The notes: generated from the sequence alone by a model not told the origin. A DNA stretch of 64,000 bases from Chthonomonas calidirosea T49 (GCF_000427095.1 NC_021487.1:1390924-1454923), one strand, 5' to 3'. Positions 1-64,000 are shown, numbered from the stretch's first letter. Numbers and translations are program-made.

Positions 1-117
1 GTTGGTAAAGGCAAACTGAGCATGTGCTCCCACAGTTGCTAAAGCGAGGAGCAGCCCGCACAGTGATACTATCCCTAAGGAGAGCGCACTCTTGTGCCTC
101 ATCTCTCGTTCCCTCAT
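1..117 (-). CDS. N-terminus of a secreted protein, cut by the window edge
   Basis: Thirty-nine codons of an open frame are visible, starting at ATG 117 and running off the left edge. The start is preceded by AGGA about six bases upstream, inside the end of the preceding gene, whose stop lies at 125-127; a second in-frame ATG at 102 also has a GAGG upstream. The residues form a typical Sec signal peptide: basic MRHK, a hydrophobic core rich in Leu, Ile, Val and Gly, then an AHA-Q cleavage-like site. The MRHK start resembles that of the large secreted protein immediately upstream, so it may be a further member of the pilus-tip cluster. The mature domain is not visible and no function can be assigned. 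Confidence 0.7.
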   Translation of the reverse strand, partial: MREREMRHKSALSLGIVSLCGLLLALATVGAHAQFAFTN

Positions 118-124
118 CTTTTTC

Positions 125-3100
125 CTAAGGCTGAAGACTTGCTTTTGGATCTTGTAATGTAAAGTTTGAAGCATTGCTGCCCGTAAAGCTTATACTGCGC
201 AAAATGGGCAGTTGTAACAGATTCCCTACCGCATCCGTTTGGATTAAGGTTTCATGTGGCACCATACGTACGATGCAGCTCAACGGGTTGCCAAGTAGCA
301 GCGTTTGGTTTTGGAAGGGCGCTGGGCCGGGGCCTGGAGCATAGAGCCTTCCTGCATTTTGATATCCATTATAGATGCCGTTAGGCCCTGTTGCCGTCGC
401 ATAGTAGTCTATTCCACGTATCTCGAATACCTCTCCATGCACCTCGCCATCTCTTACATTGGGATAGTTCCCAAACGCCTCTACCACGTTATCTGGGCCG
501 GTGTAAGCGTTGGTAATGAGATAGTGCGGAACAAACCGCCCCAACACAGGACTGTAGTCGGCTTGCGGTAGGCGCTGAATGCTCACGGCATGAAGATGTC
601 GGCCGGTTAAATAGTAGTAGTCCGCATCGGTAAGCTGCCATACGATATCGAGGTTTTTTCCATCTGCATCCGGTGCTAACTCATAGCATCCGGCATTATC
701 CGCCAACAGATAATGAATGGTGCGATTGCCTGTTTTCGGGTCGGTGTAAGGAAACGCGCGGAAGAATACCGGATTGCTTACCGGTACATAGGAGACGAAC
801 TGCCCTTGTGCGTTATAGAGTTTAAGCTGGCTGAGGGAGGCGATCACATTTCCATCGGTATTCCCGTTTGGTCCAAAATAGCTGTATCGTGACAAAATCA
901 TGAGCGCTCCCCCCAAGCTTTCTTGATTGCTTAGCGGATCTGCAACCGTTTGTCCACCAGAGACCGTTGGTAAGCTAACATCGCTCACGGCCGCCACCAT
1001 ATCAATCTGGTTCGGATTGGTTGGATCTACGAACTGCTGTATAGTTCGATAGCGAAAACTCCCGTTTTGTTCCCCTAACGAGCGTGTGGTAAAGATCACC
1101 TGGTGATACATGGTAACAGCTGGATAGTTCGCGTTATTTGGCTGTAGTTGGATATACTGCCCTGTATTTGGGTTGAACACATCCACGATCTCGACAGCAC
1201 GGTAGTTTCCGGCGTCGGCTATCACGTAGTGAACTGCATAGTAAGGGCCCGTATAAGTATAGGTAACCCCAGTGATTCGGCTTAGGATCGTAATGGTGCC
1301 GTTTGTTTGACTATCGGTATAGATTTGGGCATCGGTAGGATGATTCAGAGCCAGCGGCTCTCCGGGGCGAAGCGCCTGAATGTCGTTATTGAAAGTCGTT
1401 ATCTCTTGCAGCACGGTACCAGAGGGGTCAAATACAACAACGCGATTGTTGCCCGAATCGGCCACGACATAGTTTCCCTCCCCCAGTTGACTCAACGATG
1501 AAGGTTGACGGAAGGGCACTCTTACAGCGCTTATTGTATTCCCGTTTACAGAAACCGCTTGGGTAGTGTTGAGGCTCCAGACGGCGTTGCCACCGGCATC
1601 TACCTCCAAAATGCGATTTGCATCGGCCACAACGGTCAACTGATTGTTCAAGGCGGCAATGCCGGCTCCAGAGCCGACGGCCACAATGCCCTGAGCTGCC
1701 GCCGGTGGGTTGATCACAACTTGTGTAAGTGGACTTCCGTTGCTCGGATTGGTAAGAGTGGTTATCACACGAACGCTGATTTTGCCTTGTTGAGCGGCGT
1801 TCAAATCCACGGCGGCGATACGTCCATCTACCGTGCCGTAATAGAGCGTTTGCGCGGCAACCGTTGGCCCCGAGGCAGGAAGCGGTGTAGCCTGAACACC
1901 AAAGGTGGGTATGAGCAGGTACCAAGCCAAGTTATCGAGCGGGCCGAAGCCGTTACTGCCATAAATTGCCTGGCGTACCCCTGTATTGCCCAAAGAGATG
2001 AAGATAGGTAGCGCTGTATTGAAGGCATCAATGCCATTGATCGGCCGCATGTTTAAAATACGGATGGCCGTTACAAACACTTGGCCGTTTGTATCGGTCT
2101 GTGTATCTAGCGTGTAGCCGGTGCCGGCCGGAAGCGTAATATAGGCAGGCGACGTACTGGAGTTAACGAAATCGGGCTGCTGCACAGCCAATTGAACGGG
2201 TGCGGCCGTCGGTGACGTTTTGTAGAGAATAGGAGGGTTCAATGGTACAATAGGGTTGATCTGGCTGTTGAGAGCGAGGATAGCTGTAAATTTATCCCCA
2301 TTAGCATCGGTAGCCACTCCAACCACATACACCATACCGCTCTGTAGCGCAGGCTGTCCTATCACACGAAACTGGACGATAGGCGCTTGCACATTGGTAG
2401 TTGGATCGGTATAAACCAACCTTGGACGAATGGTGTTGCCGTCGAAAGTGCCTCCATACATCGGTGAGAACATCCAGTTAACAACCTGCCCGGAGGTAGG
2501 GCCGCTTAACGTTGAGTATTGGCCGGTAACACTGTAGATCCGATCGGGAAGCGGATTGCCCGCGATCAACACCTTGTCCGTAAGGCCTTGCGGTGAGGAA
2601 GCAAAAACAGCCGCTCCCTGATTATCCAGCACAACTCCGCCAGTAAGATAGTGTGGAGAGGAGACAGAGCTTTCCGGATACAACGTAAACGTCCGCCGCT
2701 GAATGAAGATCTGCATATCTTGTTGGCTTGGGCTTATACCGTTGATCGCATCTCCCGGCCAATCGAGTGTGTAATCCACGCTGACCGTGCGAACGATATG
2801 GTTTTGGGTATCGTTCAGTAGAATCCCATTGTTCGCGTTGAAGGTCACTACCATTTGATGTCCGCTTGGCGAACCGGTTCCATCGGGAGGAGGAGGACCG
2901 TTGTAGCTCACTGTAAAGACGCCGTCACTGAGGTGATAGGTTTTCACATCTATGACATTACCTGTAGTCGTATCGGTTTCGGTAACGTGTACCACAGGTG
3001 TCAAGTCAAGCGTGTTAGCACCGCTTGGTGCAGTGACATACCACGGCACCCAGGCGCGCGCGCCGTGCGGCTCAAACTGAAAATTAAGACCGTTTTTAGG

Positions 3101-5041
3101 TTGGTCTACCGGCTGTAATGGCTCATTTTTGGTTGCGAACCAAAGCCCCACGATTTGACCCTGCGATGCAGGCGCTCCGTTTGGCTCGGCTTGCGCAGCC
3201 GCATAGACCACTTCATCCTCTGCTCCAGTCTGTTGATCGGGCACCCATCCAACCGTCAGTGGCCCGACAAGGTCGGCCAATCCATTTGCCAAGGCGCTTG
3301 GTGCTACCGAAGGAGCTACCCCATTTGCGTTGTTAGAAAAGGCGTTAACGGTTTGCCCTGCCTCTAAGGAACCCAAAAGATCCACGGCCACCACGTGCCA
3401 GGCATGACCGGCATCGTTGTTGGCATTATCATAGACCGGTGCAAAAAGCACCCCTCCAGCGTAGGCCGGTGCAGGTACCGGAAGCGGTTCAAGAAGCGAG
3501 GTCGTGTCATCAATGGCCGCATCGGGCTGCCCAGCCTGCCCTATCTGAAAGAGCAACGGTGAGGTGGACTGCAGAGGCCCGGGGAACCCGGGCAGCGCAT
3601 TAAACACACCGGTTACCCCTAACGAGTTTGTAACAGCACATATCTCCACAGTTTGACCGTTGGCTGGGTTCGTTACCGAAGCTAATAGCGGTGTGGCGTA
3701 GCGACCGTTAGCCCCTAAAAACGTGTTCCATATCTCATCATAGGGAGTACCGTACACGAAGTCGGGAATTCCATTATCAGAAAAAAGGGAAAAACCCGTT
3801 AAGGCTTGCCCCGGATGCAGGTTATAAACGTGAAGTCCGTTGTTTCCGTCTACATAGGCGGCGACGTTCTGGTCGATGGCCACTCCGGAGCCAGGATTGG
3901 GAGGATTGTTTAGAGGCACGGTAGCCCAAGCCGTCTCCAAGTTCGCTCCGATGATCTCTTGGGTGGACGCATCGCGATGGGAGTTGGCATTTGCAGCCGG
4001 CATCGCTCCTGTCCACGCGGCAACGTTGTAGGCAAACTTAAGCGGTGTGGTGGGAACAGCGATCACGGTATCACCGCTAACAGCTCCATCGTTGGCGCTG
4101 CCCGTGACGCTGATGGGATTTGGAGCACCAAGAGCTGCATTGATCGCCGCCGCAATGCCAACACCGGAAAGCAGAATATGGCCAGCCCCATAGTTGCCCG
4201 CATAGACAAAGGGAACCGTGGTGCCCAATAGGGGGGTCACCGTGTGAGGGTCAACAAGCCCTCCTCCTAAAGCGGTGAAGATGCTCCCGCTAAAAGTATG
4301 CACAAAGTTCGCCGTATCCGCTACTGAGAGCGGATAAGGATCGTTGAAAAGAGTGGAGAGCGGTTGTAGGATATTGAGCGAAAGGCTATCCGCTGCAGAT
4401 GTTAGCTGCAACGGAAAAAGGAAGTTACCCCCATCGTTGGTAAAGCCGGCAGCTCCATCGTTCTCTATCCAGAGGATTCCCCCTGAATCCACAAACTGGC
4501 GCAGTTTTTCGACCTCGTTTTCGTCGAACTGAATTGTGCCTGTCCCTAAACGACCCCCTTGCAGCGGAAGAAAAGCTATATTATAACTATCAAGCGCTTG
4601 TTGGCTTATCGTGTCGAGATCTTCTTCCCAATAGGCACCCATATTTTTGCTAACGGGTGCACCTACACGAAAGATGAGGGACTGGGGTGTGCCGTTTTGA
4701 AAGGCGGGGTCAGGATTGATCTGTCGTGCCAGCCAACGATTATAGATGTCCTGAGTGATCGTAGAGGGAGCTAGAGGGTTCACGAACTGCCAACCCGCCG
4801 GTTTATAGTCCGTACGCGCATCAAGAGCATAGAAGAGATAAGGCACCGGATCGTTCTTAATAACTTGCCCATTCGCCACCCGCGAAGTCGCGTTGGAAAC
4901 CAACACGCACGCCTTGATCTGCCGGGTTTGTGTGGTGTAGCGTGTGGCATCGGCAGTCGCCATAGAACAAGACAAGATAAGGGCTAACACCCCTAGCAAC
5001 AGCCCCATTAAAAGTTGTAGCGGAGATATTTTGTGTCTCAT
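125..5041 (-). CDS. Very large secreted protein in the PilY1 position, propeller-like C-terminal half
   Basis: A protein of about 1638 aa with an N-terminal signal peptide (MRHKISPLQLL, then a Leu/Ile/Val core ending in ATA-DA). An in-frame ATG at 5089 would add 16 residues; I prefer 5041 because the signal peptide then has a normal n-region and AAGGA lies about nine bases upstream, although 5089 is only eight bases after the preceding stop. Roughly residues 145-210 look like an alpha/beta GATase-like fold (FVDSGGILWIENDG). The second half has repeated strand-rich units such as GNYVVADSGNNRVVVFDPSG, which resemble NHL/beta-propeller blades. It directly follows PilV-, PilW- and PilX-like genes, the slot held by the tip protein PilY1 in other type IV pili. 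No PilY1 signature was recognised, so a tip or adhesin role is inference from position and architecture. Confidence 0.72.
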   Translation of the reverse strand: MRHKISPLQLLMGLLLGVLALILSCSMATADATRYTTQTRQIKACVLVSNATSRVANGQVIKNDPVPYLFYALDARTDYKPAGWQFVNPLAPSTITQDIYNRWLARQINPDPAFQNGTPQSLIFRVGAPVSKNMGAYWEEDLDTISQQALDSYNIAFLPLQGGRLGTGTIQFDENEVEKLRQFVDSGGILWIENDGAAGFTNDGGNFLFPLQLTSAADSLSLNILQPLSTLFNDPYPLSVADTANFVHTFSGSIFTALGGGLVDPHTVTPLLGTTVPFVYAGNYGAGHILLSGVGIAAAINAALGAPNPISVTGSANDGAVSGDTVIAVPTTPLKFAYNVAAWTGAMPAANANSHRDASTQEIIGANLETAWATVPLNNPPNPGSGVAIDQNVAAYVDGNNGLHVYNLHPGQALTGFSLFSDNGIPDFVYGTPYDEIWNTFLGANGRYATPLLASVTNPANGQTVEICAVTNSLGVTGVFNALPGFPGPLQSTSPLLFQIGQAGQPDAAIDDTTSLLEPLPVPAPAYAGGVLFAPVYDNANNDAGHAWHVVAVDLLGSLEAGQTVNAFSNNANGVAPSVAPSALANGLADLVGPLTVGWVPDQQTGAEDEVVYAAAQAEPNGAPASQGQIVGLWFATKNEPLQPVDQPKNGLNFQFEPHGARAWVPWYVTAPSGANTLDLTPVVHVTETDTTTGNVIDVKTYHLSDGVFTVSYNGPPPPDGTGSPSGHQMVVTFNANNGILLNDTQNHIVRTVSVDYTLDWPGDAINGISPSQQDMQIFIQRRTFTLYPESSVSSPHYLTGGVVLDNQGAAVFASSPQGLTDKVLIAGNPLPDRIYSVTGQYSTLSGPTSGQVVNWMFSPMYGGTFDGNTIRPRLVYTDPTTNVQAPIVQFRVIGQPALQSGMVYVVGVATDANGDKFTAILALNSQINPIVPLNPPILYKTSPTAAPVQLAVQQPDFVNSSTSPAYITLPAGTGYTLDTQTDTNGQVFVTAIRILNMRPINGIDAFNTALPIFISLGNTGVRQAIYGSNGFGPLDNLAWYLLIPTFGVQATPLPASGPTVAAQTLYYGTVDGRIAAVDLNAAQQGKISVRVITTLTNPSNGSPLTQVVINPPAAAQGIVAVGSGAGIAALNNQLTVVADANRILEVDAGGNAVWSLNTTQAVSVNGNTISAVRVPFRQPSSLSQLGEGNYVVADSGNNRVVVFDPSGTVLQEITTFNNDIQALRPGEPLALNHPTDAQIYTDSQTNGTITILSRITGVTYTYTGPYYAVHYVIADAGNYRAVEIVDVFNPNTGQYIQLQPNNANYPAVTMYHQVIFTTRSLGEQNGSFRYRTIQQFVDPTNPNQIDMVAAVSDVSLPTVSGGQTVADPLSNQESLGGALMILSRYSYFGPNGNTDGNVIASLSQLKLYNAQGQFVSYVPVSNPVFFRAFPYTDPKTGNRTIHYLLADNAGCYELAPDADGKNLDIVWQLTDADYYYLTGRHLHAVSIQRLPQADYSPVLGRFVPHYLITNAYTGPDNVVEAFGNYPNVRDGEVHGEVFEIRGIDYYATATGPNGIYNGYQNAGRLYAPGPGPAPFQNQTLLLGNPLSCIVRMVPHETLIQTDAVGNLLQLPILRSISFTGSNASNFTLQDPKASLQP

Positions 5042-5097
5042 AGCCGGTTTATCCTTATCCAACACAATGCCCTCTTCTTCGGCCCTCATAGGAATGC

Positions 5098-8000
5098 CTA
5101 GCCTCCGAAAGCAGTAAGATAGCTCAAGTTGTCAGTATCCGTCGGGTCGGTTCCGATCTTTGTCGAGTTTTCACCCGCGTACAGATAGTTTGGACACATA
5201 GGCAGATCGGGAATTGGTGGTAGTGTCTGAATAAACGTGTAGGGTGTACCGTCGGCCCCTGTTGTTTGAATGATGTTCACCCGCAAAGCTCTCTGTCGCC
5301 GTAGAAGCGCCGAGTTAGCCAAAGAAAGGTCGGTAGCATGATAGTAAGGCATAGCTAGGATCGGCGCATACTCGTAGCGCAGGCCGTTGGTTATGGCCAG
5401 TGCAGGGTCGGCAGTGACGTTTTGCAGATAGTTGGGGTTTTGTTGTTCCAGGGGAGTACGATAATCTATCGTATTATCCTGTCCTGGATCGTACCCTTCG
5501 AAAGGCGCGTTCGGGTCGTCAAAATCTCTGTTGTAGAGGTGATCATCCGGCACCTGAACACGTGCTGCCGTGTTCTGGTAGTAGGCCGTCGAGCCATAGT
5601 ATTGTGGAATATAGCCCCAGCGATGCATCCAGGCGGCCTGATCACCCTCCGAGGCTGTATAGTTCTCTGCTATTGCGCCCCAAATCGTGATGCGCACATC
5701 GGGTGGTTCATCGTAGAACGGAAACACATCCTTCGACGCGCGTTCCGCCGATGGCGTTGAATTGGCCAAATCCGCGATATCTTGCGCGTTATAGGAGACA
5801 CGCACGTTATTGCGCGCCAGATAGGCCGACCGAGAATCGTTGGCATCCGGATTAAAAGCATAGCCCGGTATCACAAAGAAAGAGCGGTTTTGAGCATAAA
5901 GTAAGGCCTCGATGCGTACATCAAGCGGGGTGATCATCGCCGTGCTCAGCTGGTAGTCGCTACCGCTGATCCGCGAACCAGAAAGCTGTTGTGCCGTCTG
6001 ATCGAACTGGAAGCGCAAGAGATTATCGTATCCAGGAGAGTTAATCGGTGGATAGTTTTGAGGGGCAAAGAAGTTATTGGAGGAAAAAATGCCGGGATAG
6101 CTCGGCTGTGGGCCATTGATCAAAAGTCCGATCTGCTGGAAGCGCGGTAGAATCGACGAATCATCTAAAGGTAGCCCCGGAACCTGCGGTAAAATCCCCA
6201 AAGCACCTGTCGGCGACGGGCTATTGCCGAACCCTAAGAAGAACGGAAAAAGATAGAGAGCGTTGTTAGGATTGTTGGTAAGACCTGGATTTACCAGCAG
6301 GTTGAAGAAGGTTGGGTTTGGGCCTGTTGCCGCATGACGTATCATAAGGAAGATAGGTACAGGCTGCCCGTTGGAGGTATATGTGGATGGGTTGACCCCC
6401 CAGTTAAACTCCATATCCAAATAGGGTAACGATTCGCTTCCCACCCCAATGGGAGTAGAGAAGATCGGCAAATCTGGGTTCACCCGACTAAAGACATTGG
6501 CCGAGACGGTGCGCATGAACTGCGTGGTATTTACACAGACGTAGTCCTCAGCAAGGATAGCGCAAGTAGATGCGTGCTCCATATGAATGCCGCCGTTCGC
6601 ATCCACATAGCCATCGCCGGCCACTACGCTGCCGTCAATATAGGCTGTACCACGGGTTACCAGAGTGATATGAACTCGCGCAAGTTTGCTTACCGTGGCG
6701 CTCTCTGTCTTATCTTGAACATTCGTGATCGCTCCATAGACGCCATGAACGATGATATTACCCTCGGCAAACAGAGTTAGATTAACTCCATAGGCATTTG
6801 GATCACCACCTATAGCGGGCAAGCCGGCAGCCTGACGCGCTGTAGGGTCATCTCCATCATGCGGCAGAGGCGGCAACCCCATCTGCTTTCGTGCATAATC
6901 CCACAGTGGAATAGTGATACTACTCCCGGCAGACGAGCCATCCGGATTATAAAATACTTTGCCATCATGACGTCGCAGTCGAATAGCATTACCAAGAAGC
7001 GTCACCTCTACCCCTGGCGGCACGTAAAATGGCCCATTCCAGTAGTTATGTACCGCTCCGGGGTCTATCCAATTAGCTCTCAACGAGTAGCCGCCATTCA
7101 CTCCCGGTACACCGGTCTCTTTCTGCAGATCGGTTTGATTATCTATGTAGATATTGGAACCTAGCCCATACTGCCCTGTATTGAACTGGCTACCGTTTGG
7201 CAAGCGGACTAAAAAGCCCGAGTTTTTCGCGAGCACGCGATAGCGAAGATCGGTACTGTTGTAGAGATCGGTATCGAGACTAGGTGGGTCGAGGCGCGGA
7301 ACACTGCGGGTAAATCCATTGGCATCGCTAGAGCCGGCGGCATCTCGAATGATGCCACCATAGGTGTTAAACGCAAGGTTCTGTTGCTGAACCACAATGC
7401 CATCGGAGGGGATAACGGCTCCTCCGTTATTGTTTGGGGATAGCAACGTCGGCGGCAGATTGATGGGCTCGTTAAGATAGGCAGGAAGCGCCGTGTCGTC
7501 TAGGGTAGAGTAAAAAGCCTGCGGGTGGTTAGAGGCCACACGAATTTTGCCGTTTACGAACACCCCCTCCTGAATCACCCCGGGGTTGCCACCCCGATGG
7601 CTCTCATAAAGATAGGTATCCCCCCCAAAAGTGAGATCGCCGTTACAGTAGATAGGAAAGCCAAAGAGGGAAAACCGTTGGTTGCCCACCTGTGCAGCCC
7701 CATTGGCATATGGAGCAAAGCCGAGCATGGGGTTGCCCAGCACGGTGGCTGGGTAGGCACCAATAGAGGGTGTTCCCACATAGTTTGGCACAGTACGTCG
7801 GTCTTTACCGGTAATATAAAGCCCATAGTCTGTTAGTCCAATCTCTTTATAGGCCACCAGCTCGCTTCGTAGGGTGGGCGAGTTGCCGTTTGGGACGAAA
7901 ACGGTTGGGTCACTGCCGGGAGGATTAGGAAGTTCTCCAGGGCGCCCTACCGATTCGATGGTGAGGGCTTGACCTAAAGGATTGTTCGGGTTGGGATCGT

Positions 8001-8364
8001 AGGCCACACGTACCAGGGCACGCCCACCCTTCATGAGAATGCGGGAAAACCCACGAATCAACCAGAAGTAATCGGGGTCGGTAGGGCTAACAGGAGGGGT
8101 TGGATTAGGACGCCAATCCGCCCCTTCCAGACTACTATTGAGCATGGTATTGCAATAGTCCAAACCGGCTTGAGCAAGCTGTCGCGCCTCTGCCGAATCG
8201 CGACTGTTGCCAGCAACAACGAGGTTGCGAGCGATGCGAGCTACGAAAAGCCCCCCGATCACCAGCAAGAAGAACATCACCGCCAAGGCGATGACGAGTG
8301 TTTGGCCGCGTTCGGCAGTGCGACGCTTAAAAAAGCGATCAAAGGATATCTTCGGATTGGACAT
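5098..8364 (-). CDS. Giant PilX-like pilus assembly protein
   Basis: About 1088 aa. Near the N-terminus comes RGQTLVIALAVMFFLLVIGG, a short basic leader and one hydrophobic helix of the type seen in PilX N-terminal domains, without the strict GFTLIE motif. The remaining 1000 or so residues are Gly/Asn/Pro-rich and strand-like, with a middle part (VHGVYGAITNVQD, AYIDGSVVAGDGYV) suggestive of beta-helix or PilX-like extracellular repeats. PilX proteins are usually near 200 aa, so this one is about five times longer. An upstream GTG at 8427 would extend it by 21 residues but has no ribosome site; ATG 8364 gives a compact leader and is preferred, though its Shine-Dalgarno is also weak. It follows the PilW-like gene by about 80 bases and precedes the large secreted protein. 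Confidence 0.75.
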   Translation of the reverse strand: MSNPKISFDRFFKRRTAERGQTLVIALAVMFFLLVIGGLFVARIARNLVVAGNSRDSAEARQLAQAGLDYCNTMLNSSLEGADWRPNPTPPVSPTDPDYFWLIRGFSRILMKGGRALVRVAYDPNPNNPLGQALTIESVGRPGELPNPPGSDPTVFVPNGNSPTLRSELVAYKEIGLTDYGLYITGKDRRTVPNYVGTPSIGAYPATVLGNPMLGFAPYANGAAQVGNQRFSLFGFPIYCNGDLTFGGDTYLYESHRGGNPGVIQEGVFVNGKIRVASNHPQAFYSTLDDTALPAYLNEPINLPPTLLSPNNNGGAVIPSDGIVVQQQNLAFNTYGGIIRDAAGSSDANGFTRSVPRLDPPSLDTDLYNSTDLRYRVLAKNSGFLVRLPNGSQFNTGQYGLGSNIYIDNQTDLQKETGVPGVNGGYSLRANWIDPGAVHNYWNGPFYVPPGVEVTLLGNAIRLRRHDGKVFYNPDGSSAGSSITIPLWDYARKQMGLPPLPHDGDDPTARQAAGLPAIGGDPNAYGVNLTLFAEGNIIVHGVYGAITNVQDKTESATVSKLARVHITLVTRGTAYIDGSVVAGDGYVDANGGIHMEHASTCAILAEDYVCVNTTQFMRTVSANVFSRVNPDLPIFSTPIGVGSESLPYLDMEFNWGVNPSTYTSNGQPVPIFLMIRHAATGPNPTFFNLLVNPGLTNNPNNALYLFPFFLGFGNSPSPTGALGILPQVPGLPLDDSSILPRFQQIGLLINGPQPSYPGIFSSNNFFAPQNYPPINSPGYDNLLRFQFDQTAQQLSGSRISGSDYQLSTAMITPLDVRIEALLYAQNRSFFVIPGYAFNPDANDSRSAYLARNNVRVSYNAQDIADLANSTPSAERASKDVFPFYDEPPDVRITIWGAIAENYTASEGDQAAWMHRWGYIPQYYGSTAYYQNTAARVQVPDDHLYNRDFDDPNAPFEGYDPGQDNTIDYRTPLEQQNPNYLQNVTADPALAITNGLRYEYAPILAMPYYHATDLSLANSALLRRQRALRVNIIQTTGADGTPYTFIQTLPPIPDLPMCPNYLYAGENSTKIGTDPTDTDNLSYLTAFGG

Positions 8365-8443
8365 AGTTTTTTCGTCTATTCGACCCAAAACGGTTCGAAA
8401 AATCTTGATGATACTAGCAGTAGCCACTCATTTAGAAGACATT

Positions 8444-10525
8444 TTAGCGCTGAAGGTTCCGCACGCGCACCTTAGAGACGAGACTGGTATCTTGGGCTGT
8501 CGCCGAAGAGGGGTCAAACAGGCGCGCGTTCAGCACCACGTCTATCAGGCTACGCGTACGATAGTTCACCTTCACCACATCCGAAGGCTCGTTGAGCTGG
8601 AACTGATAGGTCACTTGCACCGGGTCGGCAGGCACATCCTGACCGTTGACGACCTTCTTTGTAGGCAGATTGTGCCGATAGAACAGGCCGTTGACTGGGT
8701 CATCACCACCAGAGGATTGTAATGTCTCCGGCTGGTTATCAAAGGCGATATACCCCACCATAAGACGTGGGTCGTTTGAATTAGAGCCCGGCAGCGGCAC
8801 ATAGTTGATTTTATACTGGTTCGGCCCTATCACGTCTTGGCTCGATGGCACTCGTGTGTACTGAATGGCGTAGCCATAGTGGGCACCGGGGCGCTGATCG
8901 GGTCCAACAACGACCTCGCTTCCAGGCACGATCTCCGGCGTTACTCCCACCGAATTCAGGAAGTATCCAAGCGGAGACACGGTACTAGCGCGTTCCGCAG
9001 GTGCGCCACTGAGATCGGAGAGTAGAATGTAGCGTGAGTTATAGGTTCCGCTATAGCCCGCATTGATATCGGCAGGGAAATAGACTTGCGGCCCCTTATA
9101 GCCGCTCTGCAGGTTCAGAACCCATTGCGGAAACGCGAAATTGACGAGTCCGGACACAGGGTCTACGGTAAAAGCGAACTTTACATTCAGGTTCGTCCAA
9201 AAACCGAGAGGATTTGGATCGGGCCCAATATCAGTAAGCGTCGTGGGGTCTGGAGGTTGCGCTCCCTGATTAACCGTCTGCGCTACAATGTGTCCATTCC
9301 CGGCCGCATCCACATAGTACTGGAAGTAAGTCAACGGATTTTGGGAGAGGGGATCCGCACCAGGCGTGCTTGAACGATAGACGGAAACCCCATAAGGTGT
9401 GGCCCAGGCTCCATACCTTGCCTGATAAAGAGGAGGCGCAGAGTAAGGCATCTCATCTCCTGCAGCGCTTGCACTCATGGGGGTTGCCGCTTCGTTTTGC
9501 ACCGAGGAGGGAACGAAGCTAATGAGAAGATGAGGTGTCGGATGCCCATTGGCATCATAGACGATGTTGCCGTTGTTATCTCTATCAAGATAGATAGCGT
9601 CCCCTTTATTGGCCTGAATCAGGTTTTGCGCCAGGGCAGCCCAGTTCTCCCAGCGATAGACCACCGTTGTTGGCATTCCATAGCGTTCGGCGATCTTCTG
9701 CCATCCCGGCACGCCCCATTTCGGGTCACCCGTATCTCCTGCTCCTGCTTTTGTGGCATCATAGAAAAAGTTTGGATCGTCAAGGATGAGGGGATCGGTT
9801 TTCGTGTCGGTAGGCGCGTTTGGGTTTGTACCGGTATGCAGTAGAGAGAGATTGGGAATGAAAGTACTTGGGTTATCCGGATCGGGAATATAGGGGGTAA
9901 ACTCTACCCGATAGAGTGTCATTCGGTTATCTTTCGGGGCAAGTTGGGGATCCGTCCAGCGATTGGCATAGCCGTGGTAGTTTCCTTGGCCATCTACCGG
10001 CATGCCGCTCTGTTGGTAACCGGAGGTATCCACACCTGAGCGATTATCATGCAGCCCAATAAAGAATCGTGTTATCGTTCGTCCCGGCGCCAAAGGCAGC
10101 GCGACCTGGGCACCGGGCACAATGGGCAGACCGGTGGTCGGGTCTATCGGCTGGTTCGGGTTATTGCCCTGCTCACCCTGAAGGCCTGGAGCGACAAACT
10201 CGATGAGACCATAGGGAACAGAAGTGAGGTAGGGATTTCCTTTTTGGTCGTAGAGCCAGAGATTGATTTTGGTTTGAGGTGTGTTATTGTCGTAGACAAA
10301 AACCGCGTTTGAAAGCTGAGTAGACAGTTCCCGTAGGGTATCACGAGCTGTATCCTGGCTCTCGATCTGCGTGCTGGCACGGTTCACAAGGTTAAAACCA
10401 TCTATGAGAGGCTTCGTGATGATCACCAATAAGATAGAGGTAATGGCGATCACCACAAGCAGCTCAATCAGCGAGAATGCCTGTATCGCTGTACTTCTTC
10501 TCTTTGAATAGGTCCCTACCATCAT
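8444..10525 (-). CDS. Large PilW-like prepilin
   Basis: About 693 aa. It starts with a short basic leader and the type III signal segment [20 protein letters not shown], with Glu at +5 after the expected peptidase site, so it should be a substrate of the prepilin peptidase encoded at 14938-16002. The helix continues into residues ISQDTARDTLRELS-like N-terminal alpha1 sequence, then a long strand-rich globular part of over 600 residues. PilW/GspJ proteins are normally 200-350 aa. I chose ATG 10525 because AAGGAG lies six bases upstream; a longer frame to 10609 would overlap the preceding gene and lacks a better start. The gap to the preceding PilV-like gene is 32 bases, consistent with one operon. 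Confidence 0.8.
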   Translation of the reverse strand: MMVGTYSKRRSTAIQAFSLIELLVVIAITSILLVIITKPLIDGFNLVNRASTQIESQDTARDTLRELSTQLSNAVFVYDNNTPQTKINLWLYDQKGNPYLTSVPYGLIEFVAPGLQGEQGNNPNQPIDPTTGLPIVPGAQVALPLAPGRTITRFFIGLHDNRSGVDTSGYQQSGMPVDGQGNYHGYANRWTDPQLAPKDNRMTLYRVEFTPYIPDPDNPSTFIPNLSLLHTGTNPNAPTDTKTDPLILDDPNFFYDATKAGAGDTGDPKWGVPGWQKIAERYGMPTTVVYRWENWAALAQNLIQANKGDAIYLDRDNNGNIVYDANGHPTPHLLISFVPSSVQNEAATPMSASAAGDEMPYSAPPLYQARYGAWATPYGVSVYRSSTPGADPLSQNPLTYFQYYVDAAGNGHIVAQTVNQGAQPPDPTTLTDIGPDPNPLGFWTNLNVKFAFTVDPVSGLVNFAFPQWVLNLQSGYKGPQVYFPADINAGYSGTYNSRYILLSDLSGAPAERASTVSPLGYFLNSVGVTPEIVPGSEVVVGPDQRPGAHYGYAIQYTRVPSSQDVIGPNQYKINYVPLPGSNSNDPRLMVGYIAFDNQPETLQSSGGDDPVNGLFYRHNLPTKKVVNGQDVPADPVQVTYQFQLNEPSDVVKVNYRTRSLIDVVLNARLFDPSSATAQDTSLVSKVRVRNLQR

Positions 10526-10557
10526 TTCCAGCTCCTTCACACTAGGCAACAGAGGGT

Positions 10558-12573
10558 CTAGAGCGTGCTCTGTCGTGTCAACACCGTGTCCCGATCGATA
10601 CGCCGCCACAAAATCGCGTTCGGACTGCCCGGGTCACTCCAAACCACGCGACTACGCACTGATATACCGGACACATAGTCCACGGCTCTTCCTGTCGGCA
10701 CAGCCGAAAGGGCGGTCGCATTGGGAATTTGATCGGTGATATCTGCGTAAACGTATCGCGCCCCATTCACCACATCCACCCTATTGACGTCGCTAATCTG
10801 CAGCGTCACGTTATGAGCAACCCCATAAGTCGTGGGATCGTTGGGGTTCGTGTTAGCGGTTGCGTAGTGAAGCTCACCGATGGTGATCGTCTTACCGGCC
10901 TCGCTGAGAGCAAAGTAGATCCGAGTCGGCGAAGAGCCATTGGTACCATCCCCAATCCAACAGCTTGTCGAAGTGATTTGAGCAGGGCTGCTCACTATAG
11001 AATAGTAGGGGACTGCCATCTGTATCTGCATTCCCCAGCGCCTGTCGGCTCTATAGAAGATACGTATGGGAACGTTCTGGAGGCCGTTGTTTTCGATGCC
11101 GGGCTGGCTAAAGGTTAAGATACCGTTCTTTGCATCCAAAGTGGCAGCGACAAGACTACCCGGGGTGCTCTGTCCGGCCACAATGCGGCACAACTGTTGC
11201 CCGTTATCCATGTCCTGCACGATCAGGTCGGCATCATCTGGAGCGGTATCGGCAGGATCGTTATGAAAGAGGCCATTATAGGTGGTTTGATCGGGCAAGA
11301 TATCGCCTTGAGAAAGAATATGCCCTAATGCGAGACGGATGGTATAAGGGGCTTGGCTTGGAATGACCGAGTCGTCCCGAATGATGTGGTTATCATAGGT
11401 CAAGTAGTCCACGTAGGCCACAAGATTTTGAGGCTGTGCCAATGTCCCGCTGGCCGTTGGTGTGGGTGAAGAGATATGCCCGAGCGGATTGAAGATCAAC
11501 ACTCCACGATTAGCATTATTCGGCTCTTGAGGGCTCAGCCAGGCATATTCATAGGGGTCATCAGTGAACGGCGGGTTCGGCCCCGGTGTCGTGGAGACAA
11601 GCCGGAACTGGCGGCTTACCTGCTCGCTGTAAGGGTCAATGTTTGGCTGCGGGGATGTATTTGGAAAAATAGGTTGCCAAATAGGAACGAGCGGCTGACC
11701 GGCCGGAATATCAGGCACAGTAATTGTTATGGTTTGGGTTTGATAGGTGCTGGGAATTGGATAGCCATTGGCATCCGTCTGATAGGTTCGATAGCGCATG
11801 AAAAAGAGACGAAAATTGGGCCGATTTTCATTTGGATTGGGTGCCGGACGTGGATAAAAGGCGATCTGGTTGTGCGCGTAATCAATCGCGTACTCGTCAG
11901 AAGCGTTGAGCACGGGAATAGGGTTTGGATTGTTAATGTTGGGCTGCGAATCCTCCACGAGGCGGGTCATTGGAGGACCGTAAACGTTAAGACTGTCTGC
12001 GGGGTTTCCATTGCTATCGGTATGGAACACGTTATAAACAGGGCCGTATTGTAGAATATGGATCGAGCCTCCAGCCCCACTAGCCTCCACAGGGATAGTA
12101 AACGATTCCCCTTGAATGTAGCGAATGCGATTGACATCGGAGAAAAAGTAGGGCAGATAGCCGGCAGGCAGGGTGAAATTGTACTGTGCCTGAAGGGCGC
12201 TTAACTCCTGCGGTGTCGCCGGGCTGAGGTCGTCTGGGTTGGTACCATTAAGCACCTGAATGGTGCCATCCGCTTTAGGTAACGCGGAGAGCACGGCAAT
12301 AGGAGGCCCCTCCATATGGCGCAGGCTGGAGAGTTGCTCGTTAGCCAAAATTTGTGCTACAGACATTTCGCTGGTACGCTGCAGCACAACGAAGCCACCG
12401 GGGAAAAGGCTTACCAGAGAAAGAATACCGATGGCTAATATCACCATTGCCACCAGAGTTTCGATAAGTGAAAAGCCACGCCTACGCAAGCGGGCCTTAT
12501 TTGGGGTGTCTAAAGGAATCCGCCAAGCAAGTCGTTTCAGGGGCGGTTCCTTATAGGAATAAGACGGTTTCAT
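10558..12573 (-). CDS. Large PilV-like prepilin
   Basis: About 671 aa. A 30-residue basic leader is followed by RRGFSLIETLVAMVILAIGI, the PilV/GspI-type prepilin signal: Gly-Phe at the cleavage site, Glu at +5 and the LVAM-ILAIG helix. The residues after the helix (LQRTSEMSVAQILANEQLSSLR) match the alpha1 helix of minor pilins. The C-terminal 550 or so residues are a strand-rich region with no recognised domain. ATG 12573 is preceded by GAGAAGG about nine bases upstream. Classical PilV is about 180 aa, so the extra part is the main oddity; it may replace a separate adhesin or scaffold. Upstream lies a 434-base untranslated stretch. Confidence 0.8.
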   Translation of the reverse strand: MKPSYSYKEPPLKRLAWRIPLDTPNKARLRRRGFSLIETLVAMVILAIGILSLVSLFPGGFVVLQRTSEMSVAQILANEQLSSLRHMEGPPIAVLSALPKADGTIQVLNGTNPDDLSPATPQELSALQAQYNFTLPAGYLPYFFSDVNRIRYIQGESFTIPVEASGAGGSIHILQYGPVYNVFHTDSNGNPADSLNVYGPPMTRLVEDSQPNINNPNPIPVLNASDEYAIDYAHNQIAFYPRPAPNPNENRPNFRLFFMRYRTYQTDANGYPIPSTYQTQTITITVPDIPAGQPLVPIWQPIFPNTSPQPNIDPYSEQVSRQFRLVSTTPGPNPPFTDDPYEYAWLSPQEPNNANRGVLIFNPLGHISSPTPTASGTLAQPQNLVAYVDYLTYDNHIIRDDSVIPSQAPYTIRLALGHILSQGDILPDQTTYNGLFHNDPADTAPDDADLIVQDMDNGQQLCRIVAGQSTPGSLVAATLDAKNGILTFSQPGIENNGLQNVPIRIFYRADRRWGMQIQMAVPYYSIVSSPAQITSTSCWIGDGTNGSSPTRIYFALSEAGKTITIGELHYATANTNPNDPTTYGVAHNVTLQISDVNRVDVVNGARYVYADITDQIPNATALSAVPTGRAVDYVSGISVRSRVVWSDPGSPNAILWRRIDRDTVLTRQSTL

Positions 12574-13007
12574 CGTCAATTGCCTTCTCCCAGGCGCCAC
12601 CACGGCAGCGCTAACACTGTTCTCCCTAAACTCCTGTTTTTCCTTCTTTTGAGACTACCGCACCGCAAAAATTGTTCCATATTCCGAATCGGCCCTGCGC
12701 TTATCTTAAACTTGGGCGCTCGAACCCGCTTACGGTCCTAATTCGCTCCTGGATGAAGATAAAGTGAAAGGGGTATCTTATGCTGTGCGTCCTAGCGAAC
12801 GATGTTTTTGCCAACAGCCACTTTCCCCTCACGGCCGGTATGGGGTTTCTAGAAAACCCACAAAACGTTCTGAGGTAAAGCACCATTCCCTCATCGAGGG
12901 AGGAAGCAGATATCCCAAATGGCCAATCTTCCCGCACCAGGGAAAAGGAGGAAGCCCGTAGGGGCACCTAGCTGAGTTGCCCCTACAGAGGCGAGCGGTA
13001 AACGCTT
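12574..13007 (-). other. 434-base untranslated stretch inside the pilus cluster
   Basis: This gap separates the upstream pseudopilin gene from the PilV-like gene. It contains a hairpin near its high-coordinate end (listed separately) and a short minus-strand open frame (12701-12967) with no ribosome site, no recognisable protein features and overlap with the hairpin region, which I do not call. I find no convincing -35/-10 pair. A long leader for the PilV-like operon or a separate promoter without consensus elements remains possible. Confidence 0.4.
12958..12986 (-). terminator. Hairpin after pseudopilin gene
   Basis: A perfect nine-base-pair stem (GTAGGGGCA / TGCCCCTAC) with an 11-base loop lies 21 bases past the stop of the minus-strand pseudopilin gene at 13008. 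The sequence beyond it on the minus strand is pyrimidine-rich (CTTCCTCCTTTTCCC) but not a clean U-run. It probably terminates or attenuates transcription from the core pil genes before the large minor-pilin genes. Confidence 0.5.
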
Positions 13008-14021
13008 TTAGTGATAGTTAAGAGGCAGCTGCTGTTGTGCCTGTTGCAGACTTATTTTTCTGGCCGTGCCGGAAAGCAACAACACAATGACGTTGCCAGA
13101 ATGAGCCACCCCCGCATGATAGGTGTTCCATGTAATAACGGTGGTTTCAGGAGACGGATTTTTGTATTTTAACTGATTACTCAATACCACTGGCGGATTG
13201 GATGGCAGCCCGTATACAGGCACCTGCGCCGTAGTATCACATCCATTTTTTTGATTATACAGTTGGTGAGTCCAGTCCACCGCATAGTGATACTCATAAA
13301 GAGGGTTTCCATTGGCATCGTGCATCCAGTTGCCATTGCTATCCAGCAAAGGACCAATATCCATGCTATCCATAACATAGAAGAGCTTGGGTTGACCCAC
13401 ATACGTGGCCCCAGGGTTAGGGCCGTTCGGTTGTCGTGTCGGCAGATCAGGATCAGAATAGTTAGGACAGGCGGGTGGTGGATTGGTGTTGTTATTTCCC
13501 TGTACCCATGTAACCGGAACGAGTTGGCCATTCGTCAGTGTAAGCGGCCAGTAGGCGATCGTCACTTGTGTTTGGTTGTGTGTTGGGTTATCAGGACAGA
13601 AGAAGGCATTCAGGTCTTTTAATTTGTTCGGATAGAGGTAGGCACCTACGCCTGTAGCCTGAAAATACTCGGTTGCCTGCCCCATCGGCACAATAGGGTC
13701 ACCAGGAAGCGCCGGTTCTCCTGATGGCATTCCAGGTTGGACGTTCGTCAGCGCCGTTTCAGCGTAGCCAAAAAGGGCTGGTGGATAAGTTCCCTCATCC
13801 TCATGATAGAGCCGAACGGCCTCATATACATCGTGCATATTACCCATCGTCGTCGCTTGGCGGGCCTGCTCCCGGGCAGCCGCGAATACCGGAAAGAGAA
13901 TGGCTGCCAAGACAGCAATGATCGCGATGACAGTAAGAAGTTCCACCAACGTAAAAGCACGTACTGCAGTTGTGTGCGACTTTCCAGGCATTTTTACCCC
14001 CATTTCGCTGCTCATGCACAT
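13008..14021 (-). CDS. Type IV pseudopilin, degenerate H-X9-DG family (paralogue 1)
   Basis: About 337 aa with the prepilin signal AFTLVELLTVIAIIAVLAAI followed by LFPVFAAAREQAR, typical of H-X9-DG (DUF1559-like) pseudopilins. The start is set by AAGGAGG seven bases before ATG 14021; in-frame ATGs at 14003 and 13991 lack this. The body contains DIGPLLDSNGN and HYAVDWT, shared with the next gene's product, showing that the two are paralogues. Near the C-terminus the family hallmark reads H-SGNVIVLLL-SG, that is H-X9-SG, with the usual Asp replaced by Ser. It lies 60 bases after the paralogous gene and downstream of the prepilin peptidase, so it is likely a structural or minor subunit of this pilus. 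Confidence 0.85.
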   Translation of the reverse strand: MCMSSEMGVKMPGKSHTTAVRAFTLVELLTVIAIIAVLAAILFPVFAAAREQARQATTMGNMHDVYEAVRLYHEDEGTYPPALFGYAETALTNVQPGMPSGEPALPGDPIVPMGQATEYFQATGVGAYLYPNKLKDLNAFFCPDNPTHNQTQVTIAYWPLTLTNGQLVPVTWVQGNNNTNPPPACPNYSDPDLPTRQPNGPNPGATYVGQPKLFYVMDSMDIGPLLDSNGNWMHDANGNPLYEYHYAVDWTHQLYNQKNGCDTTAQVPVYGLPSNPPVVLSNQLKYKNPSPETTVITWNTYHAGVAHSGNVIVLLLSGTARKISLQQAQQQLPLNYH

Positions 14022-14081
14022 TGGCAAGCCTCCTTGCAGCTTTTTGTAGTTTCTATTGGACTCACCATGATAATGACGTTG

Positions 14082-14852
14082 TCACTGGGCGAATTTGAGC
14101 GGCCCCTTTTGCGCAAAAGTTTTTGCATCCACCGCCTTTGCGGTACCGTTTAGGAAAATTACGAGCGTTTTGTCTACTCCATTCACTGCAGCATGATAAG
14201 TACACCAAGTGATAACCGTTTGCGATGGGTTTGCTGTCTCGGCATACTTAAGTTGGTTCGGGGCATCCCCAGGCCCCGATGCACCTGTCCAGTCCAGACT
14301 GTAGTGCAGTTCGTAAACGTAGCCGCCTGCATTGCGCACCGGATTGCCGTTGCTATCCAGTTGAGGACCGATATCGTATGAGTCGAACGGATAGTAGGAA
14401 GCAGCCGTCCCTACCGGCAGCGTCACAGCGTTGCCAGCATTATGCTGCATGAGTGGCGTGTAGACAACCGGCTGGTTCGCTAATGTCGAGCTAGCAGTGG
14501 CCGGGTACACGACCTGGTTAACGGTGAGAGTCTGGTTGTTAGTCGGGTTGTCAGGGCAGGAGAAAGTGGCGTCACTGTTGAGAAGCTTGGCACCAAACAG
14601 AGGTTTATAGCCAGATATGCCTGCAAACTGCCATAATACAGGTGGATACAAATGATTATCCGTTTCATAAAGCCTGAGGGCTACATAGATATCGTGCATG
14701 TTGGACATGCAGGTCGACTCGCGAGCCTGCTCCCTTGCCCTACTGATAACAGGAAACAGAATAGCGGCAAGTATGGCAATAATGGCTATGACAACAAGCA
14801 TCTCGATCAGCGTAAAGGCCGATCGACTCTTTTGAACAGATGGCAAAAACAT
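14082..14852 (-). CDS. Type IV pseudopilin, degenerate H-X9-DG family (paralogue 2)
   Basis: About 256 aa. The N-terminus [20 protein letters not shown] is a canonical prepilin cleavage and methylation motif with Glu +5, followed by AREQARESTCMSNMHDIYVA. ATG 14852 has AGGGGAG eight bases upstream; the longer open frame reaching 14981 would overlap the prepilin peptidase gene. It shares YDIGPQLDSNGNP and HYSLDWT with the neighbouring pseudopilin and ends with a TYHA...VIFLNGTAK segment that corresponds to the H-X9-DG region but lacks the DG. It lies 85 bases after the peptidase gene. It could be the major subunit or one of a pair; the sequence does not decide. Confidence 0.85.
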   Translation of the reverse strand: MFLPSVQKSRSAFTLIEMLVVIAIIAILAAILFPVISRAREQARESTCMSNMHDIYVALRLYETDNHLYPPVLWQFAGISGYKPLFGAKLLNSDATFSCPDNPTNNQTLTVNQVVYPATASSTLANQPVVYTPLMQHNAGNAVTLPVGTAASYYPFDSYDIGPQLDSNGNPVRNAGGYVYELHYSLDWTGASGPGDAPNQLKYAETANPSQTVITWCTYHAAVNGVDKTLVIFLNGTAKAVDAKTFAQKGPLKFAQ

Positions 14853-14937
14853 GGCACGAGCTCCCCTAAAAACTCCCTCTACAGAAGTATAGCACGCCTC
14901 CGTTGAAGTTTGACGACGTTTGTCTTTTTTTGGTTCC

Positions 14938-16002
14938 TTATCGGGAAAACGCATAAGCGAGATAGGCGTTGACCAGTGCATTTCCCCAAAACAGTGTTAG
15001 GAAGAAGCCGATTACAAGAAAAGGGCCGAAGGGAATGGCTGTGGGCGCAGGCACCCAATCTTCGGCTGCGGGGTTCTCTTGGACTACCTTTTCCCCCCTC
15101 CATCGTTTCCAAAGATCGCCTAGATAAGCCCAAAGGTCGCCCAGGATAAGGCACCAAACGATAGCCCAAACCTCGTGAAGCAGATAGCCTGCTGGGCTAA
15201 CATGCTCGCCATCTTGTTCTCCCTCGGCCAAGGCTAGCTCCTCTTGATGGTTCGATGAGCGATGCCTCCGAAGATAGATTAAAACAGGCCCTACGATGAG
15301 ACCTGCCAGGCACGATAGCACTACCCACACCGGCAGCAGCCGCAATGGATTTTCACTATGTGTCACCTGTAGGGCGAGCATGGCGCCCATGCCGCGCCCT
15401 AATAGCACGTCTCCTAACCCCATGGCCTCAACGCCCTTCCAGAGCCAACCTAAAATGCGGATGCTTCCGAAAAGGAGCGTCCCGATAACGGCACCCCAAA
15501 TCGAAACCGGCAGCCATCCTCCTACAAACGGATGGATAGTGGCATGACGTCCCCATTCGACAAGCTCTAGCCCTATCGGAATACAGAACAGAAGGATGTT
15601 CAGCGTGTCCGGTATGGTAAAAGTTGCCAGGTCTATAAAAAACACCGGTATCAGCACCGCCGTATATGCCAGTAAAGCAAGGCAGATCAGTGCTCCCTCT
15701 TCCATAAAGCGTAGCACGACAAGGGTGAAGAGAACGCCGGTCAGCAGCTCTACCCCGAAATAGCGCCATGCGATGGGTTTTCCGCAATAGCGACATCGGC
15801 AACGCAGTATCAGAAAGCTGAAAAGGGGGATCAGATCGAGGGCTCCTAAGCGATGTCGGCAATGAGGACATATAGAAAATCGCGGTTCTAAAAGCGATAG
15901 TCCTTTCGGAAGCCGATAGATAACTGCGTTAAGAAAACTCCCGATAGTGATGCCACAGAGAAAGGCAACGCCTCCTAGAAACCAGAGGGGCACAAAGATC
16001 AT
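14938..16002 (-). CDS. pilD: Prepilin peptidase (type IV leader peptidase, A24 family)
   Basis: An integral membrane aspartic protease that cuts prepilin leaders and methylates the new N-terminus. The N-terminal part holds the cytoplasmic zinc-binding domain with two CxxC pairs (CPHC, CRYC). The two catalytic aspartates are in FFIDLATFTIPD and in the GxGD motif GLGDVLLG; the usual Lys after GxGD is absent. About 354 aa from ATG 16002; a TTG at 16029 would add nine residues but neither has a clear Shine-Dalgarno. Unusually for the family, a hydrophilic stretch of about 60-70 residues (rich in Glu, Arg, Trp) lies before the last membrane span. Its substrates are presumably the five pilin-like proteins encoded next to it and the two at 56.9 and 58.5 kb. 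Confidence 0.9.
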   Translation of the reverse strand: MIFVPLWFLGGVAFLCGITIGSFLNAVIYRLPKGLSLLEPRFSICPHCRHRLGALDLIPLFSFLILRCRCRYCGKPIAWRYFGVELLTGVLFTLVVLRFMEEGALICLALLAYTAVLIPVFFIDLATFTIPDTLNILLFCIPIGLELVEWGRHATIHPFVGGWLPVSIWGAVIGTLLFGSIRILGWLWKGVEAMGLGDVLLGRGMGAMLALQVTHSENPLRLLPVWVVLSCLAGLIVGPVLIYLRRHRSSNHQEELALAEGEQDGEHVSPAGYLLHEVWAIVWCLILGDLWAYLGDLWKRWRGEKVVQENPAAEDWVPAPTAIPFGPFLVIGFFLTLFWGNALVNAYLAYAFSR

Positions 16003-16052
16003 GGTGTTGTTTCTAAATTCTTGAGTCAACTGCTAGTTCTTAAGTTAACTGT

Positions 16053-16080
16053 AACCAGGCTCCCTTAAGGGAGCCTGGTT
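16053..16080 (-). terminator. Perfect 28-base palindrome between pilC and pilD
   Basis: AACCAGGCTCCCTT and its exact reverse complement are adjacent, giving a 14-base-pair potential stem with essentially no spacer, 31 bases past the pilC stop. There is no strong U-run on the minus strand (ACAGTTAAC follows), so it may be an attenuator or RNA-processing element in the middle of the pil operon and not a full terminator. A palindromic protein-binding site is an alternative. Confidence 0.5.
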
Positions 16081-16111
16081 TATGCTGACAGAGTAGCTGT
16101 TTAAGGCGGGC

Positions 16112-17344
16112 TTATTCGCCACCGCCGCCACCGCTTAGGTTGGATACCACCTGAATGAGCGGCATGAAAAGGGCAATGACGATAAAACCTACGCAGAACC
16201 CCAGGAACACGATCATGATCGGCTCGATAGCCGCCGTGAGCGACTGGAGCTGCGCATCCACTTCGCCCTCGTAAAAATCGGCCACCTTTGTCAGCATGTG
16301 ATCGAGCGAACCCGATTCCTCACCAATGGAGATCATGTGCACGACCATCGGCGGAAAGAGTCGGCTCTTCTCTAAGGGATCTTTAATTCGTTCTCCCTCT
16401 CGAATGCGCGCTCGTGCCGCCATAATGGCATCGCTGACAATGACGTTACCCACCGCTCCGGCCACCGTCTCCATCGCTTGTAGAATGGGCACGCCAGCGG
16501 AGAGCAGCGTTGAGAGCGTGCGGGCAAATCGTGCCAAAGTGACCTTGTGGATCAACTTGCTGAAGACGGGTATCCAGGAGATTTTGAAGCGGTCAATGAA
16601 CCTCCGACCGGGGCGGGTACGGCCTAGCATCTTGATGGAAAACCACACGAGGAAGATGATCAGCAGCCCGATGTACCATTTGCTCTTCAGGAAGTTGCTG
16701 AAGTCCACCAGAACCTGCGTCATCCAAGGAAGCTCTTTTACTCCCAGATCCTTAAATAGGTCTATGAACTTCGGCACGATGAAAGTGGTTAGCCCCAACA
16801 CGATGAGCACTGCCACGATCACGACGATGGTCGGATAGGTGAGGGCCGATTTTACCTTACGGCGCAGCTCCATATCCTTTTCGAGGAAGTGTGCGAGGCG
16901 TTGCAACGACTCCTCAAGTACGCCGCCGACCTCCCCAGCGCGGATAAGCCCGATGAAGAGGTTATTGAACACGGCAGGGTACTTCGACATGGCCTTTGAG
17001 AGCGTAGAACCGCCCTCTACCTCCACTTGAACCTCTTTGATAATGCGGCGGAGCTTGGGGTTTTGGGTCTGCTCACCCAACACATCGAGCGTACGCACTA
17101 ACGAGACGCCCGCGTCAATCATGGTAGAGAACTGGCGACAGAAGATGGCGACATCGCGCAGCTTTACACGGCCAAAGCCGGTGCCTGACGTGGTTCCTTT
17201 TGTCTTACCTGTTTTCTTTATTGTGGTGACGCGGAAGCCTTGTTCTTGCAGACGACGCGTGAGGATCTCCTCGCTCTCGGCTTCCGACGTCCCTGTGCGC
17301 ACGTTGCCCGTGGCATCACTTACGGTGTACTGAAAGATAGGCAT
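16112..17344 (-). CDS. pilC: Type IV pilus inner-membrane platform protein PilC (GspF family)
   Basis: 410 aa, the normal size for PilC. It has the N-terminal region found in PilC (MPIFQYTVSDATGNV), then two GspF cytoplasmic helical domains at about residues 70-195 and 270-395, each leading into membrane spans (for example TIVVIVAVLIVLGLTTFIVP and IMIVFLGFCVGFIVIALF). Family knowledge places it in the inner membrane, coupling the PilB and PilT motors to pilin insertion or removal. The C-terminus is a Gly-rich tail (GGGGGE). ATG 17344 has AGGAGG overlapping the region of the pilT stop, only 10 bases upstream, so it is probably translated together with pilT. Confidence 0.95.
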   Translation of the reverse strand: MPIFQYTVSDATGNVRTGTSEAESEEILTRRLQEQGFRVTTIKKTGKTKGTTSGTGFGRVKLRDVAIFCRQFSTMIDAGVSLVRTLDVLGEQTQNPKLRRIIKEVQVEVEGGSTLSKAMSKYPAVFNNLFIGLIRAGEVGGVLEESLQRLAHFLEKDMELRRKVKSALTYPTIVVIVAVLIVLGLTTFIVPKFIDLFKDLGVKELPWMTQVLVDFSNFLKSKWYIGLLIIFLVWFSIKMLGRTRPGRRFIDRFKISWIPVFSKLIHKVTLARFARTLSTLLSAGVPILQAMETVAGAVGNVIVSDAIMAARARIREGERIKDPLEKSRLFPPMVVHMISIGEESGSLDHMLTKVADFYEGEVDAQLQSLTAAIEPIMIVFLGFCVGFIVIALFMPLIQVVSNLSGGGGGE

Positions 17345-17354
17345 AGGCAGCCTC

Positions 17355-18635
17355 CTAGTATCGGTTCATACCGCCCTGACCACCGGGTTGTCCCCCTTGG
17401 GGCATGGTAACGGTACGGATCATCTTTTCGAGTTCAGTTGGGTTCATGGCACGCGACATGGCCTCTTCCAGCGTAATGAGGCCGCGCAGATAGAGGTCGC
17501 GCAAGGCTTGATCCATTGTCTGCATGCCAAGGCTCCCGCTGGTTTGGATCATCGAGGTGATCTGATGGGCTTTGTTTTCACGGATGAGGTTGCGAATGGC
17601 CGGGCTCGCCCTCATGATCTCCATAGCACACACGCGACCAGGTTGGCCGGCACGCGGCAGCAGCTGTTGACAGAGGATAGCTTGGAGGTTATTGGAGAGC
17701 TGCAGGCGCACCTGCTCTTGCTGGCCGGGAGGGAACGAGTCGACGATGCGCTCCACCGACGTCGCAGCCGAGTTGGTGTGGAGGGTTGCGAACACCAAGT
17801 GCCCTGTTTCAGCAGCGGAGACCGCCATCTGCATGGTTTCTAGGTCGCGCATCTCCCCAACGAGAATTACATCGGGGTCTTCGCGCAGAGCGGCACGTAG
17901 CGCCTTACTGAACTGGCGTGTGTCCTGCCCCACCTCACGTTGATTGATGATGCTGAACTTATGCGTATGAAGGTACTCGATGGGGTCCTCGATGGTGATG
18001 ATATGGCGGCTCTGTTCCGAGTTGATGCGGTCAATCATGGCCGCAAGCGTGGTGGATTTTCCGGAACCGGTAGGCCCTGTTACCAGCACCAGTCCGCGCG
18101 GCAGGCGCGTTAACTCGATAAGCACAGACGGCAGTCCGAGCTGTTCAATGGTGGGGATTTTTTGCGGGATTTGGCGGAAAGCGCTCGCCACATTTCCCTT
18201 ATCACGGAACACGTTTACACGGAAACGAGCCGACCGTGCCATTTGGTAGGAGAAGTCGAGTTCGAGGTCGGTCTCGAAGCGCTGTATCTGCTCGTCAGTG
18301 AGGATTTCGTAGACGAGGCGCTGCGAGTCGCGTGGGGTTACTTTTTCAAAGGGTAGCGGCTGCAGGGCGCCATCAATGCGCACAACAGGCGGGATACCCA
18401 CAGCCAGATGCAAGTCGGAGGCACCCTTTTCCACGACGATTCGCAGTAGATCGTCAATATGTGCGTCATCGAGCGGTGCAGGGCGTGCGCTTGTTACCTG
18501 CACCGTCTGAGGCGGAGGGCTTACCGGTGGCGGGGGCGCCCCCCCTGTTCCCGGAGTGCCCATCAATGGATTGGATACTGGTGGTGTCCCCTGTTGGGGT
18601 GGACGATTAGACGGATTCATATTTGACACTTCCAT
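17355..18635 (-). CDS. pilT: Pilus retraction ATPase PilT
   Basis: 426 aa. After a Pro/Gly-rich extension of roughly 55 residues not found in classical PilT (about 345-370 aa), the sequence shows the Walker A loop GPTGSGKSTT, the acidic Asp-box region, Walker B in DVILVGEMRDLETMQ, the His box GHLVFATLHTNSA, and the PilT signature AIRNLIRE near the C-terminus. It powers pilus depolymerisation and twitching at the inner membrane. ATG 18635 is preceded by AAAGGG four bases upstream; a second ATG at 18620 is weaker. It lies between pilB and pilC, with a hairpin upstream. Confidence 0.95.
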   Translation of the reverse strand: MEVSNMNPSNRPPQQGTPPVSNPLMGTPGTGGAPPPPVSPPPQTVQVTSARPAPLDDAHIDDLLRIVVEKGASDLHLAVGIPPVVRIDGALQPLPFEKVTPRDSQRLVYEILTDEQIQRFETDLELDFSYQMARSARFRVNVFRDKGNVASAFRQIPQKIPTIEQLGLPSVLIELTRLPRGLVLVTGPTGSGKSTTLAAMIDRINSEQSRHIITIEDPIEYLHTHKFSIINQREVGQDTRQFSKALRAALREDPDVILVGEMRDLETMQMAVSAAETGHLVFATLHTNSAATSVERIVDSFPPGQQEQVRLQLSNNLQAILCQQLLPRAGQPGRVCAMEIMRASPAIRNLIRENKAHQITSMIQTSGSLGMQTMDQALRDLYLRGLITLEEAMSRAMNPTELEKMIRTVTMPQGGQPGGQGGMNRY

Positions 18636-18669
18636 AAAACCCTTTCAGAATTCAAAAGAGTGCTTTTTC

Positions 18670-18699
18670 AGAGGATGCAGTGAGAAACAGGCATCCTCT
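18670..18699 (-). other. Hairpin between pilB and pilT
   Basis: AGAGGATGC and its exact reverse complement flank a 12-base loop in the 96-base pilB-pilT gap. On the transcribed strand the stem is followed by GAAAAAGC and no U-run, which argues against simple termination. It may set the ratio of extension to retraction ATPase by RNA processing or stability. Confidence 0.45.
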
Positions 18700-18731
18700 A
18701 AATAGTATACGCACCAAATCTTCAAGGAGGC

Positions 18732-20495
18732 TCAATAGCCTGCCGTGAAGACCGTCCGCATCACCTCTTCAGGGGTGGTAATTCCCTGCAGTACCTTAGC
18801 CAACCCGTCTTCACGCAACTCCATCATGCCGTTAGCCTTTGCGGCCTCTTTCAGATCGGCCAAAGGTGCACGGCGCACGATCATTTCGGCGATCTCGGCA
18901 TTGACTCGCATCAACTCGTAGATGCCGATGCGCCCTCGATAGCCAGTATAACGGCAGGCCTCACATCCGCGCCCACGCGCCAACTGCACGGTTTGGGCAG
19001 GGTCTTCCACTTTGAAGCCAAACTTTCTCAGGTCGGATGCCGGCGCCTCATAGAACTCCTTGCACTCATTGCAGATACGCCGTGCGAGGCGCTGCGCAAG
19101 AACCCCTATTACGGTTGCTGAGATAAGGAAGGGTTCCACACCCATGTCAATAAGGCGGATGGTAGCCGACGGTGCATCGTTGGTGTGCAGGGTGGAGAGA
19201 ACGAGGTGGCCAGTAAGAGCGGCCTCAATGGCGATCTCTGCGGTTTCAAGGTCGCGCATCTCTCCTACCATGATGATATCGGGGTCTTGACGGAGGAAGG
19301 CACGGAGAGCCGTGGCAAACGTAAGCCCGGCCTTTCGGTTGACCTGTACCTGCGTAACACCGCTAAGCACATATTCTACCGGGTCTTCAATAGTGAGAAT
19401 GTTTTTCTCTACCGTATTCAGTTTGTTTAGCAAGGAGTACTGTGTGGTGGTTTTTCCGTGTCCGGTAGGTCCGGTAGAGAGGATCATACCGTTAGGCTGA
19501 GAGGCAAGCTCTTCAAGTTGCGCTTGAACCTCCGGCAAAAAGCCGAGCTTGTTGAGACCGATCATGACGCTACTTTTGTCGAGGATGCGCATGACGATCT
19601 TCTCACCGTGCAGGTTGGGTAAGCAGGATACGCGCAGGTCGTACTCCTTGCCCTGATAACGTGTGGCAATACGCCCATCTTGCGGTACGCGACGCTCGGC
19701 AATGTTCATTTCAGAGAGGATTTTGTAACGCGCCACGAGAGGGAGTTTGAGGTAGGCGGGCATCTGCATGATCTCATGAAGCACGCCATCAATACGGTAA
19801 CGCACGCGAACTCCCCGCCGGTCTGGCTCAATATGGATATCGGAGGCACGCTCTTTGATGGCCTGCTGGAGAATGGTGGCAGCAAGACGAACAATGGGCG
19901 CCTGGTCTACTAGCTCACGTAGGTCCGATTCCTCATCCACCTCTTTAGCGGCATCGCCCCGGGCACCGTATTCGGCCATTGCCTGCGCCATGGCGGAACG
20001 CGCATCCGAGTCGACGAGCTCCGTGCTTGGTTTGGCGCCGTCCGAGCTTGCATTAGCCGAGACCCCTCCACCGTAGTAGGTGGTCAACGCCTGCTCTATC
20101 TGGTCTGGCACAGCGAGAACCGGCCGTATCTGGCATCGTGAGACCATACGAAGCGTATCCTGGACTTCAAGGTTGTTGACATCGCCCATGGCCACATAGA
20201 GCACCTGGCCATCCTTCTTCACTGGCAGCACGTTATGCGCCTTGGCCACGTGGTCGGGCACCACATTAATTGCGCTCGGATCCGGCTTGTAGGTGGTGAG
20301 GTTAACGAAAGCAACTCCCATCTCCTGGGCTTTTGCCTCGTAGACGTGTACGGGGTTAATGCCCATCTCGATGAGAATGCGTGCAAGATCTTGTTTTGTC
20401 GTTTGCTGGATTTTTCGAGCCTCCTCAATTTGGCTCTGAGAGGCATAGCCTTTCTCCAGCATATAGTCACCCATGCTTTTGCGTGCCATTACCAT
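18732..20495 (-). CDS. pilB: Pilus extension ATPase PilB (GspE family)
   Basis: 587 aa from ATG 20495, chosen because GGAG lies eight bases upstream; the open frame extends to 20597 without a better start. Two N-terminal MshEN/GspE_N-type regions (about residues 5-150) are followed by an acidic linker and the ATPase core: Walker A reads GPTGHGKTTT with His where Ser is usual, Walker B lies in DIIMVGEMRDLETAE, and the His box in GHLVLSTLHTNDA. Two CxxC pairs (CNEC and CEAC) form the zinc site typical of PilB/GspE. It drives pilus polymerisation with PilC. It is the first gene of the pil run and has its own upstream promoter. Confidence 0.95.
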   Translation of the reverse strand: MVMARKSMGDYMLEKGYASQSQIEEARKIQQTTKQDLARILIEMGINPVHVYEAKAQEMGVAFVNLTTYKPDPSAINVVPDHVAKAHNVLPVKKDGQVLYVAMGDVNNLEVQDTLRMVSRCQIRPVLAVPDQIEQALTTYYGGGVSANASSDGAKPSTELVDSDARSAMAQAMAEYGARGDAAKEVDEESDLRELVDQAPIVRLAATILQQAIKERASDIHIEPDRRGVRVRYRIDGVLHEIMQMPAYLKLPLVARYKILSEMNIAERRVPQDGRIATRYQGKEYDLRVSCLPNLHGEKIVMRILDKSSVMIGLNKLGFLPEVQAQLEELASQPNGMILSTGPTGHGKTTTQYSLLNKLNTVEKNILTIEDPVEYVLSGVTQVQVNRKAGLTFATALRAFLRQDPDIIMVGEMRDLETAEIAIEAALTGHLVLSTLHTNDAPSATIRLIDMGVEPFLISATVIGVLAQRLARRICNECKEFYEAPASDLRKFGFKVEDPAQTVQLARGRGCEACRYTGYRGRIGIYELMRVNAEIAEMIVRRAPLADLKEAAKANGMMELREDGLAKVLQGITTPEEVMRTVFTAGY

Positions 20496-20608
20496 GGTAG
20501 TTATCTCCACCCTATGCGTGTTCGTTTTGCTTCTATCTCTTCGCGCTGCGTTCGAACGCAGGTACCACAGAACGGCGCTTGCATTTACTGCTGTCAAACG
20601 CTGCGCCG

Positions 20609-20637
20609 ATTATATCACAACCCCGATCTGAACGCAA
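20609..20637 (-). promoter_or_regulatory. Extended -10 promoter for pilB
   Basis: On the minus strand TTGCGT and TATAAT are separated by 17 bases, and the -10 is preceded by TGA, giving the TGnTATAAT extended form. Transcription would start about 100 bases before the pilB ATG, inside the 356-base gap (20496-20851) between aroE and pilB, which otherwise holds only short inverted repeats and no supported gene. The same TTGCGT-N17-TATAAT arrangement recurs upstream of larE. Confidence 0.65.
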
Positions 20638-20851
20638 GCACTTTTTTCGCTTGGCTCGAAAGCCTTTTCTCGAAATGAGACCTCTAATTAAGAAATAATG
20701 AGTTCGGCTCGAACTTGTTCCCTTGGAACAACGCATTTTCGCGAACACAGGCTAAAAAGACGCACAGATCTTGCTAACTATATAGAACATCTTTGTAGTC
20801 TTTTTTGTTCCCTACTTGAAGACGACCGCACTGCTATTTTCGGTCATCTCT

Positions 20852-21727
20852 CTAAGTCTTCTGTAGTTTACCCCTTACAGCGGCCTCCATAGTCGCCACC
20901 GGTGGGCTTTGCCCTACCCACCTTTCAAAAGCGATAGCGCCTTGCCACACGAGCATCTGCACGCCATCGAGCGTCGCACAGCCTTGCTGTCGCGCCGCTC
21001 GCAAAAGGCATGTCTCTATAGGATTATAGACGAGATCATACACCAAACAATTCGGTTGAAGCCACTCTGGGGGCACTGGGGGCATCTCGTCACTGTGGGG
21101 ATACATTCCCACGCTCGTTGAGTTCACGAGAAGGTTGGCCTCCTCCATCGCAACCTGCAACCGCCGCCGATCACGGAGAGATATGGCCTCCACCTTCTCT
21201 ACTGTGGAACCGTAAACGCGCACCCAGTCGGCAAGGTGTTCAGCGCGTTCGAGTGTGCGGTTTGCAATCGTCAGTTGCTTAATGCCTTTTTGAACCAGCG
21301 TGTAGGCCACCGCTCGCGCTGCTCCACCGGCTCCCACCAACAGCACATTTTTTCCGTAAACATCGTAGCGACGCTCCTGCAAAGGGCGAAAAAAACCGTC
21401 GCCATCGGTGTTATCTCCTAAAAGCCCCTCCGGCAAACAGTGCACCGTATTGACCGCTCCAATCGCCTCCGCGATAGGAGTAAGCCGATGCATATGTTCT
21501 ACCGCCCTCTCTTTATGGGGAATCGTCAGGTTCACACCCACGACTCCTAAGGCGGGCAGCGCCGTAAGCGCCTTCTGTAACCCATCTGGAGGCACCGGAA
21601 ACGGCACGTAGACCCACGAAAGCCCCAAAACGGCGAAGGCGGCATTGTGCATGGTCGGAGAAAGGCTGTGCTCGATTGGCCAACCAAATACCCCTACCAC
21701 GCGTGTTTTTCCGCTTATCTCCTGCAT
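20852..21727 (-). CDS. aroE: Shikimate dehydrogenase (NADP)
   Basis: 291 aa, the usual size. It reduces 3-dehydroshikimate to shikimate in chorismate synthesis. Substrate-binding serines lie in SLSP (residues 21-24), the catalytic Lys is K72 in NLTIPHKE, and Asp108 lies in NTDGDG. The NADP-binding loop GAGGAAR follows near residue 132. ATG 21727 begins six bases after the yqeG stop, so the two are probably one transcript; the Shine-Dalgarno is weak, as expected for coupling. The order yqeG-aroE followed by pil genes resembles that of several Firmicutes. Confidence 0.96.
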   Translation of the reverse strand: MQEISGKTRVVGVFGWPIEHSLSPTMHNAAFAVLGLSWVYVPFPVPPDGLQKALTALPALGVVGVNLTIPHKERAVEHMHRLTPIAEAIGAVNTVHCLPEGLLGDNTDGDGFFRPLQERRYDVYGKNVLLVGAGGAARAVAYTLVQKGIKQLTIANRTLERAEHLADWVRVYGSTVEKVEAISLRDRRRLQVAMEEANLLVNSTSVGMYPHSDEMPPVPPEWLQPNCLVYDLVYNPIETCLLRAARQQGCATLDGVQMLVWQGAIAFERWVGQSPPVATMEAAVRGKLQKT

Positions 21728-21733
21728 GCAGCT

Positions 21734-22300
21734 CTAAACCCGTGCCTCCTTCAAATGCCCTCTTCGTCGAAAATACCATAGGAGCAAGCGCTCCGGCGGT
21801 CGGCTTATAAAGCGTGTGTAGAGAAACTCATGCGGATGCAGTGGCTGCACCATAATGGTGTATAACCCCATACGATTGCCACCAAAAATGTCCGTAAACA
21901 TCTGATCGCCGATAATCACCGTTTCCGCAGGCGAGGTGCCAAGGGCCTCTAAAGCACGACGGAATCCGCTGCGTGCAGGCTTCCTCGCCCAGCCCACAGC
22001 CTTGATTCCAAAACGGTGGGCCATACGCTGCGACCGTCCCGTGCGCAAGGAGTTGGATAGCAAGCAGATACGAATGCCTAATCGCTTTAGCTCCTCAATC
22101 CAGTTCGCCACCTCGGCCTCTATTTCCTCTTTTTGCCACGGCACCAGTGTGTTGTCTAAGTCCAAAACAACCCCTCTAAACCCGCGCTCCCAAAGCTCTC
22201 GAGGGGCGATATCGAGTACGGAACGTACATAACGATGAGGACAAAATCGCAAAATCCCTTTCCGCTCACCTGCTTCCATACCTGCATCCAACACTCCCAT
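21734..22300 (-). CDS. yqeG: YqeG-family HAD IIIA phosphatase
   Basis: 188 aa. Motif I is D47-L-D49-N-T-L, which supplies the nucleophile and acid/base aspartates of HAD phosphatases. The lysine motif lies in ARKPARSGF and motif III in IGDQMFTDI. The family belongs to HAD subfamily IIIA; its physiological substrate is unsettled (phosphatidylglycerophosphate phosphatase-type activity has been shown for eukaryotic and cyanobacterial relatives). It directly precedes aroE, as in Bacillus-type gene order. ATG 22300 is the first start; ATG 22279 is an alternative. Confidence 0.9.
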   Translation of the reverse strand: MGVLDAGMEAGERKGILRFCPHRYVRSVLDIAPRELWERGFRGVVLDLDNTLVPWQKEEIEAEVANWIEELKRLGIRICLLSNSLRTGRSQRMAHRFGIKAVGWARKPARSGFRRALEALGTSPAETVIIGDQMFTDIFGGNRMGLYTIMVQPLHPHEFLYTRFISRPPERLLLWYFRRRGHLKEARV

Positions 22301-22605
22301 CTCGTTCTAGCGGAACGTCTATCTTTCTCCCGAAACGACTCGCTGCCCTCATCGCGCCAAATAATACCCCATAACTAACCCTCTCTTCGAATGCCTATGC
22401 CGAGCAAGGCCGAACCTTGTTTTGCCTCTGAGCAAGACGTCTATACCCAAGGGCACTTGTCTATTGTACACTATCTTCCCTTAAAAACGCAGTCAACTCT
22501 CTTCTGGCACATAAAAACAAGCATTTTGATATTACAACAGGTGGTCAAGGAGGCCTGTCGTAACAGGCTTCATCATCGCAATGCTGCCAGTTTGAGCGGC
22601 TCTCC
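22301..22605. other. 305-base gap between ruvX and yqeG
   Basis: No supported gene. A short stem (GCCTGT-CGTA-ACAGGC, 22553-22568) lies about 40 bases past the ruvX stop and may be a weak terminator. On the minus strand a TTGACT and a TACAAT occur but are 22 bases apart, too far for a standard promoter, so I do not call one. Confidence 0.35.
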
Positions 22606-23025
22606 CTACTTGTGCTGCCGGCGGTCGAGATAGGTTTGTAGAATAAGACAGGCCGCGTTAGCATCTACTACCTCTTTCCGACGTCTGAAGTCGCTCTCCA
22701 AAGAGCGCAACACCCTTTCTGCCTCCAGTGTGGTAAAGCGCTCGTCAAGAACTTCTATGGGAATACGCACATTGCGACGTAAAATCTGTAGGAAAGCTTC
22801 CACTTTCTGTGCTTGAACCCCTTTTTGCCCCTCCAACGTCAAAGGCAATCCTACAACGATACGCCCTATCTTTTCGGAAGCCACTAAAGCGCGAATAGCA
22901 GCCATATCGCGACGCCATCCCTCCTGGCGAACAATGGTTTGCACTGGGAAGGCCCAACGTTCCTCCTCATCACTTATGGCAACGCCTATCGTTTTTTCTC
23001 CGACATCTAGTCCCAGTATTTTCAT
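22606..23025 (-). CDS. ruvX: YqgF/RuvX-type Holliday junction resolvase or 16S pre-rRNA nuclease
   Basis: 139 aa, the normal family length. The RNase H-like fold is marked by LGLDVGEKTIGVAISD with Asp7, the VGLPLTL strand, the ERFTTLEAER segment with its conserved Glu, and the C-terminal VDANAACLILQTYLD helix with the third acidic residue. The family acts as an endonuclease; in E. coli the homologue matures the 16S rRNA 5' end. It lies between the glycosidase pair and yqeG with untranslated gaps on both sides, so it is probably transcribed alone or from read-through. Confidence 0.95.
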   Translation of the reverse strand: MKILGLDVGEKTIGVAISDEEERWAFPVQTIVRQEGWRRDMAAIRALVASEKIGRIVVGLPLTLEGQKGVQAQKVEAFLQILRRNVRIPIEVLDERFTTLEAERVLRSLESDFRRRKEVVDANAACLILQTYLDRRQHK

Positions 23026-23113
23026 AATATGGTTAATCCGTAACCGATTTTTTGCTAGCCGCTAGTTCCTCTACCTAGCAACAATCAGCCTATATGCAGT
23101 CAATATGAAGAAT

Positions 23114-24265
23114 TCAAGCAGGCCTTTTACCATTCTTCCATTGTTTAATAATACGTTTTGTTATGCTGCCTACCTCATTTAGACGGCCTTGGTCATCCAT
23201 CAAGTTCTCAAGTACGCCAACAAAGAGGCCGTTGCAGCCTAAATCCCATGCGAGTTGGGCCTGTTGTAGCTGCCTCTGTGGAGTTGGAGTAATATCCCAT
23301 TCACCAATTGTTTGCACTCCTAACTTCCGTAGATTTTCAACCTCTGGACGGGTTTGCCATCCGGGAACTACCGACACGATGGCCACATCGGCACGTCCGA
23401 GTTGGCGTAGATGGCTTAGGTAGTATTCTGGATACCGTGCAGCATAGGGTCGCTGATCAGGAGCGATAAAATGGGAGAGCCAAACCCAAATTTTTGGTTG
23501 GACTCGCGTCGCAACAGCCTCGCTCCATTCTTCGGCTGTTTCCAGAATGCTCTGACGATAAAAATCTAAAAACGTATGGCACGCTACTGTTTGCTGGTAG
23601 TGGGACGGGGGGAAAATATCGCCAAACTCCGCATAGTGTGTGCCCCACGCCGTGTTGAGGTGATGGATAGAGGAGAACCGGCCACGAAGAAAATAATGGT
23701 AGGCCATGAGGGCGTAGGGATCGAATGCCCAAAACGACCCCCACAAATAGGACAACTGGCCTTCCATCCCTACTCCAACCTCAACACCATCCACTAGATC
23801 GAGCAGCCCACGTCTGCTCAAGTAGGTAAAGATCTCTTTAATACCTTTTAGAACCTCCGTATGAACCTGTGGGCTCCAGATGGAACCGGCCCAGGTACCA
23901 TATTCTCCTTGAGCATTTCTCGGCTTTGTATCAGGATACCTTTGCCAGAACCAATCTGGCACGCCGTGGCTAAAAATCGACACAATGGCTCTGAGGCCAA
24001 CGCGCTTAAGCAGGGGTAGGTAGATATCAGCTGCATGAAAATCGTACTCGCCTTGTTCATTCGACCAGGGGCTTAGCGGGAGTCGATGGGTATCTATGCC
24101 GAGCGAGGCTGCACCTTTCACCCGATCGGGACTGCCAATACCACCCCAAGAGACAAACTGTATAGGTTGCATAGATTTTAATGCTTTTGCAGGTTTTCTA
24201 GAGAAATCTACATAATCTCCGATCAAAACTTGTCCTATTCGAACTAAAAACTCCCGACGCTTCAA
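23114..24265 (-). CDS. Putative clan A glycosidase (GH14/GH42-like barrel)
   Basis: 383 aa starting at TTG 24265; AAAGGAG seven bases upstream makes this unusual start credible and no ATG lies nearby. The N-terminus KRREFLVRIG resembles a Tat or short signal sequence, but the following region is not very hydrophobic. The body looks like a TIM barrel: FVSWGGIG at the first strand, PDWFWQRYPDTKP, then VEVGVGMEGQLSYLWGS, which recalls the GPAGELRYPS acid/base segment of GH14 and the corresponding region of GH42. GEWDI near residue 340 may carry the second carboxylate. It begins 17 bases after the stop of the larger glycosidase-like protein, so the two probably act together on one glycan. The exact family is not settled. 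Confidence 0.65.
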   Translation of the reverse strand: MKRREFLVRIGQVLIGDYVDFSRKPAKALKSMQPIQFVSWGGIGSPDRVKGAASLGIDTHRLPLSPWSNEQGEYDFHAADIYLPLLKRVGLRAIVSIFSHGVPDWFWQRYPDTKPRNAQGEYGTWAGSIWSPQVHTEVLKGIKEIFTYLSRRGLLDLVDGVEVGVGMEGQLSYLWGSFWAFDPYALMAYHYFLRGRFSSIHHLNTAWGTHYAEFGDIFPPSHYQQTVACHTFLDFYRQSILETAEEWSEAVATRVQPKIWVWLSHFIAPDQRPYAARYPEYYLSHLRQLGRADVAIVSVVPGWQTRPEVENLRKLGVQTIGEWDITPTPQRQLQQAQLAWDLGCNGLFVGVLENLMDDQGRLNEVGSITKRIIKQWKNGKRPA

Positions 24266-24282
24266 ATCCTCAACTCCTTTCG

Positions 24283-26892
24283 CTACGGGGTGCTAGGATA
24301 GGGAACATGGCGACCATCTTGAGTAACCCATACGACACCGTCCCATTGCCAAGCCTGGTAGGTAAAGGAGGCATCATGAGAACCGGTAAACCAGTTTGAT
24401 GGTGGCGTACACGTTTTGGTTCCACTAGGGCGGAGGTTGACAAAAATGATTCGTTTCGGCGGGCCATACTTCTTAAGGAACTCTATGGCGGTGGCTAATT
24501 CCTGGCGGAACGAGGCCGGAAGGTCTTTCCATTCGGAGAGCCGATGCTCACTAAGCGCTGCTAGAAAGTTCCCTCCTAACCCATCTAGCATTCCTCCGGG
24601 GCTCATTTCTGCCAGTTCAAAGGCACGATGTTCTAGGGTCGGTTCGTCTACAAAGCTAGGACGGTCGTAGCTATTGCCCACGGAAAGCCACCAGAGATCA
24701 GGCATGTCGTGCTGAATACCAGCTCCAGCCACAAACCCTCCTAGCCAAGCCGTCGTACATTCCCCCCAAAGACGATAACCAAGCCAAGCTGCCGTGCGAT
24801 AGAAACGCCACCAATAAGGCTGACAAGGAATAGCCTCTTTAGTTTGACCCTCCAAAAGGGGCGTATAGTCCACTCCTTCCAATCCTCCGAATCCTCCATC
24901 CACCAAAATCCCATCAAATCCTAACAGCCGGCCCATGCGAAGCGCAGGATAGAGCTGGTCATCGAACCATCCGCTTGCCATGCTCATTGGCACCCATCCG
25001 TAAGGGGTATCTTTAGGCCATTCACCGTTCTTATCGCGTCGTATCCACTCCTCAGCGTGTTCACGAACGCGTTTGGCACCAAACTGTTCCAAATAGGGTG
25101 CGCCACAAGGAAATTGTTGATACTCCTCTGCGCGCGGATCCCCTCCCCAGAAGCGATCGGAAAGCGCTAAAGGCAAGCTCATTGTCAATAGCTCCCCCCT
25201 CATCCAAAAAACGGGTTGAATACCTTCTTCTTTGAGTTGTCTACACATCATGGCTATCTCTTTATTCGCTCCGTAGTTGGGATCGTGCAAATATTTGGAA
25301 GAAACGGAGTACGGTTGACTAAGCCAAAAGTCATGCCAGAACGCAAAAGCGTCTATTGAGTTACGATGCCATACTTTGGCCAACTGCTTAGCGAAAGGCA
25401 GCAGACCTACTTTCGCTAAGCGCTGGCCATCCAACGTGCCTGTGTACACAGAGGCCGTTAAGAAGGCAGGCTTAAAGCCAAATGTCCTAGCGTTACGCCA
25501 TAGAAAATGGAGCTGTGCATCGGTATAACGTTGCGGTACTGGCGGAAAGTCCCTACTTATTTTGGGACTGCTATAAAGATAGTAGACTGTATCTACCACA
25601 AACCGGCGTCCAGCCTCACCGCAATCGAAGGCAAGGTTTGGCCAAACCCCGTTATGCCCCTCTTCCGGGTAACTTGCAAATTGGATGTGGGCGCAGTGAT
25701 AGAGTTGCCGTGCTACAAAGATCAGATTCCCACTACCCCAATCAAGAAAGCCCATGGGTATAGCCTGTAGACAGCCTAGGTCTGCATGGTAGCCACCACC
25801 ACGACGAGGTGTCCCAGCTAACATTGGTTGGGTAATATCCCAAGAAGGTGAAAAGTCCACGATTCCTGCTGAATGAAAATGGGCATAGTAAAGGCTTACA
25901 TTCTTGCGCTCCCCCTCTGGACCGAAGCCGTCATTTAAGCAGATCTGATATCCCCATTTAAAATAGGAGGGTACGAACACCTCTATTTTACGTGCTAGCC
26001 CAATGTAAAGGGTCTCCCCTATTTTCTTCCGTATAGGCCAAAAGGTTTGCCAAACGCGAATAGCGGTCCAACGCGCCCAACCTGTATCCTCTACGGGCAA
26101 CCAGCTCTCAAAGGTCACCCTTTCCCCATCTATATGGGAGCTAACTAATCCTCGAAATGTACGATCGCCAAGATCGCGGGCAGGCGAGGTGTAGTCTACC
26201 GTATATGCATCACCAAGCCATGGATGGTCTTTAGTTTTTTGTGGTATGGTGGGAAAGCCATGAACATCCATTTTTACCATATCAATCCCGTTGCCGTAGG
26301 GAGTGGGATAGAGCAGATGCTGTCCATCAGCAGCCTGCCAATCGCGCCAACGGGCGATGTCTTCGTCAAAAACAATGCTCTGTCCGTCAGCCCAGCGAAC
26401 AACAACCCCATGCGAGACCGCCTCATGGTAAGGGCCGAACGATAATGAGACCGCTCCGGTTTGTAGCGTAGGGGAACTAAGAGGGGTAGGCTTTACATCC
26501 ACAGAGCGAGAACGCTCCGTTTCGGCTCCATTTCGTAATAGGCCGGCTACAGTAAAAGTGTAGGTTTTTCCATTTTCTAAACCGGTTACCGTCCACTCTG
26601 TCCGATCTGGGCTAACGGTGGCAATCAGTGCCCAACTATTGCCCCTTCGTATGAAAACTCGATACCCCCTTAATTTGCCAAAAGCAGCCTCTGGACATGG
26701 ATCCCAGCAAAGATAAGCTTTTCGATCACCTCGATCTGCAAAGAGGACAGGAGGCAACACCGGCGGGTTTAGGGAGGGATTTTGAGCCACTGTGGAGGAC
26801 ACACTGTACAAGGTTTGAATCTCTCCATAGAGAATCAAAGCAGCAATGAGCAGCAACCACTTCCTTTTCCTTTTACCTCGAGGAGATGGCAT
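24283..26892 (-). CDS. Secreted FN3-containing glycosidase-like protein
   Basis: 869 aa from ATG 26892, set by a perfect AAGGAGGT a few bases upstream. A basic n-region and hydrophobic core (LLLIAALILYGEI) form a signal peptide. Residues of about 45-150 make a fibronectin type III module (GYRVFIRRG, VTGLENGKTYTFTVAG). A strand-rich domain follows to about residue 450, then a region with TIM-barrel character: FWHDFWLSQPY, GIQPVFWMRGE, and GFDGILVDGGFGG, where Asp residues could be catalytic as in GH31/GH36-type enzymes. I cannot assign a family. It is the first gene of a pair with the GH14/GH42-like protein downstream. Confidence 0.65.
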   Translation of the reverse strand: MPSPRGKRKRKWLLLIAALILYGEIQTLYSVSSTVAQNPSLNPPVLPPVLFADRGDRKAYLCWDPCPEAAFGKLRGYRVFIRRGNSWALIATVSPDRTEWTVTGLENGKTYTFTVAGLLRNGAETERSRSVDVKPTPLSSPTLQTGAVSLSFGPYHEAVSHGVVVRWADGQSIVFDEDIARWRDWQAADGQHLLYPTPYGNGIDMVKMDVHGFPTIPQKTKDHPWLGDAYTVDYTSPARDLGDRTFRGLVSSHIDGERVTFESWLPVEDTGWARWTAIRVWQTFWPIRKKIGETLYIGLARKIEVFVPSYFKWGYQICLNDGFGPEGERKNVSLYYAHFHSAGIVDFSPSWDITQPMLAGTPRRGGGYHADLGCLQAIPMGFLDWGSGNLIFVARQLYHCAHIQFASYPEEGHNGVWPNLAFDCGEAGRRFVVDTVYYLYSSPKISRDFPPVPQRYTDAQLHFLWRNARTFGFKPAFLTASVYTGTLDGQRLAKVGLLPFAKQLAKVWHRNSIDAFAFWHDFWLSQPYSVSSKYLHDPNYGANKEIAMMCRQLKEEGIQPVFWMRGELLTMSLPLALSDRFWGGDPRAEEYQQFPCGAPYLEQFGAKRVREHAEEWIRRDKNGEWPKDTPYGWVPMSMASGWFDDQLYPALRMGRLLGFDGILVDGGFGGLEGVDYTPLLEGQTKEAIPCQPYWWRFYRTAAWLGYRLWGECTTAWLGGFVAGAGIQHDMPDLWWLSVGNSYDRPSFVDEPTLEHRAFELAEMSPGGMLDGLGGNFLAALSEHRLSEWKDLPASFRQELATAIEFLKKYGPPKRIIFVNLRPSGTKTCTPPSNWFTGSHDASFTYQAWQWDGVVWVTQDGRHVPYPSTP

Positions 26893-27122
26893 ATTGACCT
26901 CCTTTCTGCATTGAAAAAGACGAGGCTTCAAGCCAGTTTTGGGAGAGTATTAGTGACGGTTTCTTTGACACCCAAAAAGATAAAAAGTTACAGAAAATAG
27001 CCTGCAGCCTTCTAATCTCCTCCAGGTTCAGCGGTATCCAACCTCCATCTGTAAGGAGTCTACCAGTATCACTGCCATCAGCCCCTGCCTTCACCTTTCG
27101 TACCCAAATGCGGCCATCAAAA

Positions 27123-27157
27123 GCAAAAAGGTAGAACTTCTGTGGAAGTTCTACCTT
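27123..27157 (-). terminator. Intrinsic terminator after tRNA-Asn
   Basis: AAGGTAGAACTTC and its exact reverse complement form a 13-base-pair stem with a four-base loop, followed on the minus strand by a U-run (TTTTT). It lies 11 bases past the tRNA 3' end and is the best terminator in the window. Confidence 0.85.
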
Positions 27158-27167
27158 ACGCCACTCA

Positions 27168-27240
<73 letters not shown>

Positions 27241-27267
27241 ATAAACGCTTTCGCCGAAACCACTTTT

Positions 27268-27297
27268 ATTGTGGCACGGCGAAGAGTTTCTTGTCAA
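27268..27297 (-). promoter_or_regulatory. Promoter of the tRNA-Asn gene
   Basis: On the minus strand a consensus TTGACA and CACAAT (five of six) are 18 bases apart, about 27 bases before the tRNA 5' end. It sits in the short gap between the SLBB gene stop and the tRNA. Confidence 0.75.
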
Positions 27298-27325
27298 GAG
27301 ATTCTTCGGTATCTTCCCATCTATT

Positions 27326-30300
27326 CTACAGCCCTACTAGCCCTGTGGCAATCCGGAAAATAATGGCGCTGGTCGTAAGGGAGCGGAAGAAGTCCTCGAT
27401 GTTGTTTCCTCCTCCCGAAAGTTTGGCAGCAAGCACCTTCGTAGGGACAAAGATCAGATCGCCTGGTTCGAGAGAGCGCACCTTATAGCCGGGAGTGAGG
27501 CCACCTCCGGCATGAATCACCACAATATGGTCTATAGCGGCATCCGGAGCATAGCCACCTGCCTGATTGACATAGTAGAAAATCCCCTCGCCCTTACGGT
27601 AGATGACCCCTCGGGGCTGGACAACCGCCCCGATAACCTGTACCGTCGTGGGAATCGTCGGAATAGTCAACTGATCCCCATCGGCTAACAGCAGATCGTT
27701 CGGTCCTCCTGGGTGTTTCAAGGCATCCGGGAGGTTAATCGCGATGTTGCCGTTGGGCTGTAAGTCGGTTGGGCCAAGCACGCGCGGAGGCGAGACCAAA
27801 TCGCGCTTAGAAAGCTCTAAGGCTAACGTGGCTGCGGCAGAGCTGCCTGCCGCTTGACCATTTGAGGTAAGTGGCACACTGCTTGTAGCCGCATTGCCCG
27901 CCGCCTTAATGCGCTCCAAGTCGGAAAGCGCTAGCTGTCGTTTGTAGTCACTTTGGTTATAGAGATCAGACAGATCACTAATGACACGAGCCAGCTGCTT
28001 CTGCTCCGGCGAGGCCATCTCATCCGGATTCCTGTTGAACTGTGCGCCCTCTGGAAAGGCTTCCTTTGTTAGTCCCCCTGCCATACGAACAAGATCGCTA
28101 AGACGGGTTGTCTTGGTGATAATGTAGGGGCCTGGATGCTCCACTTGTCCTTGAATATAGGCTACCATCGGCTTTTCTTGGTAATGGCCGACTCCTGGAA
28201 CGGTTACCACATCCCCATCGCGTAACAGGGGGTCTTGGTCGGGCACGCACTCTCCATGAGGGCCACGTGTGACCATCACGGTTTGGGTAGGACTCTCGTT
28301 GCCGCTTACGAACTGGCGTGCATGGGCAATTACGATCTGATTGCTGGCGTTTGGTAGCAGCCCTCCAGCGAGTCGCAATAGATCGCTAAGATGCATATCC
28401 TCGCCTCTATCGTACTGACCAGGAGCGTTCACTAATCCCAGGATCACCACCTTATGAGCCGGCATATACTGCGCTTGCGCCTCGGTATAGACAGCGACAA
28501 CGTCGTTATCGTGCACAAGGATATTCTTTTGGCTATCTCCTGCCTGCAGTTCATCAATGGTGGCGTAGTAGTAGCGCTTACTTCCATCGCCGTTTTGGCG
28601 CTCATCCACCACCAAAGCGGCATCGGGAAGGGGCCCACCGGCCTTTAGCAAGAGATCGCTGAGATGCATTCCCTCACTATACTGATACACTCCTGGGCGT
28701 TGTACATCCCCGCGAACGGTTACCTTGCGCTCCCCCATAAAGGCGGCTTGTTGGACGGTATACACCTCCAGCTTGTCCCACCGCTGCAAGGGGATATTGG
28801 CCGTTGGGTCTCCTTCTAAGGCCGCAGCCAAATTAATGGGAATGTAGGTTGGAACGCCGCTTGGACTCCAACGGTAGAGAGCAGCGCGCTGGAGATAGGC
28901 TTCACTTAACGGACCACCGGCCATCTGGACGAGATCGGCCACGCGCATTCCTGGGGTGAGCGCATAGGCGCTTGGCTGAGCGACTGCCCCGTCAATCCGT
29001 ACTAAGTTCTCAAGGGTAGGCCGCAACTGCAAAACATTCACGATATCTCCGTCGTAGAGGCGGAAATGCGCGACGGCGGCACTATCTGCGAGGTCTACCG
29101 TGTGAATCACCCTCGCCTTGCCCGGCTGTACCGTAATCACCTGCACCGCATGGCTGACACCGGCCGCACGAACGCCGCCAGCAAGGCGGAGGAGATCGGC
29201 CAACGTCTCCCCCTGCTTCAACTCATAACAGGCCGGAGAGCGCACCTCACCCATCGCATAGACCCGCTCATCGGTTCCGGGCACAAAGATGACATCTCCT
29301 GGTTGAAGGGGAATATCAAAGCGAGAGGTTCCTCCTTTAGATGGCAGATCGGCCATAAGTTGATAGAGGTCGAGTGGTAAAACTTTATTGCCTCGACGCA
29401 CCTCGATATCGCGGAATGAGCCGTCCTTTGTAGGCCCTCCAGCGGCATAGAGCACATTGAATGCGGTGGCCACCGCAGGAACGATGTAGGTGCCCGGTGC
29501 AAACACATGTCCCATCACGGTCACCGAGATGGTGCGCAATCGTGAGAGGCTGATGGAGACATCCACATTACGATAGTAGCGGCTTAGATGAGCACGCAAC
29601 GCCTGCTCGGCCTGAGCCAGTGTCATCCCAGCTACGTTCACTCGACCATCTTTGCCTAAATCCAACTCCCCTTGAGGACTCACTTGCAAGGTAAGCACGC
29701 GAGGTTCCATAGCCGGATTAGAGTAGCGAACAACCACCACATCGCCCCCAAACAGCTGATAGTTCAAAGGCGGAGATGAAATAATGTTGAACACCATCTG
29801 TTCGAGGGGATCGGCCACCCCGTTATAGGCGTTAATCGCATTTTCGCCTGACTGTTGTGTTGGGGGGATTCCATAGACGCCGTTAGGCTGCCCACCGTAC
29901 GATGAGTAAGAAGGTGTCCCGTAGGGGAAACCCATCATAGGAGGCATATTGGTGTAGGGCGCATAAGGATAACTATAGGGAGCAGCATACGGATAGGGGT
30001 TTCCGACCCCTGAAGCGGACGTTGCATTCTCAGGGTTCTCGGAGGGAGCAATTGTTTGCCTCGTTGCACCTGCCCCCAATGCCATGGCACCGAGCGGCTC
30101 TAACAGAGATTGCGGAGCTGAGGTTGCCCCGGTAGCAGGCGGTACCGTGGGTTGAGAGGGCTGAGGCGAAGTAGGCGCATTGGTGGAAGCCGGTGGAGTT
30201 GGATTGACTGTCGTAGCGCCAGTTGTATTCAGATTGCTCGTAGGCAGGGCTGAGGCAGTCGGGGCTGTGGCGTAGGATGTTGCAGCACCTCCAATAGTCA

Positions 30301-30790
30301 TTTTGAGATAAGGATAGTACTGCATCAAAAAGGCACGACGCGCAAGAATGTATTCACGTGCAGGCTCGAAAAAGTCGTATCCGAAAAGAGGGAGGTCTTC
30401 AGGTCGTTTAACGGTGCGGGCATCTGGCGGATTCGGGCTATAATCTCCGAAATCCTTTAGGCTCTGTTCCAAGGTCTGCTCCACCGCCTTGTTTGGGGTA
30501 CCGTTGAGACCTTTGCCGCTACTATCCGTCGGTTGCACTAGCGGATTGGCGGGTGGTGCTACAGGTGTCTGCTGCTGCTTCTGAAGGGCCTTTAGATCCT
30601 CCTCCTGCTTTTGGGGCGTTGGAGTAACCGTAGTGCCAGAAGTCGAAGGTGGATTCTGATCGCCGCTTCCCTGCGCATAGACGGGTTGGTTAGGGCCTAG
30701 AGATACCCCCAAAAGCCCTAAACCAAAACCGACTAACCCAGGAATGCGAACCCATACAGAGCTTAGCGAACCGGAAGAACGACCTGCCAT
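27326..30790 (-). CDS. Large SLBB-repeat polysaccharide export protein
   Basis: 1154 aa. The N-terminus has a hydrophobic segment (VGFGLGLLGVSLG) ending in YAQG, probably a signal peptide. About 300 residues of Pro/Ser/Thr/Gly/Tyr-rich low complexity follow, including a PYSYPYAPY tract. A Poly_export domain begins near residue 340 (GDVVVVRYSNPAMEP, SPQGELDLGKDGRVNV), followed by seven SLBB-type repeats each with a G-V-x-x-P-G-x-Y strand and an L-x-x-AGG loop. Wza-type exporters are near 380 aa with two SLBBs, so this is an elongated relative, likely a periplasm- or envelope-spanning translocon for exopolysaccharide. No Wzc or glycosyltransferase is next to it; a parvulin-type foldase precedes it by 28 bases and may assist its folding. 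Confidence 0.88.
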   Translation of the reverse strand: MAGRSSGSLSSVWVRIPGLVGFGLGLLGVSLGPNQPVYAQGSGDQNPPSTSGTTVTPTPQKQEEDLKALQKQQQTPVAPPANPLVQPTDSSGKGLNGTPNKAVEQTLEQSLKDFGDYSPNPPDARTVKRPEDLPLFGYDFFEPAREYILARRAFLMQYYPYLKMTIGGAATSYATAPTASALPTSNLNTTGATTVNPTPPASTNAPTSPQPSQPTVPPATGATSAPQSLLEPLGAMALGAGATRQTIAPSENPENATSASGVGNPYPYAAPYSYPYAPYTNMPPMMGFPYGTPSYSSYGGQPNGVYGIPPTQQSGENAINAYNGVADPLEQMVFNIISSPPLNYQLFGGDVVVVRYSNPAMEPRVLTLQVSPQGELDLGKDGRVNVAGMTLAQAEQALRAHLSRYYRNVDVSISLSRLRTISVTVMGHVFAPGTYIVPAVATAFNVLYAAGGPTKDGSFRDIEVRRGNKVLPLDLYQLMADLPSKGGTSRFDIPLQPGDVIFVPGTDERVYAMGEVRSPACYELKQGETLADLLRLAGGVRAAGVSHAVQVITVQPGKARVIHTVDLADSAAVAHFRLYDGDIVNVLQLRPTLENLVRIDGAVAQPSAYALTPGMRVADLVQMAGGPLSEAYLQRAALYRWSPSGVPTYIPINLAAALEGDPTANIPLQRWDKLEVYTVQQAAFMGERKVTVRGDVQRPGVYQYSEGMHLSDLLLKAGGPLPDAALVVDERQNGDGSKRYYYATIDELQAGDSQKNILVHDNDVVAVYTEAQAQYMPAHKVVILGLVNAPGQYDRGEDMHLSDLLRLAGGLLPNASNQIVIAHARQFVSGNESPTQTVMVTRGPHGECVPDQDPLLRDGDVVTVPGVGHYQEKPMVAYIQGQVEHPGPYIITKTTRLSDLVRMAGGLTKEAFPEGAQFNRNPDEMASPEQKQLARVISDLSDLYNQSDYKRQLALSDLERIKAAGNAATSSVPLTSNGQAAGSSAAATLALELSKRDLVSPPRVLGPTDLQPNGNIAINLPDALKHPGGPNDLLLADGDQLTIPTIPTTVQVIGAVVQPRGVIYRKGEGIFYYVNQAGGYAPDAAIDHIVVIHAGGGLTPGYKVRSLEPGDLIFVPTKVLAAKLSGGGNNIEDFFRSLTTSAIIFRIATGLVGL

Positions 30791-30818
30791 CTTTCTCGCC
30801 CCTCTCTAACGAAGCATC

Positions 30819-31952
30819 TTAACGTCCATCCTGTGGCGGCAAGCCTACAGGGGCCGGAGGCTGTAAGTTGTTTTTCAAACCGGCCTTTTGAGACAGTTGC
30901 GTGAGATACTCATTCGCCTGTTGATTCAGAACCTGATCAAGCACCTGCTGGCGCTGATCGGCCGGAATCTGATCACCGGCTTTTATCACCTCGATGAGAT
31001 GATAGCCATACTGCGTATGCACCGGCTGACTGATCTGGCCCGGTTTTAAACTAAAAACAGCCGCATCAAAAGGAGCTACCATCTGCCCGCGCATGAAGAC
31101 ACCCAAATCGCCACCTCGGTTTTTAGAGCCGGGGTCGTCACTATATTTTTTGGCAGCATCCTCAAAACTGATCTTTTTCGCCAGAATCTGCGCGCGAATC
31201 TGTTCTGCCTTCGCCTTCGCGTCGGCATCGGCCTTTTTGTCGGCAGCTGAGGAGTTCGGCTGAATATCGGGTGCCTTGATAAGGATATGACGCGCATCTA
31301 CAAAATCGCCTGGCCCTATAGGGTGTCCAAGCTTCTTTTCGAGGTTTTTTTTCATCAATCCCTCAAGTAGCAAACGAAAACGCTCCGATACGCGCAGTTG
31401 ATCGCGACTAATATGGCGTTGAGCAAGAAACTGATCATCTGTAAGATTGGCCGGAATCACCCCCTGAGTTCGCAACTGTTTGAGTTGCTGGTCGAGGGCC
31501 TGATCGACCTCAGCAGGAGTAACGGTCACCCCCTCTACTGAGGCCTCGTGCTCCACCATCATGAGCTGCAAAATCGCGTTGACCGCATTGTAGAGACTAG
31601 CTGGCGGATTCTGTTTCAGCTGTTGCAGCACCTCATCCGGTGTCAAGGTAACCGACGTTTTAGGACTATCTCCAAAGAGCTGATCGGCCACCGACGGACC
31701 GATCACCTGGGCCACGGTGTTCTCAAACTGTTGGGGAAAATCTTTACGAAACTGGGCAATAAAGTCGTCCCATGTCAGGTTCTCCCCAAAAACGCTACCA
31801 ACAATTTGCGGGGCTCCCCCACTAGGGGCTGCACTGTTGGCCTGTTGGGATGCCCCCGAGTTCGGTTGCGCCTGAGGCATCGCCACAGCGCCTCGCCACA
31901 CCACTGTTAAGGCTATTCCCAAAGGGAACAGTACCTTCTTTGCTTTGATCAT
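30819..31952 (-). CDS. Secreted parvulin-type peptidyl-prolyl isomerase (PpiC/PrsA/SurA-like)
   Basis: About 377 aa from ATG 31952; a TTG at 31976 would add eight residues. It has a signal peptide (basic IKAKK, hydrophobic FPLGIALTVVW, AVA cleavage), a SurA_N-like helical region including TLTPDEVLQQLKQNP, and a parvulin domain: DARHILIKAPD, FEDAAKKYSDDPGSKNRGGD, GVFMRGQMV and YGYHLIEV, with the conserved histidines at both ends. It assists folding of exported proteins. It lies 35 bases after acuC and 28 before the SLBB exporter. The Gln/Pro-rich tail is typical of exported foldases. Confidence 0.92.
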   Translation of the reverse strand: MIKAKKVLFPLGIALTVVWRGAVAMPQAQPNSGASQQANSAAPSGGAPQIVGSVFGENLTWDDFIAQFRKDFPQQFENTVAQVIGPSVADQLFGDSPKTSVTLTPDEVLQQLKQNPPASLYNAVNAILQLMMVEHEASVEGVTVTPAEVDQALDQQLKQLRTQGVIPANLTDDQFLAQRHISRDQLRVSERFRLLLEGLMKKNLEKKLGHPIGPGDFVDARHILIKAPDIQPNSSAADKKADADAKAKAEQIRAQILAKKISFEDAAKKYSDDPGSKNRGGDLGVFMRGQMVAPFDAAVFSLKPGQISQPVHTQYGYHLIEVIKAGDQIPADQRQQVLDQVLNQQANEYLTQLSQKAGLKNNLQPPAPVGLPPQDGR

Positions 31953-31987
31953 ATTGATAGAGATGCTCCTTCGCAAGCATTATATTG

Positions 31988-33133
31988 TTAATTGACACTA
32001 GATTTGCCTAGCCCATAGTAAGGAAAGAGAAGGTTTTTGACCTGTTGAACGGTTCTTTTCGCAAATGCCCATGCGGCCTGTCGTTCTGCATCGGAAACCG
32101 CCGGCGCGATGGGGTCGGTAAGTTGCGGTATGCTTTTGTGATAGGCATAACTTTGTGGGGTTGCGTCCGCTATCTCCTTGCCGACCAGGGTGGCCACCGC
32201 CAACGTCCACATGCGCGGAACGGTGGTTAAATTATAGCCGCCTCCACCTACGGCGACAATAGGTTTGCCGAAGGCTTTCACGTCCTTAACGGCCTCCAAC
32301 CACCCCTGCGCGCTCAAACAGACATGGGCAAGCGGATCGTAGGCGTGGGCATCGGTCCCCATCTGCAGAAAGATGGCTTCAGGATGGTAAGCTTCTAGAA
32401 TAGGTATTGCTACCTCACGCCATGCCCAAAGCCATACCTCATCGGGCGTGTTGGGTGCCAGTGGGATATTAACGCTTGTTCCCAATCCGGCCCCTTCGCC
32501 TATCTCCTCAGGGAAGCCAGTGCCGGGGAAGAGCGTTTTTCCACTCTCATGGATAGATATGGTTAAAACATTTGGATCACGATAAAACGATTCCTGAACC
32601 CCATCCCCATGATGCACATCAATATCTACATACGCCACACGCGAAAACCCGCGAAGTAGGCGCCGTATTCCTACTGCACAGTCGTTTAACACACAAAAAC
32701 CGGAAGCACGACTGTAGTGAGCATGATGCAGGCCTCCCGACAAGTTGAAAGCCACTGGTTGATCCTCGTGTAATTTCGCATCGATCACGGCCTGTGCTGC
32801 ACCTATGGAGGCCCCTGTATAGCGCATGGAAGCGGTATAGATGCGAGGAAACAGGGGGTTGTCAGGTGTATTTAGCCCATACCGGTACACATCTGACACC
32901 GACTCACCCCTCTCAAGACGCCGTAGCACATCAAGATACTCTGCACTATGAGAGAGGCAAACCTCTTCGTCGTTTGCAAGTTCTGGCTCAACCTTTTCCA
33001 AGGCCTCCTGAAAAAGCCCGTAACTCTCCAGAAGAGCATAGGTCATTTCTAGCCGAATCGGCTTGAGAGGGTGCCCCGGCCCCATATCGTATTCAAGAAG
33101 CTTCTCAGAGAAGAAGAAGCGCGCCGGTTTCAT
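31988..33133 (-). CDS. acuC: Histone-deacetylase-like protein AcuC
   Basis: 381 aa, normal for AcuC. The zinc-dependent deacetylase signatures are clear: the tandem His pair in GLHHAHYSRASGFCVLND and the metal-binding DIDVHHGDGVQ, with a third Asp in GTDAHAYDPLAH and the Tyr-Gly region GGGGYN. AcuC removes acetyl groups from acetyl-CoA synthetase lysines in Bacillus. Here it is first in a run with the parvulin and SLBB genes, an association I cannot explain from function. ATG 33133 is used. The enzyme partners, acetyl-CoA synthetase and AcuA, are not in the window. Confidence 0.95.
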   Translation of the reverse strand: MKPARFFFSEKLLEYDMGPGHPLKPIRLEMTYALLESYGLFQEALEKVEPELANDEEVCLSHSAEYLDVLRRLERGESVSDVYRYGLNTPDNPLFPRIYTASMRYTGASIGAAQAVIDAKLHEDQPVAFNLSGGLHHAHYSRASGFCVLNDCAVGIRRLLRGFSRVAYVDIDVHHGDGVQESFYRDPNVLTISIHESGKTLFPGTGFPEEIGEGAGLGTSVNIPLAPNTPDEVWLWAWREVAIPILEAYHPEAIFLQMGTDAHAYDPLAHVCLSAQGWLEAVKDVKAFGKPIVAVGGGGYNLTTVPRMWTLAVATLVGKEIADATPQSYAYHKSIPQLTDPIAPAVSDAERQAAWAFAKRTVQQVKNLLFPYYGLGKSSVN

Positions 33134-33249
33134 AACGGCATAATGTCCCTTTACACAACGCCGCAGCGGCTTTGCCTGTGCATTTTACCGGATTTTACTT
33201 GCAAAGAGGTTCCCACTCTCTACGAATGCGCTTTTCACCTGGCGAATCC

Positions 33250-34530
33250 TTAGGAGAGCAACGACAGCGGCGCCTCTAAAACTCGCTTAAGCTCCTGCAA
33301 AAATCGGGCGGCCACCACCCCATCGAGTATCCGGTGGTCGGCGGAGAGGGTTACCTTCATGCGAGCACGTATGGCGATCTCATCGGTATCGCCCACGACA
33401 ACCGGCTCACGGAAAATACCACCTACCGCCAATATCGCGGCGTCTGGCGGGTTAATGATGGCCGTAAATTCATCCACACCCATCATACCAAGGTTGGAGA
33501 TACTGAAAGTGCTGCCACTATACTCCTCTGGCTTCAGCTGGCCACTGCGGGCTTTGGCGATCAGCTGCTTGGCTTCAGCAGATATCTGCCTTAACGTTTT
33601 GGCTTGACAATCGCGCACCACCGGCACGATCAGCCCCTCCTCGATGCCCACGGCGATCCCGATGTGGATGGCCTCGTGTCGCACAATGGTGTTATTATCC
33701 GTCCATGAAGCGTTGACCTCGGGCACACGAGAGAGGGCAATAGCGCAGGCCTTGATGATGAGATCATTCACTGTGATCTTATTTCCCTCGCTTGCATCGG
33801 CGTTAAGCTCTTGCAGCAGCGCACGCGCCCGATCCATCTCGATGACCATAGTAACATAGAAATGGGGGATATTCTGCTTGCTCTTGCGGGTGCGCTCGGC
33901 AATAGCCCGGCGCATGCGCGAGGGCTGCACCTCTTGCCCAGGAACCATCGTGGGTGAGGGTTCTGGGGCTCGCTCCACAACGGGAGCAGGCGCCGAAGTC
34001 GTTGGCGTTGTTTGGCTTTGCAGAAAGGCGCGCACGTCGCGCTCAACGATGCGCCCGTGTGGTCCCGTACCTTTTATCTGATGTAAGTCTATCCCGTACT
34101 GCTTCGCGATGGAGCGCGCCAGGCCTGAGGCACGCACGCGCTCCTCCGGCTTAGCGCCTGTCGTTACCGCCGATTGAGAGAATGGGGTAGAGGCGTTAGC
34201 GGGTGCCTGGGCAGATGAAAGCAGATTTTTGGATTCCTCGGTGGAAGAGGAGGTCGCTGTACCGTTCGAACGCGGCGAATCGATCTTCTGTGCGGTCGGC
34301 TCACCAACAATAGCAACGACCGTTCCAATAGGGACGGTCTCACCGGGCTGCACGAGGATCTTCGTCAAAACCCCCTCCTCATACGACTCGAGAGGGACTC
34401 TTGCTTTATCCGTTTCGATCTCGGCGATCGCCTCACCTTTGGCAACCGTTTCGCCCTCTTTCTTCAGCCAGGCGATAATTGTCCCCTCTTCCATGCCATC
34501 GCCCATTTTAGGCATGCGAACTTCTGCCAT
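33250..34530 (-). CDS. pdhC: Pyruvate dehydrogenase E2 (dihydrolipoyl acetyltransferase)
   Basis: 426 aa. A single lipoyl domain (residues about 1-78) carries the lipoylated lysine K42 in ETDKARV. After a flexible Ser/Thr/Ala linker comes the E1/E3-binding domain (ASGLARSIAKQYGIDL, GPHGRIVERDVRAF, about 130-168). The catalytic acyltransferase domain ends with DHRILDGVVAARFLQ, which holds the catalytic His and Asp. It transfers the acetyl group to CoA. It is the last gene of pdhA-pdhB-pdhC; no E3 (lipoamide dehydrogenase) gene is visible. A branched-chain or acetoin dehydrogenase E2 is an alternative because these complexes look alike. Confidence 0.92.
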   Translation of the reverse strand: MAEVRMPKMGDGMEEGTIIAWLKKEGETVAKGEAIAEIETDKARVPLESYEEGVLTKILVQPGETVPIGTVVAIVGEPTAQKIDSPRSNGTATSSSTEESKNLLSSAQAPANASTPFSQSAVTTGAKPEERVRASGLARSIAKQYGIDLHQIKGTGPHGRIVERDVRAFLQSQTTPTTSAPAPVVERAPEPSPTMVPGQEVQPSRMRRAIAERTRKSKQNIPHFYVTMVIEMDRARALLQELNADASEGNKITVNDLIIKACAIALSRVPEVNASWTDNNTIVRHEAIHIGIAVGIEEGLIVPVVRDCQAKTLRQISAEAKQLIAKARSGQLKPEEYSGSTFSISNLGMMGVDEFTAIINPPDAAILAVGGIFREPVVVGDTDEIAIRARMKVTLSADHRILDGVVAARFLQELKRVLEAPLSLLS

Positions 34531-34617
34531 GAGTTCACCTCAACAGATAGAAAGGAGGCCATGCCTTTGAATGCGCAGCCTCTTTTCGACCCTTCTGAAA
34601 TAAAAATATCTAAACAC

Positions 34618-35595
34618 CTAGGCGAGAGTACGCCTTACCGCAGCTGCAATTTCGTTCTCATTGGGAATGGCAGCTCGTTCCAAATTGCGCGCGTAAGGCA
34701 TGGGCACGTCGGCCCCAGCTACGCGTTCGATAGGCGCATCCAACTCGTCGTAGCCCTGCTCGTAAAGCCGAGCGGCGATCTCCGCACTAATGGATACATT
34801 GCGCCACTCATCGTGGACCACCACGGCATGATGAGTCTTTTTAATGGAACGCAGCAAGGTATCCATGTCCAGCGGCACAAGTGTACGGAGATCAATGACC
34901 TCACAAGAGATGTTCTCTTTCTCTAACATCTCCGCCGCTTTCAGACAGAGGTGGAGGCATCGCAGGTAAGAGATCAGGGTTACATCAGAGCCTTCGCGCA
35001 CAATCGAAGCCACCCCGAGAGGAATGGTGAAATCGGGGTCTTCCGGAACCTCGCCAGCAAGCCCATAAAGGCTAGCGTGCTCCATAAAAATCACTGGGTT
35101 ATCGTCCCGAATGGCGGCTTTCAAGAGGCCTTTTGCATCGGCGGGGGTAGAAGGCACTACCACTTTGAAGCCTGGCGTATGGGCATACCACGCTTCAAGG
35201 CTTTGCGAATGTTGAGCAGAAAGCTGTGTTCCCACTCCTGCCGGCCCACGAAAGACGACGGGGCAGTGAATTCGACCACTCGACATGTAGCAGATCTTTG
35301 CCGCATGATTCACTAGCTGATCCATCGCTTCCAAAGCGAAAGACCAGGTCATAAACTCGGCCACCGGCCGCAGCCCCACCATTGCCGCTCCGGTAGCAAG
35401 GCCAGCAATGCCGATTTCGCTGATAGGCGTGTCGAGCACACGGCGAGGGCCGAACTGCTGAAACAGCCCTTCGGTTACACGATAGGTTCCCTGGTATTGC
35501 CCCACGTCCTCCCCGCAGATAAACACATTGGGGTCGCGCTCCATCTCCTCCGCAAGGGCAAGTCGCAGGGCCTGATTATAGCGCATGCGTGCCAT
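34618..35595 (-). CDS. pdhB: Pyruvate dehydrogenase E1 beta subunit
   Basis: 325 aa, normal for the beta subunit of heterotetrameric E1. Typical segments are ALAEEMERDPNVFICGEDVG with the thiamine-activating Glu, TPISEIGIAGLATGAAMVGLRP, HSQSLEAWYAHTPGFKVVVPS and GSDVTLISY. With the alpha subunit it decarboxylates pyruvate and acetylates the E2 lipoyl group. It lies 37 bases after pdhA and 87 before pdhC, so it is one operon. The acceptor specificity (pyruvate or a branched-chain 2-oxoacid) is not fixed by the sequence; the pyruvate assignment is the most frequent for this architecture. Confidence 0.92.
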   Translation of the reverse strand: MARMRYNQALRLALAEEMERDPNVFICGEDVGQYQGTYRVTEGLFQQFGPRRVLDTPISEIGIAGLATGAAMVGLRPVAEFMTWSFALEAMDQLVNHAAKICYMSSGRIHCPVVFRGPAGVGTQLSAQHSQSLEAWYAHTPGFKVVVPSTPADAKGLLKAAIRDDNPVIFMEHASLYGLAGEVPEDPDFTIPLGVASIVREGSDVTLISYLRCLHLCLKAAEMLEKENISCEVIDLRTLVPLDMDTLLRSIKKTHHAVVVHDEWRNVSISAEIAARLYEQGYDELDAPIERVAGADVPMPYARNLERAAIPNENEIAAAVRRTLA

Positions 35596-35632
35596 GGTCT
35601 AACGCAGAACTCCTCCCTTTTGGTGTTGGCAT

Positions 35633-36643
35633 CTACACATAGACATGATCGTAGAGGCTATCGAGAGGAGGTTCGGGGCTGTTCTCAGCAAAAGCAATGG
35701 CATCGGCAACTTCGGCACGAGCCTCTTGTTCGATCTGATCGAGCTCTTCTGGAGAGATAAGGCCGTGCGCTTGAAGATATTTCTGAAGCTGCAAGATCGG
35801 GTCGCGCTCACGCCACTTTTTAACCTCTTCCTCGGTTCGGTAGAACATCCAGCCCTTCGTGTTGTCGTCTCCAATGCCATGTCCCACAAAACGATAGCAG
35901 TCTGCCTGCAAAAAGTAGGCCTCCCCAGTTTTCCGAATGCGCTCTATAGCTCGACGGGCCGCTTCATGCATGGTCAACACATTCATGCCATCCACACGCT
36001 CCCCTTCAATGCCGTGCGCCTTCGCCTTCAGCACAAAGTCGGGCTGCCCGGTGGAGCGCTGCACTGAGGTTCCCATAGCGTACTGGTTGTTCTCCAACAC
36101 ATAAAGAATGGGGAGTTTGTAGAGACCTACCATGTTCAAAGCCTCGTGCACTCCCCCTTGGTTCATGGCTCCATCGCCGAAATAGCAGACGCAGATGTTG
36201 TCGCCACCCCTATATTTTAATGCGTATCCAACCCCTAAAGAGATCGGCACCGGCCCTCCAACGATTCCGTCGCCGCCAAGGAAGCCACGGTCCGGATTGA
36301 TAAGATGCATCGAGCCTCCTTTGCCACCAGCACAGCCGGTGGCGCGCCCCAAAAGTTCCGCCATAATGGCGCGCATCTCAGTGCCGCAGGCCAACGCATG
36401 GGCATGATCGCGATAGGTGCAGAGCACATAATCGCCGGGAAGACGCAGCTGAGGAATGACACCGGCAACAAGAGCCTCTTGACCATCGTAGCGATGGAGA
36501 TAGCCACCGATTTTACCCTCGTGGAACTTCTGATAAACCGACTCCTCCATCCGTCGGATACGGAGCATAAGACGATAGAGGTCAATAAGCTCATCGCGTG
36601 TTAGCTCGCCCCCTGTGGAGCGTTCGGCAACGGTTTTTGCCAT
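35633..36643 (-). CDS. pdhA: Pyruvate dehydrogenase E1 alpha subunit
   Basis: 336 aa. The thiamine-diphosphate motif is GDGAMNQGG...ENNQYAMGT (the GDG-X-NN pattern). Early segments include MLRIRRMEESVYQKFHEGKIGG and YRDHAHALACG, and the phosphorylation-loop-like region SVQRSTGQPD follows the TPP motif. Together with PdhB it forms the E1 heterotetramer. It is the first gene of the operon, preceded by a promoter and a leader hairpin. The Gram-positive-type E1 alpha/beta pair, rather than the fused E1 of enterobacteria, agrees with a non-proteobacterial host. Confidence 0.93.
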   Translation of the reverse strand: MAKTVAERSTGGELTRDELIDLYRLMLRIRRMEESVYQKFHEGKIGGYLHRYDGQEALVAGVIPQLRLPGDYVLCTYRDHAHALACGTEMRAIMAELLGRATGCAGGKGGSMHLINPDRGFLGGDGIVGGPVPISLGVGYALKYRGGDNICVCYFGDGAMNQGGVHEALNMVGLYKLPILYVLENNQYAMGTSVQRSTGQPDFVLKAKAHGIEGERVDGMNVLTMHEAARRAIERIRKTGEAYFLQADCYRFVGHGIGDDNTKGWMFYRTEEEVKKWRERDPILQLQKYLQAHGLISPEELDQIEQEARAEVADAIAFAENSPEPPLDSLYDHVYV

Positions 36644-36699
36644 GATGGTTCCTCTCTATCTAGCCTATTTCAACTTCTTGTGGAAGCACACGATCTCTT

Positions 36700-36733
36700 A
36701 GAAGTAGGGAAGGTTCCTTCTACCCTAACTTCT
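36700..36733 (-). promoter_or_regulatory. Leader hairpin upstream of pdhA
   Basis: AGAAGTTAGGG...AAGG and CCTTCCCTACTTCT form an imperfect 14-base-pair stem immediately downstream of the pdhA -10 element, so it would lie at the very 5' end of the transcript. No U-run follows, so it is a leader structure and not a terminator. It could affect mRNA stability or be an operator. Confidence 0.4.
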
Positions 36734-36736
36734 CAG

Positions 36737-36766
36737 ATTATACCGCATTTTGTCCGAATATGAGAA
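36737..36766 (-). promoter_or_regulatory. Promoter of the pdhABC operon
   Basis: On the minus strand TTCTCA (four of six to consensus) and a perfect TATAAT are 18 bases apart, about 94 bases before the pdhA start. It lies between ndk and pdhA. Confidence 0.6.
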
Positions 36767-36801
36767 AACTTTTTACTCCGACGGTAAGATCTTCGAGGTG
36801 C

Positions 36802-37218
36802 CTAGCGCAACAGCTCCTCCGGTCGAAACCAGAGCGCTATCTCCTTCTCCGCCGTCTCCACCGAATCGGAACCGTGTACGAGATTTGTCGTGATCTCTGT
36901 AGCAAAGTCGCCCCGTATGGTTCCGGGGGCGGCATCGAGCGGATTTGTCGCCCCAATAAGGGCGCGAGTAAGGCGGACTGCATTAGGCCCCTCCCATACC
37001 ATCGCAACGACCGGCCCTCCGGTGATGAAATTCACAAGGTCTTGGAAAAACGGTCTTTCACGATGAACCGCGTAGTGATTCTCGGCAAGCTCGCGATCGG
37101 GCCACAGCAGCTTCATTCCCACCAATCGCAAGCCCTTCTGCTCGAACCGTCGAACGATCTCACCCACAAGCCGACGCTCGACACCGTCCGGTTTCACCAT
37201 AATAAAAGTACGTTCCAT
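36802..37218 (-). CDS. ndk: Nucleoside-diphosphate kinase
   Basis: 138 aa, the family size. The start [16 protein letters not shown] is diagnostic, and the catalytic His lies in NLVHGSDS. It transfers phosphate between nucleoside triphosphates and diphosphates through phospho-His. ATG 37218 fits the family N-terminus and has GAGGAG just upstream; the longer open frame to 37302 would add unrelated residues and overlap its own promoter. It is monocistronic, with a promoter directly upstream and pdhA's promoter directly downstream. Confidence 0.97.
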
Positions 37219-37261
37219 GCTCTCCTCACGTGGCGTACCGCCATTGAAAAACCAAGTGCAG

Positions 37262-37291
37262 ATTATAGCACTCTCACTCGCAAAATCGCAA
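37262..37291 (-). promoter_or_regulatory. Promoter of ndk
   Basis: TTGCGA and a perfect TATAAT are 18 bases apart on the minus strand, 44 bases before the ndk start. The -35 resembles the TTGCG-type elements of pilB and larE. Confidence 0.65.
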
Positions 37292-37309
37292 TATTCCCGC
37301 AAAATTTCC

Positions 37310-39229
37310 CTATTCAGACAATGTATGCGTTAATACCCACTCTCTATCATTAATTGCAGCTTCTTGGATAGCGGCTGCAGTGCGGGCATCTTGTCTGATG
37401 GTGACCTGCAGCAGGCAGAGGTAGACCACCGCCATAAAGGCCAGCGCCGGCCATAGCAGACTGCGAACCACTTGAAAGGCCCCCTCTAAAGGCCTGTGCT
37501 TCAACAACAAACTTCCCGTTCCCCCTACCAAACAGACCACCAGCGCAAACGACAACCCGAAAAACCAGCGCACCAGCATCTGTGCCTGATCTTCATGAGG
37601 CCCAACACTATCTAATCCAGACAACACGCGCGCCAAAGGGTGCATCTGCCCTATCTGCGCCTGCAGCCCACCCCATAAGGCCGCCGTTACTCCCGTGGCT
37701 AAAACAACACAAAGCACCCCTGTTTTCCAGGAAAGCTCCCTTCTCTGCTCCTCTTGATCAAAAAGGCGATTAGAGAGCCAAGACAAGCCCACCAGCCATA
37801 ACAGGACCCCACTGATAAGAACCCCTAATGCACACCCCATCGAGGGTAGAAGGGAGAATAGATAAAGCAAACCTATAAAAAGTACTGCCAGTGCGAGAAA
37901 GACAAGAAGTTGGGTCTGCGGAAACCGCTTTATCAGCAGCACAGCGCATCCGAGAATACAAAAGCTACCTAAAAGTCCCAACATCTGTTGCAGCGTCAGC
38001 ACCCCCAACATCCAATCTGAAAAGAGAGCCTTAAGAGGAACCCCAGGTGGCACACCATCATAAGGGGTTGCGGCACGTGCCAGCCCTAGTGTTCGACGCA
38101 GTTTTAAACTTTTGACGATCTCATGCTCTAGCCAAAGTGCCTGTGTCTCCTCCCCACTACGACGTAACAGGGTTAGATAGCGCCGACCATAGGGCTCCCA
38201 TGTAGCCAACGAGTTGACCATTCCCTCCCCTTGCAAGGGTGTCCCATCTCCTGTGCTCGCAATGAGCACCAAATCGGTTCCTAAAAGGGCCTCGTAAGCC
38301 CACGGGGCCGTATCGCGCAATATCGTGCCCAAGTGCGCTAACCCAAGATGCAGGCGAAATGCCTGCGGAAGGTGTCCTTCCGCTATATCTTGCTCCGCCC
38401 TATCGTGCACATAAAAGGCCATAGCCCGCAAAGCCTGCAAATGCGGAAAAGAGAGCAATGTAAGCGGCTCAATTTTTTGCAAAGCCCCCTGATCGCCGAA
38501 AACCTGTGCATAGAGTCGCCACTCACCTAATACCTGCTCATAAAGATGCGAATCCCACCGCGAGGTAGAGGCGATACGCTCTAAAGCCTTCTCCCCCCGT
38601 TGCTCTTCACGATTGGAAAAATAAAGCCAAGCGCGCATAGCAGGCCAAAAGGCGTTTTTCGGCTCTAGCTGTTCACCCCTCCTCAAAGCGATATCAAGGA
38701 TTGCAGCTCTTTGTGGTGCTATGGAAAAAAGCGTATTGGGTCTAGAGGCAGGTACAGGATCTAGAGAAACGTCGGCAGTAATCCCTTCGCTACTCTCTTG
38801 CTGCAGGGCTACGCGCACCAAAAGGGCATACAGCCCTGCCACGTTTGGATGCTTCTGTATAAGCCCTACAAGCCGAGCAAGAGTGTTTCCAGGGAAGTTA
38901 GTGGGGGAAAAAGGGTGATCTAGGCTGGCAGCAATGAACCCCATCTGCACCAGCACATCCGATGGCTCTGCATTTGCCACCCATTCCAAACGGGCATCGT
39001 CGCTCGCCGACAAGTGCATGGGGGCAACCAGGCTGCTATATCCAGAGGTTAAGGACGTCTCCCATTGGGCAGCGAGTATGTTCCGTGTAAAAGGCAAGAC
39101 TACAAGCCCACCCAAAACCCCAATAAGAATGCCGCAATACCAGCCCTTCACCGATCCCCACCGTTTCGGATTGGTGAAAGGCGGGCTAGAACAACGAGGC
39201 TCCCACGATTCTGAATGCGTCGCTGGCAT
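37310..39229 (-). CDS. Large multi-span membrane protein downstream of an anti-sigma factor
   Basis: About 639 aa from ATG 39229, five bases after the anti-sigma stop; the longer frame to 39502 runs through that gene and is discarded. One membrane span lies near residues 26-50 ([20 protein letters not shown]). A large soluble region of about 380 residues is helix-rich and reads like TPR-type repeats ([38 protein letters not shown]). The C-terminal 220 residues contain about six spans ([48 protein letters not shown]). I do not recognise a family. Its place behind sigma and anti-sigma genes suggests a membrane-stress function or a signal-sensing partner, which is inference only. Confidence 0.75.
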
Positions 39230-39234
39230 CGTGG

Positions 39235-39741
39235 CTACTGAGAGGTAGACGATCGAACCTCGGGCGTCGAAGTCGAGTGCCACATGAGGGCTGCTCGTGG
39301 AGAAGAGGTGTCTAACGGCAATGCCAATGTGCCCGGAACAAAACGCCGGTTCTGCATAAGCTGTATCTCTCCAGGCACGCCCAGAGGCTGCCGTGTTGCA
39401 TGCAGCGAAGACAGCAGCAAAATCCAGGTAATCGCCACGGCGGCCACTGCACCAGCCGCAGCCTGAGCCAAAAAGACGATTACTGCCTTTCTCTTTTCCC
39501 ACCAGGTAAGAGGTTGCGGCTGCGCTATGGCCTGCAGAACGCGCTCATCGAACGCGGGGGAAGCACGGCATTCACTCTCTTGTTGTAGATACGTCTGCAG
39601 CTGGTGATAGGCTTCGTAGGCGTTGCGACAAGAGGCGCATGTCTTAAGATGAACAAACAGCTCTTGACGCTTCTCAAACGGCAAAGCCCCATCCATCTCC
39701 AAAGAAAGCAGTCGGCGCCATCGCCGGCACGGATCAGACAT
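39235..39741 (-). CDS. Zinc-finger anti-sigma factor
   Basis: 168 aa from ATG 39741. The N-terminal ZAS domain shows C5 and H31-x3-C35-x2-C38 (HLKTCASC), the zf-HC2 pattern of anti-sigma factors, followed by a helix and one membrane span (VIVFLAQAAAGAVAAVAITW), then a periplasmic tail. Its start overlaps the end of the sigma gene by eight bases (ATGTCTGA), so translation of the two is coupled, as expected for a sigma/anti-sigma pair. It should hold the ECF factor at the membrane until a signal releases it. Confidence 0.9.
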   Translation of the reverse strand: MSDPCRRWRRLLSLEMDGALPFEKRQELFVHLKTCASCRNAYEAYHQLQTYLQQESECRASPAFDERVLQAIAQPQPLTWWEKRKAVIVFLAQAAAGAVAAVAITWILLLSSLHATRQPLGVPGEIQLMQNRRFVPGTLALPLDTSSPRAALMWHSTSTPEVRSSTSQ

Positions 39742-40348
39742 TCTTAATCTCCTCCTGCAAAGAGAGCCACTTTTGGCGAAACTGCTCTCGTGCGGCACTT
39801 AAACGTGAGCGCACCGTTCCTACCGGAATATCCAAAACTGCGGCTATTTCTGCATACTCTAGCCCTTCTACCTCTCGCAAAATGAGTGCAGCGCGAATAG
39901 GCGGCGATAGCGAGTTGATAATTTGTTCGATAGCTAGCCGCTGATCAGTATCTACGCTCGGTGCTACGAGCGTTGAAAGAGCCTCCGTATCAAGCGAGGT
40001 CTCAAGTCGAGAGCTCTTGCGCCGCATTCTATCTAAACAGAGGTTCACAACGATACGATAGAGCCATGCATAAAAGCTGACCTCACCGCGAAACTGCCCG
40101 ATCTGACGAAACGCTTTTACAAACGCTTCCTGCGCTATGTCCTCCGCCTCACGCGAACTGCGTAGAACTTGAGTCGCTAAGCGTACCACGCGATCACGAT
40201 ACTTTTGTAGTACCCAGCGCACAGCACGCTCATCCCCTTCCGCACAACGCTGCAGCCAATAGAGCTCTTCACGCTGCTCTGGCGTGGCCGTCGTTGGATC
40301 GTTGGTAAGCGAAAGCGACTGCTTCCATCGCTGTAACCCTGTCTCCAT
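39734..40348 (-). CDS. ECF sigma factor (RpoE-like)
   Basis: 204 aa from ATG 40348, with AAGGAG nine bases upstream. Region 2 contains AEDIAQEAFVKAFRQIGQFRG, with the DIAQEAF segment that contacts core polymerase and the -10, and a WLYRIVVNLCLDRMRR helix. Region 4 carries the helix-turn-helix GLEYAEIAAVLDIPVGTVRSRLSAARE for the -35. There is no region 1.1 or 3, which defines the ECF group. The downstream anti-sigma and membrane protein form its likely regulon core. I find no GGAACC-type autoregulatory promoter in the 280 bases upstream (40349-40628), but the search was by eye. Confidence 0.94.
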   Translation of the reverse strand: METGLQRWKQSLSLTNDPTTATPEQREELYWLQRCAEGDERAVRWVLQKYRDRVVRLATQVLRSSREAEDIAQEAFVKAFRQIGQFRGEVSFYAWLYRIVVNLCLDRMRRKSSRLETSLDTEALSTLVAPSVDTDQRLAIEQIINSLSPPIRAALILREVEGLEYAEIAAVLDIPVGTVRSRLSAAREQFRQKWLSLQEEIKNV

Positions 40349-40628
40349 AACGAATGACTCCTTACTCCTTCCTGAAACCACAGCCGTTCCCCAAACAGCT
40401 GCTTTCAGACGATGACCGATGTGAGGGAACCGTGCTTACTGTGATGCCTTTCGAACCCTAGCTGGCGGCACTTGCCCCATTGTTCGAACAGCTACGGTCT
40501 TATAGTACCCCTAGATCACGCTATAACGATCGTGTGTACTTTTCTATTTTTTATGCTCGCTCCCTTCACAATTTTCCGGGTTCTCCCCATTTAAAATTAT
40601 GGCAACCTTGCTTCGCTCTTTAAAGGGT

Positions 40629-41771
40629 CTAGGGTTGTTGGGCTACCTGAACCTGAACCTGGGCGTACTGATCACCTCGATGCACCTCCAGGGTCACCGT
40701 GCTCCCCACTTTCAAGCCCTGCGTCACCGCACGGAACTGGTCGCTATCGGTTATTGGTCGCCCGTTGACGCGGGTAATCACATCGCCAGGCTCGATGCCC
40801 GCCTGGGCTGCCGGCCCATCACGGTACACGCCGGTTACGACGACTCCTTTCACCGGCGGCAGTCCAAAGCGTGTTGCCAGAGAAGGCGTGTTGGTTTGTA
40901 CCACCACTCCAAGCCAAGGTCGCGGAACCCTCCCATAGGCTTTTAGCTCCTCCGCGACTTGCAGAGCGGTATCAATGGGGATGGCAAAGCCGATGCCCTC
41001 AGCATGCTGACGAACTAACGTGTTAATGCCGATCACACGCCCCTCGATATCCACCAGAGGCCCTCCCGAATTGCCGGGGTTGATGGCAGCACTGTGCTGA
41101 ATGAGGTGAGAATAGATGCGCCCATCGTCGGTTGCAATAGGGCGATCGAGAGCGCTAATCACACCGTTGGTAACGGTAAATCGTAAGCCAAGTGGATTGC
41201 CAATGGCCACACATATCTGTCCTGGCACCAAACCCCTTACCGTCCCCAATTTGGCAGCCGGCAAGTTATGCCCATCGATTTTTACTAACGCGACATCGGT
41301 GGTGTAGTCCGCTCCCACCAAATGTCCCTTGAATCGCCTTCCATCGGCCAGAGTGACTGTAATTGTACGCCCGCTGTCGCTACGTCCCACAACATGTTCG
41401 TTGGTCAGAATGTAGCCATCTGGGGTAATAATCACCCCAGAACCCTCCCAATGGCTCTGCTCTACCTGCGGTTCAACGCCCATCATCTCGTCGAAGATAT
41501 CGGGTTCAACCCGCACGGTCTCTGAGGCATCAATATAGACCACGGAGCGATAGACCGCTTGAGCTGCACGGGCATAGACCTCCAGCGGCGATAAGCTAGT
41601 TTGAGGCTTTCCGAGAGAGACGTCCAAGCCCCCCATCGAGGCTTGACTTTCCGACTCGCGCCATGTGATGTGAATGTTGGGCAACACAAAGCCCCCAAGG
41701 ACAAAAGCGACGCCCAACAGCAGTAACATTCGAAGCCAGGCACGTTTCGAATTTTCCGATGACAACGGCAT
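40629..41771 (-). CDS. HtrA/DegP-type serine protease with PDZ domain
   Basis: 380 aa from ATG 41771, with AAAGGAG eight bases upstream overlapping the previous gene's stop. One N-terminal span (MLLLLGVAFVLGGFVL, about residues 15-30) anchors it. The catalytic triad is H126 (TNEHVVG), D159 (TTDVALV) and S235 (NPGNSGGPL). A PDZ domain follows at about residues 285-380 (LGVVVQTNTPSLATRFGLPP, GDVITRVNGRPI). It acts in the envelope as a quality-control protease or chaperone. It starts four bases after the stop of the small membrane protein upstream, so the two are one unit. It could be DegS-, DegP- or DegQ-like; a single PDZ and a membrane anchor favour a DegS-like arrangement, but no regulatory inference is safe. 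Confidence 0.92.
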   Translation of the reverse strand: MPLSSENSKRAWLRMLLLLGVAFVLGGFVLPNIHITWRESESQASMGGLDVSLGKPQTSLSPLEVYARAAQAVYRSVVYIDASETVRVEPDIFDEMMGVEPQVEQSHWEGSGVIITPDGYILTNEHVVGRSDSGRTITVTLADGRRFKGHLVGADYTTDVALVKIDGHNLPAAKLGTVRGLVPGQICVAIGNPLGLRFTVTNGVISALDRPIATDDGRIYSHLIQHSAAINPGNSGGPLVDIEGRVIGINTLVRQHAEGIGFAIPIDTALQVAEELKAYGRVPRPWLGVVVQTNTPSLATRFGLPPVKGVVVTGVYRDGPAAQAGIEPGDVITRVNGRPITDSDQFRAVTQGLKVGSTVTLEVHRGDQYAQVQVQVAQQP

Positions 41772-41775
41772 TTTC

Positions 41776-42225
41776 TTACTCCTTTGTCTGTGTTGTAGGC
41801 TCCATGTCCGGTCCGTGTTGTCCATAAAGGGCGAACGGTGTGGGCAGACCTACGAAAAAAAGCCCATAGCGAATGAGGATCGCATAGGCGGCTAACAGCA
41901 ATCGGCTCCAAGGACGAGCTGTCGTTAACGAGGGCACGGGCAGGGTTAACGGCCAATCGTTCCAAAAAGAGATGCTGATGAGCAGCGCCACGAGCAACCA
42001 GAGATAGATAAAAGTAGGGCGACGAGTTCGCGTGATCGCTGCCAGACAAAGCCCAAAGAGGCTCCCTTTAATGAAGGCCATTCCCCCTGTCAACACCGCC
42101 CAGCGGGCGCAGTGTAGTAAGAGCGATGGCAACAAAACACCGATCAGAAGGGCACAGCAAACCGTACCCACCTGTTGGGCAATGCGACGTTGTCTTCGTA
42201 GCAGTACCGGGCGATAGGCTTGCAT
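41776..42225 (-). CDS. Small integral membrane protein coupled to HtrA
   Basis: 149 aa with three to four predicted spans: VCCALLIGVLLPSLLLHC, GSLFGLCLAAI, FIYLWLLVALLISISFW and LLLAAYAILIRYGLFFVGL. The N-terminal RRQRR suggests inside orientation. No family was recognised. Its stop is separated from the HtrA start by four bases, so the two are translated together; it may be a partner or regulator of the protease. Its own start has no clear Shine-Dalgarno. Confidence 0.7.
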   Translation of the reverse strand: MQAYRPVLLRRQRRIAQQVGTVCCALLIGVLLPSLLLHCARWAVLTGGMAFIKGSLFGLCLAAITRTRRPTFIYLWLLVALLISISFWNDWPLTLPVPSLTTARPWSRLLLAAYAILIRYGLFFVGLPTPFALYGQHGPDMEPTTQTKE

Positions 42226-42330
42226 AGATAAAGTCCCATGATGCAGAGGTACAGGGCAGAAAACGTAGATACGTTAACATCGCTCCGACTGTGCCCGATC
42301 TCTGCTACGTACTTTACCCCAAGTTTGTGA

Positions 42331-43683
42331 CTATTGCCACGCCTCTTCTTCAGAAATAGAGAGCTGGCCCGAAGGCACCCTTTTCGCGGGGATAATGGTC
42401 GGTTTCTCGCCCTCTACCTCTTGAATACACCTCAGGAGGCGCTCGCGCATTACCTCTGCGACGCGCGCATGAGAGGCACACTCAATACGATTGGCCAGCT
42501 CATAGGGGTCTACTTCAAGATCGTAGAGATAGGCCTCCCAATAGGTATCCGAGCTCGAGTCCTGCCAGGGGTTTTTATGAGGGGCGAACACCCCATACTT
42601 CCACCGGCGCGTTCGTACAGCACGTCCAACGTGCCATTCGCTGATTTGCAGAAAGACCTCCTCAGGCCATCCCTCTCTCTCCCCACGCGTAAGGCGAAGA
42701 AAAGATCGCCCCTGCATGGTTTCTGGTATTGGCAATCCGGCCGCCTCCAGCAAGGTGGGAGGTATATCTACCAAACTTACTAATTGGCGGATCTGTCCTC
42801 CGCCGTCAAAGCCCGGCCCCTGTAAAGCCGCCGGCACACGGATGGAGCCTTCGTGGCAAGATCGCTTATATTCGGTGTTGCGCGTCTTGAAATGACAGCC
42901 GTGGTCGGATGTATAGAGCACGATGGTTCGATCGAGCAACTGGAGGCTGCGAAGGGCATCGAGCAGAAGTCCGAAGGCCTCGTCTAATCGCTTCACCATC
43001 CCATAGTAGCCGGCAAGATGTTGGTGTACAGAGCCTCCCAGCGCGGCGAGGTCAGGCGGCATCCATCGCCCCACATAACGCTCGGCATAGCCTTCCGGAG
43101 CTGGATAGCTATCAAGGCGATTCTGATGATGAGGTTCAAGAAAGGAGAGAAAAAGGAAGAAAGGCTGCTCTTGATGGGAGGCGATGTAGCGAATGGCTGC
43201 ATCGGTTAGCGCGTTGACCCGATACCCAGGCAGCAATACCGCCTTTCCTTCATTATCGTAAACTACCGTACGATAGGGATCGGAAGAGAACTCCAGCACA
43301 TTGGAGGCGAGCCAATAGTCGTAGCCCCCTCGTTCGGTTTCAGGAACCGGATCGCGTGAAGCAAGATGCCACTTCCCGATGTAGGCCGTACTGTAGCCGG
43401 CTTCCCGAAAGCATCGAGCTATGGTAACCGCATCGGGCGGCAAAGGGATGCCATTACGGAAGCACCCTACTCGGGTGGCATAACAACCCGTTTGCAAAGC
43501 GGCGCGCGCCGGCCCGCAAACAGGTTGGCATGTGAAGGCATAGTAAAGATGGGTACCACGCTGCGCCATTCGGTCGAAATTCGGCGTGAGGTCGAGCGGG
43601 TTTCCATGAACTCCGGTTGTGTCCCAACGCTGTTGATCGGTAAAGAAGATGATAACATTTGGTGGAGTGCTCGATTTTACCAT
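42331..43683 (-). CDS. Type I sulfatase (formylglycine-dependent)
   Basis: 450 aa. The sulfatase signature C56-G-P-A-R60 (CxPxR) carries the cysteine converted to formylglycine. Metal-binding Asp residues lie at the start (D16 in FFTDQQR) and in VLYTSDHGCHF, and GKWHLASRDP supplies the active-site Lys and His. It hydrolyses sulfate esters. No signal peptide is present, unlike most polysaccharide sulfatases, so it may be cytoplasmic, or the start may be misjudged. ATG 43683 overlaps the last seven bases of the sulfotransferase gene, so translation is probably coupled. The substrate is unknown; the neighbour suggests turnover of a sulfated molecule made by the same operon. Confidence 0.93.
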   Translation of the reverse strand: MVKSSTPPNVIIFFTDQQRWDTTGVHGNPLDLTPNFDRMAQRGTHLYYAFTCQPVCGPARAALQTGCYATRVGCFRNGIPLPPDAVTIARCFREAGYSTAYIGKWHLASRDPVPETERGGYDYWLASNVLEFSSDPYRTVVYDNEGKAVLLPGYRVNALTDAAIRYIASHQEQPFFLFLSFLEPHHQNRLDSYPAPEGYAERYVGRWMPPDLAALGGSVHQHLAGYYGMVKRLDEAFGLLLDALRSLQLLDRTIVLYTSDHGCHFKTRNTEYKRSCHEGSIRVPAALQGPGFDGGGQIRQLVSLVDIPPTLLEAAGLPIPETMQGRSFLRLTRGEREGWPEEVFLQISEWHVGRAVRTRRWKYGVFAPHKNPWQDSSSDTYWEAYLYDLEVDPYELANRIECASHARVAEVMRERLLRCIQEVEGEKPTIIPAKRVPSGQLSISEEEAWQ

Positions 43684-44723
43684 CGCTTCGTCTCAGCGGG
43701 AAGGATAAACTCCCTCGCCTGTTTTAGGATGACCTCATTGATTTCGACTTCGATAAAATTCGCGATGGCCGTGATGATCTCCTGCGGATTTTCCAAGAGA
43801 GCTTCGTAACTTACCTCCGAATACTGATCACCCATGGCACGATACTTCTCACCCTCGCTCACGTACAAATCGTATAGGTGACGCCAGTCTTCCTCTGTTT
43901 TAGGATGTGGTTTTTGATGGGACATCTTTCTTAGCGCGAAACGTTCAAAGGCGAGTCTCGGATGTGAGATGGCTCCCAATACCCTTCGGTGTAGAGGCAG
44001 TTTAAAGGGTGGAGTTTGGGCTGCCCAACTCTCAGCACGCCGCATGAGACTTCTCACCACCGCGTCCGGACTACGACGGACGTGCAGCACCTTTGCATCG
44101 GGGAACAGTTGCAGCCAATAGCGAAGGGTAAACGTATTTCGTGGATCTTTCCATCCCCAAGCCCCTTGATAGTTCTTTGGCATCCCGCTCAGATACTGGC
44201 TGCGCAAAGTGCCAAATGTTGCTCCTTGCAGAGTACGCACGGCACTTCTCGTGAACTGGGGTTCATCTCGCACTGCCAATAGGGGATCTACGTAATCCCA
44301 ATCGGCTCCGGCGCGGGTAAATATTCGCTGATTTACCAGCCGAAAACTTTCGTCCTCCGCATAACCATCCCGCACTGTCGTAGGTGTGGGAGCGAAAGCC
44401 GTACTTCTTTGACTTGCATAGATAATCAAAGAGTTATGATGAGTATGACAGACAATGAGTTTATCTTCTTCTTGGGAGTTGCCGATCCGACCCATGTAAA
44501 CTCCCATTAGCGCCAAGATAGCGCTTACGAGGCTTGTGCCGGAGCGGTGCATTCCGATAACGATAATGGGCGGCTTCAGCTCTCGGAAACGTGCATAGAT
44601 CCATCGTGGCGCTCGATCCTGAGGGATAATGGATTCGACAGCGCCAATTTCCTTCTCGAACATCCTCCCCATCCTCTTAGTCAATAGATTTCTGAAACCA
44701 CTAAAATTGACTGGCAACGCCAT
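43677..44723 (-). CDS. Sulfotransferase
   Basis: 348 aa. The 5'-phosphosulfate-binding loop GMHRSGTSLVSAIL lies at residues 57-70, and the 3'-phosphate-binding region VLHVRRSPDAVVRSLMRR follows in the middle. The family transfers sulfate from PAPS to hydroxyl or amino groups of small molecules, lipids or glycans. ATG 44723 is preceded by AAGGA about ten bases upstream; ATG 44663 (MFEKEIGAVE) is an alternative. The last seven bases overlap the sulfatase start. The sulfatase and sulfotransferase have opposite activities, an uncommon pairing in one transcript. No PAPS-synthesis genes are nearby. Confidence 0.88.
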   Translation of the reverse strand: MALPVNFSGFRNLLTKRMGRMFEKEIGAVESIIPQDRAPRWIYARFRELKPPIIVIGMHRSGTSLVSAILALMGVYMGRIGNSQEEDKLIVCHTHHNSLIIYASQRSTAFAPTPTTVRDGYAEDESFRLVNQRIFTRAGADWDYVDPLLAVRDEPQFTRSAVRTLQGATFGTLRSQYLSGMPKNYQGAWGWKDPRNTFTLRYWLQLFPDAKVLHVRRSPDAVVRSLMRRAESWAAQTPPFKLPLHRRVLGAISHPRLAFERFALRKMSHQKPHPKTEEDWRHLYDLYVSEGEKYRAMGDQYSEVSYEALLENPQEIITAIANFIEVEINEVILKQAREFILPAETKRW

Positions 44724-44809
44724 GCCGGAGTTATCCTTAGTTTATGCCGAATTTTCACTAGAAAATACATACAGTGAAACACGCCTCACCGCTTCTCTTC
44801 TCGAAATCC

Positions 44810-46216
44810 TCACACCGCCGTTTTCAGCAAGCCGACTGGTAGAGCCTCCACAATGCTCGAAATGCCGATGACTTCTAGAGGCACTCGCCCTTTTAGTTCG
44901 GCTAAGTTGTGTTTGGCGATGAGCGCCTTTTGAAACCCTTGGCGTGCAGCCTCCCGCAAACGTTTCTCGCTCTGCGAAACCGCTCGTATCTCTCCGTTCA
45001 GCCCTACCTCGCCGATGAAAATCGTAGTAGGCTCCACAGGCTGCTCGCGAAAGCTCGAAATAACCGCCATTGCGACGGCGAGATCGGCCGCCGTCTCCAC
45101 AACGTGTACGCCTCCTGCCACGTTAACAAACACGTCCTGCTCTGCTAACTTCAGGCCTAGCCGCTTCTCGAGCACGGCCAGGATCATGTTCACACGGTTT
45201 GGGTCTAGGCCGTTGATAACCCGGCGCGGGCTCGCCAAAAATGAGCGCGCGGCAAGTCCCTGCACCTCCACCAACAGCGCTCGCGTTCCTTCTAAGGTTG
45301 CCGTGATAACCGAGCCAATACCGTCTTTTGTGCGCTCTGCAAGCAGGGCAGCAGAGGGATTATCCACGCTCACCAATCCTTGCTCACGCATCTCGAAAAT
45401 GCCGAGCTCATCGGTAGAGCCGAAGCGGTTTTTCACCGCTCGTAGTAACCGATAGGCATTCTGGCGATCGCCCTCAAAATAGAGGACGGTATCCACGATA
45501 TGTTCCAGCACGCGTGGCCCGGCCAGGTTGCCCTCTTTGGTTACATGCCCAATAAGAATAATTGGAATACCGGTGGCTTTTGAAAAGCGCGCCAGCCTCG
45601 AGGCGCATGCGCGCACCTGGCTAACAGAGCCGGGAATAGAATCGAGAGCACCATCCTGGGTGGTCTGTATGCTATCTACGATCGCAAGAATAGGACGTAG
45701 TTTGTCCAGATGCCCCTCAATTCGCTCAATATCCGTTTCGACGCTCACGAAGAAACGTTCGGTCTCCGCCCCCAAGCGCGCGCTGCGTAGACGTATCTGC
45801 TGTGCGCTCTCTTCTCCAGAAATATAGAGCACCGAGCCGGCTTCCTGCCCCGTAGCAACACGGTAGGCCACCTGGGTCAATAGCGTTGACTTGCCGATGC
45901 CCGGATCCCCTCCAACAAGCACAATGCTGCCGGGCACAACACCGCCGCCTAAAACCCTATCGAACTCCCCAATGCCGCTCAGGAGCCGTGGCTGCGAGGC
46001 CATTTCTACCTGAGTGATCGGCAGCGGCGCTCCGGCCTCCGCGGCGCTAGAGATCGCTTGGCTCGACTTCGCTCCACTACGCGCCTTATGAGAAGGACGT
46101 AAGACGACCTCCTCCACAAACGAGTCCCATGTCTCGCATTCCGGGCATCGCCCAAGCCATTTTAGCGACTCGTAACCGCAGTTCTGGCAAACATAGCGTG
46201 TCTGAAATTGGCTCAT
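44810..46216 (-). CDS. radA: DNA repair protein RadA (Sms)
   Basis: 468 aa from ATG 46216. The N-terminal zinc finger is C10-x2-C13 and C24-x2-C27 (CQNC, CPEC). The RecA-like core has Walker A GGDPGIGKSTL, Walker B ILAIVDSIQTT and the RadA-specific KNRFGSTDELGIFEM. The C-terminal Lon-type domain (GEVGLNGEIRAVSQSEKRLREAARQGF) closes the protein. RadA is a branch-migration helicase in homologous recombination. It lies 93 bases after a two-span membrane protein; they may share a transcript. Confidence 0.97.
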   Translation of the reverse strand: MSQFQTRYVCQNCGYESLKWLGRCPECETWDSFVEEVVLRPSHKARSGAKSSQAISSAAEAGAPLPITQVEMASQPRLLSGIGEFDRVLGGGVVPGSIVLVGGDPGIGKSTLLTQVAYRVATGQEAGSVLYISGEESAQQIRLRSARLGAETERFFVSVETDIERIEGHLDKLRPILAIVDSIQTTQDGALDSIPGSVSQVRACASRLARFSKATGIPIILIGHVTKEGNLAGPRVLEHIVDTVLYFEGDRQNAYRLLRAVKNRFGSTDELGIFEMREQGLVSVDNPSAALLAERTKDGIGSVITATLEGTRALLVEVQGLAARSFLASPRRVINGLDPNRVNMILAVLEKRLGLKLAEQDVFVNVAGGVHVVETAADLAVAMAVISSFREQPVEPTTIFIGEVGLNGEIRAVSQSEKRLREAARQGFQKALIAKHNLAELKGRVPLEVIGISSIVEALPVGLLKTAV

Positions 46217-46309
46217 AAAACAGGTTCCAATAGGCACCGTCGCGAAACGAACTGAAGTAGAGCGCTGAGATCACACTGAGATGCTAAAGTGAATGACGTG
46301 GCGAAAGCG

Positions 46310-47167
46310 CTAAAGTTCAAAGGAATTTTCATTCGTTGTCTCCTTTGCATCTGTGGGGCGCACAAGCTGTCCGGCAGGGGTCTGCAATGGGGCAGAATCG
46401 GCCGTTCGCAGCAGCACATCTTTCTCCTTCGTCCGATTCGCTGAGGGACGTAGGAGGGTACTGCTTTGCTGCAGCTGAAGCACCCTCTCACGCAGCTGCG
46501 GCAAACAGCGTTGAGCGGCCTCTCTTAAGACCTTCCACCGTCGTAGTGGCGCTTCGGAAAGGCGCTCTACAATCGGAACGGCATGGGCATCGCCTATACG
46601 CCCCAAGACCTCCAAAATGGCTAGTTGAAGAGGAACGCGCCGCCGGTTGGTATCTGTTAGAATGGCATAGAGCTGTGCCCGCTGCTCCTCGTTTAAAAGG
46701 GCGGCGTCCGCGGCCTTCATCTGCGGTAACAGTTCGATGAGAGCCTCTTCTATCGCCCCTCGTGTTCGAGGGCTAGAAATGCTCCACAAAGACAACAGCG
46801 GGCCTACCACGCGCACATCCCGATAGGTACTGATATTTTGAAGGAGTTTTCGGCCCGCGTGCATGTCCTTAGTGTAAACAATCACGACGCCCGCAAGCAT
46901 GGCCAAGAAGAGAAGCCAAGAGCTGTGCACCGCCCACAGTGGCAGGGTCTCGATGCCTCCCTGTAACGCTAGGACAACCCAAACCATCTCTACCAAAAAC
47001 ATAAGGATAGCGGAAAGCACGCTAAGGCTCACCATAAGGCGCATATGTCTCCGTGCACGCTTTTCATGATGCTGCAGACGTTGTAACAGCTCTGCTAATG
47101 TGGCCTCTGTTGGCTCTGCACGCTGGGCGTTCTTTGGCTCTCTATGACGGATTTTAGAGACATTCAC
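46310..47167 (-). CDS. Membrane protein with two spans and an armadillo/HEAT-like tail
   Basis: 285 aa. A basic N-terminal helix is followed by two spans (LMVSLSVLSAILMFLVEMVWVVL near 45-70 and SSWLLFLAMLAGVVIVYTK near 80-100). The next 110 residues look like HEAT-type helical repeats (GAIEEALIELLPQMKAADA, PLQLAILEVLGRIGDAHAVPIVERLS), and the tail is disordered and polar. No family was recognised. It is divergent from the four-GAF gene across a 185-base gap and upstream of radA. A role as a scaffold at the membrane is possible from the repeats, nothing more. Confidence 0.65.
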   Translation of the reverse strand: MNVSKIRHREPKNAQRAEPTEATLAELLQRLQHHEKRARRHMRLMVSLSVLSAILMFLVEMVWVVLALQGGIETLPLWAVHSSWLLFLAMLAGVVIVYTKDMHAGRKLLQNISTYRDVRVVGPLLSLWSISSPRTRGAIEEALIELLPQMKAADAALLNEEQRAQLYAILTDTNRRRVPLQLAILEVLGRIGDAHAVPIVERLSEAPLRRWKVLREAAQRCLPQLRERVLQLQQSSTLLRPSANRTKEKDVLLRTADSAPLQTPAGQLVRPTDAKETTNENSFEL

Positions 47168-47231
47168 GACGGTATTCTCCTACAGAGTTTGATCTTAACT
47201 ACTTTTTCTCCTCGGGCCTCGTTAGCCAGCC

Positions 47232-47247
47232 AATAGCCGTGGCTATT
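47232..47247. promoter_or_regulatory. 16-base palindrome in a divergent intergenic region
   Basis: AATAGCC-GT-GGCTATT is a perfect inverted repeat lying between the two divergently transcribed genes and 24 bases upstream of the plus-strand -35. The position suits an operator for a dimeric regulator, although a short stem-loop in the minus-strand leader is the alternative. Confidence 0.35.
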
Positions 47248-47270
47248 ACAGACGAGACATCATTGTTATG

Positions 47271-47299
47271 TTGACATAAGCTATTTTTTGTGCAACAAT
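47271..47299 (+). promoter_or_regulatory. Promoter of the four-GAF gene
   Basis: A consensus TTGACA and AACAAT (four of six) are 17 bases apart on the plus strand, about 54 bases before ATG 47353. The spacer contains a T-run (TTTTTT). Confidence 0.55.
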
Positions 47300-47352
47300 G
47301 AGTACTACTTTGATGTGAGGCTCCTTTAGAAAGTGAGGAGTGGGTAGAAATC

Positions 47353-49422
47353 ATGAGTCGAGCCGCCTCGCAGCGTGCAGCGATCCGCCGCCTCCACGCC
47401 ATGCTCGCCGCCTCCTTGCCCAAAGACACCGTCTATCAAGCTGTAGTAGAAGAGGCCTGCCGGCTAACCGATGCGGCCGGCGCCGCTCTCTGCTTCCTCG
47501 CCGAAGATAATACACTGCTCGATTATGTGGCAGCCGCCGGAGAGTACGCCGATCAGATAACGGGGCTTCGGGTGCGAGTCACCGATTCCCTAGCCGAACG
47601 GGTGCTTCATGAAGGACGTCCGGTGCTCTTTGATCCGCATCAGGTCGTTCAGGTAGGCGACCTCTTTGAAGAGGAGGGCCATCCGCTTCCTGCCACTTTT
47701 TCTCCTACCTCTCTTTTTAACGCACGAACCGCCGCCCTTGTGCCCGTCTATTATAACAACCGCATTGTGGGGGTGCTTGCCGCCCTTAATCGCCAAGAAA
47801 ACGACACGCTCCTAGCCCGCCCTGCCCTTGATGAAGAGGATATAGATATCCTGGAGACGCTTGCCGGGATCGTATCCCTTGCACAAAGCGTCGCCGACAC
47901 CAACTACTTGGCCAGAGAGCACTCCCGCGAACTGAACGTGTTTTACGATGCCATTCGCAGCATCTCCAGCAGCCTTAACCTCCAAGAAGTCGTAGACAAG
48001 GTGCTCGATATCGCTTGCAGGCATATGGAACATCACGCGGCCGCCCTCTTTTTACTGAATGACGAACATACCCATCTCATCATCGCAGCAGAGCGCAACC
48101 TAAGCCAAGAAGAGAGCGAACGCCAGCTTTCCGTAGACAACAACCTTGTCGCCCAGGTGCTTCATCAGGCACGCTCTTTCCTGATCGCCGATGTGGAAGA
48201 GCAGCCCGATTTCGAGGATATCTCCGACCCGCCCCGCGCCCTCTCCGCCCTCATCGTTCCCATCCGCAACGGCGAGGAGGTACACGGACTTATGATGCTC
48301 ACAAGCCTTCAAAGACATGCCTATAACCCCGACGACCTGCGCCTGCTAACCGCACTTGGCCTTCATGCCGGCATCGCCATAGAAAATGCCGAGCTTTACG
48401 AAGAGGCCTTGCGCCAAGCCACCGAGGCCTCAGCGCTTTACGAATTCTCACAGCAGATCAACTCAACCCTCGAAATCGAAGAGATTCTGGACTACGTGGC
48501 CGATTGCGTCTGTAACTTGCTGGAGGTTGATCGTCTCATCATCCGTCTCTACGATAAAAACAAAGAACTTCTGATCCCACGTCTCATACGCCATCCCAAC
48601 CCCACTCCCTTAGAAAATCTTCGTCTCCGCCCAGGCGAGGGCATCGCCGGATGGGTTTTCGAGTGGCAGACACCGCAAGCTGTCGTTGACGTGGCCGCCG
48701 ATCCCCGCAACCGTCTTGCACCCATTCACCACCTTGGTATCGCCTCGGTGCTGTGCGTTCCGATGCACGCCCAAGACCAGACCGTTGGCGTTATCGAGGC
48801 CATGAGCAGCAAACGGCGTCTGTTTACCGTAGCCGAAATGGAACGTCTCTATACTATTGCCAACCAATCGGCAGCCGCCATTTTGAATGCAACCCTTTAC
48901 CAGGAAGCACGGGCTAAGTCGCATGAGATGCGCCGTTACTTCAAACGCGTCTCCCATGCGGTGGGAACCCTTCTCGAACAACAAGATTTGCCGCTACGCC
49001 TCGCAGACCTCTGTGTGGAGATGTTGCGAGCCGATCGCTGCACCATCTATCGCCTCAGTGCGGATAGGCTCTCGCTGCTAGCGGCCTCCCACTTTCGCAC
49101 AGGTGTGCATCCCGAAGAAGAGATGCGCTTGGGACAGGGACTGGCTGGGTGGGTCGCTAAAAGAGGCCAGTCGCTTATTGTGCCCTTGCTTTTAGAAGAT
49201 GACCGCGCTCAAAACTACGCTTGGCTCCAACGCGATCATATGGCATCCTATCTCGGGGTGCCCGTAAAGGTGGATAAACAGGTTGTGGGTGTTGTGGAGG
49301 TCTACTCTTCCGAGCCTGACCGCTTCGACAAAGAGGAGGCCAAACTGCTCACCGTCTTTCTCAACAGGACCACGCTGGCAGAGAAGCTTTGGCAAGGGAT
49401 GACGGAGGTTATCTCCTCATGA
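47353..49422 (+). CDS. Sensor protein made of four tandem GAF domains
   Basis: 689 aa. Four GAF-type domains can be made out at about residues 25-185, 200-350, 365-525 and 545-685; each has the usual AALFLLND or LCVPMHAQDQTVGVIEAM pattern, with a helix linking them. There is no histidine kinase, GGDEF, EAL, phosphatase or DNA-binding domain, so the output must be through another protein. No signal peptide or membrane span is seen, so it is cytoplasmic. GAF domains bind cyclic nucleotides, tetrapyrroles or small metabolites. The ligand cannot be told. Its stop overlaps the start of a small Cys-rich protein (ATGA), which could be its partner. Confidence 0.85.
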   Translation: MSRAASQRAAIRRLHAMLAASLPKDTVYQAVVEEACRLTDAAGAALCFLAEDNTLLDYVAAAGEYADQITGLRVRVTDSLAERVLHEGRPVLFDPHQVVQVGDLFEEEGHPLPATFSPTSLFNARTAALVPVYYNNRIVGVLAALNRQENDTLLARPALDEEDIDILETLAGIVSLAQSVADTNYLAREHSRELNVFYDAIRSISSSLNLQEVVDKVLDIACRHMEHHAAALFLLNDEHTHLIIAAERNLSQEESERQLSVDNNLVAQVLHQARSFLIADVEEQPDFEDISDPPRALSALIVPIRNGEEVHGLMMLTSLQRHAYNPDDLRLLTALGLHAGIAIENAELYEEALRQATEASALYEFSQQINSTLEIEEILDYVADCVCNLLEVDRLIIRLYDKNKELLIPRLIRHPNPTPLENLRLRPGEGIAGWVFEWQTPQAVVDVAADPRNRLAPIHHLGIASVLCVPMHAQDQTVGVIEAMSSKRRLFTVAEMERLYTIANQSAAAILNATLYQEARAKSHEMRRYFKRVSHAVGTLLEQQDLPLRLADLCVEMLRADRCTIYRLSADRLSLLAASHFRTGVHPEEEMRLGQGLAGWVAKRGQSLIVPLLLEDDRAQNYAWLQRDHMASYLGVPVKVDKQVVGVVEVYSSEPDRFDKEEAKLLTVFLNRTTLAEKLWQGMTEVISS

Positions 49423-49652
49423 GAGACGATCCTTCTTTCCGCCCCTGCTGGCGATGCCGTCGTTACGATCGTGCTTTGCGAATCTGCCGTGACGGCAAGG
49501 CGAATCCGCGACGAAAGATAGACGCGATTGCTCTTGTTGAGCTGTTAGGCGTGCGGGCGCTTTGTATCCACAATCCTCATCGGGAAACGCTCGCGCGCCG
49601 CATCTTTATGCCCAATACGGAGTTTCAATGCAAGACATCAAAAAGCAGCTAG
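49419..49652 (+). CDS. Small Cys-containing protein translationally coupled to the GAF protein
   Basis: 77 aa starting at ATG 49419, which overlaps the GAF gene stop as ATGA; GGAGG lies ten bases upstream inside that gene. The sequence begins DDPSFRPCWRCRRYDRALRIC and continues RDGKANPRRK, giving a C-x2-C-x9-C arrangement at residues 10, 13 and 23, with the compact, conserved-looking part ending near residue 60 (LGVRALCIHNP). The cysteines could bind zinc or a cluster. I recognise no family. The overlap and lack of any other good start argue that it is real. A function with the GAF protein is inference. Confidence 0.6.
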   Translation: MRDDPSFRPCWRCRRYDRALRICRDGKANPRRKIDAIALVELLGVRALCIHNPHRETLARRIFMPNTEFQCKTSKSS

Positions 49653-49821
49653 GTTCGAATAAGTTTCCTCTAGGGAAGTGACCCTACCAACTTCTTACCT
49701 TGCTGTAGTAAACACAGAGCCTAAGTTAAAAAGCCGCTTGCTTAGGTAAACTTCTTAGCTGAAGTCTGCGTATCGAGAGAAGGAAGGCAAACTCCATCAT
49801 AGCAAGGGCGTTCATTCAGAG

Positions 49822-50385
49822 ATGATTCTTGTTATTGACAACTACGACAGTTTCACCTATAACCTCGTGCAGTACCTTGGAGAGTTGGGAGCCGATGTAG
49901 CCGTTTATCGCAACGATCAGATCTCTCTCGAAGAGATCGCTCGTCTTCGACCAGAAAGACTCGTTATTTCACCCGGGCCGTGTACCCCAAAAGAGGCGGG
50001 AATCAGCGTACCGCTCATCCAGCGTTTTGCCGGCGAATTTCCTATTTTTGGGGTCTGCTTAGGTCATCAAGCCATCGGAGCGGCTTTTGGCGGAGAGATC
50101 CTACGTAACTATCGAGTGATGCATGGCAAAACCTCTAAGATCTATCATGATGGTAAGGGCGTCTTCACCGATCTCCCTAACCCCTTTGAGGCCACCCGCT
50201 ATCATTCCCTCGTGATTCGGCGCGAAACGATGCCTGAATGCCTGCAGATAACCGCTCATACCGCAGAGGGCGAGGTGATGGGCGTGCGTCATAAAAGCTA
50301 TCCCATCGAGGGCGTGCAGTTTCACCCAGAATCGGTTCTGACCGAGGTGGGCAAACAGATTTTAATGAACTTTCTCAGCCTTTAG
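49822..50385 (+). CDS. pabA: Glutamine amidotransferase of anthranilate/aminodeoxychorismate synthase
   Basis: 187 aa, the size of PabA/TrpG. The triad is C79 in [12 protein letters not shown]168 and E170 in VQFHPES; the oxyanion region [11 protein letters not shown] is also present. It supplies ammonia from glutamine to TrpE or PabB. The sequence alone does not separate PabA from TrpG, and the enzyme often serves both. No trpE, pabB or trp gene is beside it. It ends 90 bases before the coiled-coil DUF2325 gene. The 170 bases between the small Cys-containing protein and this gene hold no clear promoter. Confidence 0.93.
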
Positions 50386-50475
50386 AGTGTCCGTTTCCGG
50401 TTTTGCATCTCCCCAAAGTAGTAAAAATATAAATATAAATAAGATGTTTAGAAATGCTCAAGGGAGAAGAAACCT

Positions 50476-52392
50476 ATGGAAGAGGCCGACTATAGCTCTT
50501 TTAACGAGCTGCAAAAGTCTATCTATGACTCGCCCGAAGCGCTCAACGCCTACCTCGCCAACCTCCACTGGCGCTATGAACAGCAACAGTGGGCGCTTGC
50601 ACGCTTGCGCTTCTTCGAAACCGCCATTGAGCGACTGGAAACAGAGCTACCGCTTTTCCCAGAATCGGCGGACATCACCAAAGAGCTCCAGTCTGTGCTT
50701 GCAAACTTCCGATCGCTTCTTGAGGCTCACAAGCAGCACATGGAGACGCTCTTCACACCGGACACAAAAGAAGGCCATGAGCAAACCTCCACCGACCAAA
50801 CCGGCTTGCTAGACGCCTCAAAGCTCTCTTACACGCTCGCCAATGCCGAGCCCATCGCTATAGAAGAATCGCAAGAAGTCTCCCCCATCGCACAAAACGA
50901 AACTCCCTCAACGGAAGCCAAGCCAATAGAAACACCACTTCAAATGTTGGAAGAGGTCCCAGAAGCGCCTCGCTCCTGTACGACGCCTCAGCCTACCCCT
51001 CCCAATGAGCTGAGAGATTGGCTTGAAACTCAGCCGATACCGGCTCCCAAAATCCCTGTAGAGGACCTCCGTACCCAAGTGGATCGTCTGTTTTCACAGT
51101 GGCAAGCCCTCAACGAGCAGCCTGAAACGGAGAGCGAGCGTATCGTCACGCTATTTGAGATACGTGCACTGGCGTGCGAGATCAACGCACTCTATACCCT
51201 CGATGTTATCTACGACGACCAAAGCCGTAGTAGGCTAGAGCAGCTTCAAAACAAGATACTCTTCTTCCGCGAGTACGCCAAGGATATAGAACAAAGCCTT
51301 CCCTTCGAGGTTTGGGACAGACCTACCGAACCTGCAGAACACGCTATCACTACAAAGGAGTGGGTTCAGCTTGCCCAATATTTCCGCTATACGGCTCAAG
51401 CCCAAAGGGCGTTAAACTGGTGGGAAGCGCATCGCTATGAGATTCATCCTGAAGAACGCCACAAACTCCTCGACTATATCGCCGCCGCCCAACAACTTCT
51501 CTTTCGTTTCATCACGCAATTCGGAGGTTTCGATAAGCTACAAGAAAAGCTCTACAAAACTATCACGACCCATGCGGAAAAAGAGGGTTTTCTCCAATCT
51601 CTTTCTCCTGACACAACTCTGAAAACTCTGGAAAAGAGAGCCAGCGATCTTGAGAGCATGGTAGCTCAGGAAAAGCAACGTTGGCAACGCGCCCAGCAAG
51701 ACCGCGAGCGAGAACAACGCCAGCAGGAGGTCCTTGAAAAACTACACAGCTTTATCGAAAACTACCCAGAGGATCAAATAAGACCGGAGACCTTTAAGGA
51801 GGATCAGCGCCAACTGCTGGGTCTGCTGGATGCTTGCCGTGCGGCTGGCTTACCTCCCTCCAAAAAAGAGATCAGCCGTCCGCTCATCCGGTGCATTCCA
51901 CTACTTCAAGGGCAGGCAAAATACCAAGATTTTTTGCGTTATGCACAAGATCAAGAGCGAAAAATTCAGGAGGAGACACAGGCTGCCCTCCTATCAGAAA
52001 CCGTAGAACAAAACACACCCGAAAATGCGGAGATCGCTGACTGGTGCTCTGCCCTCCTTCCGCACACGGAAGGGAAAAAGCTGTTGATCATTGGGGGCTC
52101 TCGCAAATATCATAAAGTTTGCGCCGATCTTAAGGAGCGATTGAAACTGGCGGAGGCGAAGTGGCTAACCTGCGAAAAGACCACCAACCCGGCCAAGTAC
52201 GAAGCCGAAATCCGTGCATCCGACATTTTCATGCTGGTGGTGAAGCATGTAAGCCATAGCATGTCGGAACAAGGAAGGAAATGGATCGAGGATGCAGGGG
52301 GGCGTTATGTGGCGCTCCCTGGTGGGTTTGGTGAGAAGCAGATCATTCACTGCCTCTACGAAGGCCTGGTGCAGAATCATGCAAGCCACTAG
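50476..52392 (+). CDS. Coiled-coil protein with C-terminal DUF2325 domain
   Basis: 638 aa. The C-terminal domain (about residues 530-630) has KLLIIGGSRKYHKVCADLKE, DIFMLVVKHVSHSMSEQGR and a final RYVALPGGFGEKQI, matching DUF2325, a Rossmann-like fold of unknown role. The first 530 residues are Glu/Gln/Lys-rich, mostly helical, with long coiled-coil stretches (for example residues near 395-440, KEKQRWQRAQQDREREQRQ). No signal peptide. Most DUF2325 proteins are short (about 100 aa) or joined to a kinase-like or nuclease-associated module, so the long coiled-coil arm is unusual. The GGGAG ribosome site lies ten bases before ATG 50476. Function unknown. Confidence 0.8.
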   Translation: MEEADYSSFNELQKSIYDSPEALNAYLANLHWRYEQQQWALARLRFFETAIERLETELPLFPESADITKELQSVLANFRSLLEAHKQHMETLFTPDTKEGHEQTSTDQTGLLDASKLSYTLANAEPIAIEESQEVSPIAQNETPSTEAKPIETPLQMLEEVPEAPRSCTTPQPTPPNELRDWLETQPIPAPKIPVEDLRTQVDRLFSQWQALNEQPETESERIVTLFEIRALACEINALYTLDVIYDDQSRSRLEQLQNKILFFREYAKDIEQSLPFEVWDRPTEPAEHAITTKEWVQLAQYFRYTAQAQRALNWWEAHRYEIHPEERHKLLDYIAAAQQLLFRFITQFGGFDKLQEKLYKTITTHAEKEGFLQSLSPDTTLKTLEKRASDLESMVAQEKQRWQRAQQDREREQRQQEVLEKLHSFIENYPEDQIRPETFKEDQRQLLGLLDACRAAGLPPSKKEISRPLIRCIPLLQGQAKYQDFLRYAQDQERKIQEETQAALLSETVEQNTPENAEIADWCSALLPHTEGKKLLIIGGSRKYHKVCADLKERLKLAEAKWLTCEKTTNPAKYEAEIRASDIFMLVVKHVSHSMSEQGRKWIEDAGGRYVALPGGFGEKQIIHCLYEGLVQNHASH

Positions 52393-52430
52393 AAACTACC
52401 TCTGCCCTGCGACCCCTGCAGCAGGTATAT

Positions 52431-53990
52431 TCAACGAGGGCGCCAAATGTAGACAGGACGTTGAGGAGCCGGAGTAAGAAAACCTGTCACCACCCACGGC
52501 GTCGTTTCGTTCCAACGTTGTACAGGGCGATAGAAAGTATAAAGCATCTGGCCGAACACATCCTTTGTGCCAGGCAGCCCCTCCGTAAGAATGGCGCTAT
52601 AACGCTTGGCTTCCAAGGCCCGCGCGAGTCCTAGCGGCATCTGATGGAGGGTGTTCAGCACATCAAGCAACCCCATAATCTGAAAATGAGGGGGAACCGT
52701 GAAACCACCATGGTCAAGGCATAGAACCTCTCCCCCTCTTTCCAAAGTTTGAACCTCTTTGAGATAACGTTGTCCAGCCTCTCGATTCTGCCGATGCGGA
52801 ATCTGAGCAAGTGGATTATAGGCTATGGCAACAAACTGTGCAAGGGTCAAACCCAAAAGACCTGGCTGCAGATAAGAATGAGCTTCCGATGCATAGGCCG
52901 CACAGGTGCAGGCCATAATTCCGATAAAAAGGTAGGCAGTCATCAACACGTTTTGATCGCCTCCCCAATGCGCCCGACTCAGCCAACTGCCCAACACTCC
53001 TGCTGCAGTCATGGCAAAAAGAAGGGTTTTCTCTCTGAGAGGCATTTGATGCACTGTTTGCCACCCTAAAAGGGCGATCAGGATGATAAGTGGTGCATAT
53101 AGCGGGAGGTCGTTGTAAAGAAACAACAGCGCTAAGACGGCATGAATACCATTGGAAAGCGGCACTCGAAAACAGTAAAACCAAAACCAGCCGTTTGTGG
53201 CACGATTTAGAAGGAGAACGGCGACGACGCAGCCTCCACCTGTTAGCCCCAGAAGAAGACATAGAGATCGCCAATCTCGCAGGTGCCAAAGCGCCAAAAC
53301 TGCCGCTACGATAAAAAGCAGGGCCTGCTGCTTGGTAAAAAAGGCCAACGTAAAAGCGAATGAGGCTGTCAAGGTTCCAATTCGTCCTTTGTCAAGCGCA
53401 TAGATGCCCAGTAGAGAAAGGAACAAAAAGAGCATATCGAGACGTTCGAGGTCATACCATGCCCCGGTTACTCGATAGGCGGCTAGAAACAAACCGGCAG
53501 CAAGGGTGGACCAGAGGGCGCTTTGGGTGGAACCCGCAGTAAGCTGCTTCGTCCACAACGCGATGAGAACAGCACATCCTATCGTGCTGAAAATGGAGAC
53601 ACCGCGCATGACTGCAAAGGCTGGCAGCGGGAACCATTTAAGCAGCTGTGCGCAAACCCACGGGTAGAGAGGTGGATATTCATAGGGAAACCAGCCACCG
53701 CCTGGGGGAACATAAAAGGGTTGATGATGCAGGAAGCGCTCCACATGGTCGCGCATAGCGCCTCCTATCCATTCTAACTCGAACGGATAGGTTATGCGGA
53801 AGCAGGCGATCGTAAGCCAGACCACCCCCCAAAATAGCGAAAGCGCCAGGCAAACAAAACCCAGCGCTTTCACAAAGGAGAGTGAGAACGAGGTTTTGAG
53901 ACCTAGACGCCTTGCACGACGTATCCAAAAGGCGCCCACACCCGCGGTTGCCAGCGCCCATGCAAGACGTCCCAAAACCCCTATGCTCAC
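52431..53990 (-). CDS. Multi-span GT39-like glycosyltransferase
   Basis: 519 aa from GTG 53990, which overlaps the larB stop (GTGA). About 11-12 hydrophobic spans are visible. Early in the protein FELEWIGGAMRDHVERFLHH and FPYEYPPLYPWV lie in an outer loop, resembling the acidic motif of GT-C enzymes of the PMT/ArnT (GT39/83) group that use polyprenyl-phosphate sugars. The C-terminal part is a soluble domain of about 100 residues. Likely role: transfer of a sugar to an envelope acceptor. It is last in the larE - LolA-like - larB operon and not obviously linked to nickel-pincer synthesis. Confidence 0.72.
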   Translation of the reverse strand: MSIGVLGRLAWALATAGVGAFWIRRARRLGLKTSFSLSFVKALGFVCLALSLFWGVVWLTIACFRITYPFELEWIGGAMRDHVERFLHHQPFYVPPGGGWFPYEYPPLYPWVCAQLLKWFPLPAFAVMRGVSIFSTIGCAVLIALWTKQLTAGSTQSALWSTLAAGLFLAAYRVTGAWYDLERLDMLFLFLSLLGIYALDKGRIGTLTASFAFTLAFFTKQQALLFIVAAVLALWHLRDWRSLCLLLGLTGGGCVVAVLLLNRATNGWFWFYCFRVPLSNGIHAVLALLFLYNDLPLYAPLIILIALLGWQTVHQMPLREKTLLFAMTAAGVLGSWLSRAHWGGDQNVLMTAYLFIGIMACTCAAYASEAHSYLQPGLLGLTLAQFVAIAYNPLAQIPHRQNREAGQRYLKEVQTLERGGEVLCLDHGGFTVPPHFQIMGLLDVLNTLHQMPLGLARALEAKRYSAILTEGLPGTKDVFGQMLYTFYRPVQRWNETTPWVVTGFLTPAPQRPVYIWRPR

Positions 53991-54763
53991 ACGCCTTGGC
54001 GCTCCAAACCTCGCAGGTTGATAAGATGCGCCAGAAAGCCGGCACCGAATCCGTTATCAATATTCACCACACCAACCCCGCTAGCACAGGAGTTGAGCAT
54101 GGTGAGTAGGGCAGAGAGACCACCAAAACCGGCTCCATATCCCACACTCGTGGGCACGGCGATAACAGGACGTGCCACCAACCCCCCTACGACCGAAGCG
54201 AGCGCTCCTTCCATGCCGGCCACCACAATCACCACATTGGCCGCATACAGTTGGCGTTGATTGGCCAGCAGCCGATGAAGTCCAGCGACCCCCACATCAT
54301 AGAGACGCTCTACCGGACTGCCCATTTCGGACACCGTCACCGCGGCCTCCTCGGCGACAGGCAGGTCTGCCGTGCCGGCCGAGACGACAAGCACCGTGCC
54401 AACCGTGGCGGGAGGTGGTACCTCTATGGCTCCAGGGAGAACCAACATTCTGGCTTGCTCATGATAGACGGCAGAGGGCAGCGCGGCACGTACTTCGGCG
54501 GCCACTTCCGGTGTAGCACGAGTCGCCAATACTTTAGAGGCATGCGCGGCCACGCGTTCCATGATGGCAATGATCTGGGGCACCGTCTTGTTCGGGCAAT
54601 AGACCACCTCAGGGAAACCGTTTCTTAGTGCTCGATGGTGATCAATGCGAGCAAAACCCACATCTTCAAAAGGCAGGAAGCGCAGCTGCTCTAAAGCCTC
54701 CTTCGGGCTAACGCTCCCTGCTCGCACCTGCTCTAAAAGTTGAAGCAGTCTTTCGGGTTCCAT
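53987..54763 (-). CDS. larB: Nickel-pincer nucleotide cofactor biosynthesis protein LarB
   Basis: 258 aa. The C-terminal half is an AIR carboxylase-like fold with VLVVSAGTADLPVAEEA, YDVGVAGLHRLLANQ, VIVVAGMEGALASVVGGL and the PVIAVPTSVGYGAGFGGLSALLTMLNSCASG signature (first residues shown separately in two blocks). LarB carboxylates and hydrolyses nicotinic acid adenine dinucleotide to start the pincer cofactor for lactate racemase-type enzymes. It starts 21 bases after the LolA-like stop. LarE is two genes upstream in the same run; LarC and LarA are not in the window. Confidence 0.93.
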   Translation of the reverse strand: MEPERLLQLLEQVRAGSVSPKEALEQLRFLPFEDVGFARIDHHRALRNGFPEVVYCPNKTVPQIIAIMERVAAHASKVLATRATPEVAAEVRAALPSAVYHEQARMLVLPGAIEVPPPATVGTVLVVSAGTADLPVAEEAAVTVSEMGSPVERLYDVGVAGLHRLLANQRQLYAANVVIVVAGMEGALASVVGGLVARPVIAVPTSVGYGAGFGGLSALLTMLNSCASGVGVVNIDNGFGAGFLAHLINLRGLERQGV

Positions 54764-54784
54764 AGACTCCTGTTCGCACTTTCA

Positions 54785-55582
54785 TTATGGTTTCGTATTT
54801 TGGGGAGGTGCCCCTATCTGCGGCGGCCCTACGGTTGTCATTCCGGGCATCCCTTGCACCTCTTTAGCGCCTGGAGGCGGTGTGAAGTGAAAAATGCTTT
54901 CGGGCAAATCGGGATTCAGCTTTTCGCTTAACAGCTTCATTGTTGTTGTCACAGCTAATCCTTGTGCTTGGACGAGGCTAACGGACCCCAGAACCTTATA
55001 GGTGGCCTTATCTATGTAGATTTTGGTAGATACCGGAGGCACGCCGGGCTGTGGAGCATGCAGGGTCATAAGAATGACGTAAGTGGGATGGCCCGCAAAA
55101 GAGCTCGATGGCAGCAGTTTCAGCTTGGCGCCGAGCTTTTTTAGCTGATTGATGTCTACTATGCCACCTGCAAACTGGCCGAGCCCTCCGAACTGCGTAG
55201 TGGTGTCCTGCAACGATCTTTTCATATAGCTATTCAACGCCTTGTAGTATATATAGACATCTTTTCCGTCCGACACGCTTTCCGTTTGTGCAAATGCAGC
55301 TCCCATTGCGAGCTGGCCGGTACCGGAACCGGTCGGCTCAGTCACCACATACACCTTACGCTCTTTTGGAATAGACTTCAGGGTCATTTTCAATTGCAAT
55401 TGTCCCATTTGGCCAACCTGCTCTGTCATGAGATAACTAGCCTCGTAGGAGTGCAAAGCCGTATAACGTTGGATGACTCTGTTGAGAATCTGTGTTGCTG
55501 TCTGCGCCCTAGAGGAAATGCAAAGCACTAGGCCAGAGGCTGCAAGGCCACCGATCAACCACTTTTGAAAACTCTTTTGCAT
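54785..55582 (-). CDS. LolA-like periplasmic protein
   Basis: 265 aa from ATG 55582; the longer frame to 55675 overlaps larE and is not used. A signal peptide (KWLIGGLAASGLVLCISSRAQ) is followed by TATQILNRVIQRYTALHSYEASYLM, a strand-rich domain with KERKVYVVTEPTGSG, KDVYIYYKALNSYMKR and PTYVILMTLHAPQ, which resembles LolA/LppX or DUF2092-type lipid or lipoprotein carriers. The C-terminus is Pro/Gly-rich. It separates larE from larB, with 61- and 21-base gaps, and is likely in the same transcript. Its role in the pincer pathway is unclear; it may be an unrelated envelope gene. Confidence 0.72.
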   Translation of the reverse strand: MQKSFQKWLIGGLAASGLVLCISSRAQTATQILNRVIQRYTALHSYEASYLMTEQVGQMGQLQLKMTLKSIPKERKVYVVTEPTGSGTGQLAMGAAFAQTESVSDGKDVYIYYKALNSYMKRSLQDTTTQFGGLGQFAGGIVDINQLKKLGAKLKLLPSSSFAGHPTYVILMTLHAPQPGVPPVSTKIYIDKATYKVLGSVSLVQAQGLAVTTTMKLLSEKLNPDLPESIFHFTPPPGAKEVQGMPGMTTVGPPQIGAPPQNTKP

Positions 55583-55643
55583 ACTATTTCTACATCCTCC
55601 GAAAGGCGAGAGGACGTATCTCCTCCTTTGTATGTAAGCTCCT

Positions 55644-56537
55644 TTAACTACGTGAACGCACCGTAATGGTTTCACGGCCGATCAGGGAGGGGTTCAATGT
55701 GTCGTTCATCTTTCCCTGCCGATAGCCTTCGATATCGAGGGTCACATAGGTATAGCCTAGCTCGCGAAAGCGAGCGAGAATCGCTTCACGATGCTCCAAC
55801 ACGCGCATCATCTCATGTGGCTCTACCTCAATGCGGGCGATCGTATCGTGGTGACGCACTCGAAACTGTCGAAACCCCAAGGATCGCAGAAACTTTTCAC
55901 ATCCATCTACCCGTGCCAAAAGCTCCGGCGTGATGCGCGTGCCGTAGGGGAAACGTGAGGAGAGGCAGGCAAAGGAAGGTTTGTCCCAGTTCGGGAGCCC
56001 CAGGTGGCGTGCGAGCGCGCGGATATCGGACTTCGTAAAGCCCGCCTCTCGTAACGGGCTGCGCACCCCGCGCTCTTCGGCCGCAATCATTCCTGGCCGA
56101 TGGTCGCCGGGGCGCCCATCCTCCGCATGACTGCCGTCGGCTATCCAATGAATGCCTCTGGCATCGGCCACTTTGCGGAGCTCGGTATATAGCTCCGTTT
56201 TACAGTGGTAGCACCGGTTGGGATTGTTCACAGCGAAATGGGGGTTGGACAGTTCATGGGTCGTAATAAGAACAACTTCCACTCCAATCTGTTGCGCTAT
56301 CTTTACGGCCTCCTCCACCTCACCTTCTGGGAAGGCCTCTGAGTTCCCAACAACTGCCAGCGCACCATGCCCCAACTCATCGTAGGCCACCTTCAACACC
56401 AAAGTGCTATCCACCCCCCCTGAGTAGCCCACCACGACCTGCCGCATATCACGAAGAATACGCCTCAAGTGCTCATATTTACCAGCGAGCTCAGGGCTCA
56501 ACCCTTTCTCTATTCGCTCTTCCGTAGTTTGTGTCAT
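55644..56537 (-). CDS. larE: ATP-dependent sulfur transferase LarE
   Basis: 297 aa from ATG 56537. The PP-loop ATP site is S39-G-G-V-D-S44 in VVGYSGGVDSTLVLK. The segment SFACLSSRFPYG holds the Cys that serves as the sacrificial sulfur source in Lactobacillus-type LarE (cluster-type LarE uses several cysteines instead). LarE adds the two sulfurs of the nickel-pincer cofactor. It is first in the run and has a good promoter 60 bases upstream. A GTG at 56555 is an alternative start. Confidence 0.94.
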   Translation of the reverse strand: MTQTTEERIEKGLSPELAGKYEHLRRILRDMRQVVVGYSGGVDSTLVLKVAYDELGHGALAVVGNSEAFPEGEVEEAVKIAQQIGVEVVLITTHELSNPHFAVNNPNRCYHCKTELYTELRKVADARGIHWIADGSHAEDGRPGDHRPGMIAAEERGVRSPLREAGFTKSDIRALARHLGLPNWDKPSFACLSSRFPYGTRITPELLARVDGCEKFLRSLGFRQFRVRHHDTIARIEVEPHEMMRVLEHREAILARFRELGYTYVTLDIEGYRQGKMNDTLNPSLIGRETITVRSRS

Positions 56538-56597
56538 CTGTCCCCCCAACTGCACCTTTCGCTACGAACAAGCATGTCAATATCGCCTGTCTTGGTT

Positions 56598-56626
56598 ATT
56601 ATATCACCTCCAGCTTCGCAACGCAA
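56598..56626 (-). promoter_or_regulatory. Extended -10 promoter of the larE operon
   Basis: On the minus strand TTGCGT and TATAAT are 17 bases apart and the -10 is preceded by TGA, the same arrangement as at pilB. The start site would be about 54 bases before larE. Confidence 0.65.
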
Positions 56627-56771
56627 CGAGCCGCACTTCTAACTCATCATGGTGGTTTCTGCTTTTTTCCTCAAAAGCGCGATTCCCTTTAAGACCAGGT
56701 CATCCTCTCGCAGCACCAACCTCATATTTCTAATAGTTTTTTGGCTTACAGATACAAGATTAAAAATTTTC

Positions 56772-56800
56772 TTGACAAACCGATTTAAGCGCTGTATAAT
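56772..56800 (+). promoter_or_regulatory. Perfect consensus promoter for a pseudopilin gene
   Basis: TTGACA (56772-56777) and TATAAT (56795-56800) are separated by exactly 17 bases, the ideal housekeeping promoter. A start near 56807 would give a leader of about 65 bases. The sequence upstream is AT-rich (TTTTTTGG..AAAAATTTTC), which could act as an UP element. This predicts strong expression of the pseudopilin downstream. Confidence 0.85.
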
Positions 56801-56872
56801 ATTCTTCACTGAAGCAGAAGCTTCAAGTACGCAAATTTAATCTCTACTAATCGATTATGAAGGAGCAAAGGA

Positions 56873-57598
56873 GTGAGAAAAGGTTTCACCCTCATTGAGC
56901 TGCTTGTTGTTATCGCGATTATAGCGATTCTCGCAGCTATTCTGTTTCCCGTGTTCGCTCGCGCACGCGAATCGGCTCGCACAAACAGTTGCTTGAGCAA
57001 CGAAAAGCAAATCGGTTTGGCTTTCCTGATGTATGCGCAAGACTATGATGAGACGCTGCCGAGCACGCCATTCGGTTCCTGCCCTACATGCTGGCCTTGG
57101 AAAGCTTGGCCAGGCTCGCCGGGCGCAGGCTGGGATTCGGTGTTTTATACTCCCATTCAACCCTACATCAAGAATGTACAGCTTCTGCAGTGCCCAAGCC
57201 AAAATACAGCGAATCGTTGGTACGGCAGTAAAGGTTTGAGCTACATGTTCAGCGAATACCTTCAAAATGCCAACTATGGTTTCAGCAAAATCGCAGCCTT
57301 GACAGCGGCACCTGCTGGTGTTGCTCAGATATCGATGGTCGTAGAGGGGTTCGCTAGCGGCATTTATAACGATTGGGATAACGGCGGCCCCGAAGCCAAC
57401 CATAACGATGGCATGTCGCGTCTACGGTGGCTTAACTACAACCCTTGGGTTCAGCCGCACGGGGGTCCCAATATCCTGTATGCCGACGGTCATGCGAAGT
57501 TTATGCCACAGAACGCCATCGTAAGCTACGCACGCCCCTCCAACTGGAAAGACTGCCGAGAGCGCCCCGTAGTCGATCCGAACTGCAACGTACCCTAG
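56873..57598 (+). CDS. Pseudopilin, H-X9-DG type (DUF1559-like), strongly promoted
   Basis: 241 aa from GTG 56873, with AAGGAGC and AAAGGA a few bases upstream; no in-frame ATG lies near. Only three residues precede the cleavage motif [20 protein letters not shown]. The alpha1 helix ([28 protein letters not shown]) and QDYDETLP are typical of the H-X9-DG family. The C-terminal signature reads [16 protein letters not shown], with eight rather than nine residues between H and DG. The product should be processed by PilD and may be a subunit of a pilus or secretion fibre. Its promoter is the strongest in the window, and a terminator follows, so it is monocistronic. Confidence 0.9.
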
Positions 57599-57628
57599 TT
57601 GGCCTATAGGCAACACTCTATTATTTAT

Positions 57629-57660
57629 CCCGCTCTGTCTATAGACAGAGCGGGATTTTA
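57629..57660 (+). terminator. Terminator after the plus-strand pseudopilin
   Basis: CCCGCTCTGTCTA followed immediately by its exact reverse complement gives an 11-base-pair or longer stem with a TCTATAGA top, then ATTTTAATT. It lies 30 bases past the stop codon. Confidence 0.8.
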
Positions 57661-57795
57661 ATTGTGTATATGAAGTTATATCTGTACGCTAATTTTTATA
57701 ATATTTGAGGTTTTTGTGTTATCTCTACGCAATAGGCCAGTATACGTTGAGGTGATGGTTGATTAGCGGCGGTGTATCTTTGGGTTATTAAGGAG

Positions 57796-57826
57796 AAGGG
57801 TTACCCTGTAAAACGGGGTAACCCTT
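57796..57826 (-). terminator. Terminator-like hairpin after the 53-aa protein gene
   Basis: AAGGGTTACCC and GGGTAACCCTT are separated by nine bases. On the minus strand the stem is followed by CTCCTTAATAA. It lies about 47 bases past the microprotein stop, so it probably ends that operon. The region 57661-57795 between the two convergent genes is AT-rich and holds nothing else I can support. Confidence 0.55.
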
Positions 57827-57872
57827 CGCAAAGAGCTGCTTGGCGTCTAGTAAAAGGCGAAGATTTTTAGAT

Positions 57873-58034
57873 TTATTTGGGCGGTGGCACCATGTGCTCT
57901 TTCATCTTCATGAACTCGGCCGGCGAGACGTTCTGTTTGGTAGGCCCAAACACCTTATAGCCTATTACGGCCAGAATGATGACTACCACCGCCACAACCA
58001 CCGCAATCACTGCGGGATGGACTTCACGTTGCAT
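57873..58034 (-). CDS. 53-aa single-span microprotein after a pseudopilin gene
   Basis: An open frame of 53 codons from ATG 58034 to TAA, below usual size cut-offs. MQREVHPA is followed by one hydrophobic helix of about 17 residues (AVVVAVVVIILAVIG), then YKVFGPTKQNVSPAEFMKMKEHMVPPPK, a polar amphipathic tail with an acidic/basic helix and a Pro-rich end. GAGG lies about ten bases before the start. The gap to the pseudopilin stop (58061) is 26 bases on the same strand, and a hairpin follows, so the two form an operon. I do not recognise a family; a small membrane partner of the pseudopilin is the simplest idea. Confidence 0.7.
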   Translation of the reverse strand: MQREVHPAVIAVVVAVVVIILAVIGYKVFGPTKQNVSPAEFMKMKEHMVPPPK

Positions 58035-58060
58035 GTTGCTTATACCTCACTCTTGTTACT

Positions 58061-58864
58061 TTACCGATAGGCCGGAGGAATCTCTTTGAGCAAGCAGGCA
58101 ACGAAAGCAGCACCTTGTCCGGTCGAACCCTGATTGCAGGGATCGCCACCCCAGTTGGACCACTCGTTCGGGTCGTTATCGGGGTTCCACATAAAGGTCG
58201 GTGCTATTGTCGCCGCCAACTTCATCCATTTAACATGTCCGTCGGCAAAGGCCCAGTTGCCTGCGGTGTTGTGCCAGAACGGAAGGCTTCCTCCGTTAGC
58301 GTTATAGTTCCACCCGATCGTCCATGTGCCAAGATCGGGCCAGAAGTCGCGCGTTTCAAGGACATCTATGGTCGTTGCTGGGTATTGAACAGAAGCCAGA
58401 GAGGGACCACCTGGATCAAACAGATTGCCATTATCTGCATAGTTGGCCAACGAATGCCAGTTGTTGTTTTGCCAATCCTGGCGAGTCATATTGCCATCTT
58501 GAAGACATCCGTCATCGCCATTGCCTGCCTTCATCCAAGAGAACTCGTTATAGGACCAAGGGGCAGAAGGACATATCCACAGCTGTTCGTTTTTGATGTA
58601 GGGCATCACTACCGCGCGCCAAGTAACATGCTGGCCATTTGGCGTGAAGATACGGTTAGCAGGATAGGTCTCATCGTAGTCCTGTACATACATCTGACGC
58701 GCGAGCTCTATCTGCTTCATATTGCTGGCACAACTGATGGTCCTTGCCTTTTCGCGGGCTTGAGCAAAGACCGGGAACAGAATTGCTGCAAGTATTGCTA
58801 TAATAGCAATAACTACAAGCAGCTCAATTAAGGTAAATCCTTTCCATTTAAATTCTTGCTTCAT
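58061..58864 (-). CDS. Pseudopilin, H-X9-DG type (DUF1559-like)
   Basis: 267 aa. The short leader MKQEFKWKG is followed by [20 protein letters not shown] and [38 protein letters not shown] and the C-terminal [12 protein letters not shown] with GHVKW are the hallmarks; the spacing here is exactly nine. It should be cut by PilD after Gly. It faces the plus-strand paralogue, the two being convergent, and is followed by the 53-aa microprotein. An AAAGGAG-like GGAG lies before ATG 58864 and a promoter with a leader hairpin upstream. Confidence 0.9.
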
Positions 58865-58939
58865 CGCATTAAACTCCTTTCACAGTTCATAAGGTTTAGA
58901 CTCAGCATAATCTTTTGTTACTCTCTATCTACCAAGCAG

Positions 58940-58958
58940 CTCTCTCTGTTAGAGAGAG
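58940..58958 (-). promoter_or_regulatory. Leader hairpin of the minus-strand pseudopilin gene
   Basis: CTCTCTCT and AGAGAGAG form an eight-base-pair stem with a three-base loop, just downstream of the -10 element. It would sit at the 5' end of the transcript, about 75 bases before the start codon, and could protect the mRNA. Confidence 0.45.
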
Positions 58959-58965
58959 ACGATTC

Positions 58966-58995
58966 ATTATACGCGAAGTTACATCTTTTTGGCAA
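58966..58995 (-). promoter_or_regulatory. Promoter of the minus-strand pseudopilin operon
   Basis: TTGCCA (five of six) and a perfect TATAAT are 18 bases apart on the minus strand, about 100 bases before ATG 58864. The rest of the 376-base gap to 59241 is AT-rich with a terminator hairpin and no supported gene. Confidence 0.7.
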
Positions 58996-59151
58996 CATCT
59001 TGAGTTGGGGCTATTTTAAGCGCGGTAAATATACATCTAAGAAGGTGTAGCAAACATGTATTTAAAGAATGAACTCTGAGGGATCATAGTCTTGTATGAT
59101 AAAAAAGATTACTTTAGAACAAATATGATGCTACATGATACAAATAAATTA

Positions 59152-59193
59152 GGAGGAGCGTTTATAGCCTCATGCAGTGTAAACGTCTCCTCC
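59152..59193 (-). terminator. Terminator after the Tat-exported glycosidase-like gene
   Basis: GGAGGAGACGTTTA and TAAACGCTCCTCC pair with one mismatch around a loop of about 15 bases, then AATTTATTTG follows on the minus strand. It lies about 48 bases past the stop codon. Confidence 0.65.
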
Positions 59194-59240
59194 CATAGGG
59201 AAAATTCGCCGTTTCGTAGGCGATACTCTACCTCATCTCC

Positions 59241-60950
59241 TTAGCCCCAGGCCGCCTTGGCAAATGCTTCCAGATCGTCGAAGCGTTGCTGCCAAGTCGT
59301 ATACATCACGCCTACAACTCCGGTTACCCCACGAGCATCCTGAAGCCAGTCTCGAATCGATTCGGGAGTGCCGTCATAGTAGCCGGCCAAAATCTGCTTA
59401 AATCCCCTGTCACTAAACCAACGAAGGCTCTGCTTGTCGTGATCATGGTTCCAGTTGACAATTATCATCTGTTGAGGCAACCCATCCCAAGAGTGGGTTA
59501 GGGGCCCATTAACCAAATAGTAGTCGGCAATCGCGTTATGATAAGGGTCGAACATGTCAGACCAGACGAACTGCTCTGCCTGCTGGCTAACGGCACGTGC
59601 CATTTCAGAGCATCGCCGAACGTTGTCCGCCAACAGCTGCCCCGGTGTCTTATGCGTCGCCTGACAAAGCTGACACCAGTTTGCAACCCGCATCTCATCA
59701 TGTGAGAAAAAGAAACCATCAGGGTGAAAATAGCGCTGAATAAGCTCCAATTGACGCCGTAACAATGTGTAAACTTTGGGAGCCGTAAGACAGCACGAGA
59801 CCTCCCACCCATAGATCGGCACAGGGTGATAGCAACTTACAACAAGCCTCTCTCCATCGGTAATGCGGCTCTGCTGGGTCAATCGAATAGGAGGCGGCTC
59901 ATGCTGAATGTCGTAGTCTCCAGGAGATTTCATAAGAAAAGGATCGGAAACCGGTTCAAAGTCCACCCCTTCCCGATACCGCTGTCCGTTCTCCCCACGC
60001 ACTTCCAGAGGACATCCATCTCGCCTTAAAACGTTCAAAAGCCCCACTTCCTCTAACCGTGCATCGTTAAACCACAGTCGGCCTCCACGGCCTCCCCAAA
60101 CCCCCATATAGACGTTGATCTGCTGATTCTGGAGTGTGTTAAAAACCACAGAGTATTGACGCCAATCCTGATTGGGCGCAAAGTCCCACTGCATATAGGT
60201 AAGCGCTTTCCCATCCGTGCCCAAAACAACGCTCCCCACCTGATCGCCCCCCTGAAAATCCGCCGTTTTCGCCCACACGGAAAGGCGCATCTGCCGCCAA
60301 GGGGCCACCGCAACGGTTTGCATGACGCGCGCATTGCGTTTCTTCGATTCCTCGATGCGTAGGGAAGGAAGTCCGTTACGTTCAACCGACGAGTCGGCGA
60401 AAGTGGAATCGCCGGGGTTATCCTGAAAAGACCACCCCACCAAACGGTTTCCATTGGCCTTTTGAAAGTCCCCATTGGTCAGAGATGCCTTTGCAAAGGG
60501 CTCCAAAACAGCCTCCTGTCCTCGAACCCTATAGGTCGCCTCTTTCACCGGTAGCCCTTCAGCTAAATTGGGGTCGTTCATCAAAAGCTCATTAGAATAG
60601 CCGATCGGGCAGACAGTGGTGTAAACTTTTAGCCCAAGTTGTCGTGCTGTCTGCAGCACCGTTTGGGCGTTCTGAAAATAGACCGGTAACACCTTATCTA
60701 AGAAGCCGAACTTATAATCCGACAGAACGATGCCGTTATATCCGGCAGCAGCAGTGCGTTGCAAAATCCTTTTCAGCCGTGTGACCTCCGCATCCACCTG
60801 CAAGTTGCACTGAAGATAGACCCACCGATAGGGAAGTTTTTGTGCCGGTGCCGCAGCTGCAGAGCGCACGACAAGGTAAGGCCCTAACAGCCCTAGAGAA
60901 GAGCGCTCTAATATCTCCCGTCGTGTATAGACGCGTTGTTGCTTTCTCAT
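59241..60950 (-). CDS. Tat-exported glycosidase-like protein with inserted carbohydrate-binding-like module
   Basis: About 569 aa from ATG 60950, six bases after AAGGGAG; ATG 60956 is too close to that site. The Tat motif T9-R10-R11-E-I-L14 is followed by a weakly hydrophobic h-region and AAAA-P cleavage region. The barrel-like core starts with RWVYLQCNLQVDAEVTRL and AAGYNGIVLSDY, is interrupted at about residues 150-300 by a strand-rich module (SLTNGDFQKANG, RQMRLSVWAKTADF) of the CBM4/9-like kind, and resumes with YFHPDGFFFSHDEMRVANWC. The adjacent Asp-Glu there recalls the catalytic pair of GH20-like enzymes, but the family is not assigned. It is monocistronic. Confidence 0.65.
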   Translation of the reverse strand: MRKQQRVYTRREILERSSLGLLGPYLVVRSAAAAPAQKLPYRWVYLQCNLQVDAEVTRLKRILQRTAAAGYNGIVLSDYKFGFLDKVLPVYFQNAQTVLQTARQLGLKVYTTVCPIGYSNELLMNDPNLAEGLPVKEATYRVRGQEAVLEPFAKASLTNGDFQKANGNRLVGWSFQDNPGDSTFADSSVERNGLPSLRIEESKKRNARVMQTVAVAPWRQMRLSVWAKTADFQGGDQVGSVVLGTDGKALTYMQWDFAPNQDWRQYSVVFNTLQNQQINVYMGVWGGRGGRLWFNDARLEEVGLLNVLRRDGCPLEVRGENGQRYREGVDFEPVSDPFLMKSPGDYDIQHEPPPIRLTQQSRITDGERLVVSCYHPVPIYGWEVSCCLTAPKVYTLLRRQLELIQRYFHPDGFFFSHDEMRVANWCQLCQATHKTPGQLLADNVRRCSEMARAVSQQAEQFVWSDMFDPYHNAIADYYLVNGPLTHSWDGLPQQMIIVNWNHDHDKQSLRWFSDRGFKQILAGYYDGTPESIRDWLQDARGVTGVVGVMYTTWQQRFDDLEAFAKAAWG

Positions 60951-61040
60951 AGGCATCTCCCTTACTTTGGAATCCCGCAGAACCATCTTTTGTTGGCAGT
61001 TATTATTTTTTGAGCCGTGTGTTTCCTGCGTGAAACGTTA

Positions 61041-61066
61041 GAGGGCAGCCGTATATGGCTGCCCTC
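61041..61066 (-). terminator. Terminator-like hairpin after tkt
   Basis: GAGGGCAGCC and GGCTGCCCTC form a perfect ten-base-pair stem with a six-base loop (GTATAT), 33 bases past the transketolase stop. The minus strand beyond has only a short T-run (TAACGTTT). Confidence 0.6.
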
Positions 61067-61099
61067 CTAAGAAACGGCAGGTATACGCAGTTTCATCAC

Positions 61100-62947
61100 T
61101 CACCGCATCAACGAGCGTACGGCCTCCGCAATGAAAGGTGCGCTGATACCGGCTGCATCAAGCAGTTCCTGCGGTTTCCCTGAGCCCGGCATTTCTGTGA
61201 CGGCGAGCCGCTTCATTTTCGGGCAAGACACGTCGGGGGCGCTGAATACATCGAGCACGGCATCCCCTAAACCACCCTGCGGCCAATGGTCTTCGGCCAC
61301 GACAATACGGTTCTGGCATTCGGCCGCGGCCTGTCGGAGGGTGGTGGCATCAATCGGTTTTACGGAATAGAGGTCAATAACGCGCACCGAAAGGCCTTCT
61401 GCTTTTAGAATCTCGTAGGCCTTGAGCGCCTCATGTAGGGTAATCCCAGCCCCGATCACGCAGGCCACATCGTTTGCGGAAGCGCGCAGCACCTTACAGC
61501 CACCGATAGGAAAGCTTTCGTTAGGACCATAGATCACCGGTGTCTTCTCACGGGTAGTCCGCATGTAATTAATGCCTGCCCGTGTGGCCATTTGGGCCGT
61601 AAGGTGCGCGGCCGTTACGGCACACGACGGGTAGAGCACGGTGCTGCCGCAGATAGCCCGCATCATGGCAAGATCTTCCAAGCCCATCTGTGAGGGGCCA
61701 TCTTCACCGATGGAGACACCGGCGTGAGACCCCACAAGGTTGATATTGGCGCGCGATATGGCGGCCATCCGAATCTGATCGTAGGCGCGCGTGAAGAAGG
61801 CGGCAAAGGTGGAGGCAAAAGGCACTTTCTTCATGACCTGCAGCCCCACTGCGGCGCTAACCAGTTGTTGCTCGGCGATATACACCTCAAAGAAACGCTC
61901 AGGATACGCTTTCATGAACTTCTCGGAAAAAGTAGAGTTTCCCACCTCGCCGTCCAAAGCAACTACCTGAGGCTTGGCCACCCCAAGCGCCCTCAGTGCA
62001 TCACCATAGGCCTCCCTTGTTGCCACAAGGCTCCCTATCTCATATTGAGGGGGTTGGAAGGGTTTCGGCTCGCCTAAAGGGGCTGGCTCACCAGGTCGAT
62101 GGCTCTGTACTTGAACGCGAATATCCCCTTTTGGATTGCCGAGCTCAGCCAGCGCTCTTTCGGCATCGGCTGCGGGTAGCGCTCTCCCGTGCCACCCCTC
62201 CTTATCAGCCAAAAAGGAGACGCCTGCCCCCTTCAAGGTTTTTGCAATGATCATTGTGGGCCTATCGGCGCTCTCCGCCTCACTGTAGGCTCTATGAATG
62301 GCCTCTACATCATGCCCATCTACCAGAATGGCATGCCAACCAAACGCCCGCACGCGCTCGGCATACACCTCGCCGTGCCACTGTAGCATGGTGGGGCCAC
62401 GCTGTCCCAATCGATTCATATCAAGGATAGCGATAATATTATTTAGTTGATAGTGACTTCCGATCTGGAGAGCCTCGTAGTTGCTGCCCTCTGCCATTTC
62501 GCTATCCCCTAAGAGCACCCACACTTTCAAGGGCAGCTTATCAAGATACTTGGCACTAAAGGCTATGCCCACAGCTGCTGGCAAGCCTTGCCCTAGCGAT
62601 CCGGTAGCGACATCCACATAGGGCAAAAGCGGAACCGGATGCCCTTCCAGTCGGCTTCCGAACTTGCGCAGGCTCATCAGCTCCTCATCGGTAATGGCGC
62701 CTGCCGCTTTGAACATGGCATAGAGTAGCGGTGCAGCGTGCCCCTTACTGAAGATAAGTCGGTCGTTTCTTAAATTGTGCGGGTCGTTGAAATCGTAGTG
62801 GAGGTGATCGGCTAGAAGCACCGCCATAAGATCGGCTGCCGACATCGAGGAGGTTGGGTGGCCAGAACCTGCTGCCGTAGTACAACGAATGCTATCGGCG
62901 CGCAGTTGGGTTGCCAAAGCACGCCACTGCTCCGGTGAATGGGTCAT
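61100..62947 (-). CDS. tkt: Transketolase, animal-type
   Basis: 615 aa, shorter than classical bacterial transketolase (about 660) and close to animal TKT (about 620). The start RADSIRCTTAAGSGHPTSSMS and the segment FSKGHAAPLLYAMFKAAGAI match that type. Thiamine-diphosphate binding uses GDSEMAEGSNYEA; GSLGQGLPAAVG and SHAGVSIGEDGPSQMG lie in the two other TPP domains. It interconverts ketose and aldose phosphates in the pentose phosphate pathway. AAAGGAG lies about 13 bases before ATG 62947, rather far. It is monocistronic, divergent from bioY. Confidence 0.94.
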   Translation of the reverse strand: MTHSPEQWRALATQLRADSIRCTTAAGSGHPTSSMSAADLMAVLLADHLHYDFNDPHNLRNDRLIFSKGHAAPLLYAMFKAAGAITDEELMSLRKFGSRLEGHPVPLLPYVDVATGSLGQGLPAAVGIAFSAKYLDKLPLKVWVLLGDSEMAEGSNYEALQIGSHYQLNNIIAILDMNRLGQRGPTMLQWHGEVYAERVRAFGWHAILVDGHDVEAIHRAYSEAESADRPTMIIAKTLKGAGVSFLADKEGWHGRALPAADAERALAELGNPKGDIRVQVQSHRPGEPAPLGEPKPFQPPQYEIGSLVATREAYGDALRALGVAKPQVVALDGEVGNSTFSEKFMKAYPERFFEVYIAEQQLVSAAVGLQVMKKVPFASTFAAFFTRAYDQIRMAAISRANINLVGSHAGVSIGEDGPSQMGLEDLAMMRAICGSTVLYPSCAVTAAHLTAQMATRAGINYMRTTREKTPVIYGPNESFPIGGCKVLRASANDVACVIGAGITLHEALKAYEILKAEGLSVRVIDLYSVKPIDATTLRQAAAECQNRIVVAEDHWPQGGLGDAVLDVFSAPDVSCPKMKRLAVTEMPGSGKPQELLDAAGISAPFIAEAVRSLMR

Positions 62948-63323
62948 TTTCTAACAAATCTCCTTTCTCTCGAAGGGGAAGATTTTCGTATTCGTTTAAC
63001 CAAGTGCTCTTACCTCCATTCCATTGTACCTTCTTCTCGCACTCCCCAAGACTTTATGCCTTAAACAACTATCCCCGCTCCTCTCGATTTAACGCGTAAA
63101 CAACCTATCCTGCACAACCGTTGCTGGTTCGAGTCGATACGCGTGCTCTTATCGCCGACGGAGGATGGAATGGTCATGGATAAGGTTATCCTTGTGACAC
63201 CTATCGGCAAGTAGACTTGACGAAGAGCTAGAAGGCTTAGCTTTTGGTTAAGGTTTTAGGGTATTCTACTTTCATCGAACTTTCTTATCCCACAAACCTC
63301 TGAAACCACAAGGAGAGATTTGG
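62948..63323. other. 376-base divergent intergenic region with a 14-base palindrome
   Basis: No supported gene. GGATAAGGTTATCC (63178-63191) is a 14-base perfect inverted repeat about 130 bases upstream of bioY, which could be an operator. I could not identify a convincing promoter for bioY or tkt, though a TACAAT lies in the tkt leader with a TTGGGG 15 bases away. It does not match the BirA or BioR operator patterns I know. Confidence 0.35.
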
Positions 63324-63881
63324 ATGTACCGAGAGACCGCGCTGAGTTTTCCAAAACAGCTTTCCTGGACGAGCCTACGTTCTTGGAAAGGGTCGCTTCT
63401 GTTTACTGCGCTTACCGCTTTGGGAGCGCATCTTGCCGTGCATATCCCGCCAACCCCGGTGCCAATTACGCTACAGGTATTTGCGGTTCTGCTGTCTGGG
63501 CTTATTCTCGGTGAACGCTGGGGCTTTGTGGCTCAAGCGCAGTATGTAATCTTGGGAGCTTGTGGTGTACCGATCTTCGCATTCGGCAACTACGGATTAA
63601 GCGGGCCTTCTGCTGGCTACCTGTTGGCCTTCCCTATAGCTGCTTGGCTCATCGGCTGGCTCACTCAAAAGAGGGAGTGTAGCGGATTACAACAGATTGC
63701 TGCCTGTGGACTGGGCATAACCATGATCTATGGCTTTGGGTGTACCTGGCTAGCCCTCTATATGCACATGTCCGCCTACCAAGCGCTCATTGCTGGAACT
63801 GCTTGGTTTCTGCCCTTCGATATTGCAAAGGCAGGCCTTGCCGTGGCGTTAAGTCGCCTCTGGCGTGCTGCAGGCGACTAA
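63324..63881 (+). CDS. bioY: Biotin transporter BioY (ECF S component)
   Basis: 185 aa, the family size, with six hydrophobic spans. The N-terminal PTPVPITLQVFAVLLSGLIL is the BioY signature, and the middle part GPSAGYLLAFPIAAWLIGWL and C-terminal FLPFDIAKAGLAVAL fit the family. It binds biotin in the membrane and may work alone or with an ECF energising module (not in the window). AAGGAGA lies eight bases before ATG 63324. It is divergent from tkt and followed by a hairpin. Confidence 0.94.
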   Translation: MYRETALSFPKQLSWTSLRSWKGSLLFTALTALGAHLAVHIPPTPVPITLQVFAVLLSGLILGERWGFVAQAQYVILGACGVPIFAFGNYGLSGPSAGYLLAFPIAAWLIGWLTQKRECSGLQQIAACGLGITMIYGFGCTWLALYMHMSAYQALIAGTAWFLPFDIAKAGLAVALSRLWRAAGD

Positions 63882-63901
63882 AACTCGCCTTTCAGTCTCC
63901 C

Positions 63902-63929
63902 TGCAGGGCGGTTTACTAACCGCCCTGCA
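63902..63929. terminator. Hairpin after bioY
   Basis: TGCAGGGCGGTT and AACCGCCCTGCA form a perfect 12-base-pair stem with a four-base loop, 20 bases past the bioY stop. No U-run follows on either strand, so it may act in both directions between convergent genes. Confidence 0.6.
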
Positions 63930-64000
63930 CGAACTACAGCCGTCAACCGACGCCCACGACGTAACTTCTGGAGGCGTTTTTGAAGCCGACGCATCTCTTC

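Follow-up and report, generated by a model that had tools for sequence, protein, structure and literature searches.

Whether a pilus tip can be built from giant minor pilins and an equally oversized non-pilin partner is the question raised by four consecutive genes of Chthonomonas calidirosea T49. The genes lie in the 64,000-nucleotide stretch of DNA analysed here (the window), positions 1390924-1454923 of the 3.438-Mb single-contig genome, and a first-pass annotation had read them as a pilV-pilW-pilX-pilY1-like set. In Myxococcus, it is PilY1 together with minor pilins that primes and caps the pilus (PMC7541494). Large domains are also carried by modular pilins, of which over 1,200 are known in 264 architectures and which show off their grafted domains, probably at the tip (PMC8179133).

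Results

On the minus strand, the gene order is shikimate dehydrogenase, pilB, pilT, pilC, pilD, two pilin genes, four genes that we call V, W, X and Y, and a fifth gene lying just past the window's edge. The machine genes encode the assembly ATPase PilB (18732..20597, 621 aa; MshEN and T2SSE domains; TIGR02538 at 5.2e-190 and 632.8 bits, below the equivalog cut-off of 675.65), the retraction ATPase PilT (17355..18635, 426 aa; TIGR01420 at 508.7 bits, above the cut-off of 319.1), the platform protein PilC (16112..17344, 410 aa; T2SSF at 5e-70; best NCBIfam match PilC at 1.9e-128, below its cut-off) and the prepilin peptidase PilD (14938..16029, 363 aa; A24_N_bact and Peptidase_A24, both above cut-off). 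PilT and PilD thus exceed their family cut-offs, and PilB and PilC are strong matches below NCBIfam equivalog cut-offs. A candidate major pilin (14082..14981, 299 aa; N_methyl at 2.2e-8) and a second pilin (13008..14027, 339 aa; N_methyl at 1.1e-4), both with GspG-like N-termini, complete a cluster in which PilB, PilT, PilC, PilD and pilins stand together, as in type IVa pilus systems. PilM (TIGR01175 at 212.8 bits, above 133), probable PilN/O and a PilQ-like secretin (PF00263 above cut-off; TIGR02515 PilQ at 157 bits, below 284) are encoded at 1533-1540 kb, so that the type IVa markers PilM and PilQ are also found in the genome.

The four genes of interest sit where they were first placed, all on the minus strand, and the lengths originally given correspond to ATG starts within the longest open reading frames: V, 10558..12603 (681 aa; 671 aa from the ATG at 12573); W, 8444..10609 (721 aa; 693 aa from an internal ATG); X, 5098..8427 (1109 aa; 1088 aa from an ATG); and Y, 125..5089 (1654 aa; 1638 aa from an ATG). 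The proposed pilV-pilW-pilX-(pilY1) order is likewise upheld, as that of a type IV pilus minor-pilin operon beside pilBTCD. The operon does not stop at position 125: the fifth gene, a secreted 2703-aa open reading frame, belongs to it. Measured between longest open reading frames, the distances are -52 nt (V-W), 16 nt (W-X), 8 nt (X-Y) and -50 nt (Y-fifth gene, which overlaps the end of Y). Median gaps in relatives are 1, 6 and 4 nt for V-W, W-X and X-Y, and among named genomes these pairs are adjacent at 65, 65 and 56 loci, respectively; the 56 X-Y adjacencies place Y directly after the minor pilins, in the slot of PilY1. Relatives of V, W, X and Y align along their entire length. Because the order recurs with tiny gaps and relatives align throughout, we judge the four open reading frames to be real genes.

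Conservation extends across the Armatimonadota. Matches to X were found in 141 of 151 sampled genomes of the phylum and to the Y-slot protein in 112, among them each of the nine further family members and 9/10 of the order. Apart from a few genes masked by opposite-strand frames in our simple ORF picking, pilBTCD, the pilins, V, W, X, Y and the fifth gene follow one order in 24 armatimonad regions, one of them that of the window genome. The fifth gene lies directly 3′ of Y in 19 of the 24; among the other five, at least three end before its expected position and one has it 10 kb away. The possibility that close relatives carry unrelated large proteins in these slots falls, since the operon is conserved with homologues in each slot. 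A genome scan with the X alignment found 142 X loci, of which we kept 80. Where the title gives a phylum or class, these are armatimonad with a single exception (L171, labelled Propionibacteriaceae UBA6122); this is probably a mislabelled genome bin, since its X is 63% identical to those of L145 and L147. The lengths of V, W and X covary over 47 loci (rho 0.69-0.74, uncorrected for relatedness), a correlation that shared ancestry alone could explain; correlation with Y is weaker (X-Y, rho 0.42).

V and W begin as pilins, and the prepilin leaders attributed to them are confirmed. V carries RRRG/FSLIE (the slash marks the predicted cut) and matches the prepilin motif PF07963 at 1.4e-7, above cut-off. 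Its match to TIGR02523 PilV (1.1e-8, below cut-off) is confined to the 54 residues of the pilin N-terminus, aa 42-95, and such a match recurs in all 20 V relatives scanned. W carries IQA/FSLIE, reaches 21.1 bits against a PF07963 cut-off of 21.2 (2.3e-4), and is matched by the TIGR02532 prepilin domain and the N-terminus of TIGR02599; in its family A or G precedes FTLVE or FTLIE, and 23 of 24 relatives have the prepilin domain. Both proteins have the Glu5 of the prepilin N-terminus, and cleavage is predicted from the motif, which was matched in 83/87 V, 84/96 W and 88/96 X relatives. No full-length PilV or PilW family match was found, that of V being limited to aa 42-95 and W having no PilW match at all; similarity between V and W is confined to the pilin helix, and their C-terminal parts gave no recognised fold. 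V, W and X are so long because domains have been added onto the pilin N-terminus.

Two other classes of pilin-like gene sets were compared with V and W. Verru_Chthon cassettes are small pilin-like gene sets with one giant protein. Families A-D of this class correspond to TIGR02600, 02598, 02599 and 02596, and the N-termini of V and W weakly match B and C. Membership was rejected, with scores of 21.5 of the 51.4 needed for TIGR02598 and 29.4 of 256.5 for TIGR02599 and no match to TIGR02600 in the genome; we found no paper on these cassettes in the open-licence literature. The second class is that of the cyanobacterial Hps pseudopilins HpsB, C and D, whose genes hpsA-D bear consecutive locus tags in Nostoc (PMC10581220). 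W resembles HpsC, which is matched by 16 of 24 W relatives (best 1.3e-11). Hps proteins are tied to polysaccharide secretion; the armatimonad genes instead neighbour pilBTCD and two propeller proteins.

The HpsC matches, together with a weak GspI match in V and the reported occurrence of type II secretion systems in Armatimonadetes (PMC6668835), could mean that V, W and X are pseudopilins that stay in the envelope and serve secretion or polysaccharide export. We consider this very unlikely. The genome has its own type II secretion system at 208-218 kb, with GspD at 420.8 bits (cut-off 351.35) and GspG, GspH, GspI, GspJ and GspK of 142, 184, 139, about 303 and 597 aa, and the window cluster contains a PilT above its family cut-off. 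Since the genome has this separate set, with pseudopilins of ordinary size, we rejected the window cluster as the type II system of the cell, and the enlargement is therefore specific to the type IV pilus set.

X was expected to have a PilX-like helix, and a confident model bears this out. Its cleavage-type motif, RG/QTLVIA, lacks Glu5, as in PilX and GspK, and among relatives in which the motif was matched G is at -1 in 86/88. In an AlphaFold2 model of the window protein (63 sequences; mean pLDDT 84.2, pTM 0.88), a 56-residue pilin-type helix, alpha-1 (aa 43-98; 8134..8301), directly follows the predicted cut at G41; four strands (128-194), a very long insertion and late strands (1050-1068) come after it. 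Absence of a pilin-fold N-terminal helix would have counted against the pilin reading; for X, where this was tested, the helix is present. The combination of pilin helix and fold without Glu5 is that of the PilX/GspK type. By VIA-align, the first-ranked structure was Thermus thermophilus ComZ (Z 11.5, 268 aligned residues, 4.3 A, over residues 195-1081), the sole pilin among the matches listed; in Foldseek alone ComZ scored no better than E 7.5e-3, and the top matches there, glucanotransferases, were set aside as owed to a jelly-roll, the overall fit being poor. The X profile had no sequence similarity to any PDB chain, ComZ included; an hhalign comparison of the X N-terminus with GspK of the same genome gave E 1.5e-4 (probability 52%). 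ComZ has a GspK-like pilin fold whose last strand is separated from the one before it by a beta-solenoid (PMC6561018). The strand order in the model of X, as read from the strand list, fits such a plan, in which a solenoid would lie between the last two pilin strands. X is predicted to be a pilin carrying a large insertion, and is putatively ComZ-like.

ComZ, for which a tip position has been argued, binds DNA (PMC6561018), and it is conceivable that X is likewise a DNA receptor, in a competence pilus serving DNA uptake rather than surface adhesion. That the best fold match of X is this DNA-binding protein (PMC6561018) speaks for such a role, as does ComEC in the genome (PF03772 at 5.9e-54), although so common a protein is little proof. 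The Thermus competence locus as published consists of pilA1-4 and comZ (PMC6561018), whereas the operon here adds two very large propeller proteins. X also has an extra jelly-roll stretch (aa 638-834; 5926..6516) weakly resembling carbohydrate-binding modules; the likeness to the CBM6 structure 2cdp is borderline (Z 8.5, 118 aligned, 2.9 A), and at a Z of about 8 may reflect only a common arrangement. On balance we think a competence function rather doubtful.

The protein in the PilY1 slot is built differently from PilY1. Y has a signal-peptide-like N-terminus, and its domain content was read largely from relatives, 19 of 23 of which have DUF4159 at the N-terminus, six PQQ_2 and four NHL. In the window protein the DUF4159-like alpha/beta domain (PF13709 at 0.0013; best among relatives 1.4e-8) spans approximately aa 48-370 (3980..4948); we found no paper on DUF4159 in the open-licence literature. 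The fold was modelled on residues 299-1362 of a compact relative (G107; pLDDT 83.6, pTM 0.81) in place of window Y itself. Residues 24-674 of that model form an 8-bladed propeller with an insertion (Z 34.9 to the designed Cake8, about 30 to BamB), by which we place a first propeller at about aa 371-1140 of Y (1670..3979). A second, NHL-like propeller at about aa 1141-1654 (125..1669, limits inferred) is likely, because the last 390 residues of the model are nearly all strands and NHL-type repeats are seen by sequence: NHL at 7.5e-5 over aa 1193-1220, and a family profile that matches the NHL-type Pizza.

The remark that the fourth protein has no recognised PilY1 signature holds across the phylum: PF05567 has no match in the window genome and none above cut-off in 151 phylum genomes. 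Y might still be a true PilY1 whose propeller has drifted past profile detection. It occupies the same slot, has a secretion signal and pairs an alpha/beta N-terminal domain with a propeller; PilY1 proteins are known to differ at the N-terminus (PMC13190605). A DxDxDG-type loop, likely a calcium site, occurs in 46 of 56 Y relatives and is shortened in window Y. By eye, however, this loop follows a blade strand in a PQQ-type blade, a position that presumably differs from that in PilY1. The best matches of Y are 8-bladed BamB-type propellers, and the vWA-type DxSxS motif occurs in just 3 of 56 relatives. The matches listed for the G107 model are other propellers, and the absence of PilY1 (3HX6) among them is not diagnostic. 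Such extreme divergence from PilY1 seems to us unlikely. Y resembles PilY1 only in where its gene lies, in its secretion signal and in having propellers. For the fifth protein, Golvesin_C was found in 7/15 relatives and PQQ_2 in 3/15; no Pfam family matches the copy in the window genome.

Discussion

We propose that the cluster supplies an armatimonad type IV pilus with its priming and tip module, in which modular pilins present PilY1-like propeller adhesins, and we consider this probable. The proposal starts from observed genes, motifs, operon structure, conservation and domain content, and from predicted folds. V, W and X would be exported by Sec and cleaved by the PilD encoded next door, keeping their large grafted domains, and would be the subunits that begin the fibre, with X leading as for GspK and ComZ. 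Having primed the assembly carried out by PilB and PilC, they would remain at the tip. If X follows the ComZ plan, its beta-solenoid and other extra domains being placed ahead of the last strand of the pilin sheet, it could sit only at the fibre end. Y would dock on X and cap the complex, the job of PilY1 elsewhere, and bind surfaces, polysaccharide or other cells; the fifth protein would be a second propeller-bearing partner, larger still, and PilT retraction would pull on anything that the tip had attached to. We infer that the peptidase cuts these pilins, that they sit at the tip, that Y docks on X and that the tip adheres. The best reading of Y and the fifth protein is as adhesins that work like PilY1 and stand outside the PilY1 family by sequence, and the enlarged V, W and X together with the adhesin probably build an unusually large sticky tip. 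Against the tip-module proposal stand the absence of PF05567 above cut-off from Y in the phylum sample and its BamB-type 8-bladed first propeller, the lack of any PDB chain similar in sequence to the X profile, and the demand that so large a tip cross the secretin or assemble beyond it.

Comparison with known systems shows what is familiar here. The FimU-PilV-PilW-PilX-PilY1 sets of Pseudomonas and Myxococcus share the V-W-X-Y order beside a type IV pilus machine and a non-pilin propeller after X. In contrast, the armatimonad pilins are each several times larger, no FimU was assigned among them, Y lacks PF05567, and a fifth giant secreted protein is added. ComZ (PDB 6qvi) resembles X in its GspK-like pilin part, its place beside other minor pilins and, by the predicted strand order of X, its big late-inserted beta-solenoid. 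At about double the 507 residues of the solved ComZ chain, X shares no sequence similarity with it that we could detect, bears the added jelly-roll-like stretch and is followed by propeller-protein genes. Modular pilins of the Streptococcus sanguinis PilB/PilC class also graft a functional domain on a pilin N-terminus for display. The grafts counted in that class are recognised domains, and the most extreme cited protein has 860 aa (PMC8179133), whereas the armatimonads conserve three adjacent pilins of 500-1100 aa together.

The suggestion that a tip complex with large domains would be a new variant therefore needs qualification. Large and even giant tip pilins were already familiar as a kind, through ComZ and the modular pilins, as was the PilVWX-PilY1 gene order; what is new is the joint enlargement of the whole set, its phylum-wide conservation, and the filling of the PilY1 slot by a non-PilY1 propeller that has a further giant protein as partner. 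We found no published description of a giant armatimonad tip set in the open-licence literature. A stronger version, which we advance tentatively and with more doubt than conviction, is that canonical PilY1 has been replaced by an unrelated giant propeller pair mounted on three co-enlarged modular pilins, a convergent and phylum-specific solution of about 6,800 residues. To our knowledge, this would be bigger than any tip complex described.

If the proposal is true, a tip of well over half a megadalton is made from few genes, and the task of PilY1 can be met by a different propeller. The conserved tip proteins, some derived from thermophiles, are good subjects for structural work, and they sharpen the questions of how the PilX-PilY1 interface forms and how a large tip passes the secretin. 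The ComZ type of pilin would then extend from Thermus competence to the general type IV pilus operon of a phylum.

The operon of Y, the secreted, probably tandem-propeller protein in the PilY1 slot, includes a secreted ORF of 2703 aa on the minus strand, although this lies beyond the window (genome contig C1, 1382986-1391097; 4987-13098 of L009, a stretch of the same genome reaching beyond the window). The ORF overlaps the end of the Y gene by 50 nt, and PQQ-propeller and Golvesin_C domains were found in relatives of its product. This armatimonad operon is also present in L171, a locus encoding the giant minor pilin X, in a genome labelled Propionibacteriaceae UBA6122; this genome bin is probably mislabelled.

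GspK of the separate T2SS (597 aa; L200, 6389-8182, plus strand) has ComEA-type helix-hairpin-helix matches and also contains long stretches rich in Gly, Pro and Arg. Two minus-strand genes in the window encode an 882-aa protein (24283-26931) with a single fibronectin type III domain, the rest being without assignment, and a 1154-aa protein (27326-30790) combining a polysaccharide export domain with about seven SLBB domains, an unusually high number.

Across the 3.4-Mb genome the prepilin N-terminal motif has 58 matches, the majority in ORFs of 240-350 aa, and both pilins in the window are DUF1559-like. Fimbriimonas is reported to have 65 proteins with this motif (PMC4072686). The number of pilin-like proteins in C. 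calidirosea T49 is well above the needs of a single pilus.
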